A stretch of DNA of 44,106 bases, from assembly GCA_012270885.1 (NCBI GenBank), contig JAAXHN010000085.1, forward strand, positions 1-44,106, in the 5' to 3' direction. The translations under genes and the position numbers were made by a program. The stretch is from Acidimicrobiia bacterium (GTDB lineage Bacteria; Actinomycetota; Acidimicrobiia; Spongiisociales; ZC4RG35). Under the pieces are notes generated by a model. The model searched no databases. It had not been told where the DNA came from and saw only the letters and a list, made by a program, of their open reading frames with translations. This document shows positions 1 through 44,106 of this stretch, piece by piece. Within the stretch, counting starts at the first letter, position 1. Each line of letters begins with the position of its first letter.

Positions 1-188
1 GTTTCGACGAAGCGCACCGCCGCGGAGTGGCCGACCCGCCGACGCAGCCAGGTCCATGTCTCTCCAACCACCAGGTTGGAGGTCCGCACGGGCCGCCGAT
101 CCTGCTTCCAGAGTCTTACGGCATCGGGATGTCGGCGGTCTCGAGGCACTTGGAGGCCCACCCAGAAGGACGTATCGGCGAACCTCAT
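1..188 (-). CDS. VapC-like PIN-domain toxin, N-terminal part (runs off left edge)
   Basis: This is an open frame of 62 codons that starts at ATG 188 and continues past the left edge of the window. The start overlaps the TGA of the antitoxin gene upstream by an ATGA junction, the usual VapBC arrangement. The N-terminus reads MRFADTSFWVGL, which is the first PIN-domain strand with the metal-binding acid at D5. A second expected acid lies at E43 in the NLVVGETWTWLRRR segment. PIN toxins of this family are Mg-dependent RNases that cleave tRNA, rRNA or mRNA. The C-terminal acidic residues are outside the window, so integrity cannot be judged. The call rests on the first two motifs and on the coupled antitoxin. 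Confidence 0.72.
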   Translation of the reverse strand, partial: MRFADTSFWVGLQVPRDRRHPDAVRLWKQDRRPVRTSNLVVGETWTWLRRRVGHSAAVRFVE

Positions 189-409
189 ATCTCAAGCCCG
201 TATATCACCGAATCAAGATCGTCATCGGGATCCACGTCAAGACCACCAATCAGCTCGTCAACTGCGTCACCGGGAGTATCGAAGTAGGCCTTCAGCGAGG
301 CCCGGACCGCGTCGCGGACCAAGGCAGACCGAGATGTCCCTAGCCGAGTCGCCTCGGCTGACAGAGCCTCATCAAGGTCGTGTTCCACGTAGAGCTGTAT
401 ACGCCGCAT
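185..409 (-). CDS. Ribbon-helix-helix antitoxin (VapB/CopG type)
   Basis: This 74-residue protein begins MRRIQLYVEHDLDEAL, a typical RHH strand. The helix-turn-helix part LGTSRSALVRDAVRASL follows at residues 23-39. An acidic tail (residues 44-74) would be the toxin-binding segment. By family knowledge it represses its own promoter and neutralises the PIN toxin encoded downstream, with which it overlaps by ATGA. I chose ATG 409 because the RHH fold starts there and a -10-like TATACT lies just upstream (416-421) at a distance that puts transcription start at the ATG itself. No Shine-Dalgarno sequence is visible, in line with a leaderless message. A longer in-frame version to 487 has no RBS and a Cys/Arg-rich, non-RHH N-terminus. 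Confidence 0.8.
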   Translation of the reverse strand: MRRIQLYVEHDLDEALSAEATRLGTSRSALVRDAVRASLKAYFDTPGDAVDELIGGLDVDPDDDLDSVIYGLEI

Positions 410-422
410 ACATACAGTATAC
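395..422 (-). promoter_or_regulatory. Candidate leaderless promoter and RHH operator
   Basis: On the minus strand TATACT occupies 421-416, and six bases later the antitoxin ATG begins at 409, so position +1 would be the start codon. Two GTATAC palindromes lie at 397-402 and 417-422, exactly 20 bp apart (two helical turns) and flanking the start codon. CTGTAT (395-400) and ATACAG (412-417) also form an inverted repeat. This fits binding of an RHH dimer pair for autoregulation. No good -35 hexamer is visible at normal spacing. Confidence 0.45.
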
Positions 423-490
423 ACCGTACATGGCCATCGAGAGGCGGATTGGCGACATGACAGCCGGGTGTCAAAACCCTTGTTCAAGAA

Positions 491-1306
491 TCAGCCGTCA
501 ATCAATTCCTGATGCAAAACGTCGGGACCCAGGTTCTCCGATCGCACGCGAAGATCGAGGTAGAGCACGGTCGCCACCACCCATGAAAAGGGCAGGCCGA
601 ATACGTTGAGAAGCAGGACCGCCCAGTGGTAGGGAAGCACCCGATATATGACCACGAACGGCAACGCAACCACCAGGAGCGCCAGCAAAAGGACCTTGAC
701 GGTTCGCCAGAGGTTCGGCAGGACCAGCTTCCATGACCGCACCAGGCTGGGGATGGCGCCCGTACCCTCCACCGTCAAGCCCATGGGAGCCACCCACCAC
801 GTCATCGCCAAGCAGATTGCGGGAAGGACCATCACGAAAGTCCACAACAGAAACGGCAACAAGGTCTCAGGTGGCATCGCGAAGGGATCGTCGCCGTAGG
901 AGCTCACCTCCGCGGCGAACCCGGGGGCGACCACGGCCAGAATGCCTGAGCCGATCATGGTCATGACGGCAGCCACCGCCGCCACGGCCAACCCGAAGAC
1001 CACCACCATCAGCAGCATGTTCCCGTACTGTCTCCAGGCCATCCGTATGGCTTCGGCAGCCGAGAGGTGAAGGTCGACACAATGGGAGGCCACGATCCGT
1101 ATGAAAGCCCCGATGGCCAGAAGTTCCGCAAACAGCAGCAGGATGCTCATCATCCAACCGACACCGGGAAGCCACTGGAGAAGGGAGGGAATGGCCAACA
1201 GGGTGAGGCTGACCGCGATCAACGTCCCTAACCGTCGCTTGTAGAGGTCCCAGGAGAAACGGATGACCTCTCCGGTCCCCAGCGGTCGAAAACCTTGCAT
1301 CTCCAT
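491..1306 (-). CDS. Polytopic membrane protein, DUF7544/GDPD-membrane-domain-like
   Basis: This is a 271-residue integral membrane protein of unknown function. Hydrophobic segments are visible at about residues 28-46, 50-73, 96-129, 149-173, 203-222 and 228-250. The first segment is preceded by a short cytoplasmic stretch with FSWDLYKRRLG. The C-terminus LYLDLRVRSENLG resembles the conserved YxDLRxRxEG end of membrane proteins related to the glycerophosphodiester phosphodiesterase membrane domain, a family often of unassigned role. It lies 34 bp downstream of the amidase on the same strand and could be co-transcribed, but nothing ties it to that pathway. No enzymatic motif is visible. Confidence 0.7.
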   Translation of the reverse strand: MEMQGFRPLGTGEVIRFSWDLYKRRLGTLIAVSLTLLAIPSLLQWLPGVGWMMSILLLFAELLAIGAFIRIVASHCVDLHLSAAEAIRMAWRQYGNMLLMVVVFGLAVAAVAAVMTMIGSGILAVVAPGFAAEVSSYGDDPFAMPPETLLPFLLWTFVMVLPAICLAMTWWVAPMGLTVEGTGAIPSLVRSWKLVLPNLWRTVKVLLLALLVVALPFVVIYRVLPYHWAVLLLNVFGLPFSWVVATVLYLDLRVRSENLGPDVLHQELIDG

Positions 1307-1340
1307 TGCTTGGTGAGAGAGCGTAGCCCTACACGGCCGG

Positions 1341-2747
1341 TCAGCCGGCGGAGACAGGAGGAACCAGGTCCCAGGCGGCAGCCGTGTGGTAGGCCTGTCC
1401 TATACGGGAGATCTCGGTCTCCGCCAGGGGGCGGCCGATGATCTGCAGTCCGATGGGGAGCCCGGTGGTATCGAACCCGCACGGGACGGATAGGGCGGGA
1501 AGGCCGGTCAGGTTCCAGGGGGCGGTGGTCCGCACATAGGCCGAGATCACATCCTCGCTCGGCCCTCCGTAGTCGAAGGAGTCCTGGCCCTTCAGAGCGG
1601 CAGTGGCCGCAAGGGTGGGCATGACTATCCCGGTGAGGCGGTTCGCTTCAAAGCACTCACGCACTCCCTGCCGGATGCGCTCCCTTGCCCTCAGAGCCGT
1701 CAGGTAACGCTCGCTGGGCATCATCAGCCCGGTCGCCAAGAGTGCCCTTATAGAGGAATCGATCAAGTGCGGGGCTTCTGCCAACAGCCTCTGGTGATAG
1801 GCGGCGCCTTCGGCGCTGAACACGGCGTATTCCACCTCCATCACCATGTCGAGTTCCTGGATCTCGACCGGCATGACCTCCGCTCCCAAGTCGGTCAGCA
1901 CCCCGACCGCCGCTTCGAAGGCCTCGCCCACCGCCGGTTGGATCAGCGGACCCCGGTAACGCTCGATCACACCCAACCTCACGTCCTCCAACCCGGCCTC
2001 CGAGACGGGGTAGCCGTCCGGGGGATAATCGGCCAGGGTGGTGGGATCGGAAGGATGGAAACCCGAGATTACGGACTGGAGGAGGATGCAGTCGGCAGGA
2101 GTGGCCGCCAGGGGTCCGATGTGGTCGAGCGACCAACTGAGGGCAGCCACTCCGCTGCGGGGGACTCTCCCGTAGGTTCCCTTCAGTCCGGCTGTCCCGC
2201 ACAGGGAAGCAGGGATTCGGATCGAACCGCCGGTGTCGCTCCCTAGCGCCGCGGCCGTGATGCCCGCCGACACCGCCGCTCCCGAACCCCCGCTGGAACC
2301 ACCCGGGATCCGGTCGGTGTCCCAGGGGTTGGAGGCCGGAGGGGACTCAACCCCGCACGCCAGCTCGTGGGTGGTGGTCTTGCCCACGATCACTGCTCCC
2401 GCCGCTCGGAGGCGTTCCACCACCGGCGCGTCACGCTTGGCAGGCTGCACACCCGAATAGGCAGGCGAGCCGCACTCTGTGGGATGTCCGGCCATGTCGA
2501 TGATGTCTTTCACGCCCACCGGGATGCCTGCCAGCGGACCCGGGTCGATCCCACCGGCAAGTTGACGGTCAACCTGATCGGCGGCTTCCCGGGCGCCCTG
2601 ATGGTCGATGACCACAAATGCTTGCAACTGCGGATTGAGATCTTCTGCGGCCGCCAGGGACCGATCGGCAACCTCCCGGGCCGATACCTCGCCGGAGCGA
2701 ATCCGCCGGCTGATCGCTGCTATGGCGCCGGAAGGGTTTATTCCCAT
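1341..2747 (-). CDS. Amidase-signature hydrolase (AtzE/GatA-like)
   Basis: This 468-residue protein has the full amidase-signature core. K80 lies in GIPVGVKDIID, the cis-serine S151 in IPGGSSGGS, and the nucleophile S175 in SDTGGSIRIPAS; the 24-residue spacing of the two serines is normal. Such enzymes hydrolyse carboxamides through a Ser-cisSer-Lys triad in the cytoplasm. The gene overlaps by 10 bp the end of a 61-codon gene that looks like the AtzG/GatC small partner. That suggests a heteromeric amidase comparable to AtzEG (1-carboxybiuret hydrolase) or GatA-GatC. It is the last gene of an operon that also carries an isochorismatase-like hydrolase, an M24 protein and a RidA-like protein. 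The substrate is unknown; a ureide or short amide is the contextual guess. Confidence 0.88.
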   Translation of the reverse strand: MGINPSGAIAAISRRIRSGEVSAREVADRSLAAAEDLNPQLQAFVVIDHQGAREAADQVDRQLAGGIDPGPLAGIPVGVKDIIDMAGHPTECGSPAYSGVQPAKRDAPVVERLRAAGAVIVGKTTTHELACGVESPPASNPWDTDRIPGGSSGGSGAAVSAGITAAALGSDTGGSIRIPASLCGTAGLKGTYGRVPRSGVAALSWSLDHIGPLAATPADCILLQSVISGFHPSDPTTLADYPPDGYPVSEAGLEDVRLGVIERYRGPLIQPAVGEAFEAAVGVLTDLGAEVMPVEIQELDMVMEVEYAVFSAEGAAYHQRLLAEAPHLIDSSIRALLATGLMMPSERYLTALRARERIRQGVRECFEANRLTGIVMPTLAATAALKGQDSFDYGGPSEDVISAYVRTTAPWNLTGLPALSVPCGFDTTGLPIGLQIIGRPLAETEISRIGQAYHTAAAWDLVPPVSAG

Positions 2748-2923
2748 CGTGGGTCGAACTTCAAAACAGGCTCGTCTGTCTGATCCAACCGCTCCCGTAG
2801 CAAGTCGATCCCGGCCTTCTGGCTCTCGAGCATGTCGGCCAACTCCGCCGATTCCCAGTCGTCAGGATTCAGCCCGACCGCCGAAAGCATGGCCTCCATC
2901 TCCTCGGGACCAATGGGGTTCAT
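2738..2923 (-). CDS. Small AtzG/GatC-like amidase partner
   Basis: This 61-residue protein starts MNPIGPEEMEAML and ends EPVLKFDPRWE. The helical N-terminal half and the final EPxxxFxP-type tail are the pattern of AtzG/DUF4089 and GatC-like small subunits that wrap around an amidase-signature partner. The ATG (2923) overlaps the TGA of the RidA-like gene as ATGA, and the 3' end overlaps the amidase start, so translation should be coupled on both sides. The gene is short and easily missed. The resemblance to AtzG is judged by eye from length, tail motif and neighbour, so the family name is tentative. That it is a real gene is well supported by the double overlap. Confidence 0.7.
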   Translation of the reverse strand: MNPIGPEEMEAMLSAVGLNPDDWESAELADMLESQKAGIDLLRERLDQTDEPVLKFDPRWE

Positions 2924-3309
2924 TGTGGTATGACGGCGATGACGTCCACCTCGAGTTTGAGACCCGGCAGGCCCAGAGCAGCCGCCTGGCAGGCGGTGAC
3001 CGCCGGATAGGGACCCCCGTCGAACACCCGCCGACGCACCTCCATCTCCTCGGGCAACTCCCGGATGTCCTGGCAGTAGTAGGTGATCTTCACGATGTTG
3101 GCCACCGAACCGCCGCACGCCTCCAACACCTCGGCGATGTTCCCCCAGATCTGTTCGGCCTGCTCTCGGGTGGTCTCACCCACGATCTCTCCTGAGGAGT
3201 CGAACGCCACCTGACCGGCCAGGTAGACGGTGTCGCCTGCCCGGACCGCGTAGGAGTAGGGCTCGGGAGGCTCGCACATGCCGTCGGGGTTGATGGCTTC
3301 GATGTTCAC
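2920..3309 (-). CDS. RidA/YjgF-family protein lacking the catalytic arginine
   Basis: This 129-residue protein covers the whole Rid fold, with AGDTVYLAGQVAFD (residues 24-37), a central helix with QIWGNIAEVLEACGG, and the C-terminal LEVDVIAVI strand. Classical RidA deaminates reactive enamine/imine intermediates using an Arg in the PARS-type motif near residue 105. Here that place reads YPAVTACQ with V104, so imine deaminase activity of the classical kind is unlikely and the protein belongs with Arg-less Rid subfamilies. These often sit in catabolic operons for N-containing compounds. The GTG start at 3309 follows GAAGGA. It is the third gene of the operon and is joined to the AtzG-like gene by ATGA. 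Confidence 0.85.
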   Translation of the reverse strand: MNIEAINPDGMCEPPEPYSYAVRAGDTVYLAGQVAFDSSGEIVGETTREQAEQIWGNIAEVLEACGGSVANIVKITYYCQDIRELPEEMEVRRRVFDGGPYPAVTACQAAALGLPGLKLEVDVIAVIPQ

Positions 3310-3399
3310 TTCGGAGGTTCCTTCGTATCAGGACGAACCGTGTACCGGAGCGCCATGGCAGTGACTTCAACGCGGACGAGCGCCACCGGTGGCGCTCCG

Positions 3400-4563
3400 T
3401 CAGACATCCAGGTCGACGAGTTCGTCTTCGGGGTAGGTGAGCCGCTCGCCGCCGGTGGGAGTCACCCGTATGTTGTCGGCAAGCGAGAGAGCGGCCACAG
3501 ACTGGTAGGCGGCAGGATCGCTGAAGGTCGAGTGGGGATGGAGATTGATCACCATGTCGGTCTCCATGATCCGCTCCTTCCCCGGCGACCACGGGGGCTC
3601 CAGGGAGTCCAGACCGATGCCGTGGGCGGTGTAGCCCACCGACTCCCGTCCGCCGTAGCCGTACTTGTCATTCACCCGGTCGCGGGCCACCAGTACGTCG
3701 TCGGAGGAGTTGCCGGTCTTCATCGCCTTTATGCAGGCGTCCAAGCACTCCAACCGGTACTCGAAGAAGCGCCTGACCTGGTCGGAGGGCTTTCCGAAGC
3801 TGTAATTGCGTCGCAACTCCAGCCAGTAGCCGGAGGGGCCTCCCCACTCCAGGTCTATGGAGATGATGTCCTTGCGATCGATCTCGGCGAACATCCCGAA
3901 GGTGTAGGACTTGAAAGGCGGGCGGGCGATCTGGGCGATCCCGGTCAGGCAGCCATACTGGCGAACCAGTCGCTCGGCCTCGGCCATCGCGTCGATCTCG
4001 AGCACCCCGGGACGGAGGTGGGCTTCGAGGCTGTTGAACACCTGCTTGAGGATCCGTGAAGTCTCCCGCAGGTTCTCCATCTCCTCGGGGCTCTTGACGG
4101 CGCGGATGTCGTCGAAGAGGTCGGTGGCGTCCACCAGGGTGAAGCCGCTGAGAGTCTTCTGGAAGGAGCGCATGTGCGCGTAGGTGACGATGTCGGCCAA
4201 ACCCACTACCCCGAGTTTGCCGCTGGTGTAACCGTGGTCGGAGAGAATGCCGGCGATCTCGGTATCGGGGTGCTGCGTGGCCCGAATGTCATCGACCCAA
4301 CCGGCCAGGGCCACCCGTCCGCCTCCCCATAGGGGATCGCCGACGTAGATGCCGTCTCCCTTGGGGAGAAGCACGATGATCCCCCATCCGGCCCACTGGA
4401 AGGCATCACTCACGTACTGGATGCGGCCTCTCATGAACTCATCGGCGCGGCTGTAGATGATCAACGCGTCCATGCCTTCCGCGGCCATGGCCTCGCGCAG
4501 TACTCGATAACGCCTTTCCCGCTCGGCGGGAGAGGAAATATGGGTAACGGTTCCTTCTGCCAT
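3400..4563 (-). CDS. M24 (creatinase/Xaa-Pro peptidase fold) protein, metal site not conserved
   Basis: This 387-residue protein has a creatinase-type N-terminal domain (about residues 15-150) and a pita-bread M24 domain (about 160-380). Compared with the five M24 metal ligands (D, D, H, E, E), only D237 (SIDLEW) and H314 (TAHGIG) are in place. The second Asp is E249 (GYWLELRR), the first Glu is H342 (INLHPHS) and the last Glu is A362 (LADNIRVT). It therefore resembles metal-independent creatinase more than an aminopeptidase. Creatinase splits creatine to sarcosine and urea; the real substrate here is unknown. The start follows AAGGAG. It is the second gene of the amide operon and has a close paralogue at 20169-21335 with the same substitutions. 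Confidence 0.85.
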   Translation of the reverse strand: MAEGTVTHISSPAERERRYRVLREAMAAEGMDALIIYSRADEFMRGRIQYVSDAFQWAGWGIIVLLPKGDGIYVGDPLWGGGRVALAGWVDDIRATQHPDTEIAGILSDHGYTSGKLGVVGLADIVTYAHMRSFQKTLSGFTLVDATDLFDDIRAVKSPEEMENLRETSRILKQVFNSLEAHLRPGVLEIDAMAEAERLVRQYGCLTGIAQIARPPFKSYTFGMFAEIDRKDIISIDLEWGGPSGYWLELRRNYSFGKPSDQVRRFFEYRLECLDACIKAMKTGNSSDDVLVARDRVNDKYGYGGRESVGYTAHGIGLDSLEPPWSPGKERIMETDMVINLHPHSTFSDPAAYQSVAALSLADNIRVTPTGGERLTYPEDELVDLDV

Positions 4564-4627
4564 TTCTTCTTCGCTCCTTCGTCAACCGGCGCCGGTTCTT
4601 GGACGCCAGGGGTTAGGCGGCGGATTA

Positions 4628-5308
4628 TTACAGGTTTTCAAGCTCCCCGCATATCTCGTCGGTGGTCCGGGAGGCGATGAACCCCCCGTCGGTCATCCTG
4701 ACGAGGGCGTTGTCGTGAAGCTCCTTGGTTGAAGAGGTGCAGGCGTCGTTTACCAGCGACACCGTGTAGCCCCGGTCGGCTGCGTCGCGGGCGGAGAGTT
4801 CGACGCACCCCTCGGTCACTATTCCGGTGATGACCAGGTGGGTGATCCCCATGCGCTTGAGGACTTTGTCGATATCCGTGGAATTGAAGACGCTGGCGGA
4901 GGTCTTGGAGAAGATCATCTCGTCGCCCTGTTCCGCCACCTCCGGCAGGAGATCGTCGTCCCACCCTTCACGGGGCACCGGCTCGATATCGGCGTCCGGC
5001 ATGAACGCCTTCCCGGCGTCCCGGCCGTCGTCGGTGCGGTACGCCACCCGAACATGGATGACTTCCTCACCCGCCGCCCGGAAGGCGTCCTGGCACCTTC
5101 TGACGTAGGGCAGGATGGCGTTGATGTTGTCCCACCGCTCCTGCATTATCTCGGGCTTACCGGCTTCGGTGGCGATCCGTCCTATCCACCCGTCGGCATG
5201 CGCGTCCAGGTACTGAAGGTCGATAGTGAGGAGGGCGGTCTTCCCCGGAGCGACGGAGGCGAATGAGGGCCGGGGGAACAGGTCGTAAAAGGGATCGTGC
5301 AGATTCAA
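4628..5308 (-). CDS. Isochorismatase-like amidohydrolase
   Basis: This is a cysteine hydrolase of the isochorismatase superfamily, about 226 residues from the preferred start. The triad is visible as Asp in LLTIDLQ, Lys in IFSKTSASVF and Cys in GIVTEGCVELSARDA. The cis-peptide GIVTEG loop is typical. The superfamily includes biuret hydrolase, N-carbamoylsarcosine amidase and nicotinamidase. I prefer the TTG at 5308 because AGGAAGG lies 8 bases upstream. An in-frame GTG at 5401 would add 31 residues from an AT-rich stretch that looks like promoter DNA. It is the first gene of the operon that ends with the AtzE-like amidase, so biuret- or carbamoyl-type amide cleavage fits the context. The exact substrate cannot be read. 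Confidence 0.82.
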   Translation of the reverse strand: MNLHDPFYDLFPRPSFASVAPGKTALLTIDLQYLDAHADGWIGRIATEAGKPEIMQERWDNINAILPYVRRCQDAFRAAGEEVIHVRVAYRTDDGRDAGKAFMPDADIEPVPREGWDDDLLPEVAEQGDEMIFSKTSASVFNSTDIDKVLKRMGITHLVITGIVTEGCVELSARDAADRGYTVSLVNDACTSSTKELHDNALVRMTDGGFIASRTTDEICGELENL

Positions 5309-5387
5309 GTCTCTCGCCTTCCTGGATTTAGCTGGCTGGTACGCAACAAAGTCTCTCGCTGCAATAGCGCGACTCCAAGTTTTAGTA

Positions 5388-5393
5388 AGTATA
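5388..5393 (-). promoter_or_regulatory. Candidate -10 element for the 5308-1341 amide operon
   Basis: TATACT on the minus strand sits in a markedly AT-rich 50-bp patch between two divergent operons and would start transcription near 5381, about 70 bases before the preferred TTG start. No consensus -35 is present at 17 bp (CGCGAT), so an extra activator may be required. Its position inside the longer possible reading frame is an argument against the upstream GTG start. Confidence 0.35.
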
Positions 5394-5479
5394 TTTAGCA
5401 CAGTCCGGCGATCGCGCCCCTTGGGCCCGAATCCCGGTTAGAGCGATTTACGAACCCGCGCACCCGCGCAGGAGAAGGG

Positions 5480-5497
5480 ATGAACACAGAGAGATGA
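5480..5497 (+). promoter_or_regulatory. Five-codon leader ORF overlapping the SDR gene start
   Basis: GGAG (5471-5474) is well placed for an ATG at 5480 that encodes MNTER and stops at TGA 5495-5497. That stop overlaps the SDR start codon (5494) as ATGA. The SDR ATG itself has only a weak GAG-rich region in front. Translation of the SDR operon may therefore be coupled to this mini-ORF, or the mini-ORF may be accidental. Confidence 0.3.
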
Positions 5498-6426
5498 GAG
5501 TATTGGTGACTGGAGCAGCAGGGTTCTTCGGCAGAGCGCTGGTCCGGGCCTTCGCCAGGGGTGGGGATCATGTAATTGCCGCGGACATCCTTCCGCCCGA
5601 TCAGTTCGTTCCCCGTTCAGATACTCCCAGCGACCGCCTCGAATACGTGGTCCTGGACGTCGCCGACCCGGATGCCTGGTCCACAGAGGTGACAGGGCCG
5701 GTGGACGGGCTTGTCCAGGCTGCGGCCCTGACTCCCAGCGTGCAAGAGGCGTTTGGCAACCCCGCCGGCCTGGTTTCAGTCAACCTGATAGGGACCCTCA
5801 ACGCCCTGGAGTTCGCCCGAAAAGAGCAACTGGGCAAGTTTCTCTTCATCTCGTCGGCCGGCGTCTATAACCAGTCCAAAGAGGAAGTTCTCACCGAAGA
5901 CGACGCCGACGGCGGCTTCTCCCTGTACGGCTCGGCCAAGATTGCCGCCGAGATCATGCTCTACCGGTACGCCGTGATGTTCGGGTTCGACGCCGGCGCC
6001 ATCCGTCCCACTTCCATGTACGGCCCGGCCGAGGAGTTCCGCGACACCCGTCCGTTCGTCACCCAGGCAAAACAGTTGGCCGACGCCGCCTTGGACGGGG
6101 TGCCGGTGCGGGTGATCGGCCTGGACGACCGCTGCGACTGGGTATTCGTGGACGACGTCGCCGAAGCCGCACACCGTTTCTTTTCCGGAACCATGGGCAG
6201 CCGCTCCTTCGCCTTCTCCTCCGGAGGAGCCATACCTTTCAGCGACGTGCTGGCAGCAGCCCAGGACGCCTTCGGAGTTGTGGTGGACGAGAACGCCAAG
6301 ACGCTGGTGGACGCCACCCCCGACCGGCCCACCACGATCTCCTGCGACAAGGCCCGGGCAGAACTCGGCTGGAACCCGATGGGCATAGCGGAGGGAATGC
6401 GCCGCTATGCCGAGTTGGGAGGCTGA
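5494..6426 (+). CDS. NAD(P)-dependent epimerase/dehydratase (extended SDR)
   Basis: This 310-residue extended short-chain dehydrogenase has a GAAGFFG nucleotide-binding loop at residues 7-13, a downstream DVADPD acid loop, S120/S121 and the YGSAK catalytic Y145/K149. Length and layout match sugar-nucleotide epimerases, UDP-glucuronate decarboxylase-type enzymes and D-erythronate dehydrogenase-like proteins. It is the first gene of a plus-strand run that continues with an aminotransferase, a 2-hydroxyacid dehydrogenase and hydrolases, which argues for catabolism of a polyol acid or amino compound rather than cell-wall sugar synthesis. The ATG at 5494 overlaps a five-codon leader ORF. The substrate is not determinable from sequence. 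Confidence 0.87.
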   Translation: MRVLVTGAAGFFGRALVRAFARGGDHVIAADILPPDQFVPRSDTPSDRLEYVVLDVADPDAWSTEVTGPVDGLVQAAALTPSVQEAFGNPAGLVSVNLIGTLNALEFARKEQLGKFLFISSAGVYNQSKEEVLTEDDADGGFSLYGSAKIAAEIMLYRYAVMFGFDAGAIRPTSMYGPAEEFRDTRPFVTQAKQLADAALDGVPVRVIGLDDRCDWVFVDDVAEAAHRFFSGTMGSRSFAFSSGGAIPFSDVLAAAQDAFGVVVDENAKTLVDATPDRPTTISCDKARAELGWNPMGIAEGMRRYAELGG

Positions 6427-6494
6427 GCTCCCACAGACACCCCGATCCTTCATGAACCTCACCCATGCCCGACCTTATTAGAGATGGAGTTTCA

Positions 6495-7691
6495 ATGAGC
6501 CAAACGAAACTAAGAAACGCGGTTGCCGAACGCATCCTGCGAATCCGAGAGGGCCAGGAGTCCCCATACCTCCGGATAGTGCGGGAAGCCTCGCAGCGCG
6601 AGAACGTCATCCGCCTGGTGAGGGGGGAGCCGGACATCCCGACTCCCGCCCACATCATCGATGCCGCCAAGCGTTGCCTGGACACGGGCCACATCGGCTA
6701 CACCCCGCCGGGGGGAATGATCGAGCTGCGCGAGGCCATCGCCCGCAAGTTCAAGAGGGACAACGGCCTGGTTTACAACCCCGAGAGCGAGATTCTGGTC
6801 ACCGCCGGAGCCCAGGAATCGATGGCAGTCAGCCTCCAGACTCTTCTGGATCCCGGCGACGAGGTCCTCCTCGCCAACCCCCACTATATGGCCTATCCGA
6901 CCAACATCACCATGGCCGGGGGCAAACCCGTCTACGTTCCCACGGTGGAAGAGGACAACTTCGAGCTGAATCCCGAGATCATCGAGTCGTGCATCACCGA
7001 CCGCTCCAAGGTGCTGGTACTGGTGACCCCCAACAACCCCACCGCCGGAGTGCTCACCCGTGAGACCCTCGAGGGAATCGCGGAGTTGGTGCGGAACCAT
7101 CCCGACCTGGTGGTGATCTCCGACGAGCTGTATGAAAAGGTTGTCTACGACGGCTTCGAGCACGTCAGCTTCGCCACCCTGCCGGACATGTGGGAGCGGA
7201 CCATCACTATCAACGGGTTCTCCAAGGCCTATAGCATGACCGGATTCCGGGTGGGATACATGGCCGGACCGGCCGATTACATCCTGGCCGCCACCGAGCC
7301 GCGTCACTCCCTCAGCATCTCCACCAACCTGCCCTCCCAGCACGCCGCACTGGCTGCCCTGGACGGCCCCCAGGACTTCCTGGACGAGATGATGGAGGAG
7401 TACCACCACCGCCGGCAGATGATGCGGGACACTTTCGACAAGCTGGGCGTCACCTACGGAGAGCCCCAGGGCGGGTTCTACTTCTTCGCCAACGTGTCCG
7501 GATCGGGAATGGATGCGGGGGAGTTCGCCGCCAAGGCGACCGACTACGGGATCATCTTCTCCCCCGGCAGGGCCTTCTCCAAAGGCGCCGCCAAGTACAT
7601 CCGCATCTCCTATCTGGCTCCACGCGACGAACTGGCCCTGGCCATGGAGAAGTTCACGCAACTGTGGAACGACTGTCTGGCCGGGAAGTGA
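6495..7691 (+). CDS. Class I/II PLP-dependent aminotransferase
   Basis: This 398-residue fold-type I aminotransferase starts at ATG 6495, preceded by GGAG with 5-base spacing; an upstream in-frame start at 6465 has no RBS. The PLP lysine is K244 in INGFSKAYSMTGFRVGY. The conserved PNNPT (N181), SDELYEK (D210) and R252 positions are present. Such enzymes move an amino group between an amino acid and a 2-oxo acid. It sits between an SDR and a D-2-hydroxyacid dehydrogenase, so the pathway probably passes through a 2-oxo acid and a 2-hydroxy acid. The GTG of the next gene overlaps its stop (GTGA). Confidence 0.9.
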   Translation: MSQTKLRNAVAERILRIREGQESPYLRIVREASQRENVIRLVRGEPDIPTPAHIIDAAKRCLDTGHIGYTPPGGMIELREAIARKFKRDNGLVYNPESEILVTAGAQESMAVSLQTLLDPGDEVLLANPHYMAYPTNITMAGGKPVYVPTVEEDNFELNPEIIESCITDRSKVLVLVTPNNPTAGVLTRETLEGIAELVRNHPDLVVISDELYEKVVYDGFEHVSFATLPDMWERTITINGFSKAYSMTGFRVGYMAGPADYILAATEPRHSLSISTNLPSQHAALAALDGPQDFLDEMMEEYHHRRQMMRDTFDKLGVTYGEPQGGFYFFANVSGSGMDAGEFAAKATDYGIIFSPGRAFSKGAAKYIRISYLAPRDELALAMEKFTQLWNDCLAGK

Positions 7692-8665
7692 GCGGACCCT
7701 CAGTAGCAATCGTCGAAGAGTTCACATCCGCCCAGGTGGCGGCCCTCCAGCATGCCCTCCCCGAAGGCGCGACGGTACTTACCGACGCTCTTTCCTCGGG
7801 GACCATCGGCCAGGCCGACTACCTGGTGCTTCGGGAGACGAGCCTCGACGACGACCAACTGGCCGGCCTCTCCTCTCTCCGGGGAGTGGTCACCATCGAC
7901 TCGGGGGGCGCCAGTGTTTCCCCAGAGGTCTGCGCCTCCCTGGGAATGTGGACCGAAGGCGTCGTGTCCCCCGGGCCGACCAGCGTGGCCGAGCATGCCG
8001 TGATGATGATCCTGGCCCTCTTCAAACGTCTGCCCACCGGTTACCAGCGTCTCATGGACGGAGTGATCGTGGAAGGAATGGAACCCTTCGTCACCGACCA
8101 GATCAACTACTCATACAACTGGGTGGGCCTGGAACTGTTCGAGGCCGTCCTGGGTAAGACCGTGGGGCTGGTCGGCGTCGGCGGGATCGGAAGGGTTGCG
8201 GCCAAGCTGTTGGTGGCGTTCGGGTGTGATGTCGTGTACTACAAGCGAAACAGGTTCTCGCCCCAAGAAGAGGCCGAGTTGGGGATCCGTTACCTCCCCT
8301 TCGACGAACTCCTTGCCGAATCACACTGCGTCTCGCTCCACAACAAGTTCACCCCCGAGACCGAGAAGATGATGGGCGCCAGAGAGTTCGCCCTGATGCC
8401 CGAAGGCTCATTCTTCGTCAACACCGCCCGCGGGCGCCTGGTGGACGAGGACGCCCTGATGGCCGCGCTTCACAGCGGGCACCTGGCGGGCGCCGCCCTC
8501 GACGTTTTTTGGTGGGAGCCCATCCTCCCGGACAGTCCTCTCAGGAGCACCCCCAACCTGCTGATGACCCCCCACACCGCCGGGACGCCCGCAGGGGACA
8601 CTGTGGCCCTGGAACTGGGGTCCGCCGGAAGGGTCATCCGCCGAAGGAACGGAGTACCAGGATGA
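7688..8665 (+). CDS. D-isomer-specific 2-hydroxyacid dehydrogenase
   Basis: This protein of about 325 residues has the NAD-binding loop GVGGIG at residues 163-168. The catalytic set is R248 (NTARGRLVDE), E277 (FWWEP) and H296 (MTPHTAG), with the 29- and 19-residue spacings normal for the family. It reduces or oxidises a D-2-hydroxy acid with NAD(P). I chose GTG 7688 because it overlaps the aminotransferase TGA as GTGA. The stop in turn overlaps the next gene as ATGA, giving three translationally coupled genes. A frame extension to 7664 would lie wholly inside the aminotransferase. The exact acid is unknown. Confidence 0.88.
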   Translation: MSGPSVAIVEEFTSAQVAALQHALPEGATVLTDALSSGTIGQADYLVLRETSLDDDQLAGLSSLRGVVTIDSGGASVSPEVCASLGMWTEGVVSPGPTSVAEHAVMMILALFKRLPTGYQRLMDGVIVEGMEPFVTDQINYSYNWVGLELFEAVLGKTVGLVGVGGIGRVAAKLLVAFGCDVVYYKRNRFSPQEEAELGIRYLPFDELLAESHCVSLHNKFTPETEKMMGAREFALMPEGSFFVNTARGRLVDEDALMAALHSGHLAGAALDVFWWEPILPDSPLRSTPNLLMTPHTAGTPAGDTVALELGSAGRVIRRRNGVPG

Positions 8666-10044
8666 GCGAGAAGACTTTTGTCGGCATGCAGGTAGGGGGA
8701 ATCAGCTTCATCGACGAAGGAGTGGAGGAGACCCTCGACATCTTCACGGACCTGGCCGGCGTGAACGCCATCTTCATCTCCGCGCTCTCATGGGCGCGGG
8801 GCAACGCCGGGCGCTCCGGCAGCGGCGACTACCCGGACCACGGTGGGCAGGAACCCGACAACCTGCAGGGCGGGGCATTCTTCCCGCCCGATCCCAAGTA
8901 CTACCACGGCACCACGATCAAGGACTTCACCGCTCCCGATCCTCTCTACGAGGGCTGGGACATTCTGGGAGACGTGATCCCTGCCGCAAAGGAACGGGGG
9001 ATCGAGGTCTTCACCTACTACTGCGAGACCGCTCATGCCAGACCCAAGCCTCTGTGGCAGCCGGGGTTCTCCCAGGTGTTGGAGATCGACGCGTGGGGCC
9101 GAAAGGACACCCGCCCCTGCTTCCACAACCCCAACTACAAGAACTGGTGGTTCGGCGTCATCGACAACTGGCTCAACGAGTACGACCTGAACGGGGTTAT
9201 GTGGGGCATCGAGCGCGAGGACCCGCTCTCGTCGATGATCGTCTCGGCAGAAGTACCCACCTGCTTCTGCGCCCATTGCCGCTCGGAGGCCCACCGCCGG
9301 AACATCGACGCCGGGCGGGCCGCTGAGGGTTACCGGCGGATCCATGACTATCTCACCGCGGTGCGAAGCGGTCATGAGCCACCCGACGGCAAGCTGATCA
9401 CCTTCCTCCGCCACCTCTTCGAGTACCCCGAGGTCCTGCAATGGCAAAAGCTCTGGTGGGACGGACACAAGGGCCTCTACCGGGAGATCTCCGGACAGAT
9501 CCGTTTCTTCGGCCCCCAGTACCAGGTGGGCTTCGGGATCTGGCAGATGATCAACACGTTCAACCCCCTGCTCCGGGCAGCCTTCGATCCGGCCGAGTAC
9601 AAGCTGTACGCCGACTGGCTGAAGCCGGTGTTCTACAACGCACCCGGCGGTGCGCGGTTCGTCAGCTTCGTCAACAAGATGTGTCAGACCATCTTGGGCG
9701 ACGCCTCGCCGTCGGAGTGGACGCCGATCCTCTACAAGATCCTCGGCTTGGACGAGGCTCCCTACGAGGACCTCCCGGCCGCAGGATTCAGCCCTGAGTA
9801 CGTAAAAGAGTTCACCAGGCGGCACGTGGAGGCGGTCGGTCCGGATGTTCAGGTCTATCCCGGCATCGGCCTGGGCGTTGAGACGGTGGATCGCGCCATC
9901 AACCCCCCAGACGTGGAGGACATGGTGGACGCCTCCCTGGCAGGCGGAGCGGGAGGAGTGATGATCTCCCGCAACTACTCGGAACTGACCCTTACCAATC
10001 TGGCCGCCGTGGGGACCGCCCTACGGCGCCATGGAAGAATCTGA
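8662..10044 (+). CDS. Unassigned TIM-barrel-like glycoside-hydrolase-type protein
   Basis: I do not recognise a characterised family for this 460-residue protein. It begins MSEKTFVGMQVGGISFIDEG and shows alternating strands and helices with phrases such as IEVFTYYCETAH, WGIEREDP (E184/E186) and CFCAHCRSEAHRRN (C201, C203, C206). These resemble putative TIM-barrel glycosyl hydrolases in which a C-F-C-x-H-C-R motif follows an active-site acid strand. There is no signal peptide, so it should be cytoplasmic. The start overlaps the preceding dehydrogenase stop (ATGA) and GGAG lies 7 bases upstream. Coupling to a dehydrogenase and to amidohydrolases suggests a catabolic step on a glycoside or cyclic compound. 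The hydrolase idea is inference. Confidence 0.6.
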   Translation: MSEKTFVGMQVGGISFIDEGVEETLDIFTDLAGVNAIFISALSWARGNAGRSGSGDYPDHGGQEPDNLQGGAFFPPDPKYYHGTTIKDFTAPDPLYEGWDILGDVIPAAKERGIEVFTYYCETAHARPKPLWQPGFSQVLEIDAWGRKDTRPCFHNPNYKNWWFGVIDNWLNEYDLNGVMWGIEREDPLSSMIVSAEVPTCFCAHCRSEAHRRNIDAGRAAEGYRRIHDYLTAVRSGHEPPDGKLITFLRHLFEYPEVLQWQKLWWDGHKGLYREISGQIRFFGPQYQVGFGIWQMINTFNPLLRAAFDPAEYKLYADWLKPVFYNAPGGARFVSFVNKMCQTILGDASPSEWTPILYKILGLDEAPYEDLPAAGFSPEYVKEFTRRHVEAVGPDVQVYPGIGLGVETVDRAINPPDVEDMVDASLAGGAGGVMISRNYSELTLTNLAAVGTALRRHGRI

Positions 10045-10070
10045 CCCCCGATATAGAAAGGAGCCAACCC

Positions 10071-11318
10071 GTGAGAACAATTCTCAAAGGTGGCGTCGTA
10101 GTCAATCTCGACGATGACGCCCCTTCCCAGCAGCAGGACGTGACCATCGAAGCCGAGAGGATCGTCTCGGTAGGAGCGTCAGACCCCCAGCCGGGCGACA
10201 ATGTAGTAGACGTATCCGGCATGTGGCTCATCCCGGGCCTGGCGAACCTTCATGTTCACCTGGGCTGGGACGGCACCCATGACCTGGAGATGCAGGGCTA
10301 CGAGTCCCCCGCCGTCAACGCCATGAAGGCGATCATGAACATCCACCGCACCCTCTCCGCGGGCGTCACGACCATCCGCGACTTGGGCATGAACAACGCC
10401 AACGTCGACGCCAAGTACGCCATCGACAACGGCTGGGCGCCCTGGATCCGCCTGTTCCCCAACGGACGGGCCATCTGCACCACCGGCGGCCACACCTGGT
10501 GGGTCTGCCGGGAAGCCGACGGCATCTACGGGGTCCGCCAGGCCATCAGAGAGCAGTACAAGGCCGGCGCCAAGTGGATCAAGATCATGGGCTCCCACGT
10601 GAGAGAGCAGTTCACCTTCGAAGAGTTGCAGGCCATGTGTGAGGAAGCACATCAGAACAACATGAAGGTCACCGCTCACGCCACCTTCGACCTCGCCATC
10701 TCACGGGTGGTGGACGCCGGGGTGGACTGCGTGGAGCACGGCGGCCAGATGACGATGAAGACCATCGAAAAGCTCGTGGAAAAGGACATTCCCATCGTCA
10801 CCACCTACTCCCCCAATGTGCAGCAGGCCCTGTTCGGCCACCTGTACGGAATGAGCGAAACCGACCTTGCGGCCCGCAAGGCCAGCATGAACGACATGCC
10901 CCGGTTCGAAGGCAACATCAACTTTGCCAAGGCCGGAGGACGGATCATCTTCGGCACCGACGCCGGAAGCCCGGCGGTGCCCCACTACGCCATCGCCGAG
11001 GAGATGAAGTTCATGGTGAAAATCGGGGTGTGCCCCGACGCCAGGGACGTTTTGAACGCGGCCACCCAACGCGCCATGGTGGTGCTGGGACTCGAAGAGG
11101 ACCTGGGCAGAGTGGAGCCGGGCAAGATCGCCGACATCGTGGCTTTGGGAGGCGATCCCCTGGCCGACCTGGACTCCGTGGCCGACATCAAGAAGGTCTA
11201 TGTCCGAGGAATGCTGGCCATCTCGTCGGAGGGCGGCTACGCCCAGGCCGGCAAGGATGTGGGCGACATGAAGAGCCACTGGGGGCCCAGCCCGCAGCTC
11301 GAGTATCGCCTGGCCTAG
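10071..11318 (+). CDS. Amidohydrolase, imidazolonepropionase/prolidase-like
   Basis: This 415-residue metal-dependent hydrolase has H61 and H63 in LANLHVHLG, K171 in KWIKIMGS (the carbamylatable lysine), H203 (VTAHAT), H223 (VEHGG) and D297 (IFGTDAGS). That is the complete ligand set of a binuclear amidohydrolase. The flanking N- and C-terminal beta sandwich (LIPGLANLH, GKIADIVALGGDPL) is also present. Relatives hydrolyse imidazolonepropionate, N-acyl amino acids or prolyl dipeptides. The GTG start at 10071 follows GAAAGGAG. It is followed after 34 bp by a second amidohydrolase of a different subfamily. The substrate is not identifiable; a cyclic amide or N-acyl compound is likely. Confidence 0.88.
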   Translation: MRTILKGGVVVNLDDDAPSQQQDVTIEAERIVSVGASDPQPGDNVVDVSGMWLIPGLANLHVHLGWDGTHDLEMQGYESPAVNAMKAIMNIHRTLSAGVTTIRDLGMNNANVDAKYAIDNGWAPWIRLFPNGRAICTTGGHTWWVCREADGIYGVRQAIREQYKAGAKWIKIMGSHVREQFTFEELQAMCEEAHQNNMKVTAHATFDLAISRVVDAGVDCVEHGGQMTMKTIEKLVEKDIPIVTTYSPNVQQALFGHLYGMSETDLAARKASMNDMPRFEGNINFAKAGGRIIFGTDAGSPAVPHYAIAEEMKFMVKIGVCPDARDVLNAATQRAMVVLGLEEDLGRVEPGKIADIVALGGDPLADLDSVADIKKVYVRGMLAISSEGGYAQAGKDVGDMKSHWGPSPQLEYRLA

Positions 11319-11352
11319 CCCAACCTTGCCAAGGACGGTGTAAGACAGATCA

Positions 11353-12741
11353 ATGCTTGATCTGAGAATCGTCGGGGGGACGGTGGTGAGCGACGGCCGT
11401 TCACGTCCGGCTGATGTCGGAGTGGCAGGCGAGCTCATCACCGAGATCTCCCCGACCGGTGGTCTGGGCCCGGCCCGGCGCGAGATCGACGCCTCGGGGC
11501 TGCTGGTGATTCCCGGCGCGGTGGATGCCCATTTCCACTGTCGGGCGCCCAGCAACCCCGAGCGGGCCACCTTCGAGTCGGAGTCGCGGGCCGCCGCCTC
11601 GGCCGGCGTTACCACGCTGTTCGAGATGCCGATCTCCAACCCGCCATGCAGCACTCCCGAGGCCTTTGAGCTTCGGCGGGGGCTGGGAGAATCCGAAAGC
11701 CTGGTCGACTTCGCCCTGTACGGGGGAGCCGGAACAACGGACCCCGCCCGGGCGGAGGCGATGGCCGAATGCGGGGCGATCGGGTTCAAGCTCTTCACCC
11801 ACACTCCACCGGCCCATCGGCTGATGGACTTCGAGGGCCTGTGGGCGTCGGGGCCCGAAGAGATCTACGACTGCCTGCGGACCGTGGGCGCAACCGGCCT
11901 GCGTTGCGCGGTGCATGCCGAGAGCCAGCAGTTCATCGAGCGTTTCGTCGTGGATGCCGACCGGTTCGGTCATCCCTCCCGTCCTCCCATGGTGGAAGCG
12001 GCGGCGGTGGGACTGGTGGCCACCATCGTCCGGGAACTCGGCATGCCTGCCCACATCGTTCACATCACCTCCCGCATGGCCACAGAAGAGGTGCAGGCCG
12101 CCCAATCCCTGGGGGTGGACCTGTCCGCCGAGTCCTGTCCTCACTACCTGCTGTTCGACGAGTCCCAGATCCCCCTGCACGGCAATTTCGTGAAAGTGGC
12201 CCCGCCGCTTCGTCCCCCAGAGGATGTCGAGTACCTGTGGGTAGCGCTGACCGAGGGGTCGCTATCGATTGTGGCCTCAGATCACGCCCCTTTCACCCCA
12301 GAGGAGAAAGCGGAAGCCGACTTCGCCACCTCCGGACAGGGCATTCCCTCCCTGGAGATGCTGGTCCCAACGATGATCGACGCCGGCCTCAGCGGACGGC
12401 TTCCCCTGACCCGAGCCGTGGAGGTGATGACCGCCAACCCCGCCAAGCTGTTCGGCATCTACCCGCGTAAGGGAACAGTCTCCCCCGGATCGGAAGCCGA
12501 TCTGGTGCTGGTGGATCCCGAGGCCCGGCTGACCGCCGACTCCTCGGTGTTTCTGAGCCGTTCCGGTGGAAGCGGCAAGGTCTATGACGGGTTGGACCTT
12601 GCGGGCCGCATCCTCACCACACTGTCTCGCGGCCGCATCGTGTACGACCAGGGACAGGTAGCGGAAGGGGCTGGCGGTAAATTCGTCTCCCCGGACGGTC
12701 CTCCCCATAACGTCACGGAGACACAGACTTCCACAACATAG
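11353..12741 (+). CDS. Dihydroorotase/allantoinase-family amidohydrolase
   Basis: This 462-residue protein shows the cyclic amidohydrolase pattern: H60 and H62 in GAVDAHFHCRAP, K146 in GFKLFTH, H188 (AVHAES), H237 (IVHITS) and D310 (VASDHAPF). Allantoinase, dihydropyrimidinase and hydantoinase share this layout and open cyclic amides; the length is right for these rather than for short bacterial dihydroorotases. No pyr genes are nearby, so pyrimidine synthesis is unlikely. It closes the plus-strand operon that began at 5494. A ureide, hydantoin or lactam ring is the probable target, by inference. The ATG at 11353 has no strong RBS, but the preceding 34 bp look like an intra-operon gap. Confidence 0.85.
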   Translation: MLDLRIVGGTVVSDGRSRPADVGVAGELITEISPTGGLGPARREIDASGLLVIPGAVDAHFHCRAPSNPERATFESESRAAASAGVTTLFEMPISNPPCSTPEAFELRRGLGESESLVDFALYGGAGTTDPARAEAMAECGAIGFKLFTHTPPAHRLMDFEGLWASGPEEIYDCLRTVGATGLRCAVHAESQQFIERFVVDADRFGHPSRPPMVEAAAVGLVATIVRELGMPAHIVHITSRMATEEVQAAQSLGVDLSAESCPHYLLFDESQIPLHGNFVKVAPPLRPPEDVEYLWVALTEGSLSIVASDHAPFTPEEKAEADFATSGQGIPSLEMLVPTMIDAGLSGRLPLTRAVEVMTANPAKLFGIYPRKGTVSPGSEADLVLVDPEARLTADSSVFLSRSGGSGKVYDGLDLAGRILTTLSRGRIVYDQGQVAEGAGGKFVSPDGPPHNVTETQTSTT

Positions 12742-12911
12742 CACCTGCTGCTGGAATCTTGCCCTGATGCGTTCCAGACCAGCCTTCATAGATACGGGTC
12801 ACCGATTTGTGGATCGAGAGTCTCGCCGCTCAATCTGAACATTGACTATCGGATATGGGCGCCTGGCGGACCTATATCCTTCACCTGACACAATCCAACC
12901 TAGGAGCAAAC

Positions 12912-14855
12912 ATGGCAAACGTCCGGTCCAGACGGCGATTCATCGTCCTATTCGCCCTCGTGCTGACAACCGGGATGCTGATGTCGGTACCCGCAGGCGC
13001 CCAGGACACCGATGACGGCGGAGGGTTCACCCTCACCATCCTGCACAACAACGACGGGGAGTCCAAGCTCCTTCCCGACGAGAACGCCGATCCGGGCGTG
13101 GCCCGTTTCGTCGCCCTTATGAAGCAGCTCCAAGCCGGGTCCTCCGGCACGGGCCTGGTAACCCTGACCTCGGGCGACAACTTCCTGGCCTCTCAAGAGT
13201 TGGGGGTCTCCCTCGGCCGAGAGGGTCCTCTCTACGACTCGATAGCCCTGAGCGGAATCTATGATGCGATGGCCCTGGGCAACCACGACTTCGACCTGGG
13301 ACCCGAGGTGACCGCCTGGTTCGTGAGCGGCTTCTCGCCGCCGGTCACTTTCCTTTCGGCCAACGTGGACTTCTCGGGCGAACCCGCCCTGCAGGCCTTG
13401 GTGGACCAGGGCCTGATCGCCGGTAGCACGGTCATAGAGACCGGCGGTGAGCGGATCGGCGTGATCGGAGCGGTCACCCCGATGCTGCCAAACATCTCAA
13501 CCCCTCGCAACGCCGTGGTCTCACCGGTGTTGCCGGCGGTAATGGCGGAGATCGAGAACCTGACCGGCCAGGGAGTGAACAAGATCATCCTGGTCAGCCA
13601 TCTCCAGGACGTGGCGGAGGAGATCGAGTTGGTCGGGAGCCTCTCGGGGGTGGATGTCGTGATCGCCGGCGGCGGGGACGACCTGCTCCGCAACGAGGGC
13701 GACACCTGCCTTCCCGAAGCGGAGGCGGTGGCGCCCTACCCGATCGAAGCGACCGACGCCTCAGGGACCACGGTTCCGGTCATCACCGCTCCGGGCGGGT
13801 ACCGCTGCATCGGGGAACTGAACATCACATTCGACGTCGACGGTAACGTCACAGCGGCCGAGGGCCGCTCGGTCGGGGTTGGTTTCGACGTGGAACCGGA
13901 TCCGACCGTCCAGGCCAAAGTGATCGAGCCTCTGACCGAGGCGGTGGGTCTCATCGACGCCGACGTGATCGGCACGAGCGAGGTCGAACTGGACGGGCGC
14001 CGTTCGGGAGTCCGCACCCGGGCCACCAACGAGGGCAACCTGATGGCCGACGCCCTGCGAGCCGCTGGCACCAACCTGGCCGGTGGCTTCGGGATCGCGC
14101 CGCCGGATGTGGCCGTCCAGAACGGGGGAGGGATCCGCAACGACTCGGTGATCCCTGCGGGTGACATCACCACCGGAGACACCTGGGATGTCGCCCCTTT
14201 CAGGAACTTCGTGGTGGTCGGTGAGGTCTCTCGCCAGACCTTCCGTGTGCTACTGGAACAGGCAGTGGACCGGATACCGGGCGCCGGAGGCCAGTTCGCC
14301 CAAGTCTCGGGGTTCACTCTGACCTACGACCCGTCCGCCCCGGCGAGAGAGACCGCCCGGGACGGCGACTGCTCGCTGAGTGGGAACCCCGGGGACCGGG
14401 TCCGGGAGGTGGTGCTGGACGATGGCACCGTCATCGTGACAAACGGGCAGGTGGTGCCGGGTGATCCGGTGGTGCTGGCCACCATCGACTTCCTCGCCAA
14501 CGGCGGGGACTGCTACCCGCTGGCGGACATCGCATTCACCAAGCTGGGCGTCAGCTACCAGCAGGCCCTGGCCAACTACATCTCGATCGACCTGGGAGGA
14601 ACCATTACCGCTGCGGCCTACCCGACCGGCGGGGCCAACCGGATCGTGGCCCTGGAACCGGAGCCCGAGACCTTCGAGATCACGGTTCAGGCAGGTGACT
14701 ACCTACGGAAGATCGCCATGACGCATCTCGGCAACGAGAACCGCTGGATGGAGATCTTCGCACTCAACCGAGGAGTTACACAAGCCGACGGTGGGACCTT
14801 CACCAACCCGGACCTCATCCGGGTTGGCTGGGTGCTGAAGATACCGGCCCAGTAA
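12912..14855 (+). CDS. Secreted 5'-nucleotidase-like metallophosphoesterase with LysM tail
   Basis: This protein of about 647 residues starts at ATG 12912, with AGGAG 5 bases upstream, and has a Sec signal peptide (basic MANVRSRRRF, hydrophobic core, cleavage near PAGAQ). A calcineurin-like phosphoesterase domain (ILHNNDGES, SGDNF, ALGNHDFDLG) is followed by a 5'-nucleotidase C-terminal domain (NGGGIRND) and a LysM-like final segment (about 55 residues, ITVQAGDYLRKIA to LKIPAQ) that could hold it to the cell wall. Two normally conserved metal ligands differ: the DxH motif reads DGE, and the GHxH site reads AGGGDD. Nucleotide hydrolysis is thus uncertain; this may be a divergent phosphoesterase. 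It stands as a single gene ending in a strong hairpin. Confidence 0.85.
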   Translation: MANVRSRRRFIVLFALVLTTGMLMSVPAGAQDTDDGGGFTLTILHNNDGESKLLPDENADPGVARFVALMKQLQAGSSGTGLVTLTSGDNFLASQELGVSLGREGPLYDSIALSGIYDAMALGNHDFDLGPEVTAWFVSGFSPPVTFLSANVDFSGEPALQALVDQGLIAGSTVIETGGERIGVIGAVTPMLPNISTPRNAVVSPVLPAVMAEIENLTGQGVNKIILVSHLQDVAEEIELVGSLSGVDVVIAGGGDDLLRNEGDTCLPEAEAVAPYPIEATDASGTTVPVITAPGGYRCIGELNITFDVDGNVTAAEGRSVGVGFDVEPDPTVQAKVIEPLTEAVGLIDADVIGTSEVELDGRRSGVRTRATNEGNLMADALRAAGTNLAGGFGIAPPDVAVQNGGGIRNDSVIPAGDITTGDTWDVAPFRNFVVVGEVSRQTFRVLLEQAVDRIPGAGGQFAQVSGFTLTYDPSAPARETARDGDCSLSGNPGDRVREVVLDDGTVIVTNGQVVPGDPVVLATIDFLANGGDCYPLADIAFTKLGVSYQQALANYISIDLGGTITAAAYPTGGANRIVALEPEPETFEITVQAGDYLRKIAMTHLGNENRWMEIFALNRGVTQADGGTFTNPDLIRVGWVLKIPAQ

Positions 14856-14876
14856 GAAACGCTGCCCACTTCACGC

Positions 14877-14913
14877 GAGGGGTGTCCCGGCCCTGGCGGC
14901 CGGAACACCCCTC
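14877..14913. terminator. Bidirectional hairpin between convergent genes
   Basis: A 16-bp stem with one mismatch pairs 14877-14892 with 14898-14913 around a CTGGC loop. It lies between the convergent 5'-nucleotidase gene and the corrinoid operon and would stop transcription from both sides. No long T-tract follows, which is common in GC-rich actinobacteria. Confidence 0.75.
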
Positions 14914-14987
14914 GGCCGACCATTTCGGACAAGCGCCTCCCAGCACCAGGACAGGCGGCGGACGAGGATGCGCCGCGGGAAATTTGA

Positions 14988-16013
14988 TTACGGGTTGAGG
15001 GCGCCTTTGCGCCATGCCCTGATGTAGTTCATGCAGTGCTCGTCCCGGCCCAGCAAAGCATCCTCGGCCAACCGGTAGGGCGCCGAGTTCCGGTCGGCGG
15101 CGAATACGGCGGAGAGTGGGTTCATGACCGGGTCGATGATGCCGCTGTCCGCTCCGGCCTCGACTGCCAGGTTGATGAAAGCGGTGTTCATCAGCTTGCG
15201 AGCAGGGATGCCGAATGACACGTTGCTCATACCACCCGTGATATGAATCTCGGGGCCGAAACGGCGCCGGATCTCGCGGATGGCGTCGAGGGTGTGTAAC
15301 CCGAAGGCCCCGTCAACCGATACGGGGAACACCAGCGGATCCACGAAGATGTCTCCTATGGCGATTCCCACTCCGAGGGCCGCCTCCACCATCCGCGACG
15401 CGTTGTCGATCCGCTCGGCGGCGTCCGCCGGCATCCCGGCGCCGCCGGCGGCCGTGACTATCACCCTCGCTCCGTACTCGACGGCCAGTTCGACGGCATC
15501 GGCCCGTTCCAGAGAAGCCGAGTTGAGCATCGGTCGCCCATCCCCGGTCCCGGTGGCTACCGCCAGACCGGTCTCTATGACGGTGATGTCGGAGGAGTCA
15601 ACCGAGATCGGAAGCGTCGTCAACGACCGAACGTAGCCGACCAGCCACTCCATAGCCTTCCGCTGCTCCACGAGTTTGAGTGATATCTCGTCGACGTTCA
15701 CATCCAGGTAGTGGGCGCCTGCCTGTTCCTGGTCGAACACCACCCGCCGCAGGTACTCATAGCCCATCGACGCCCCTTCGACGCCGGCCATCGCCGTCTC
15801 CACAGCCAACGCGATGTGCTTGATGCGTCCCTCGTCGTAAGCCTGGCTTGCCCGCATGGTCTCCGATATGACCAACAGACCCGGTGTGCCGTCCACCGAC
15901 ACGAACTCGACCCCCTCGACTCCCCCGTGAGTGGCGAACCGTTTGCCCTTGCGGAGAACGATGCGGCTGGTGTGGATGTTCTCGCCGATGACCGTGAACC
16001 CCCGGTGGCTCAT
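14988..16013 (-). CDS. Methyltetrahydrofolate:corrinoid methyltransferase (pterin-binding)
   Basis: This 341-residue pterin-binding TIM-barrel protein starts near FTVIGENIHTSR and has LDVNVDE, LPISVDSSD, ITGGMSNVSFG and VDPL motifs typical of AcsE/MtvA/MtgA-type methyltransferases and of the folate domain of MetH. It would transfer the methyl group from methyl-Co(III)-corrinoid to tetrahydrofolate in the cytoplasm. It is the last gene of a five-gene corrinoid operon, with its ATG overlapping the RACo stop (ATGA). No dihydropteroate synthase partners (folK, folB) are near, which argues against FolP. Position and length (about 50 residues more than many AcsE proteins) fit a methyltransferase II role. 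Confidence 0.88.
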   Translation of the reverse strand: MSHRGFTVIGENIHTSRIVLRKGKRFATHGGVEGVEFVSVDGTPGLLVISETMRASQAYDEGRIKHIALAVETAMAGVEGASMGYEYLRRVVFDQEQAGAHYLDVNVDEISLKLVEQRKAMEWLVGYVRSLTTLPISVDSSDITVIETGLAVATGTGDGRPMLNSASLERADAVELAVEYGARVIVTAAGGAGMPADAAERIDNASRMVEAALGVGIAIGDIFVDPLVFPVSVDGAFGLHTLDAIREIRRRFGPEIHITGGMSNVSFGIPARKLMNTAFINLAVEAGADSGIIDPVMNPLSAVFAADRNSAPYRLAEDALLGRDEHCMNYIRAWRKGALNP

Positions 16014-17689
16014 GATCGCACCGGTTGCGCCACCGGTCCCGGACCCGCAAAAACAGCAGGCATCGGTTTGAGTTGGCAGCCCTCGACAAAGATGTCAAAG
16101 AAATCCGGGGTGGTCTCCAACTCTATGTGGGTGATCTGCTTGGTCAACCCCTCCGCCCAGCGTCGCTTTTTCTTCGACAGCAGCAGAGCGCGAGCGCCTT
16201 CGACCGCTGCGTTGCCCACTTTGACCACCCGATCGGCCGCCACCGGTGCGATGAGCCCGATCCCGATGGCGGCGCTCACATCCAGATAGGTGGCGAACCC
16301 TCCCGCCAGATACAACCGGTCGATCTCGGCGGGTTCCACCCCTGCGGTCCGCATCACGATCAACTGTCCGCAGTAGTTGGCGGCCTTGGCTTGGGCGAGG
16401 TTGCTGGCGTCCTCTCGCGAGAAGGTGATGCCACGCTCGGGTATCACGTCGATGTAGGACAACTTCCGATCATGAGGAAAGGCGCCCCGCTCGGTCATCA
16501 CACCCTGCCTGCGGAGCCCAGCCAGCAGGTCAACCAAACCCGAACCGCAGATCCCCACCGCCGGTTCGTCCCCGATGGTCCGGTAGGAAGACGCGGTCCC
16601 GTCGTGGGACACCGTAATAGACTCGATGGCCCCGTCGTAGGCGCGCATCCCGTAGGTGACCAGACCGCCTTCGAACGCCGGGCCTGCGGGACAGGAGGCC
16701 GCCCACATTCGGCCCCCATGGCTGAGCACCACCTCGGTGTTGGTGCCCATGTCGACCAGCATCTCGGTCCGTCCCTCCTCACCCAATCGAACCGTCTCCA
16801 CGCACGCCACCGCGTCGGCGCCCACATGGCTGGCCACTAGTGGAATTCCGTACACCTTGGCCTGACGGTTGGCGCGCAATCCCAAACTCCTGCTGTCGGC
16901 CACCAGCGCGGTGTGAGGTCGGCGCCCGGCCAGGTACTCGTGCTCGGTCAGGGACTTGTACGGCATCTCTCCGATGCTCTGCACGCTCAATCCGAACAGG
17001 ATGTCCCGCATGGTGGAGTTGCCCGCCACCACCATCTCGTATACTTGCGGGACGCGCCGACCGGCCCGGCGGGCCAGGTCCCGGGTACCCCGGTTGATGG
17101 CCGCCACCGCGGCATTCTGGAGCTCGCCGGCCACCCCCGGCCGGGCCTCATAGGAGATGCGGTTCATCACGTCGCTGCCGCCAAACTGCTGGGAGTTCTC
17201 GAAGCCGGCCACTCCCAATGTGGCGCCCGATTCGAGATCCACCAACTCGAGGACCACCGTGGTAGTGCCGAGATCCACCGCCAGGCCGCAAATGGCGCCC
17301 CGGTAGCGGTCGAGCACCGTATCCCCGTACCTGACCTCGTCGCCGGCCCGAGTCACGGCCGGACAGAAGTCGCCGGTCCCCCGCTCCCGCAGGCGGCTGG
17401 CCTCGAGGATCCTCGGCCGTCTGCGCAGCGGTGCGAATCTGACGGGGAGGTCATCGTGCACGACCCGGGCTTGGCACGCAAGGCGGAAGTCACCTCGCAG
17501 GAACCGCTCGGTCTCGGTTCGCTGGTTCAGCGCCCCCATCCCTTCGCTTATCTCCACCACACATTCGTGACACTCTCCCCTGCGCAGACACGATGTGGGC
17601 ACTTCGACCTCCAGGGCGTCGGCGTGGTCGAAGATGGTATTGCCGACGACGAGGGGCCGCATCTCCGCGCCATGGGCGACGGTGCTCAC
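16010..17689 (-). CDS. RACo-type corrinoid activation protein (2Fe-2S plus ASKHA domain)
   Basis: This protein of 559 residues has an N-terminal 2Fe-2S ferredoxin-like domain with C34, C40, C43 and C72 (C-x5-C-x2-C-x28-C), a linker, and a DUF4445/ASKHA domain with AVDLGTTTVVLELVD and LVDMGTNTEVVL phosphate-binding loops. Proteins of this family use ATP hydrolysis and low-potential electrons to reduce Co(II) corrinoid back to the active Co(I) state. I chose GTG 17689 because it overlaps the TGA of the upstream small gene (GTGA); an extension to 17833 lies inside that gene and is Arg-rich. It sits between the corrinoid protein and the folate methyltransferase, the place expected for a dedicated reactivase. 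Confidence 0.9.
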   Translation of the reverse strand: MSTVAHGAEMRPLVVGNTIFDHADALEVEVPTSCLRRGECHECVVEISEGMGALNQRTETERFLRGDFRLACQARVVHDDLPVRFAPLRRRPRILEASRLRERGTGDFCPAVTRAGDEVRYGDTVLDRYRGAICGLAVDLGTTTVVLELVDLESGATLGVAGFENSQQFGGSDVMNRISYEARPGVAGELQNAAVAAINRGTRDLARRAGRRVPQVYEMVVAGNSTMRDILFGLSVQSIGEMPYKSLTEHEYLAGRRPHTALVADSRSLGLRANRQAKVYGIPLVASHVGADAVACVETVRLGEEGRTEMLVDMGTNTEVVLSHGGRMWAASCPAGPAFEGGLVTYGMRAYDGAIESITVSHDGTASSYRTIGDEPAVGICGSGLVDLLAGLRRQGVMTERGAFPHDRKLSYIDVIPERGITFSREDASNLAQAKAANYCGQLIVMRTAGVEPAEIDRLYLAGGFATYLDVSAAIGIGLIAPVAADRVVKVGNAAVEGARALLLSKKKRRWAEGLTKQITHIELETTPDFFDIFVEGCQLKPMPAVFAGPGPVAQPVRS

Positions 17690-18027
17690 CGGATCCGGTC
17701 CTCCTCGGAACGGCGTCTCCTTCGCTCTGCGGCGTCTCGTTTGATCCTGACTATCTTTTCCCGGGTCCGCTCGTAGGCTCGGGGATTGGATTCCCAAGCG
17801 GTGCGGTAGTCGAAGGTGCCGTCGTGGGTACAAACCAGTTCATCCGAATCGCGGTCGGCCACGGGGGCCTGGTTGCGGCATCGGAATAGAGCAGTGCAGA
17901 GATCGTGGCGGTCGCGATAAGGACAGCGGGTGCGGGAGGAAACCTCCGCGTGGGAAACGATATCCGAGAAGATTGCAGCCATGCGGTCCAGCCGCTCCTG
18001 GAAGGCTTGCTTATCGGAATCGGACAT
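17686..18027 (-). CDS. Small cysteine-motif protein of unknown function in corrinoid operon
   Basis: I do not recognise this 113-residue protein. It has four cysteines, C35, C44, C50 and C66 (C-x8-C-x5-C-x15-C) in TRCPYRDRHDLCTALFRC and ELVCTHDG, followed by an Arg/Lys-rich helical tail. The spacing could bind zinc or an Fe-S cluster. It starts 11 bp after the corrinoid gene and its stop overlaps the RACo start (GTGA), so it is translated as part of the system. Electron transfer to the activase or a scaffold role for the corrinoid protein are possible roles, as inference. The overlap structure and the ordered cysteines make a real gene likely. Confidence 0.7.
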   Translation of the reverse strand: MSDSDKQAFQERLDRMAAIFSDIVSHAEVSSRTRCPYRDRHDLCTALFRCRNQAPVADRDSDELVCTHDGTFDYRTAWESNPRAYERTREKIVRIKRDAAERRRRRSEEDRIR

Positions 18028-18038
18028 ATCTGTCCTGT

Positions 18039-18788
18039 TCAGTTGACCTCGACGGCTAGCTTCTTGGCCAGCTCCACGCAGGCGAGCGCGTCCTTGCCGT
18101 AGCCGTCGGCGCCCACGTCTTTGCCGAACTCAGGAGTGACCGGAGCGCCGCCAACCATGAACCGCACCGAGTCCCGCAGGCCGGCGTCCTTGAACGCCTC
18201 CACCGTCTTGGCCATGTTCGGCATTGTCGTGGTCAGCAAAGCAGACATGCCGATCAGGTGGGCATGGTGCTCTTCCACCGCGGCGACGAACTCGGCAGGG
18301 GAGGTGTTGACGCCCAGATCGATCACCGTGAAACCGCCGCCTCGCAGCATCATAATGCATAGGTTCTTGCCGATGTCGTGCAGGTCGCCTTGGACCGTCC
18401 CCATGATCACCGTGCCGATCGGGTCCACCCCGGAGGCAGCCAGGATCGGCTCGATGTGTGCCATCCCGGCTTTCATCGCCCGTGCCGACACGAGAACTTC
18501 CGGGACGAATACGTATCCCTCACGGAACTTGATGCCCACTATCCCCATCCCGGCGATGAGCCCGTCGTCCATGATCTCGAGGGCCCCGACACCCCCGTCC
18601 AGCGCTTCCCTGGTCATCCGATCGACGGCGACGTTGTCTCCTTCGATCAGAGCTTCGGCGATGTCCTGCATGGCCGGCGACACCCGGCTGAAGAGCGCCA
18701 CGTTCCTCTCGATCTCTTCGGGCCGTTCGAGGAACTCCTCGATCTCGGAGCGGATGAACTCGTTGGCTATGTCAGATAGTTGGGCCAT
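18039..18788 (-). CDS. Corrinoid protein (methyltransferase cognate, MtbC/MtvC-like)
   Basis: This protein of 249 residues has an N-terminal helical cap domain of the methionine-synthase type (residues 1-115) and a cobalamin-binding Rossmann domain. D135-x-H137-x-x-G140 in GDLHDIGKN supplies the lower cobalt ligand, followed by S182-A-L and G213-G214. It carries the methyl group between the UroD-type methyltransferase and the folate methyltransferase. I chose ATG 18788, the start of the usual MAQLSDIANEF-like N-terminus; an upstream TTG at 18812 is possible and neither has a good RBS. It follows the UroD-family gene by about 58 bp on the same strand. Confidence 0.93.
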   Translation of the reverse strand: MAQLSDIANEFIRSEIEEFLERPEEIERNVALFSRVSPAMQDIAEALIEGDNVAVDRMTREALDGGVGALEIMDDGLIAGMGIVGIKFREGYVFVPEVLVSARAMKAGMAHIEPILAASGVDPIGTVIMGTVQGDLHDIGKNLCIMMLRGGGFTVIDLGVNTSPAEFVAAVEEHHAHLIGMSALLTTTMPNMAKTVEAFKDAGLRDSVRFMVGGAPVTPEFGKDVGADGYGKDALACVELAKKLAVEVN

Positions 18789-18846
18789 GGAAGAAAAGTG
18801 GGTGGATATCAAGGTATGGGGTTGCGCCGGCCATTGTCAGTCTGTG

Positions 18847-19905
18847 TCAGCCGCCGTTGCCTGCCGGAGGGGGATCGTGAACCACCAGCCGCCCGTCCGG
18901 TCTATGGGTGTCAGAATAGTCGCGGGCCGAGTCCGCTAGCGCCCTGAGCACGTCGATCTTGGTTCCGAGCGGCACCGAACCCTCCGGGGCGATCCCGTTG
19001 ATCCCGGCTTCCAGCACCTTCATGCACGCCTCGTAGGTGTCCTCATAGGTGCCGCTGAACAGGGTGGTCGGATTGTTGATGTTGCCCATCAGGGACATGC
19101 GTTCCCCAGCGATCTCCTTGGCGACATGGGGATCCACCTGGGACTCGAAATGGAAACAGTCCCAGCCCGCCTCGGCGAAATAGTCGATCCGGTCGGTCGT
19201 CTCCCCACAGCAATGGAAGATGCTCGGTCCTCCCATCTCCACGGTCACGCCTTTGTGCATCTCGAGGAGAAAGTCCCGATAGGTTTCGGGACTGACCAAC
19301 TCCCGGTTGGCGTGGTCGGCCCACATCACCGCGTCGGCGCCCGCTTCCAGTTGAGCATGGGCAGACATCATGGAGGCGGGAAGCAGCACCTCGAGGTAAC
19401 GCCGGATCTTGTCGGGGTCGAGGATCGTATCCATGAGGAAGTTCTCGATCCCGACCAGGTGGTACCCGACCGACCAGGGACCGTACACCTTCCCGACGAT
19501 GCCGACGTCGGGGTAACGCTTCCGGAGCAGCCTGATGGCGCCGAGCGCCGCTTCGAACGACGGCCGCTTCAGGTAGTCGGATGGGATTTTGAAGTCTTCG
19601 GGGTCGGTGAGCACGTGGTCGTCGGTAGCCGGCCAGTTGTCCACCGTCCCCCACCAAGTGGCCGCGTCCAGGGCGTCGGCTTCAAGTTGGGAATGGAACA
19701 CCGGCATGATCGTGTCGAGACCGAGCTCTTCGTGGGCGGTGGCCGCCAAGCGGGCCATCTTCTCTGCGTCGAGATGGGCTTCGGGGAACCAGGCGTCGGC
19801 GATTTCCATCGAATCAAGGGTTATCACCGAGCTGAGTGTCATGGCAGGCACCTTGTCCACCCGCCCGCCGTACAACGCGGACAGGAAACGGCGGCGCGGC
19901 GTCAT
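18847..19905 (-). CDS. UroD/MtaA-family methyltransferase (methyl-substrate:corrinoid)
   Basis: This 352-residue uroporphyrinogen-decarboxylase-fold protein starts MTPRRRFLSALYGGRVDKVP, the usual N-terminus of MtaA/MtvB-type methyltransferases; an ATG at 19992 would add 29 residues without support. H231 and C233 of the zinc HxCG motif are present (IFHCCGE). The second zinc cysteine, normally in an APGC-like motif near the C-terminus, is replaced by APEG (G309). C250 might substitute. As first gene of the operon it probably takes a methyl group from the substrate and gives it to the corrinoid protein. In acetogens such enzymes demethylate methoxyarenes; others act on methylamines or methylthiols. 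No heme genes are adjacent, so a true HemE is unlikely. Confidence 0.85.
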   Translation of the reverse strand: MTPRRRFLSALYGGRVDKVPAMTLSSVITLDSMEIADAWFPEAHLDAEKMARLAATAHEELGLDTIMPVFHSQLEADALDAATWWGTVDNWPATDDHVLTDPEDFKIPSDYLKRPSFEAALGAIRLLRKRYPDVGIVGKVYGPWSVGYHLVGIENFLMDTILDPDKIRRYLEVLLPASMMSAHAQLEAGADAVMWADHANRELVSPETYRDFLLEMHKGVTVEMGGPSIFHCCGETTDRIDYFAEAGWDCFHFESQVDPHVAKEIAGERMSLMGNINNPTTLFSGTYEDTYEACMKVLEAGINGIAPEGSVPLGTKIDVLRALADSARDYSDTHRPDGRLVVHDPPPAGNGG

Positions 19906-20168
19906 CCACTCACCGGTGAGCCGGGTGAAGTTCTCGCCCCTTCTCTTTACTTTTGCAGGGGAGATAGCCAGTCCTTTCCACGCGCCGCCCATCCGTACGG
20001 CAGGGCAGCAGTTTCGAAGCGCTTATCGGTAAGGATAACGACCCAGACCACTACCCGCAGATGCCGTGGACATGCCTTTCAAGCTCCACCCACTCTTGGA
20101 GGAGTCGCATCTGACACCGCAACTATTATCAACTGGCAAGCGCTAGCTCACAACCAAGGAGAGTCACC
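19906..20168. promoter_or_regulatory. Divergent regulatory region between corrinoid operon and M24 gene
   Basis: This 263-bp non-coding stretch separates the minus-strand corrinoid operon from the plus-strand M24 gene. TATTAT at 20124-20129 could be a -10 for the M24 gene, which has AAGGAG (20156-20161) 7 bases before its ATG. A run CTTTACTTTTGCAGGGGAG lies near the corrinoid side. I looked for a cobalamin riboswitch and did not recognise one. No clear operator palindrome is visible. Confidence 0.35.
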
Positions 20169-21335
20169 ATGACACAAGTCCCCGTATCCCACATCACCTC
20201 GGATGCCGAGCGGGCCCGACGCTACGCCGCCCTCCGGGAAGTCATGGCCGGCGCAGGCCACGACGCCTGGGTCATTTGCAGCCGCGGCGACGAGTTCGTG
20301 CGTGGACGGGTCCAGTACGTGAGCGACATCTTCCAGTGGGCGGGCCGTGGGTTCGTGGTGTTCCCTCCTTCCGGCGAGGCCATCTTCGTGGTGGACCCGC
20401 TCTGGGGCACCGGCTACGCCATGCAGGGCCGATGGCTCCACGACTACCGTCAGCCCGACAACGCCGGGGCGGAGATCGGGGCGATCCTCTCCGATCTCGG
20501 GCTGGCCAAGGGGACCATTGGAGTAGTGGGACTGGTCGATATCACCTGCGTTGGGGACTACAACGACATGCGCAACGCCCTCCCCAACGCCACCTGGCAG
20601 GATGCCACCGACCTCTTCGACGACGTCCGGATGATCAAGAGCCAGGAGGAGATCGACGCCACCTACGAGACCGGCAAGCTCGTCCGCCAGGTATTCAGGG
20701 GAATCGAGGCGGAGATACGCCCCGGAGTCGAGGAACTCGATGTTCTCTCCGAGGCGCATCGCTTGGCGCGTCAACTGGGCTGCATGGAGGGCATCGCCCT
20801 CATGGGCCGCGCTCCCTTCGAGTGTTTCGGGCCGGGAACCCGGGGAGTGATCGAGAAGGATGACATCATGGTGATCGACCTGGAGTGGGGAGGCCCCTCC
20901 GGATACTGGGTCGAGGTCCGCAGGGTGTACAGCTTCAAGCCTCCGACTGCCGAGCAACAGAAGTTCTGGGAGATGCGGGTGGAGAGCTTCGACGCCGTAG
21001 TGCAAGCAATGAAGGCCGGAGAGTCCTCCGACACCGTCCTCGACGCGCGAGACAAGTGCTACGAGGCCTGGGGGTATCCCCCGGCGAAGAGCATCAACTC
21101 CTTCACCGCCCATGGGATCGGCGTCGACTCGTTGGAACCCCCGTGGATACCGGGTAAGGAGCGGATCATGCAGGAGAACATGATCATCAACACCCATCCG
21201 GCCGTGGCGATCCCCGATCCCGAAAAGGGCGCCATGCTGGGCGGCATCAGCATCGCCGACAACGTCCTGGTCACCGCCGACGGCCCCGTCCGGATGGTGG
21301 ACCAGGTCGACGAGTGGATCGTCCTCGACTGCTGA
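20169..21335 (+). CDS. Second M24 creatinase-like protein (paralogue of 3400-4563)
   Basis: This 388-residue protein aligns with the product of 3400-4563 without a gap over about the first 300 residues, with shared blocks such as QYVSD, FQWAG, DATDLFDD, IDLEWGGPSGYW and AHGIG. The M24 ligand positions carry the same changes: D237 and H315 kept, second Asp now E249, first Glu now H343 (NTHPAV), last Glu now A363. It is therefore a metal-independent-looking, creatinase-like hydrolase. It is transcribed divergently from the corrinoid demethylation operon, and the shared spacer suggests common control. If it released a methylated amine, the methyltransferase system could use it, but that link is inference. 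Confidence 0.86.
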   Translation: MTQVPVSHITSDAERARRYAALREVMAGAGHDAWVICSRGDEFVRGRVQYVSDIFQWAGRGFVVFPPSGEAIFVVDPLWGTGYAMQGRWLHDYRQPDNAGAEIGAILSDLGLAKGTIGVVGLVDITCVGDYNDMRNALPNATWQDATDLFDDVRMIKSQEEIDATYETGKLVRQVFRGIEAEIRPGVEELDVLSEAHRLARQLGCMEGIALMGRAPFECFGPGTRGVIEKDDIMVIDLEWGGPSGYWVEVRRVYSFKPPTAEQQKFWEMRVESFDAVVQAMKAGESSDTVLDARDKCYEAWGYPPAKSINSFTAHGIGVDSLEPPWIPGKERIMQENMIINTHPAVAIPDPEKGAMLGGISIADNVLVTADGPVRMVDQVDEWIVLDC

Positions 21336-21373
21336 ACCACGACTCCCCTAACTAAAGAACTCCTTAACCGACC

Positions 21374-21400
21374 GAGGCCGGGGTACGGCACCCCGGCCTC
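21374..21400 (+). terminator. Rho-independent-type hairpin after the M24 gene
   Basis: A perfect 11-bp GC-rich stem pairs 21374-21384 with 21390-21400 around the loop ACGGC. It lies 39 bp after the M24 stop and 41 bp before the convergent PIN gene end. Only a short T-rich stretch follows (CACGTTTGG), so it may work in both directions. Confidence 0.75.
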
Positions 21401-21440
21401 GCGTCACGTTTGGGATGGTATGGAGGGGTCTAGGGCCAGA

Positions 21441-21869
21441 TCAAGCCAACGGGTTCACCCAACGGAGACCCCTGAAACGGGCGAAATCCCAGTCACAAGA
21501 GTAAAGATCGGCACCATGCTCCACGGCAAGAGCAGCCAGATGGGCATCAGAGGTCAGGTTTCCTCCAGCACCCAGTGGCCCAAGGAGGTCCCTCAGCACG
21601 GAGAGGTGGCGTGGGGTCGGATGCACAACGGTGGTGCATGGTTGCTCCATCCAAGACTCCACCACATCGAAGGCCTCCTGGATGCCCATGGGGTTCTGCA
21701 TGATCCGGGATGAAGTTGACAAGCGTAGGAACGCCAATATCACCGACCAACTCAGAGCGACCGTCTCCACTCCTGAAAGAGTTTCCTCAAGCCACAATGC
21801 CGCCCCCGCATGGTGGGGCGAGTCGGAGTTATATGCGTAGAGAAGGAGGTTGACATCGGGAAGCTTCAC
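21441..21869 (-). CDS. VapC-type PIN toxin (mycobacterial VapC43-like subgroup)
   Basis: This 142-residue PIN-domain RNase has D5 in LPDVNLLLYAYN, the LSWSVILAFLRLST segment seen in the mycobacterial subgroup whose second acid is replaced by a Trp/Phe-rich strand, and the C-terminal acids D108 (LTSDAHLA) and D126/D128 (SCDWDFARF). The GTG start at 21869 overlaps the antitoxin TGA (GTGA). Family members cleave tRNA or other structured RNA when not bound by the antitoxin. The protein looks full length. Gene order and coupling are those of a normal VapBC operon. Confidence 0.87.
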   Translation of the reverse strand: MKLPDVNLLLYAYNSDSPHHAGAALWLEETLSGVETVALSWSVILAFLRLSTSSRIMQNPMGIQEAFDVVESWMEQPCTTVVHPTPRHLSVLRDLLGPLGAGGNLTSDAHLAALAVEHGADLYSCDWDFARFRGLRWVNPLA

Positions 21870-22126
21870 TTACCGAGTTCCAGCTTGTGCGCCACGGCCT
21901 GGTCCTCAAGTTGATCTGCCAGCCGTAATGCCCGGTTAAGATCAATTCCCGGGCGGGCGCCTAGTGGCCTCGCTATCACTTTGAAACGTTTTGCCCTCGG
22001 GCTCTCCACAGCCAAACCAGCACGCAACGTGGAGTTCAGCACCTCTTTGAAAGACACATCTCGCTCACGAGCCAAATCCTTCAACCGGGCCCCGAGATCA
22101 GGATCAAGAGTAACTGTGGTCCTCAT
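21866..22126 (-). CDS. VapB-type antitoxin
   Basis: This 86-residue protein starts MRTTVTLDPDLGARLKDLARE, a ribbon-helix-helix strand and helix of the VapB type, then FKEVLNSTLRAGL. The C-terminal part (residues 45-86) would wrap the toxin. ATG 22126 is preferred. ATG codons at 22138 and 22135 are in frame but overlap the -10-like TATGAT. With the -10 at 22139-22134, transcription would begin at 22127/22126, so the message is probably leaderless, as for the first antitoxin in this window. The stop overlaps the toxin start. Confidence 0.8.
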   Translation of the reverse strand: MRTTVTLDPDLGARLKDLARERDVSFKEVLNSTLRAGLAVESPRAKRFKVIARPLGARPGIDLNRALRLADQLEDQAVAHKLELGK

Positions 22127-22133
22127 TATTGGC

Positions 22134-22162
22134 ATCATAGCATCAAGAGAAAGAACATTAAA
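22134..22162 (-). promoter_or_regulatory. Promoter of the second VapBC operon
   Basis: On the minus strand TTTAAT (22162-22157) and TATGAT (22139-22134) are separated by 17 bp. The predicted start point lies one base before, or on, the antitoxin ATG at 22126. The surrounding DNA is much more AT-rich than its neighbours. The -35 match is weak (3 of 6). Confidence 0.5.
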
Positions 22163-22164
22163 AC

Positions 22165-22187
22165 ATCACTACCACGTGACTAGTGAT
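22165..22187. promoter_or_regulatory. Palindromic operator candidate of VapBC
   Basis: ATCACTA (22165-22171) and TAGTGAT (22181-22187) form a perfect 7-bp inverted repeat around a spacer that contains the palindrome CACGTG (22173-22178). It lies just upstream of the -35 element, a suitable place for autoregulation by the VapB/VapBC complex. Confidence 0.45.
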
Positions 22188-22277
22188 TGCCGGGTTGACA
22201 TGGGTCATATCATCAGTGCATGAGAGACGTCAGCGGTTCCCATTCCCCCATCACAGTGTGGCCTTGGCGCCCTTCCC

Positions 22278-22505
22278 GTGCAGAAGAGCTGTAGAGCTTC
22301 TCGAACTCTCTGTGCTTTGGTGGCTGTCGGCCTGCTGCTCCCGGCCTGTGGCAACGGGGAGGAATCTACGGTCTGGGACTCTCCCCCACCCGTCTCGGAG
22401 AACGGCGGGGTCACCACAACCGTGACCGTCCCCGAGCTGGACGCTCATTTCGAGCCGACCCTGGGAGACGGCCAACACGAGATGGAAGCAGTCACTCCCA
22501 GCTAG
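22278..22505 (+). CDS. Small putative lipoprotein
   Basis: This 75-codon frame starts at GTG 22278. The first 24 residues form a lipoprotein signal: basic start, hydrophobic ALVAVGLLLP core, and the lipobox LPAC with C24. The mature part (about 51 residues) is Thr/Val/Pro-rich in the middle (SENGGVTTTVTVPEL) and acidic at the end. I see no known domain. No Shine-Dalgarno sequence precedes the GTG. The clean lipobox favours a real secreted lipoprotein; its shortness and lack of RBS leave room for a decayed fragment. It stands alone between the VapBC promoter and the flavin reductase terminator. Confidence 0.5.
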   Translation: MQKSCRASRTLCALVAVGLLLPACGNGEESTVWDSPPPVSENGGVTTTVTVPELDAHFEPTLGDGQHEMEAVTPS

Positions 22506-22560
22506 GCCCGGTCGTTCCCTCGCTCTGCGAACCCGTAGGCGGTAAGCAGTCTCGAAAATA

Positions 22561-22586
22561 GTCACTGCTCCCAGGGGGAGCGTGAC
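22561..22586 (-). terminator. Intrinsic terminator of the MBL/flavin reductase operon
   Basis: GTCAC (22561-22565) pairs with GTGAC (22582-22586) and GCTCCC (22567-22572) with GGGAGC (22576-22581), with one bulged T and a 3-base loop. On the minus strand it is followed by TATTTTCG. It lies 9 bp after the flavin reductase stop codon. Confidence 0.7.
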
Positions 22587-22595
22587 AAACCGGGG

Positions 22596-23345
22596 TCACT
22601 CGGGATAGTGGTAGTAGCTCCCTCGGAAATACCCCAAGGCGGGTTGGTCGGTGTCAGCCATCTCCATCCTCTCCACCTGTCCCAGGTAGATCACATGGTC
22701 ACCGCCGTCATAGCCTGCGATTACCCGGCACTCGAACCTCGCTATGTAGTCGGAGAGGAGAGGAACCCCTCCCAGACCCGGCGACCAGGAAACTCCGTCG
22801 AGCTTTTCTGCTCCGGAGAGGTCGCTGCGGGTGAATCGTCTCGACACCGACTCCTGGTCGGCAGAGAGAACATGCACGGCATAGCGGGTGGCGGTGGACA
22901 TGACGTTATAGCTGTTGGTGCCCCGATCGATGCACACCAGCACCAGGGGAGGATCGAGAGACACCGATGTGAAGGAATTGACTACCAGCGCAGCTAGGAC
23001 AGACTCCTGATCGACGGCCGTTACCGCATTCACCCCGGTCATGAACTGTCCGCAGGCATTGCGGAACTCCTTGGCGTCTATAACGTCCGGGTCCGATGCC
23101 GGGTCATCCCACTCGACGGTGTCGCCCAACCAGCGGATCAGGCTTCCAACCCGGCGAGCCGGAAACGGAAGCCGCTCATCCCCTTCAACACTGTTACCAA
23201 ACGAACGAACCAAACGCCCGACCCGACGAGCCGGAACCAGGACCCTCTCTTCCACTCCGATGCCATCGCCAATCCTGCGAACCAAACCACGAGTCTGGCG
23301 CGGCGAAGACTGAGATTCCTGGTTCGATTCCCCTGCGCCGCTCAT
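22596..23345 (-). CDS. Flavin reductase-like protein with N-terminal triple repeat
   Basis: This is a 249-residue protein. Residues about 90-249 form a flavin reductase (FMN-binding split barrel) domain: FRNACGQFMTGVNAVTA, NSFTSVSLDPPLVLVCID, and the C-terminal GYDGGDHVIYLGQVERME. It would reduce FMN/FAD for an oxygenase or act as an FMN-bound oxidoreductase. Residues 15-81 hold three imperfect 20-24-residue repeats (P15-V37, P38-F61, P62-D81) of the form PARRVGxLxRxxGxxVExDE, basic at the start and acidic at the end. I know of no standard flavin reductase with such a segment. The ATG overlaps the MBL-fold gene stop (ATGA) and GGAGG lies inside that gene's end. Confidence 0.85.
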   Translation of the reverse strand: MSGAGESNQESQSSPRQTRGLVRRIGDGIGVEERVLVPARRVGRLVRSFGNSVEGDERLPFPARRVGSLIRWLGDTVEWDDPASDPDVIDAKEFRNACGQFMTGVNAVTAVDQESVLAALVVNSFTSVSLDPPLVLVCIDRGTNSYNVMSTATRYAVHVLSADQESVSRRFTRSDLSGAEKLDGVSWSPGLGGVPLLSDYIARFECRVIAGYDGGDHVIYLGQVERMEMADTDQPALGYFRGSYYHYPE

Positions 23346-24205
23346 AATTCTTCCCTCCTGAGAGTAACAGCGGAAAAATCGTGCGCGACAGTGAGACAGC
23401 CGTCGTATCCAGCATCACGGATGTCGTCAGCAAAGCCTTGACGGGCCTCGTCTGTGGTCGGTTCGGGTATCAGGTGAGTCAGGATCAGGTGTTTCACTCC
23501 TGATTCCTGGGCCTGAGCGCCTATCAACCGGGTGTCGGCGTGATAGTCGAGCACGAAGTGCAGGTGGTCCGGGCGTGCCCGTATCAGGTCAAAGCGCATC
23601 GCCTCGTAGACGAGCACATCGGCTCCCTCAGCGAGGGCCGCCATCTCCGGACACACCAGCGTGTCGCCGCTGATCGCCACCAGGCCATCCGGTGTCTCTA
23701 TCCGATAGCCGACGGCCGACGCCACCGGCTCATGACGCACCGGTCCGGCTATCACCCGGACATTCCCCAGAGACCAGACTTCGATCAAACCGTCGCCAGC
23801 CTGGAAAGGTCTCACCGTGTAGCCGGGATTGGTACCCCGCTCGGTATGTGCGCTCCGGACCGCCAAGTCATGTTCCCAGGGGTCCAGCATGCGTTCCAAG
23901 AAGTCAACCGCAGCTCCCTCCGGCGCCACGATCGGAAGGGCCGGCGCCTCATCAAGCCGGTCCATGATCCAGCGGGACATCACCAGGTCATCCAAACCAC
24001 TGACATGGTCACTGTGATGATGGGTCACGAACACCGCGTCGAGATCTACCGGCGACACGCCAAGAGCAGCCAAGCGCATGGTGGTCGCCCGACCCGCGTC
24101 GAATTGTAAGGTCACACCGTTTGATTGCACCAACACTCCCGGTCCCGCCCGGTCAGGCGATGGGACCGGCATCCCCGTTCCCGTGATCGTCACCGATGTC
24201 GTCAC
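23342..24205 (-). CDS. MBL-fold metallohydrolase (RNase Z/arylsulfatase-like)
   Basis: This 287-residue metallo-beta-lactamase-fold protein starts with the TGTGMPVPSPDRAGP strand typical of RNase Z-like hydrolases and has the HHHSDH metal motif (H62, H64, D66, H67). ISGDTLVCPE (the Asp ligand) and LILTHLIPE (the last His) follow. The length fits the group of uncharacterised lactonase/arylsulfatase-like hydrolases rather than tRNase Z, whose exosite arm is not seen. The GTG start at 24205 is used. It is translationally coupled to the flavin reductase gene, suggesting sequential steps such as oxygenation and ester or lactone cleavage; that is inference. Confidence 0.85.
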   Translation of the reverse strand: MTTSVTITGTGMPVPSPDRAGPGVLVQSNGVTLQFDAGRATTMRLAALGVSPVDLDAVFVTHHHSDHVSGLDDLVMSRWIMDRLDEAPALPIVAPEGAAVDFLERMLDPWEHDLAVRSAHTERGTNPGYTVRPFQAGDGLIEVWSLGNVRVIAGPVRHEPVASAVGYRIETPDGLVAISGDTLVCPEMAALAEGADVLVYEAMRFDLIRARPDHLHFVLDYHADTRLIGAQAQESGVKHLILTHLIPEPTTDEARQGFADDIRDAGYDGCLTVAHDFSAVTLRREEL

Positions 24206-24317
24206 GATCTACACCCTACTTCCGATCCCGAGGCGCCCGGTCCCGTGCGAAAGTGTCACAGGAGGGTGCTTGAATCGGGGGTAAAGAACGGAGCAGAAGC
24301 AGAAACGGAGTGAGAGT

Positions 24318-25385
24318 ATGGCAAACGAACCATCGGACGAAGCGGGAGAGGCCAACGGCGGCGCCGACAGTCCGGAGAGACCACCGCCAAGCTTGTTCAG
24401 CACGGGGCTGTGGGGAATGGACGGTCCACCCGAACAGGTCTTCGGCCGGAACGACTGGGGGTCCTGCTCGGAGGGTGACACACACGATGACCATTGCTTG
24501 TGTGTCTCGCCCATCAGGGAACCGGTAAGTATCCCCCCTCCAGAGATGATCCTCTCCCGCGAAGAGATGCAGGAACTCGCTTCGGGATACCGGCCCGTCG
24601 ACATGAACGACAAGTGGTTGGCGTTCATGGAGAATGACCGTCTGTTCCTCCACCGGAGCTGGACCGGCCACGGCATCTATGAGGTGAGATTCGCTGCCAA
24701 AGGGTTCAGTTGGACTGACGAGACCGGCTTCATGCCCACCTCGGCAAGAGTCGAAACCGACCCCCGCCGCTACAGCCGGGAGGAGTTTGACCCGATCCGC
24801 GAGCGGGACTTTCTGAGGGACCTGATTGTGCACGTATCCGGGGAGCCGATGCCGATCTCCCTACCAGTATTCGCGGCCAGCGGACCCACTGTCGAAGCCG
24901 TGCTGGGTGACATCACAGCCGAAGAAGTGGACGCCATCGTCAATCCCGCCAATACAAGGCTGTCCTACGGAGGCGGAGTCAGCGGGGCCATCCACAAAGC
25001 AGCGGGCCCGGAACTCCTCGCCCACTGCAAGACCCTCGACGGTTGCCCCGTCGGGCGCGCCAAGGTCACTCCCGGCTTCTGGCTGGATGCCCGCTGGGTG
25101 ATCCACACAGTCACGCCGCAATGGAGGGGCGGGAGCCGAGGAGAGCCTGTCCTGTTGGAGTCGTGCTACCGCGAGTCCCTAGCCCGTGCCGATCAGGTGG
25201 AGGCTCAGAGCATCGCCTTCCCGGCACTAGCCATCGGCGCCCACAGCTACCCGCTCAAGGAAGCCGCAAGAATCGCCGCAAACATGGTGCGCTCGACCCC
25301 AACCGATGTGAAGTTCATCCGCTTCGTCTGTTTCGACAACCGAATCCTGCAGGCGTTCCAATCCGCGTTGGGCCAAGAGGGATAG
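24318..25385 (+). CDS. Macro-domain protein with N-terminal HRSWTG domain
   Basis: This is a 355-residue fusion. Residues 1-75 look disordered with a Cys/His-containing stretch. Residues 83-185 form a compact domain with GYRPVDMNDKW and LFLHRSWTGHGIYEVRF, a pattern I associate with uncharacterised actinobacterial proteins. Residues 192-350 are a macro domain: LGDITAEEVDAIVNPAN (N209, N212), GGGVSGAIHKAAG (218-230), then the C-terminal ALAIGAHSYPLKEAA loop. Macro domains bind or hydrolyse ADP-ribose or O-acetyl-ADP-ribose. The N-terminal domain may recognise a modified substrate. GGAG lies just upstream of ATG 24318. It is divergent from the MBL operon and monocistronic. Function beyond ADP-ribose binding is unknown. 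Confidence 0.82.
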   Translation: MANEPSDEAGEANGGADSPERPPPSLFSTGLWGMDGPPEQVFGRNDWGSCSEGDTHDDHCLCVSPIREPVSIPPPEMILSREEMQELASGYRPVDMNDKWLAFMENDRLFLHRSWTGHGIYEVRFAAKGFSWTDETGFMPTSARVETDPRRYSREEFDPIRERDFLRDLIVHVSGEPMPISLPVFAASGPTVEAVLGDITAEEVDAIVNPANTRLSYGGGVSGAIHKAAGPELLAHCKTLDGCPVGRAKVTPGFWLDARWVIHTVTPQWRGGSRGEPVLLESCYRESLARADQVEAQSIAFPALAIGAHSYPLKEAARIAANMVRSTPTDVKFIRFVCFDNRILQAFQSALGQEG

Positions 25386-25457
25386 AGCGATCCAGGCCGG
25401 CATTAACCCACCCCAGGCGTCGCTACATCTCAGAAACAGGACAACCCAGGTGAGGGT

Positions 25458-25517
25458 GAGTAGGTCATACCTCTGTACCTGTACTAGCCCTCGGCCGACG
25501 CCGACCTGCGTTTCCTG
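25458..25517 (+). repeat. 60-bp intergenic repeat, copy 1
   Basis: This 60-bp segment occurs again in the same orientation at 41242-41301 with about seven substitutions and no gaps. It begins GAGTAGG and ends GCGTTTCCTG. It lies in the 178-bp spacer between the macro-domain gene and the ABC ATPase gene. The minus strand of both copies can be read as a similar peptide (QETQVGVGR, then QV-RY), which may point to a decayed mobile-element end, but no open gene is associated. Confidence 0.7.
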
Positions 25518-25563
25518 TCCGCCAGCGGTCAGGTAATGAGGTGAAGGGAGCGAAGCGCCGCTC

Positions 25564-26550
25564 TCACCCATTGCCTGTGTGGAGCGGCGCGCCCTTGGGC
25601 TGGATGCAGCGGAATCCGCTGTCCCGGCGCTGGGTCCACTCCACATCGGCTTCGGAACAGGCTCCCACCGCGTGGGCGCATCGGGAGGCAAACCGGCATC
25701 CTATGAATCCGGGCGTCACCCGAGGCGGCGTCCCCTCTATGCCCACCAGCGGCGCTTTCTTCGCCCACATCGGCACCGATCGGAGCAACCCGAGCGTGTA
25801 GGGGTGCCTAGGAGCGGCAATCACCGACGCAGTGGGTCCTTCTTCGACGATCTCACCACCGTACATCACCGCCATACGGGTGCACACTTCCGCGGCCAGC
25901 AGCAGATCGTGAGTCACATAGATCAAAGAATGGCCCATGTCGGTGGCCAATTCCCTCACCAAATCCATAACTTCCGCCTGGGTGGTGACGTCCAGAGCGG
26001 AGGTTGACTCATCGGCGATCACGATCTCGGGTTCGGAGACGATGGCGATCGCGATGGCGGCTCGCTGGCGCATCCCACCCGACAGTTGGTGGGGGTAGGA
26101 TCTCAGCACCCGTTTGGGATCGTGGAATCCCATCCGGGAGATGACCTCTTCAATTCTCCGTTGATGAGCGGCGGCCCTTTGGGCCGACTGGTTGACTCGG
26201 AGAACCTGTCTCATCTGCGTCTTGATCTTCAGCAGTGGATTGAGCGAACTGGAAGCGTTCTGGAACACCATCCCCACATGCCGTCCCCGGAGACGATCCA
26301 GATGGTTCTTTCCGTCTCCGAGCACCTGCTCACCTTGAAAGTAGATTGATCCCTCGGCAATGCGGACGTTGCGTTCGGTGAGTCCCAGCAAGCTTCGAAC
26401 GGCGGTGGTCTTTCCGCTTCCCGATTCCCCGATCAGCCCGATCACGTCCCCGGGATATATGTCCAGATCGAATCTGTCCACGGCCACGATGGTCCCGACC
26501 GAACTGGTGGCCTCCACTCTAAGGGATCGAACGCTCAGCAGAGGATCCAT
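25564..26550 (-). CDS. Oligopeptide/dipeptide ABC transporter ATPase (DppD/OppD type)
   Basis: This protein of 328 residues has Walker A GESGSGKTT, signature LSGGMRQR, Walker B IVIADEST and the switch His in YVTHD. The C-terminal region with CRFASRC and a later Cys matches the oligopeptide transporter ATPase extension, which can bind an Fe-S cluster in this family. ATG 26550 starts MDPLLSVRSLRV, 4 bp after the permease stop; an extension to 26673 overlaps the permease and is not protein-like. It is the last gene of the transporter operon and energises import of the solute caught by the binding protein at 31840-33597. Confidence 0.93.
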   Translation of the reverse strand: MDPLLSVRSLRVEATSSVGTIVAVDRFDLDIYPGDVIGLIGESGSGKTTAVRSLLGLTERNVRIAEGSIYFQGEQVLGDGKNHLDRLRGRHVGMVFQNASSSLNPLLKIKTQMRQVLRVNQSAQRAAAHQRRIEEVISRMGFHDPKRVLRSYPHQLSGGMRQRAAIAIAIVSEPEIVIADESTSALDVTTQAEVMDLVRELATDMGHSLIYVTHDLLLAAEVCTRMAVMYGGEIVEEGPTASVIAAPRHPYTLGLLRSVPMWAKKAPLVGIEGTPPRVTPGFIGCRFASRCAHAVGACSEADVEWTQRRDSGFRCIQPKGAPLHTGNG

Positions 26551-26554
26551 AGCA

Positions 26555-27448
26555 CTATAGATAGGTCCGCTTGCGCGGGTCGTATCGGGCGCGCAACGCA
26601 TCCCCCAGCAGGTTGATGGACATGACCACGGAGGTGATGGCGATTCCCGGGAAAGTGACCACCCACCAAGCATCCTTGATGAACTCTCGGCCGCCGGCCA
26701 GCATCCCGCCCCAACTTATGTCGGGGGGAACTACCCCCAGTCCCAGAAAACTTAGGGCGCTCTCGGCCAGGATCATTGTTCCCACCTCCAGGGTGGCCAG
26801 CACCAAGACAGTGCCACCGATGTTGGGGAAGATGTGGCGGAGAATGATCCTTATGGGCGAAGCGCCCACCGCCCGCAACCCCAGGATGAAAGGCCGCTCC
26901 CGGAGAGACAGAGCCTCTGCCCGGATCACCCGCGCATACTGTGCCCAACTGATGATGGCCAACACTGCCACCAGAACCACCAGGGAACGGCCCCGGCTGA
27001 CGATGATGGCAATGGCCAGAAGGATGAAGGGAAGGGCCAGTTGAGCGTCCACCACCCGGGAGATGATGGTATCAATCCAGCCTCGGCGGTATCCGGCGAT
27101 CATCCCCAGAAGCGTCCCAAACACCGAGCCCACCAGCACCGCCGCGATGGCGATCACGAACGTCAGACGGCCCCCGTAGATGACGCGGGCCAGGAGGTCC
27201 CGACCCAGCTGGTCGGTTCCCAGCGGGTGTTCCCAGGTTCCTCCCTCCAAGAAGATGGGCGGTATCAGCCGTGCCCGCAAGTCCTGCAGGCCGGGATCAG
27301 CGAGGGGTAGAAAAGGAGCGGCCACCACCAGCAGACCCAACAGCAGAAGCGGAAATCCCATGAGCCACAGGGACCTGTTGCCGGACCTACGAATAGTCCT
27401 CGTTTCGCTGTCGGAGACCTCGGCGGTGCAGACTCTTCCCAGCATCAC
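26555..27448 (-). CDS. ABC transporter permease (DppC/OppC type)
   Basis: This 297-residue inner-membrane permease has a cytoplasmic N-terminus, a first transmembrane helix at about 28-48, and the substrate-translocation segment HPLGTDQLGRDLLARVIYGGR characteristic of the C-type subunit of peptide/nickel importers. The EAA loop appears as LRAVGASPIRIILRHIFPN. Five further hydrophobic helices follow. The ATG overlaps the stop of the B-type permease (ATGA), giving the usual DppB-DppC order. The transported solute cannot be deduced from the permease. Confidence 0.93.
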   Translation of the reverse strand: MMLGRVCTAEVSDSETRTIRRSGNRSLWLMGFPLLLLGLLVVAAPFLPLADPGLQDLRARLIPPIFLEGGTWEHPLGTDQLGRDLLARVIYGGRLTFVIAIAAVLVGSVFGTLLGMIAGYRRGWIDTIISRVVDAQLALPFILLAIAIIVSRGRSLVVLVAVLAIISWAQYARVIRAEALSLRERPFILGLRAVGASPIRIILRHIFPNIGGTVLVLATLEVGTMILAESALSFLGLGVVPPDISWGGMLAGGREFIKDAWWVVTFPGIAITSVVMSINLLGDALRARYDPRKRTYL

Positions 27449-28374
27449 GATCCCTGCTCCCGGATGCGGGGATCAATGATCCCATACAGCAGATCCACCG
27501 TGAGGTTGATCACCACGAAGGTGATCGCCCCCACTATCACGATGGCCTGCACCAGGGAGAAGTCCCGGAACTGGACGGCCTGGGTGGCCAGGGTACCGAG
27601 CCCGGGCCAAGCGAACACGAACTCCACGGTGACGGCTCCTGACAGAAGGGTGCCGGCTTGAAGTCCCATGATGGTCACCACCGGCAGGGCGGCGTTGCGG
27701 ATGGCGTGAGTGAACACCACCGTGCGTTCTTTGAGCCCCCGGGCCCGGGCGGAGGTGATGTAGGTCTCCTCCAGCACCTCACTCAGGCTAGACCGCGTCA
27801 ACCGGGCGATCCGAGCCATGGGGAGCACCGATAAAGTCACCGCAGGCAGCACCAGATGCTGCCAGGTCCCCGACAGTCCGGCCGGCAGCCATCCCCAAGC
27901 CACGGCAAACAGGAGAATGAACATCAGGCCCAGCCAAAAGAGCGGGATGGACTGGCCGAATAACGCCACGAACACCGAAATCCGGTCCCATACCTTCCCC
28001 TCCTTCAGTGCCGCCACTATCCCCAGGGGAAGGCCGATCAGAGTGGCTATCAGCATCCCCGCCACCGTCAGCTGAATGGTGGCGGGAAAGCGCCCCAGGA
28101 TCAGCTCCCAGTTGGGACGGCTATACCGCAGTGAGGATCCCAGGTCGAAGGTTGCCAGTTGTCCCAAATAGCTCCCGAACTGGACAGGCAACGGCTTGTC
28201 CAACCCCAGTTCTATCTGCTTCTCCAGCACCTGCTCTTCAGTGGCGAATTCCCCGAGGATGTTGCGGGCCGGATCGCCGGCGGTCCGCGCCAGAAAGAAG
28301 GCCAGACTGAGGGCGATGAGCAGGGTGATCACCGCACCCACCAACTTGGGCGCCATGAACCGCACAAAGGTCAT
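27445..28374 (-). CDS. ABC transporter permease (DppB/OppB type)
   Basis: This protein of 309 residues has a transmembrane helix near the N-terminus (KLVGAVITLLIALSLAFFL), then GDPARN, DKPLPVQFGSYL and FDLGSSLRYSRP segments typical of the B-type permease, an EAA loop (ARARGLKERTVVFTHAIRNA) and a C-terminal YGIIDPRIR. ATG 28374 overlaps the stop of the upstream ATPase gene (ATGA); an in-frame extension to 28398 lies inside that gene. It forms the membrane channel with the C-type permease. Confidence 0.93.
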   Translation of the reverse strand: MTFVRFMAPKLVGAVITLLIALSLAFFLARTAGDPARNILGEFATEEQVLEKQIELGLDKPLPVQFGSYLGQLATFDLGSSLRYSRPNWELILGRFPATIQLTVAGMLIATLIGLPLGIVAALKEGKVWDRISVFVALFGQSIPLFWLGLMFILLFAVAWGWLPAGLSGTWQHLVLPAVTLSVLPMARIARLTRSSLSEVLEETYITSARARGLKERTVVFTHAIRNAALPVVTIMGLQAGTLLSGAVTVEFVFAWPGLGTLATQAVQFRDFSLVQAIVIVGAITFVVINLTVDLLYGIIDPRIREQGS

Positions 28375-29207
28375 GGCGAGTCCGGCCCTTCTCTCCATCC
28401 GTTCGGGCTCTCGATGGACGACCGATCCCAGTCCTTGCCGGGAATGGCGGCTATCAGTTGACGGGTGTATGGATGGGTCGGCGACGCTAGCAACTCCTCG
28501 GTCTCCCCCTCCTCGACGACCCTGCCGTCCTTCATGACATACACCCGGTCACAGAGGTTGCGGACCACGCTCAGGTCATGGCTGATAAGAAGCACGGAGA
28601 CCTTCTCGGATTCCCGCAGTTGCAGCATAAGGTTGAGGATCTGAGCCTGCACCGAGACATCCAAGGCAGAAGTAGGCTCATCAGCCACCAACAGCGAAGG
28701 GCGTAGCAACAGTGCCCGGGCGATGGAGACCCGCTGAGCCTGCCCCCCGCTCAGCTCGTGAGGCAGGTGATCCAGAAGGTCTTCGGTCATGCCCACCTTG
28801 GCCAGAAGTTCGGCGTCAGTAATCCATGTGGAGCGGCCCGGATGAAGAGAACGCAATTCGGAGAGGCCCTTGCGCACGGTTTGTCGCGGATCGAGCGAAC
28901 CATGGGGATCCTGGAACACCACCTGTATCCGGGACCTCAGACGCCGCATTCTCTTGCGGGAGATACCGATGATATCTTCACCCTCCAGGCTTATCCTGCC
29001 ATCGGTGACCCTGCCCAGAAGGGCAGTGGCCAAGGCCAAGGTGGTTTTGCCCGAGCCGGACTCTCCCACCAAACCGACTATCTCACCGGCTTCGATGCAA
29101 AGGGAGACGCCGTCGACTGCCACGACGTCCGGTCTCTTACCGATCCCCCGTTGCGAAAAGACCACCCGGAGGTCTTCGATTTGGAGAACCGGCCGGGCTG
29201 TGCTCAC
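28371..29207 (-). CDS. Oligopeptide ABC transporter ATPase (DppF/OppF type)
   Basis: This 278-residue ATPase has Walker A GESGSGKTT, a Q-loop in VVFQDPHGSLDPRQT (the usual SLNPR is SLDPR), signature ELSGGQAQR, Walker B LLVADEPTSALD and switch His LISHD. It is somewhat shorter than typical OppF, ending soon after HPYTRQLIAAIPG. The GTG start at 29207 follows GAAGGA. It opens the run of four coupled transporter genes and follows the LLM oxidoreductase by 13 bp, so that enzyme is probably in the same transcript. Confidence 0.92.
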   Translation of the reverse strand: MSTARPVLQIEDLRVVFSQRGIGKRPDVVAVDGVSLCIEAGEIVGLVGESGSGKTTLALATALLGRVTDGRISLEGEDIIGISRKRMRRLRSRIQVVFQDPHGSLDPRQTVRKGLSELRSLHPGRSTWITDAELLAKVGMTEDLLDHLPHELSGGQAQRVSIARALLLRPSLLVADEPTSALDVSVQAQILNLMLQLRESEKVSVLLISHDLSVVRNLCDRVYVMKDGRVVEEGETEELLASPTHPYTRQLIAAIPGKDWDRSSIESPNGWREGPDSP

Positions 29208-29220
29208 ATGGGTCCTTCGA

Positions 29221-30291
29221 TCAAAGGCCAGGTTTACGTGGGGATCCCGAAAACCGGGGAACTATTCTCGTTCCGATTTCCCCGATAGTCTCCAGGGTCT
29301 CTTCCAGGCTGGGGCCCTGGAAGTGACGGAGGCGCACGATTATCTCCTCCGGCCCGACGAGTTCAATCCACTTGGGAAGGGTCTCCAACCAATGTTCCAA
29401 GGACCCGCACAGCACCCGATCAGCCAACACATGCTCGACCGTCAAATCAGCCGGACTCGAGAGTTCGGCTAACCACGGCTCGTACCTGGGGTGATAGCTG
29501 TTGCCGCGCTCCATGTAGACCCGGTGGTAGTCGAGGACAAAGTCGCCGTAAGTTTCCCTTGCTGCCAGGTCGGTCTCTCCCAGCCAGGCTTCCCGCAGCA
29601 TGACGATCCGGGGCTTTCTGCCCACCCTCCTGCACTCTTCCCGATACATCTGCGCCAGGTCGGCCAGCCAGTAGATGTTGCGAATCGGCCCGGTGATCCA
29701 CCCGTCGGCGTACCGGGCCGCCCTCCTTACGCCACCCGGCGACCATGCGCCGGCGAAGACCTCTAGTTCCACATCTGCAACTGCCTCGTCCCGGATGGGA
29801 GTCCTACCGCGATAGGGACCGTCCAGCAACACTTCCCGGCCGCCCAGATAGGCGTTGATCGCCTGTAAGCCCTGCTCCATGCGCGCCGCTCTCTGGCCAT
29901 GATCCACACCCATTATCTGGAAGTCCCCCTCCATATAACCGGCACCTACGCATAACCGGAACCGGTCCGGATGGAGTACAGCCAGCATGGTTGCGTCCTG
30001 TACTACCCCCACCGGATGGTGCAAGGGCAGCACCACGAGACCGGCAGAGAACATTATCCCCTCTACTTGCCCCAAGCCATAACCAGAAAGAAGCATGGGG
30101 TTGTGCGAGTAGGAAGTGGCCCCGGAACTGCGCCGCTCGCCGGTGTAAACACAATGGAAGCCGGCCGCCGCTGCCGCGGCGGATTCCTGCAGGAAACCGT
30201 CAAGGTCGTAGCGCCGCCGACCGTTTTGGATGATCTGGTTGGAAGGTGCGATGCTAAAGCGAATAGATGTGTCCGGGCCGACTTGGGACAT
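29221..30291 (-). CDS. LLM-class (F420/FMN-dependent) oxidoreductase A
   Basis: This 356-residue luciferase-like TIM barrel has RFRLCVGAGYMEGDFQIMG, the cofactor-binding turn typical of LLM proteins, VVLPLHHPVGVVQDATML, and the C-terminal CGSLEHWLETLPKWIE-like segment. Such proteins oxidise or mono-oxygenate small substrates with F420 or FMN. It lies immediately upstream of the transporter ATPase on the same strand, so it may act on the imported solute. A paralogue of similar length is at 34799-35845. ATG 30291 has only a weak GGGGG in front. Substrate and cofactor choice are not determinable by eye. Confidence 0.85.
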   Translation of the reverse strand: MSQVGPDTSIRFSIAPSNQIIQNGRRRYDLDGFLQESAAAAAAGFHCVYTGERRSSGATSYSHNPMLLSGYGLGQVEGIMFSAGLVVLPLHHPVGVVQDATMLAVLHPDRFRLCVGAGYMEGDFQIMGVDHGQRAARMEQGLQAINAYLGGREVLLDGPYRGRTPIRDEAVADVELEVFAGAWSPGGVRRAARYADGWITGPIRNIYWLADLAQMYREECRRVGRKPRIVMLREAWLGETDLAARETYGDFVLDYHRVYMERGNSYHPRYEPWLAELSSPADLTVEHVLADRVLCGSLEHWLETLPKWIELVGPEEIIVRLRHFQGPSLEETLETIGEIGTRIVPRFSGSPRKPGL

Positions 30292-30364
30292 AGAGTAACC
30301 CCCTGCTGCCCAAGTCCCCGGAGTCCGACCTATCTTGGGGTGAACAATCGAAAGGAGCCTGAGG

Positions 30365-31780
30365 TTGGAATACCAGGATTACGACGCGATAGGACTGGCA
30401 GAGTTGGTGCGTGGTGGAGAAACGACTCCCACCGAGTTGTTAGACACCGCCATTGAGCGGATCGAGACTTTGAATCCGGTGATCAATGCGGTGAACCGCA
30501 AGATGTACGACGAGGCCAGGGCTTCGATCGAGCGGGGCCTTCCCGACGGACCCTTCACCGGGGTTCCCTTTCTGCTCAAGGATCTCCGGGCGGCTTATGA
30601 GGGGGTTCCTACCACGGCGGGCAGCGCGTTTTTTGCGGACAAGGTGGCGCCGCATGACAGTGAACTGGTGAGCCGCTACCGGAATGCGGGGCTGGTGATC
30701 GCCGGCAAGACCAACACCCCCGAGTTCGGAGGAGCGCCCACCACCGAACCCAGCCTATACGGCCCCACCCGCAACCCCTGGAACCTCGAACATTCCAGTG
30801 GCGGCTCGAGCGGCGGCTCCGCGGCGGCGGTGGCGGCGGGGATCGTCCCGGCCGCTCATGGAAGTGACGGAGGCGGGTCGCTGCGCATTCCGGCGGCGTG
30901 CTGTGGAGTGTTCAGTCTCAAACCCACCCGGGGGCGGAACCCGGCCGGACCCGATTTCGGCGAAGCCTGGAACGGACTGAGCGCCGAGCACGTTATAAGC
31001 CGCACCGTCCGGGACAACGCGGCGCTCTTAGACGCCACCACCGGCCCTTCTCCGGGCGATCCATATTCGGTGCCGCCATCCGAGTATTCGTTTCTGGCCT
31101 CGGCCAGACGTCCTCCCGGACCGCTTTCAGTAGCCCTCACCACTTCCACCGCGGCGGGATCTGCCCATCGAGACTGCGTGGATGCGGTGAAAAAGACCGC
31201 CGACCTGCTGGAGGAAATGGGCCACAGGGTCACCGAGGACAGTCCGGAATGGGACCGTCCCACGGTGGGCGCCGCCTTCCGATTGCTCATTGCCGCCAAT
31301 GTCATGGCGGGAATTGACGAATATGCCGAGCAGAAAGGCCGACGCCCACATGATCACGAATTGGAGAACGTCATCCGGGTACTGGGAGGAGAAAGCTATG
31401 ACTCCACCTCGATAGACATGGTAAGAGCCACTTGGGCGATGCACCGGGCCGGTCGGGCGGTGGCGCCCTTCTTCCAGAAATACGACGTCTGGTTGACCCC
31501 GACGGTGGCGACACCACCACCACCACTGGGCCTCATCGACATGACCACCGAAGACATCGACGCCTATCTGGTGACGGTCTTCGGGTTCATCCCGTTCACC
31601 GCCATCGCCAACATCGCCGGGATACCGGCCATGTCGGTCCCCATCCACTGGAACGCCGACGGTTTGCCGATCGGAGTCCACTTCGTGGCCGGTTACGCCC
31701 GAGACAGCCTGCTCTTCAGCCTGGCCGGGCAACTGGAAGCAGCCCGGCCCTGGGCCGACCGTCGTCCACCAATCTGCTAG
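30365..31780 (+). CDS. Amidase-signature hydrolase (second amidase)
   Basis: This 471-residue amidase has K72 in GVPFLLKDL, cis-serine S148 in [15 protein letters not shown] and nucleophile S172 in [12 protein letters not shown]. The SDGGGS form, with Gly where Thr is common, is seen in 6-aminohexanoate-cyclic-dimer-hydrolase-like amidases. The C-terminal part [20 protein letters not shown] is typical. The TTG start at 30365 follows GAAAGGAG. The gene stands on the plus strand between the transporter's binding protein and its permease/ATPase block, both on the minus strand. That suggests the imported solute is an amide, by context. It is not closely similar to the amidase at 1341-2747. Confidence 0.9.
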
Positions 31781-31785
31781 AAAAC

Positions 31786-31814
31786 GATGGGGCCGACTTG
31801 CAGTCGGCCCCATC
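31786..31814. terminator. Bidirectional terminator
   Basis: A perfect 12-bp stem (31786-31797 with 31803-31814, loop TTGCA) lies between the convergent amidase and binding-protein genes. On the minus strand it is followed by GTTTTCTAG, a fair T-tract; on the plus strand by TTAGTCGTC. Confidence 0.85.
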
Positions 31815-31839
31815 TTAGTCGTCCGTCAACAGATGGCTT

Positions 31840-33597
31840 CTACTCCTGGAAGTAGAGACCCTCGTAGTCGATCTGAAGGTCCAGTCGCTGGTGGAACCCG
31901 CCCAGACCCGTCGTGTACGCAAAGTTGTCCACCTGGTCGTATATGGAGACCCAACAGACCAAGTCGATCAAGACGATCCGCTCCACCTCGCTGTAGGCGG
32001 CGATGCGCTCCTCTTCGGTCTGTGCCGTGGCACCGATGGTCGCCAGGTCATCCAACCGGTCGCTGGTGCAGGCCTTCACCAAACCGGCGGAGGTGAAGGT
32101 GGTCCGCATGAAGACATCCTCGTGCGGATAGCGAACGTCGAATGGCAACTGGTGAGTACCGCCCAGTTGATTGGTGAACAAGGCAACGATGAACTCCCCC
32201 GGCTCAAGAGCCCGAGCCTCCAAAGGCAGTCCCACCGCCTCCAACATTCCTACCACTGCTTCTCCCATGTCCTTGTCGCTGATGTAGCGACCGACCGTGT
32301 AGTTGATCGGAATCGGCGGTATATCGCCCTCGGCCTGAACTTCGGCGACCAATTCCCTTGCCCGGTCCGGGTCGTACGGGTAATAGTCGTCTGCATGCCT
32401 ACCGGTGCTGGAGAAGAAGTTGTGGAAGGCGTTGGGGTTGGCTATGCCGCCCCTTCCCTCCAGCACTCCTCCTACCAGGGCTTCCCGATCTATGGCATGA
32501 GCGATTGCCTGGCGGAGACGGATGTCATCCAACGGCGGAGCGTGGATATTGATGCCCATGAAGAACTTGTTACCTCCAGGCGCGGCGGAGAGAACCAGAC
32601 TGTCGTCCCCCTCAACGTCGTCGAAGAGCTGGGGTGACAGGGTGACGATCATGTCGGCGTCGCCGGTTTGCAGGAGCGCCAGACGAGTGTTGGCGTCAGG
32701 AGCCCATGTCCACTCCACGCCATCGAGATTGGGAGCGCCGTTCCAATAGTCCTGGTTGGCCGAAGCGCTGATCATCTCCCCCGGGATCCACTCCTCGAAC
32801 ACCAGCGGACCAGTGCCGACCGGCGCCAGACCGAATTCCTCGGCGCCCACTTCCGCCAGGTAGGCGGGCGGGAAAACAAAGGTTTCGGTAAGCAGGGCTG
32901 GAAGCAACCCGATACCCGTCTCCGTGGTAGTGATGATCTCAAATGTTGTGTCGTCGATGGCTTGGGCGTCGGCGATCAGGGTGAAATAGACCCGCAGCCC
33001 GCCGGTGTCGCGGTTGGCGCGCACCGAGGCGGCCGCCGCTTCAGCGTTGAACGGCTCACCGTTGTGGAACGAGACGCCTTCCCGCACCGTGAACCGCCAA
33101 GTGAGTCCATCCACCTGCTCGTAGGCGGTGATCAAACCACTCGGTTCCGGATGGTTGTTCACATCCTTCTCCATGAGAACATCGATGATTCCCCGCGAGA
33201 TTTGCTGTGCGAAGCGAGATGTTGCAATGGAGGGATTGAGAGATTTAGGTTCGGTTCCGATCACCATCCGCAGAATGCCCCCATCCACCTTGGTGGGTCC
33301 TGCCTGCGTGGTCTCGGTCACCTCCTCTTCCATCTCCTCCTCTTCCTCTTCCATCTCCTCCATTTCCTCTTCCATCTCCGGCGCAGCCGTGGTGGTTGTA
33401 GTGGCGCGGGTTGTGGCAGTGGTGGTTTCGGGGGTGGGTTCCTCCGCCGCGGTAGTGGCGGTGGTTGTGTCCGGCTGGGCGGCGCCGGTGGTGGCCGGCT
33501 GCTCCTCGTCATCACCGCATGCGGCCACCAGCAAGGCCAGCGTGGCCAGGACCGCTATCAGCTTCACATGTGAAATATGGCGGTTTCTCAACCTCAT
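31840..33597 (-). CDS. Solute-binding lipoprotein, family 5 (peptide/nickel type)
   Basis: This 585-residue extracellular substrate-binding protein has a lipoprotein signal with lipobox VAAC (C27), then a Thr/Ala-rich linker (about 37-71) and a Glu/Met-rich run (74-93), before the family-5 fold begins near ILRMVIGTEPKSLNPS (109-123). Later motifs DGLTWRFTVREGVSFHNG and LRQAIAHAIDREALV are standard for the family. It captures the solute and delivers it to the DppBCDF-like importer at 25564-29207. GGAG precedes ATG 33597. The linker is much longer than needed for a lipid-anchored binding protein and may span the cell-wall layer. Confidence 0.92.
   Translation of the reverse strand: MRLRNRHISHVKLIAVLATLALLVAACGDDEEQPATTGAAQPDTTTATTAAEEPTPETTTATTRATTTTTAAPEMEEEMEEMEEEEEEMEEEVTETTQAGPTKVDGGILRMVIGTEPKSLNPSIATSRFAQQISRGIIDVLMEKDVNNHPEPSGLITAYEQVDGLTWRFTVREGVSFHNGEPFNAEAAAASVRANRDTGGLRVYFTLIADAQAIDDTTFEIITTTETGIGLLPALLTETFVFPPAYLAEVGAEEFGLAPVGTGPLVFEEWIPGEMISASANQDYWNGAPNLDGVEWTWAPDANTRLALLQTGDADMIVTLSPQLFDDVEGDDSLVLSAAPGGNKFFMGINIHAPPLDDIRLRQAIAHAIDREALVGGVLEGRGGIANPNAFHNFFSSTGRHADDYYPYDPDRARELVAEVQAEGDIPPIPINYTVGRYISDKDMGEAVVGMLEAVGLPLEARALEPGEFIVALFTNQLGGTHQLPFDVRYPHEDVFMRTTFTSAGLVKACTSDRLDDLATIGATAQTEEERIAAYSEVERIVLIDLVCWVSIYDQVDNFAYTTGLGGFHQRLDLQIDYEGLYFQE
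33313..33378 (-). repeat. Glu/Met-coding low-complexity repeat in binding-protein gene
   Basis: The DNA is a run of CTC/TTC/CAT triplets (plus strand) that encodes an irregular EMEEE-type series at residues 74-95 of the binding lipoprotein. Its triplet structure makes slippage and length variation between strains likely. It keeps the reading frame. Confidence 0.75.
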
Positions 33598-33638
33598 CGT
33601 CTTCTCCTTACTTGGCTGTGTATCTAAATGTCAACCAG

Positions 33639-33656
33639 GTGACGGAAATGCGTCAC
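33639..33656. promoter_or_regulatory. Inverted repeat upstream of the binding-protein gene
   Basis: GTGACG (33639-33644) and CGTCAC (33651-33656) form a perfect 6-bp inverted repeat with a 6-bp spacer GAAATG. It lies about 40 bp before the binding-protein start and beside a TTGACA (minus strand, 33634-33629). It is a candidate operator for a dimeric regulator of solute uptake. No regulator gene is present in the window. Confidence 0.35.
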
Positions 33657-33720
33657 ACACCGGCCGGTATCAGTCATCCCTAGCTTATAACCCCAAATCT
33701 TGTGAGGGGTCTGCCAGGGG

Positions 33721-34728
33721 CTATGGCCTTCCGGGCGTGGGTATCGTTCTGCCTGGCCAACCCACCGCATAGGTGTACTCTCCCGGCTGCACGATAGCCG
33801 GCCGGGCCGGCGCCAACATGAGGAAAGGCTCTTCGGTGACGGTGAACTCCTTCATCGGTCCAGGCCCCCACAACTCGAATCCCGGACCCATTCCGGCCTG
33901 CGACCCGATCTCGTCAACTATGAACTCCTCTATGCGCTCTCCCGTCACAAGATCCGTTACCCATCCCACCGGACCAGCCTCTGCCCTTATACCTACCTGG
34001 GACGGTCCGTATCGCCCGTCGAGCGCTCCGGCGTGAGAAGCCAGGAACACTTTCACCTGATCCAGAATCGCCACCTGATCGGGGCCGGTTGGATGGGAGT
34101 CGAGATGACCCCGGTATCTCAGGGTGTTCAGGCATCCCTCCACACCCAGCGTAGGGTCGTTTGACTCCCCTCCTCCGAACTCGGCCAGGAAAGAGGACCC
34201 CCCGGCGGCCGTCACCGCCTGGCTGAGTTGACCGGGGACGTGCCGGTTGATCACCACCGGCAGATAGCCGAACGAGGCACTGAGATCCAGGTCACCATAG
34301 TCGTAGGTGTAATGCAATCCCCGGCCGGGGGTTCCGGAGTGAAGATCGACGACACAGTCGGCTTCCTCCAATAGGGCCGAAATCAAAGCATGCGCCACCT
34401 GGTCGGTGAGGAACCCGGCGGGCCGACCGGGAAACCGCCGGTTTAGTTGCATGCGATCGGGATTATGTCGAGTGCCGGCGGCGAGACCGAACAGGTTGGA
34501 CGCAGGGACCAGGGTCACAGTCCCGGCAAGGTCGGAACCGAGTAGGCGCTTCCGAAGTTCGTGGACCGCCAGGACCGCCAGGGGCTTGTCCCCTATCAGA
34601 CCCGCCGCGATGGCGGTAGCCGGCCCGGGCCGGGAACCGGCCAACCGATGGAACCGGATCTTCCAGGTTCCACCGTCCATCCGGCGAGCACCCGTCTCGA
34701 CCTCATAGATCGTTTCGCCTACGCTCAT
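33721..34728 (-). CDS. Aspartoacylase/succinylglutamate desuccinylase-like protein with altered zinc site
   Basis: This 335-residue protein has the M14-like AspA fold. LNRRFPG (95-101), VVDLHSG (H130 as third zinc ligand) and FLAEFGGG (catalytic Glu) are all present. The first zinc motif, normally GxHGxE, reads AAGLIGDKPL at residues 41-50, with I45 in place of His and K48 in place of Glu. Two of the three zinc ligands are thus missing while the rest of the family signature is intact. Members deacylate N-acyl amino acids or related amides; this one may use another mechanism or only bind ligand. AAGGAG precedes ATG 34728. It lies between LLM oxidoreductase B and the binding protein on the same strand. 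Confidence 0.83.
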   Translation of the reverse strand: MSVGETIYEVETGARRMDGGTWKIRFHRLAGSRPGPATAIAAGLIGDKPLAVLAVHELRKRLLGSDLAGTVTLVPASNLFGLAAGTRHNPDRMQLNRRFPGRPAGFLTDQVAHALISALLEEADCVVDLHSGTPGRGLHYTYDYGDLDLSASFGYLPVVINRHVPGQLSQAVTAAGGSSFLAEFGGGESNDPTLGVEGCLNTLRYRGHLDSHPTGPDQVAILDQVKVFLASHAGALDGRYGPSQVGIRAEAGPVGWVTDLVTGERIEEFIVDEIGSQAGMGPGFELWGPGPMKEFTVTEEPFLMLAPARPAIVQPGEYTYAVGWPGRTIPTPGRP

Positions 34729-34770
34729 TTATCTGCTCCTTGTATAGCTGTTCTGTAGCCGGAGTTCGCG

Positions 34771-34814
34771 AAAAAATTTGACCTCCCCGCGGTGCTTTTC
34801 AAACAAACCGCGGG
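34771..34814 (-). terminator. Possible terminator after LLM oxidoreductase B
   Basis: CCCGCGGT (34786-34793) and ACCGCGGG (34807-34814) form an 8-bp stem whose loop contains the LLM stop codon. On the minus strand a T6 run (34776-34771) follows about 10 bases after the stem. The gap weakens the call. Confidence 0.4.
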
Positions 34815-35845
34815 ATTATTTCGCGGCCGATGCACTCTATCACCCGCAGGGTGTCATGTGGGGACGGACCGCTCTGGAAGCGCAGGCGCAGCACTATCTC
34901 TTCGGGTTGGATGCGCTCAATCCAGCCCTGGAGCAGCTCCAGCCATGTATCCACTGACCCGATCATGAACCGGTCCTCCAGCAGATGGTGCAGCGCCAGT
35001 TCCTCTTTGCGGTCGATTTCTCTCAGCCACGGATCGACACCCACGTCGTAAGGCTTGCCTTCTCCCGTCCCCAGGCTCTTCCAGCCACCCTCCATCCGCG
35101 GGAAGTACTCGGCATGGGCGTGGATCACGTGCGGGCCGTACTCGGCCCGGGCCTGCTGATCGGTGTCGGCCAGCCACGCCTCCCTCAACAATCCGATGCG
35201 GGGTTCCTTCCCGTGCTTTCTGCATTCCTCCCGATATATCTCGGCCAACTCGGCCACCACCTTCCCGGTGCGCATCGGGTCGGGCAACCACCCATCAGCC
35301 AGACGGGCGGTCCTTCGGACTCCCTCCCTGGCCCAGGACCCGACCCAGACTTCCGGCATGTGTGGACCCATAGCCGGATCGAGGGCCGGCACGGGTCCTC
35401 TCCCCACGTCGATGTGGATCTCTCCGTTTCGGAAGGAGTTGATGAGCCGTAGGCCCTCCTCCATGTCCCGACCCCGGCGGGATAGTTTCTTACCGAACAT
35501 CTCGAAGGCATGCTCGTTATAGCCCGCACCCACCCCCAGCCGGAACCTGCCCGGATAGAGAGAGTTGAGAACCGTGGCGTCCTGAATCACCTGATACGGG
35601 TCCCGCAACGGCAGTTGCACAACGGTGACCGCGAAGTTCAACCGTTTGGTCGCCTGCAGAGCCGAGGCAGCCAGGACATGGGGGCTGGTCGTATAGGCCG
35701 TCACCCCGATCCTTCTCTCCCCGACCACCACCGAGTAGAACCCTGCCCGCTCGGCAGCCTGGCATTCCGCTATAAACGCGTCGAAGTCGAACTCGTAACG
35801 TCCGTTGACTATCCGCTGCAACGGTACAGCCAGGCTAAACCGCAT
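34799..35845 (-). CDS. LLM-class (F420/FMN-dependent) oxidoreductase B
   Basis: This 348-residue luciferase-like protein has GRFRLGVGAGYNEHAFEMFG, VVQLPLRDPYQVIQDATVL, EVWVGSWAREGVRRTARLADGW and IYREECRKHGKEPRIGLLREAWL. It is colinear with LLM oxidoreductase A (29221-30291), sharing many blocks, so the two are paralogues. GGGAGG lies 4-5 bases before ATG 35845. It is downstream of the mutase-ligase-P450 cluster, with a 162-bp gap, and upstream of the aspartoacylase-like gene. It probably catalyses an F420- or FMN-dependent redox step in the same catabolic programme; substrate unknown. Confidence 0.86.
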   Translation of the reverse strand: MRFSLAVPLQRIVNGRYEFDFDAFIAECQAAERAGFYSVVVGERRIGVTAYTTSPHVLAASALQATKRLNFAVTVVQLPLRDPYQVIQDATVLNSLYPGRFRLGVGAGYNEHAFEMFGKKLSRRGRDMEEGLRLINSFRNGEIHIDVGRGPVPALDPAMGPHMPEVWVGSWAREGVRRTARLADGWLPDPMRTGKVVAELAEIYREECRKHGKEPRIGLLREAWLADTDQQARAEYGPHVIHAHAEYFPRMEGGWKSLGTGEGKPYDVGVDPWLREIDRKEELALHHLLEDRFMIGSVDTWLELLQGWIERIQPEEIVLRLRFQSGPSPHDTLRVIECIGREIIPRFV

Positions 35846-36007
35846 GCATCCTCCCGTAGGCCACCCGGGAATCTGGATGGCGCTGTGAGTGCTCGTGTCT
35901 CACCAGGTCATAGCTGGGGCGAGTCGATCCCGCTCCTGACGCTTCCTGATGGCGACCAATGACTGTCTCCTCTAGGTGGGAACCTTGTGGAAAGGGCGTT
36001 CTCCAGC

Positions 36008-37288
36008 CTAATGCCGGGAACTTGCCCGCTCCGGGTTAACTCCCCCGGACACAACTTCAAAGGTGACAGGTAACTCTTCTAGCAGCATGAACTGAAAGTG
36101 AGGGCGGCGGCGGAACTCGGTGGCCGCCAGATGGATCGGGTCGAAGCGCCGGAGCAACTCGCCGATCGCTATCTGCGTCTCCAGGCGAGCCAGGGGAGCG
36201 CCCAAGCAGAGGTGGCGTCCCCCTCCGAAGGAGAGGTGCTTGATGTCGGGGCGCCGGATGTCGATCCGGTCGGGATGCTCGTAGAGATCAGGATCCCGAT
36301 TGGCGGCCGCGATCAGCGCCAGGACCCGCTCGCCGGGCAACATCCGCTCTCCGTCCACTTCCCATACGGTGGTCAGGTAACGATAGTGGGCATGGACTGG
36401 GGACTCCCAGCGTAGGAACTCCTCCACCGCGTTGGGTACGAGTTCCGGACGGGACCTCAACAGAGCCATCTGATCGGGATTCTGCAGCAACCCCAGAACC
36501 ATGGAACCGATCAGCCCCATGGTGGTCTCGAACCCGGCAGTGATCAGCCCCCGCAGGGTAGCGATCAACTCGTCCCGAGAGAGCCGGTCGCCCGCCTCCT
36601 CCAAAGCCACCAGATGCGAGGTGAGATTGTCGGTGGGCGAATTCCGATGACGATCCACCAAGGCGCCCAGATACTCGATGAAGTTGGCGCAGGCGCGGTG
36701 GCATAACTCGATGCCCTCTTCGTCATTGGCGTCGGGAACGAACATCCGCAGCAGATCGGGAGTCCACTCCATAAGCAGGTCCCAGTCGCTGTCGGGTATG
36801 CCCAGCAGCCCGCAGATAACCCGCATGGGGACCACCATGGCGAACTCCGACATCACCTCCATCTCGCCTCGCGGCTCCACTGCGTCCAGCGCCTCTGTGA
36901 CGATCTGTCCCACTACCGGACGGAAGCGGGCCGTGGCGCGGGGAGTGAATGCCGGGGAGAGAAGGCGACGCAGGCGGGTGTGGTCGGGAGGGTCGGACAT
37001 GGAGATGCTGTGCGCCCACATCCGGGCCGCCGGGCCGTCGCGGATCACCGCGGGGATCTCTCCTCCTGGAGACCGCATCCGGGAGGACGGGTTCCCCAGG
37101 ACTGACGCCGCATCCCGGAACTTGCTCACCACCCGGGCGCCACCGTCGCCCAGGGTGGCGCGGCCAACCGGGCACTCCTGCCGGAGGCGCTTGTAAACCG
37201 CATAGGGATCGGCCAGAAAGCCGGGGTCGGTGGGATCGTAGACGATCGACGGCTTCGTGTCCCCGTTCCCGGCTGAGCCTTGTTGCAT
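36008..37288 (-). CDS. Cytochrome P450
   Basis: This 426-residue class I-type bacterial P450 has the heme-binding loop FGGGRHLCLGAPLARLE with C361. The ExxR pair is E290/R293 (EEFLRW). The I-helix oxygen-activation motif reads AGFETTMG at 251-258, with Glu at the usual Asp position. SDPPDHTRLRRLLSPAFTP, typical of actinobacterial CYPs, is at 98-116. No ferredoxin or reductase gene is adjacent. GGGGAG precedes ATG 37288, 16 bp after the acyl-CoA ligase stop, so the gene is probably in the mutase operon. It could hydroxylate a branched or aromatic acid before CoA activation; that role is inferred. Confidence 0.92.
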   Translation of the reverse strand: MQQGSAGNGDTKPSIVYDPTDPGFLADPYAVYKRLRQECPVGRATLGDGGARVVSKFRDAASVLGNPSSRMRSPGGEIPAVIRDGPAARMWAHSISMSDPPDHTRLRRLLSPAFTPRATARFRPVVGQIVTEALDAVEPRGEMEVMSEFAMVVPMRVICGLLGIPDSDWDLLMEWTPDLLRMFVPDANDEEGIELCHRACANFIEYLGALVDRHRNSPTDNLTSHLVALEEAGDRLSRDELIATLRGLITAGFETTMGLIGSMVLGLLQNPDQMALLRSRPELVPNAVEEFLRWESPVHAHYRYLTTVWEVDGERMLPGERVLALIAAANRDPDLYEHPDRIDIRRPDIKHLSFGGGRHLCLGAPLARLETQIAIGELLRRFDPIHLAATEFRRRPHFQFMLLEELPVTFEVVSGGVNPERASSRH

Positions 37289-37304
37289 CGTTGTCTCCCC
37301 GGAG

Positions 37305-38903
37305 CTAATCCCTGCTCATTGCCCGGAGTTCCCGTTTGAGAATCTTGCCCTGGGTATCGATGGGAAGGTTCTCAACCAGATGCACCGCCTTGGGAACCTT
37401 GTAACCCGCCAGAGACCTCTTGCAGTGGGCGATAACCGCCTCCGCATCCACCTCGACGCCGGGCTGGGTCACCGCGAAGGCCGTGACCGCCTCCGACCAG
37501 TACTCGTCAGGAACTCCCACCACCGCGACCTGCAAGATCCCCGGATAGCCATAGAGCACCCGCTCGACCTCCTGGCTGGAGACGTTCATGCCGCCGCTCT
37601 TGATCATGTCCTTCTTACGGTCGAAGAAGAACAGGTTCCCATCATCGTCGATTCTCACCAGGTCGCCGGTCCGGAGCCACCCGTCCCGGAACGCCTCGGC
37701 GGTCTTCTCCGGGTCGTCGTAGTATCCGACCATCGCCGAGGGAGACCGACAGGCCAACTCGCCGATCTCGGAGGGCTGATCATTCTCGTCGAACACTGCT
37801 ATCTCCAGTTGAGGAACCGGCTTCCCTATCCAGGTAGGGTCACCGCCGGGGACCTCATCCAGGCTACGGAACCAGCCCACCGAGCCCAACTGGGTGAGTT
37901 CGGACTGGCCCCAATAGGTGGCCCACAGCACATCGGGGTTGGCCTTGTTCCATCCGTCCAACATGGCTTGGGGAACCGTACCTCCGTAGGTGATGCATCG
38001 GCGCAGGCTTGAGAAGTCGTAGTCCTCGAAGCCCTCCACCTGGGTCATGGCCAGATAGAACGTCGGCGTCTGGGCCATGATGGTGACCTTTTCGTCCGAC
38101 ATCATCGCGGCCGCCTTGGGAGGATCGACCGAGTGAACCAACACCAACGTGGCACCCAGCAGGGTGAGGGTGGTCATGCTCCCCAGACCCGCGATCGTAA
38201 AAAACGGCATCAGGAACAGCCAGATCTCGTCCGGGGCGATCCCCAGGGCCGATTGCCAGGCGGGGGTGGTGGAGATCAGATAGTTGCGATGGGAGATCAT
38301 CACCCCCTTGGGATAGGCCTCGGTACCGCTGGTGTACTGGATGATGGCCAAGTCGTTTTCTCCCACTTGCGCGTCCGGCTCGGAGGCGTCCCGGTCTTCA
38401 CCCACCAGCGTGGAGATGCGAGTCCAACCCTTCGGCCCTGCGTCGGAGACAACATCTGAAACCATAAAGTGTTCCACCCCGGCCAGTTGTTCGGCGATGG
38501 GAACGAAACGATCCACGAACACCGACTCCACCACTATCACCTTGGGCTGGCAGTGATCTACCTGATAGGTGATCTCCCGGGCTGTAAAAGTGAAGTTGAT
38601 GCCGGTCAATGCCGCGCCCAGCTTGATGGTGGCGTAGTAAATCGCCACGTAGTCAGGGCTGTTGCGGGACATGATTGCCACCACGTCACCCCTTCCCACC
38701 CCCCGCTCCGAGAGAGCATGGGCCAGACGGTTGACCATCCGGTTCAGCGACCGGTAAGTGTGCACCTCCCGGTCGCCCTCGGTGGTGTAGAAGATCAGGG
38801 CCGGCTTTGAGGGCTGCAGTTTGGCATTTCGCCGCAACTGGTCCCCGATGGTGGCGCGGCCAATGATGGTATCCCGCTGGTGGGTGCCGGTATCAACGTT
38901 CAT
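37305..38903 (-). CDS. Acyl-CoA ligase (AMP-binding, class I adenylate-forming)
   Basis: This protein of 532 residues has the P-loop-like A3 motif QYTSGTEAYPKGVMISH (from about 189), YWGQSE (A5), GWLRTGDLVRIDDDG (A7), FFDRKKDMIKSGGMNV (A8) and the C-terminal catalytic Lys in DTQGKILKREL. It activates a carboxylic acid to its CoA thioester with ATP. ATG 38903 is chosen because GGAGG lies 7 bases upstream; an ATG at 38927 overlaps the previous gene and lacks an RBS. It follows the two mutase subunits directly, which resembles clusters where a ligase supplies the mutase with its acyl-CoA, for example 2-hydroxyisobutyrate degradation. Substrate not identified. Confidence 0.92.
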   Translation of the reverse strand: MNVDTGTHQRDTIIGRATIGDQLRRNAKLQPSKPALIFYTTEGDREVHTYRSLNRMVNRLAHALSERGVGRGDVVAIMSRNSPDYVAIYYATIKLGAALTGINFTFTAREITYQVDHCQPKVIVVESVFVDRFVPIAEQLAGVEHFMVSDVVSDAGPKGWTRISTLVGEDRDASEPDAQVGENDLAIIQYTSGTEAYPKGVMISHRNYLISTTPAWQSALGIAPDEIWLFLMPFFTIAGLGSMTTLTLLGATLVLVHSVDPPKAAAMMSDEKVTIMAQTPTFYLAMTQVEGFEDYDFSSLRRCITYGGTVPQAMLDGWNKANPDVLWATYWGQSELTQLGSVGWFRSLDEVPGGDPTWIGKPVPQLEIAVFDENDQPSEIGELACRSPSAMVGYYDDPEKTAEAFRDGWLRTGDLVRIDDDGNLFFFDRKKDMIKSGGMNVSSQEVERVLYGYPGILQVAVVGVPDEYWSEAVTAFAVTQPGVEVDAEAVIAHCKRSLAGYKVPKAVHLVENLPIDTQGKILKRELRAMSRD

Positions 38904-38923
38904 CTGTTTCCTCCTTGCCTTTG

Positions 38924-39364
38924 TCATGCAGGCGTCACATCTCCCTTGCTTCCCCGCCGGACCTCAACCAGGCGCCTGGCCTGTTCGACAATGTCCGAAA
39001 ACATAGATCCGGGGGGAAAGGTGGAGATCCCCCGGACCTCCAGAGCGGAGCGGTGCTGGGGCTGGATCGTCCCCCCGAGCATCACCCCGACGTCGGGAGC
39101 GGAAACGTCCAACTTATCGAGGATCCGCATCACCACCGCCAGACTACCTCCAACGTTCAAGCCGACCAGGTCGACGTCCTCCTGAACAGCCGCCGCCGCT
39201 ATCTCATCCGCAGTGGCCATCCCCAGATAGATCACCTCAAAGCCGGCGTCCCGGAGGACATGGACCACCACCGCCGGACCGCGCCAATGGCCGTCTAGGG
39301 CCGTCTTGGCAAACAGGACTTTGCCGGGCTGGTCAACGTTCAAAATGAGATCGGCACCTTCCAA
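38924..39364 (-). CDS. Small B12-binding subunit of an acyl-CoA mutase
   Basis: This protein of up to 146 residues is a single cobalamin-binding domain: VLFAKTALDGHWRGPAVV carries D24, H26 and G29 of the DxHxxG motif. LVGLNVGGSL and VGVMLGGTI (the GG motif) follow. Separate small subunits of this size pair with large subunits in isobutyryl- and 2-hydroxyisobutyryl-CoA mutases. The start is uncertain: TTG 39364 lies inside the large-subunit gene, and TTG 39343 overlaps its TGA as TTGA. In both cases translation should be coupled to the large subunit. The base-off His ligand is intact, so B12 binding is expected. Confidence 0.9.
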   Translation of the reverse strand: MEGADLILNVDQPGKVLFAKTALDGHWRGPAVVVHVLRDAGFEVIYLGMATADEIAAAAVQEDVDLVGLNVGGSLAVVMRILDKLDVSAPDVGVMLGGTIQPQHRSALEVRGISTFPPGSMFSDIVEQARRLVEVRRGSKGDVTPA

Positions 39365-40974
39365 TCGCCGAACACCTCGCTGAACACATCTCCGAACTCA
39401 CCCAGGGTGGCCTGAGCAGCCACCGCTTCCATCACCGCCGGCATGATGTTGGCATCTCCGCGGCATGCGGTCTCCAAGTCTCTCAAGGCGGTGGCGGCCG
39501 CCCTGCCGTCCCGTTCCCGCCGCACCAGCCGCAATCTTTCCATCGACTTCCCCCAAACCCCCTCCACCGGTTCGAAGCCGGTCATCTCCCATGGTGTTAC
39601 ATCCTCAACAAAGGCGTTTACCCCCACCATTTTCCTGTCCCCCCGGTTGACCGCTTCGGCCAGATCCAGCTGATTGCCAGCCGCCAGGTCATGGAGCCAA
39701 CCCTCGTCCAGAACGGCCGCGAATCCGCCTCGGCTCTCGATCTCCTCGAACATCTCCCAGGCTCTGGTCTCCAACTCGGCGGTGAGTGCCTCCACATAGT
39801 GCGACCCGCCCAGAGGGTCCGCTACCGCCGGGATGTTGGTCTCATGATGGATGATCTGTTGGATGCGAAGAGACATCTGATGGGCGTGCTCAGAGGGGAT
39901 CGACATGGCCTCGTCATAGGTGGCCACCCCCAGGGACTGGGTACCCCCTAACACCGAGGCCATCGCCATGATGGTTCCCCGGGCGATGTTGTTGAGAGGC
40001 TGCTGGTAAGCAAGGGCCGATCCGGCGGTGACGATGTGGATCCGAAGCCGGGCGGCGCGGGCGTCCGCGACTCCGTACCGACGCCGCAGCAACTCGACCC
40101 ACATCTTCCGGGCGGCTCGCATCTTGCAGATGTCCTCGAAGAAGTCCATCCCCACCCGCAGGTTTATTCCTCCCACCATGTAGGCCAGGCGTGTCAGGCT
40201 CTCGGGCGTCCGCCGGTTGATCTCGTCCAGGTACACCGCCGCGTTGGCGAACAGGGCGGCCAGTTCCTGGTAGGCGTTCAGTCCGGTGTCGGCCGCGTTG
40301 TAGGCGGCGATCGACACCGGAACCCATCGAGGCAGATAGCGTCCGCAGAACTCAATGATATCTGTGTTGAGGCGGATCCCGGCTTCGGTAGGAATCTGGC
40401 GTTTGGGGATGCAGCCCAGGTAGGTGAGGAAGAAGTCACTCTGCCCGGTGCCGGAAAGCCTGGAGAGATCCAGGCCCCGGCGGCTGGCCACCGTCCAGTA
40501 GCAACCGAGAGCAAAAGGGGCGTGTTGGACCACTGCTCCTCCCGGGTGAGCGTAGTAATGACCCATGTCGATCCCGTCCAGGATCGTCTCGTAGTCCCGG
40601 ACGCTTTGGATCACCGCTCCTGTCTGTCCCACGTCTTCGCGCCTGGCCACCACCTCGGGGTGATCTACGTTGTAGAGATGGTCGGCGGTGTTGCGGTCGT
40701 GCTCCATGATGAAGCCGGTCTCACCTTGACTCAATAGGAACAGGATTCGCTCCCGCTCATCCTCGGGATTGCCATGCCCGCTCAGTTGGAACACCCTCCA
40801 GGGTTTGGTCCGGTACATACCCGGATACGCGCCTCGAACGTACGGAGGGACACCGGGCGATCCCGCTCCCGCTTCCCGGGCCGGGGAAGGAACGTCTTCG
40901 GGGCCGTACCAACCTCTGAGCGGGATCCCCGAAGCAGTAAAGTACCGATCGGCGTCGGCTTGCTCAGAACTCAT
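39340..40974 (-). CDS. Large subunit of an atypical B12-dependent acyl-CoA mutase
   Basis: This 544-residue protein has the methylmalonyl-CoA-mutase catalytic barrel without a B12 domain, which the next gene encodes. YRTKPWRVFQ, SGTGQSD, VGGINLRVGMDFFEDI, PLNNIARGT and GGTQSLGVATYDEA fix the family. Key positions differ. The tyrosine that stacks on the substrate (Y89 in Propionibacterium numbering) is L64. The active-site His of the GYH motif (H244) is N226. The segment that normally carries the substrate-carboxylate Arg (VRNTY) reads LTYLGCIP. Methylmalonyl-CoA is therefore an unlikely substrate. It leads an operon with the small subunit, an acyl-CoA ligase and a P450. No MeaB-type GTPase chaperone is present nearby. 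Confidence 0.88.
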   Translation of the reverse strand: MSSEQADADRYFTASGIPLRGWYGPEDVPSPAREAGAGSPGVPPYVRGAYPGMYRTKPWRVFQLSGHGNPEDERERILFLLSQGETGFIMEHDRNTADHLYNVDHPEVVARREDVGQTGAVIQSVRDYETILDGIDMGHYYAHPGGAVVQHAPFALGCYWTVASRRGLDLSRLSGTGQSDFFLTYLGCIPKRQIPTEAGIRLNTDIIEFCGRYLPRWVPVSIAAYNAADTGLNAYQELAALFANAAVYLDEINRRTPESLTRLAYMVGGINLRVGMDFFEDICKMRAARKMWVELLRRRYGVADARAARLRIHIVTAGSALAYQQPLNNIARGTIMAMASVLGGTQSLGVATYDEAMSIPSEHAHQMSLRIQQIIHHETNIPAVADPLGGSHYVEALTAELETRAWEMFEEIESRGGFAAVLDEGWLHDLAAGNQLDLAEAVNRGDRKMVGVNAFVEDVTPWEMTGFEPVEGVWGKSMERLRLVRRERDGRAAATALRDLETACRGDANIMPAVMEAVAAQATLGEFGDVFSEVFGDWKVPISF

Positions 40975-41368
40975 GGAGAGGAAGCAACGGTCTGCTGCGC
41001 ATGGCCTCCATCATATAGACCGTCCACCATGTTCTGCTGGGCGTAGGCAGTGCCCACGTCCCGTGCCAAATCAGGTGACGTCGATCATCGGAACCAGATT
41101 AACTCCAAAGGATCAAGATCGGCGGGCGCTCAAGAGGAGTGTCTCCATGCGTCGTTCGTCAAGGCTCTTCACCAATTCTCTGCCCAACGTTTCAAGGAGT
41201 ACTACCGGGGACCGCTGAACGGCCCCGTTTCTCTTCTGGTTGAGTAGGCCATACCTCCGTACCTGTATTGGCCTTCGCCCGACGCCAACCTGCGTTTCCT
41301 GGGAAGCGCTTTTCGCCACGGCGTGCAGGAGGATGACATACATTTCTTGATATCACTCCCATCTCGGC
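40975..41368. other. Gene-poor intergenic stretch
   Basis: I see no convincing gene in these 394 bp. Short frames occur on both strands but lack RBS and recognisable protein pattern. It contains the second copy of the 60-bp repeat (41242-41301) and, near 41018 on the minus strand, a TATATGAT that might serve as -10 for the mutase operon. No tRNA or terminator hairpin of note was found. Confidence 0.5.
41242..41301 (+). repeat. 60-bp intergenic repeat, copy 2
   Basis: This is the second copy of the element at 25458-25517, in the same orientation, differing at about seven scattered positions with no gaps. It lies next to the decayed membrane-protein gene. The spacing of the two copies is 15.8 kb, so the DNA between them (transporter, LLM, P450 and mutase genes) is bracketed by direct repeats. 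Confidence 0.7.
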
Positions 41369-42111
41369 ATGTTGCCACAAGACGGGGAGAGGCTACCCAT
41401 CGCGACATCCAGTACGCTGGCGGAGCATTCGTTGCACGTCCCACGATCGCACTGGCCAAGCTTCCCGTGGGCAGGTTGCTGGAAGTTGCTGTTCTTCCTG
41501 CTCGAACAGGGAGAAATAGTCATCGATCCCGCTGAATCAGGCGACGCGGTAGGAACTATCACAGCCCTTGCATCGAACCCCGCAGTGGCTCACGTGTCCT
41601 CACTCCTGGTGCCGCCGAGCCTGGTGACGATGCTCTTCGGGCTGGCCGGGATCAGTGGGGTGATTCAGGGAGAGAGGATGTCCGGCGGCTTTTCGCGGCT
41701 GGGCATCCTGTGCATAACGATCGGCGGCACCGGCTGGATCCTCACGGCCGAGTTGAACCATGTTCTCGCCGATACCGTATGGAGAGTGATTCGACAATGC
41801 AGCTGGCGATAGCGGTCTACAGGGTGGACTCGGGCCTAACCATCATAGCATGGTCGTCGCAGCCGGGCTCCTAGCCTTCAGCCTGGGGGTATCAGCCATG
41901 TTTCCTCGCGGTTTCGGCAGGACCGCCGCGTTGGTGATCGCCGCGGTCTCGACCGTTGCGCTGATCGCTTTTCATCATCCGGCACACCGGGCCGAACCCG
42001 GACATGATCAGGGTCGCCAGGGCCTGCTATTTCCCTTGGGTGGCCTGGATCGCCTATCTCGGCGTGAGGTTCCTCAAGGGGAGGGGTCTCCCGCAGACAG
42101 CGAGCAACTGA
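41369..42111 (+). pseudogene. Frameshifted small membrane-protein gene
   Basis: The stretch gives a coherent membrane protein only if the frame is changed several times. The first part (to 41812) reads GEIVIDPAESGDAVGTITAL, then hydrophobic LVPPSLVTMLFGLAGISGVI and LGILCITIGGTGWILTAELN. A second frame continues MQLAIAVYRVDSGLTIIA (41797 on), a third MVVAAGLLAFSLGVSAMFPR (41850 on), and the last returns one base later near 41967 to FIIRHTGPNPDMIRVAR and ends at TGA 42109-42111. Intact relatives look like four-helix membrane proteins of unknown function. Several shifts in a short span indicate a decayed gene rather than one sequencing error. The exact 5' end is not clear. Confidence 0.55.
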
Positions 42112-42153
42112 CCAGGTAGGGTCCTTCCTCATTATGCGTCGGGTGGTTCTTGA

Positions 42154-43047
42154 CTAGAACCCGGGGGTTTTCCTGATACTCCAGTGCACCACGGCGATAC
42201 CCGCAGCGGTCAGGGCCACGCCGATCGTCTCCACTGGTGAAAGGGCTTGGCTCAACGCCACCCAGGCTGTCAGCGTGCCCACTATTGGCTCGGAGGTGGC
42301 GGCCACTCCCATCGGCCCGGGACTGATATGGCGAAGGGAACTCATCAGCAGCAGAAATCCGACTCCCATGGCGACTATCGACACCCAGCCAACTCCCAGC
42401 CAGCCGACAATGGAGAGTTGGGGAATTCTCACCGGGAGCACGGCCAGCCAGATCACTGCAGCAATGGTCAGGCTGTAGGAACTGTACGTGAGCGGATGGA
42501 GAGTCTTCCCAAGCTTCTCGCCCACGATGGTGAGGGCGGCGTAGGCCACCGCAGCCGCCAAGCTGGCCGCCACCCCTATGGCATCGGCGTAGTCAGCGGT
42601 GAAGGCACCGGTGATCAGCCCGATCCCCACCACTGCCGCCGCCGCTCCCATCCAGCCGGCGGCCGGTACCGTCAGGCCCTGCACATAGCGCCGCCACATC
42701 AGCATCAGGATCGGTCCCAGGTACTGGATGGTGATCCCGGGTCCCACTCCCAACCGCTCGACTGCCACGAAGAAGACGAAGGTGATCACCGCGGTGATGA
42801 TCCCCTGAAGCATCAACCACCCCAGCATCCCCCCGTGATGCGTCAGGCCCCGGCGAGCCGCGATCGCAGAGATGAACACCGCTGCCAGCACCAGCCGGTA
42901 CTGGTTCAGCTCGGCCGGACTGATCTTCGAGAAGAGGCTGGCCGCCAGCGTGTCGGCGATCCCGAACAGGACCCCGCCTGTCAACGCCATGGCGAAGCCC
43001 AAGCCGGGTCGCCGAGACAGGGAGGCGGGATTCGGGGACGGGTTCAT
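42154..43047 (-). CDS. EamA/DMT-family transporter
   Basis: This 297-residue protein has about ten hydrophobic helices arranged as two EamA repeats. The first repeat has GGVLFGIADTLAASLFSKISPAELNQYR, and the second starts near AIGVAASLAAAVAYAALTIVGEKLG and ends EPIVGTLTAWVALSQALSPVETIGVAL. Members export amino acids, metabolites or purines. ATG 43047 is preferred because GGGG lies about 6 bases upstream; a GTG at 43053 is also in frame. It is convergent with the decayed membrane gene and divergent from the hydantoinase gene. The transported metabolite is unknown. Confidence 0.9.
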   Translation of the reverse strand: MNPSPNPASLSRRPGLGFAMALTGGVLFGIADTLAASLFSKISPAELNQYRLVLAAVFISAIAARRGLTHHGGMLGWLMLQGIITAVITFVFFVAVERLGVGPGITIQYLGPILMLMWRRYVQGLTVPAAGWMGAAAAVVGIGLITGAFTADYADAIGVAASLAAAVAYAALTIVGEKLGKTLHPLTYSSYSLTIAAVIWLAVLPVRIPQLSIVGWLGVGWVSIVAMGVGFLLLMSSLRHISPGPMGVAATSEPIVGTLTAWVALSQALSPVETIGVALTAAGIAVVHWSIRKTPGF

Positions 43048-43192
43048 TCCCACCCCAGACTATGCGCCGGCGCCATGCCCGGATCCGGCTTTGGAGGACC
43101 ACCGGTCCGAATACCCTGATCGGCCACAACCACCCTGGGCAGTAACCTGAATGCAGGTCCGACGCCCCGACCCTTTCTCGCTTGACGCTTTC

Positions 43193-44106
43193 ATGAAGAC
43201 ATCCGGCTCGCCAGCGGCCACCTATCGCATCGGGGTTGACATCGGAGGCACCTTCACCGATCTCCTGCTGATCGACGACCTCTCCGGAGAGACGACGGTC
43301 GGTAAGGTCCTGACCACCCCCGACGATCCTTCCCGGGGAGTGGAAGATGTCCTGGTCCGGGCTCTTAACAGATCAAGTCTTCAGGCGTCGGACATCACGC
43401 ATCTGGTGCATGGCACCACTCTGGTGACCAACACGATCATCGAGCGCAAGGGCGCCCGCACCGCACTGCTGGCCACCCAGGGTTTCCGAGACTCGGTGGA
43501 GATCGGGCGGGAGCACCGTTACGAGCTCTACGACCTGTTCTTGGAGATGCCCGTTCCCCTCACCCCTCGCCATCTCCGGTTCGACGTGCCAGAGAGGATG
43601 GCGGCGGGGGGTGAAGTGCTCCGGGAAGTGGACGAGGAGTTTGTGGAGGCCCTCGCCGCCGAGTTGGCCGAGCGGGGGATCGAAGCAGTGGCGATCAGCT
43701 TTCTCCACGGTTTCGCCAATCCCGCCAACGAGCGGGCGGCTCGCCGGGCGGTGAATCGCGCCGCTCCGGGGATGCGGGTCTCCATCTCCTCGGAGGTCGC
43801 ACCCGAGATCCGTGAATACGAACGCGCCTCCACCACCATCGCCAACGTGTATGTCCAGCCCCTCGCCGAGCAGTACCTGTCGGGACTGGAGGACCGCCTT
43901 TCCGATCTGGGATTCGAGGGATCCTTCTTCGTGATGCTGTCGTCGGGGGGTATCGCAACGGTGGAGACCGCCACGCGCTTTCCCATCCGGCTGCTGGAAT
44001 CAGGCCCGGCCGCCGGCGCCCTGGCGGCTGCAACCCTCGGCGCGGACGCCGGGGTGGACCATCTGCTCTCCTTCGACATGGGGGGCACCACCGCCAAGCT
44101 GTGCGT
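43193..44106 (+). CDS. hyuA: Hydantoinase/oxoprolinase family protein, subunit A (HyuA), N-terminal part
   Basis: The open frame continues past the right edge; about 304 codons are visible. It begins with an ASKHA nucleotide-binding motif, YRIGVDIGGTFTDLLLID, followed by HLVHGTTLVTNTIIERKGAR, EVAPEIREYERASTTIANVYV, SSGGI, ESGPAAGA and the second phosphate loop FDMGGTTAKLC. This is the A subunit of ATP-dependent N-methylhydantoinase, acetophenone carboxylase-like or 5-oxoprolinase enzymes; full length is usually near 700 residues. A B subunit is expected just outside the window. The start may be ATG 43193 or ATG 43151; neither has a clear RBS. It would open a lactam or hydantoin ring with ATP, or carboxylate a ketone. 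Confidence 0.9.
   Translation, partial: MKTSGSPAATYRIGVDIGGTFTDLLLIDDLSGETTVGKVLTTPDDPSRGVEDVLVRALNRSSLQASDITHLVHGTTLVTNTIIERKGARTALLATQGFRDSVEIGREHRYELYDLFLEMPVPLTPRHLRFDVPERMAAGGEVLREVDEEFVEALAAELAERGIEAVAISFLHGFANPANERAARRAVNRAAPGMRVSISSEVAPEIREYERASTTIANVYVQPLAEQYLSGLEDRLSDLGFEGSFFVMLSSGGIATVETATRFPIRLLESGPAAGALAAATLGADAGVDHLLSFDMGGTTAKLC

Follow-up and report, generated by a model that had tools for sequence, protein, structure and literature searches.

A predicted cobalamin-dependent acyl-CoA mutase subfamily with asparagine in place of the catalytic histidine, encoded beside a CoA ligase and a cytochrome P450

The window, a stretch of 44,106 nucleotides from an Acidimicrobiia bacterium (contig JAAXHN010000085.1), carries the genes of a cobalamin-dependent mutase among the following features:

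39340..40974, (-) strand: mutase large subunit (TIM-barrel substrate domain), 544 aa; PF01642 and TIGR00641 above cut-off
38924..39364, (-) strand: cobalamin-binding (B12) subunit; PF02310 and TIGR00640 above cut-off
37305..38927, (-) strand: AMP-forming (AMP-binding) acyl-CoA ligase, 540 aa; PF00501 and PF13193
36008..37288, (-) strand: cytochrome P450, 426 aa; PF00067
34799..35845, (-) strand: luciferase-like flavin (F420/FMN) oxidoreductase; PF00296, with TIGR03619 below cut-off
33721..34728, (-) strand: zinc deacylase of the AstE/aspartoacylase/DoeB type; PF24827, with the DoeB model matched weakly
31840..33597, (-) strand: family-5 (oligopeptide/nickel type) solute-binding protein; PF00496

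Judged by gene spacing, the mutase, B12 subunit, CoA ligase and P450 genes constitute a single tight operon. The large-subunit and B12-subunit genes overlap in a TTGA and the B12-subunit and ligase genes in an ATGA, and the gap between ligase and P450 is 16 nt. The reading frame of the B12 subunit opens at 39364, but the TTG at 39343, which overlaps the large-subunit stop, appears the likelier start. Profile matches and spacing thus agree with the coordinates and gene identities given in an earlier, sequence-only reading of this DNA, and with its placement of the ligase and P450 in the mutase operon. The luciferase-like oxidoreductase is a probable continuation of the operon; its gene keeps the same order in locus L005, and its family occurs upstream of the mutase in L006, L007 and L008. 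The deacylase gene is kept with the mutase in L005, L006 and L008. The solute-binding protein, whose gene holds its position in two same-genus genomes (L078 and L079), is probably the transport part of the mutase pathway.

The large subunit scores 443 bits against the PF01642 barrel (curated cut-off 22.1) and 367 bits against TIGR00641 (cut-off 303.8). Its AlphaFold model (pLDDT 85, pTM 0.89) has as best PDB match the 2-hydroxyisobutyryl-CoA mutase (HCM) 4r3u, with a TM-score of 0.92 and Z of 46.4. Structures of methylmalonyl-CoA mutase (MCM) and HCM match at Z 45-46, glutamate mutase and aminomutases more weakly (Z about 21), and a structure of the H244A variant of MCM (1e1c) exists.

The signature residues of the large subunit are K57, R60, F62, L64, I89, H92, R94, D98, C188, N226, V315 and G349; comparisons below use the numbering of Propionibacterium shermanii MCM. 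L64 aligns with Y89, where the register is fixed because the aligned 5req chain is a Y89F mutant, and N226 stands at the position of H244. Around R207 the sequence is YLGC-I-P-K-R-Q-I-P, and the partner of R207 is C188 in the HMMER alignment (the R207/Gln column) or I189 in the MAFFT alignment, an arginine in neither. The sequence-only reading had proposed leucine for the substrate-stacking tyrosine of MCM, asparagine for the active-site histidine and a carboxylate-binding segment free of arginine, and all three proposals hold: Tyr, His and Arg are absent from their normal MCM positions by sequence and by fold. Note that R192, close to the R207 segment, is not a feature of the subfamily described below, in which K191 is common (54/58).

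By alignment, the extent of active-site change had been understated, since T85R, R87F, S114I, F117H, L119R, S285G, Q330V and H364G accompany the named substitutions. Nearly every residue that usually holds the substrate is replaced relative to the MCM family groups compared. K/R at 82, T195, Q197, Y243, H328, Q361 and E370 are retained in the subfamily, while R85, R119 and R273 are newly invariant and H117 is nearly so. Since T85, R87, S114, R283 and S285, which we take to be positions binding the CoA arm in MCM, are changed, CoA may be bound differently from MCM or not at all. Among family-invariant columns, substitutions were not concentrated at ligand positions (7/12 changed versus 55/134 elsewhere, p=0.36; 17 reference rows, ligand list after UniProt P11653), and such clustering is therefore not taken as support. 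The B12 subunit keeps the cobalamin motif K-x3-DxHxxG (AKTALDGHWRG), including the DxHxxG noted earlier (here DGHWRG); in 35 homologues the D, H and G are present in 35/35 and the K in 34/35.

The window protein belongs to a subfamily of 58 distinct sequences that are 56-97% identical to it, other mutases being at most 38% identical. Members come from Acidimicrobiia, a further lineage of actinobacteria, Alphaproteobacteria and Gammaproteobacteria, and about one in five of the Halieaceae genomes that were searched has one; the host of the window is itself a relative of sponge-associated Acidimicrobiia. In a search of plasmids no member appeared among the matches listed, the best identity being about 36%. 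We found no description of the subfamily in the open-licence literature searched, and papers outside it may contain one.

An alignment and tree with MCM, isobutyryl-CoA mutase (ICM)-like, IcmF and HCM references placed the large subunit in a separate clade, the subfamily being monophyletic with support of 100/100. This tree supersedes a preliminary one that included very divergent rows and showed long-branch joins. Reference states read from sequences (HCM from 4r3u and L150) were Y89/R207 in MCM, F89/Q207 in ICM-like and IcmF proteins, and I89/Q207 in HCM, confirming the Tyr, Phe and Ile that the sequence-only reading had named at position 89 for MCM, ICM and HCM. H244 was present in all of these groups, in all 17 reference rows of the ligand-position test and in L149, and was replaced by Asn in 58/58 subfamily sequences. 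The alignments and the clade together bear out an active-site combination unlike that of MCM, ICM or HCM.

R85, F87, L89, R119, N244 and G364 were fixed in 58/58 sequences of the MAFFT alignment, which spans three or more classes. Given this fixation of L89, R85, F87, R119 and N244, the substitutions are, at the level of sequence, more than chance, and because identical replacements recur in at least three bacterial classes, the subfamily is probably a separate enzyme group with its own carbon-skeleton rearrangement. The dN/dS ratio between the window gene and a 90%-identical orthologue was 0.061. This value and the model matching HCM indicate a maintained enzyme under purifying selection, with catalysis predicted.

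Gene neighborhoods were counted in 46 loci, the ligase and P450 within 9.5 kb of the mutase. The B12 subunit gene adjoins the mutase in 46/46, a CoA ligase lies within range in 43/46 (it is absent nearby in three), and a P450 in 23/46; a luciferase-like monooxygenase is found in 31/46 and the gene of the MeaB chaperone, close to the mutase, in 25/46. The ligases fall into three or more dissimilar groups that share about 24-33% identity with the window ligase, and consequently the pairing of mutase and ligase is probably functional and has probably arisen more than once. The Halieaceae cluster comprises genes for a TonB receptor, P450, ligase and Fe-alcohol dehydrogenase, then mutase, B12 subunit and MeaB, and part of these clusters carry an acyl-CoA dehydrogenase and an enoyl-CoA hydratase downstream. 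In the genome of the window (G000), a MeaB gene lies elsewhere, away from the mutase, and there are only about four P450 genes. This genome also encodes an ordinary MCM (L001, with Y89/R207/H244), so that MCM duty is already covered. A second subfamily member, besides the window copy, adjoins genes for sulfoacetaldehyde acetyltransferase (Xsc) and a class-III aminotransferase. A taurine or sulfonate substrate was considered and set aside, as no Xsc was found in the operon of the window or among the neighbors that recur in the remaining clades.

We propose, with a probability of roughly two in three, that the large and B12 subunits together make up a carbon-skeleton mutase that depends on adenosylcobalamin (AdoCbl) and represents a new specificity class, its substrate being an oxygenase-derived acid that has been activated with CoA and has yet to undergo beta-oxidation. 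A carboxylic acid would arise from oxidation by the P450 and flavin monooxygenase, perhaps also from amide cleavage by the deacylase, and would be converted to an acyl-CoA by the ligase, a step suggested by the operon and its recurrence. The acyl-CoA would enter the barrel, with the B12 subunit supplying AdoCbl through the histidine of DxHxxG. By analogy with family chemistry and fold, Co-C homolysis would yield an adenosyl radical and the CoA-thioester carbonyl would migrate as in ICM and HCM. Most of the changes Y89L, R207C/I, H244N, Q330V, S285G and H364G would line the pocket with side chains that are smaller or carry no charge; with the new R85, R119, H117 and R273, they suggest an acyl group that is probably more bulky than those of MCM, ICM and HCM and that lacks a free carboxylate bound as in MCM. 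In the known family the thioester is bound by His244, whose removal from P. shermanii MCM reportedly impairs catalysis badly. Here Asn226 and the retained Gln178 (Q197) could hydrogen-bond to the thioester carbonyl in place of the lost histidine. The rearranged acyl-CoA would pass to beta-oxidation, for which the dehydrogenase and hydratase of some Halieaceae loci offer a parallel. The chances are about even for the more specific proposal of a further class of B12 acyl mutase, with Asn for the catalytic His and a rebuilt channel, that in marine and sponge-associated bacteria performs a previously undescribed rearrangement on a bulky acid of oxygenase origin (e.g., one that is cyclic or has a quaternary carbon).

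The rebuilt CoA region could also mean that the substrate is a free or otherwise carrier-bound acid, held by the new Arg and His residues, with the ligase acting downstream. T85R, R87F, S114I, the loss of R283 and S285G, all at presumed CoA-binding positions, would fit this, as would the invariant R85, R119 and R273 and near-invariant H117. We nevertheless consider it rather unlikely, given that K/R at 82, T195, Q197, H328 and Q361 are retained and that repeated close pairing with unlike ligases fits a CoA substrate or product more easily. That the protein is an ordinary mutase in disguise, working on isobutyryl/butyryl-, pivalyl/isovaleryl-, 2-hydroxyisobutyryl/3-hydroxybutyryl- or methylmalonyl/succinyl-CoA, is unlikely. 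The nearest solved relative is indeed HCM, and the L150 HCM locus has the same mutase, B12 subunit, ligase and MeaB set; however, identity to every reference class is at most 38%, the clade is separate, the H244 of MCM, ICM, IcmF and HCM is replaced throughout, and G000 already has an MCM while a same-genus genome has a fused IcmF-type gene.

Replacement of so many catalytic positions, in a family where MutA-type subunits are known, might instead indicate a degenerate, non-catalytic paralogue with a structural or regulatory role, as in heterodimeric MCM. Such a dead subunit is very improbable for a protein that has its own B12 subunit in every locus, with no second large subunit adjoining in the loci laid out, whose replacing residues are invariant, which keeps Y243, E370 and the cobalamin motif, and whose dN/dS is about 0.06. 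AdoCbl radical chemistry other than 1,2 acyl migration, such as elimination or amino-group migration, is most improbable: the thioester-binding His is gone and glutamate mutase and aminomutases are among the weaker matches by fold, yet no PLP-binding or aminomutase feature was seen and MCM and HCM are by far the nearest folds.

To our knowledge, the natural reactions described for the family are few (MCM, ethylmalonyl-CoA mutase or ECM, ICM/pivalyl, HCM and phenylsuccinyl/benzylmalonyl). If the proposed carbon-skeleton mutase is real, the His-to-Asn clade adds a new reaction and tests how far the chemistry of the family needs His244. The name methylmalonyl-CoA mutase, which annotation pipelines likely give these proteins, is probably incorrect. 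Every rational first-shell change made to an HCM in one study abolished activity (PMC11599936), and a natural rebuilding of the pocket would therefore be a useful guide for engineering.

Among known systems, MCM (human MMUT, P. shermanii MutB, L001) has the barrel and cobalamin-binding logic in common with the window mutase, and its T195, Q197, Y243, H328 and E370 are kept in the subfamily. However, its Y89, R207 and H244 correspond to L64, C188/I189 and N226, it falls in a separate clade, and the MCM equivalog model PRK09426 gives 320.7 bits against a cut-off of 876, a score that separate subunit proteins lower. ICM (the IcmA-like L088 and L151, named by residues only) and IcmF (5cjw, 5cjv) share the fold and the absence of Arg at 207, but their F89, Q207 and H244 all differ from the window mutase. 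IcmF, which also takes pivalyl- and isovaleryl-CoA, is fused, whereas the window mutase is not (115 bits with the IcmF model, cut-off 1500). L096 and L098 may be ECM, a name that no model gives to either. The IaaGH mutase of indoleacetate degradation, a benzylmalonyl-CoA (phenylsuccinyl-CoA) mutase, provides a precedent for the B12-dependent rearrangement of a bulky acyl-CoA, its genes sharing a catabolic operon with that of a CoA ligase (PMC8360864). It differs in acting on a dicarboxylic CoA ester.

HCM (HcmA/HcmB) is the best PDB match by sequence (4r3u, E 2.6e-90) as well as by fold, and it likewise has two separate subunits. It is about 32% identical to the window mutase, differs from it at I89, Q207, H244, T85, R87, S114 and Q330, and groups with L150 outside the subfamily. 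The sequence-only reading had likened the operon to tertiary-alcohol and 2-hydroxyisobutyrate degradation; the mutase, B12 subunit, ligase and MeaB logic of L150 agrees with this, but the other operon genes differ. The operon of that pathway, which we take to join a tertiary-alcohol monooxygenase and an aldehyde dehydrogenase to HCM, has partners that are absent from the window operon, where P450, luciferase-like oxidoreductase, deacylase and solute-binding protein replace them. The link is an analogy only. The combination of P450, luciferase-like monooxygenase and ligase might hint at a camphor- or terpenoid-like pathway. A small tertiary alcohol seems unlikely, because the operon probably continues into genes for a flavin monooxygenase, a deacylase and a solute-binding protein, and an oligopeptide-type ABC transporter is encoded close by.

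A tree of mutase large subunits placed the enzyme of the window in a distinct subfamily. When relatives were sought in 60 genomes without a stringent cut-off, they were either 56-97% or at most 38% identical to it, with none in between. The 56-97% set formed a single clade (support 100/100) in a 42-sequence maximum-likelihood tree that included methylmalonyl-CoA, isobutyryl-CoA, fused isobutyryl-CoA and 2-hydroxyisobutyryl-CoA mutase references (MCM, ICM, IcmF and HCM), part of the comparison proposed by the sequence-only reading. Members occurred in 18 of 395 Acidimicrobiia genomes, 29 of 140 genomes from the family of a Halieaceae MAG and, seed genomes included, 3/337 alphaproteobacterial, 3/321 gammaproteobacterial and 2/346 Actinomycetota genomes sampled across the phylum, a scattered distribution that suggests horizontal transfer. 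A dN/dS of 0.061 (0.0545/0.887) relative to a 90%-identical orthologue shows that the gene is maintained by selection and is not decaying.

The residue register was derived from HMMER alignment to solved structures and fixed by 5req being the Y89F mutant of Propionibacterium shermanii MCM, whose numbering is used for the residue comparisons below. L64 and N226 of the window protein align with Y89 and H244, and the counterpart of R207 is C188 (HMMER) or I189 (MAFFT); the Leu for Tyr, the Asn for His and the absence of a carboxylate-binding Arg at 207, all first read from the sequence, are thus borne out. A comparison of 58 distinct subfamily sequences with 37 others revealed T85R, R87F, Y89L, L119R, R123D, H244N and H364G in 58/58, together with S114I/L (58/58), Q330V/L (58/58) and F117H (56/58), while T195, Q197, D199, Y243, H328, Q361, D369 and E370 were kept in every member. 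Which of these positions contact CoA, the acyl group or the corrin we take from MCM. The AlphaFold2 model of the large subunit (pLDDT 85, pTM 0.89, 46 homologues) best matched HCM 4r3u (TM 0.92, Z 46.4, rmsd 2.3 over 528 residues; Foldseek, VIA-align), followed by MCMs (Z ~45) and IcmF (Z ~38). In this model the invariant R273 sits on a predicted strand (269-274), a region in which no conserved counterpart of MCM R283 was found.

Other unusual mutases were encountered. One on a Marinobacter sp. M3C plasmid (L149:2911-4566) keeps Y89, R207 and H244, carries A243, V330 and F364, adjoins a CoA transferase and an enoyl-CoA hydratase, and is possibly of the arylsuccinyl-CoA type. A very divergent, very long-branched sequence from alphaproteobacterial genome G402 (L099:1504-3033; similar match in G398) has L89 and F244, and genomes with this type also hold subfamily members. 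Two Acidimicrobiia sequences (L026, L031), possibly representing another specificity class, keep the normal H244 and R207 but have H328 replaced by F, Q330 by G and altered residues at 364-366.

The coordinates and gene calls first given for the mutase operon proved correct (first four lines):

39340-40974, minus strand, mutase large subunit
38924-39364, minus strand, cobalamin (B12) subunit, likely starting at TTG 39343 and overlapping the large-subunit stop
37305-38927, minus strand, AMP-forming CoA ligase, 4 nt overlap with the B12 subunit
36008-37288, minus strand, P450, 16 nt beyond the ligase
30365-31780, amidase
22596-30291, four oligopeptide-type ABC transporter genes (two permeases, two ATPases), second luciferase-like oxidoreductase, metallo-beta-lactamase-fold protein, flavin reductase
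1341-2747, amidase

Beyond the P450, genes for a luciferase-like flavin oxidoreductase, a deacylase of the AstE/aspartoacylase/DoeB type and a family-5 solute-binding protein follow on the minus strand; an opposite-strand amidase separates them from the second luciferase-like oxidoreductase, the transporter genes and the flavin reductase. With both amidases, the 22596-30291 region resembles a catabolic island acting on an imported amide. A separate cluster at 14988-19992 resembles a corrinoid-dependent methyltransferase/demethylation system; it comprises Pterin_bind, a RACo-type corrinoid activation protein, a corrinoid protein with B12-binding and B12-binding_2 domains, and a URO-D family protein.

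The window corresponds to contig C184 of a draft genome of 2.6 Mb; that genome's closest named relatives are MAGs that carry the label bacterium or Acidimicrobiia bacterium, probably from sponges judging by their isolate names. This genome holds only about four P450 genes, which makes a chance P450 in the operon unlikely. It also encodes an ordinary MCM (L001) and a second subfamily member, 60% identical to the window copy, on another contig (L002/L061). The operon of the second copy (L061:8564-17971, contig C106), conserved within the genus, contains a B12 subunit, class-III aminotransferase, CoA ligase, luciferase-like oxidoreductase, OB-fold ChsH2-type protein, thiolase-like protein and a sulfoacetaldehyde acetyltransferase scoring above the Xsc equivalog cut-off. 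The substrate of this copy may be a sulfonate or taurine conjugate.

Around subfamily members, 46 loci were compared, some being the same locus twice, so that counts are not independent. The B12 subunit adjoins the mutase in all 46, and a CoA ligase lies within 9.5 kb in 43; the corresponding counts are 31 for a luciferase-like monooxygenase, 25 for MeaB, 23 for a P450 and 14 for an acyl-CoA dehydrogenase. MeaB is a G-protein servicing AdoCbl mutases (PMC10356863), and its presence beside many subfamily genes speaks for genuine AdoCbl enzymes. Not all of the ligases are orthologous: the window's shares 45-90% identity with many from Acidimicrobiia, ~33% with the ones next to the second copy, and ~24-29% with those of Halieaceae and most other proteobacterial loci. 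Halieaceae share a conserved divergent cluster, one arm encoding a TonB receptor, P450, luciferase-like monooxygenase, ligase, TetR regulator and Fe-alcohol dehydrogenase, and the facing arm the mutase, B12 subunit and MeaB, then, in part of the family, acyl-CoA dehydrogenase and enoyl-CoA hydratase. In several Acidimicrobiia (L067, L066 and L069 among the loci) the mutase adjoins a sugar-type ABC transporter (Peripla_BP_4, RbsA-like, RbsC-like), in some with a nitroreductase-family protein.

The best supported reading is that an oxygenase-derived acid would be activated by the operon's CoA ligase, after which the AdoCbl mutase would rearrange the acid's carbon skeleton and let beta-oxidation proceed. 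The substrate would then be a CoA ester and the reaction an acyl migration, in a presumably enlarged acyl pocket where Asn226 and Gln178 may bind the carbonyl. Less probably, the substrate would be something other than a CoA ester, as some of the changed positions are presumably CoA-arm contacts of MCM.

Profile, fold and cobalamin motif, the last retained as the sequence-only reading had noted, establish membership in the MCM superfamily. Within it, the subfamily fails the signatures at 89/207/244 of MCM (Y/R/H), ICM-like enzymes and IcmF (F/Q/H) and HCM (I/Q/H), and lacks the His at 244 that all reference rows carry. Consequently, the suspected novelty of the active-site combination holds, and the window mutase is assigned to no named class; on its residues, it would be a variant outside every class compared. 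No description of the subfamily was found in the open-licence literature searched. The analogy with tertiary-alcohol degradation finds no support beyond the genes that both have in common, those for the mutase, its B12 subunit, a ligase and MeaB.
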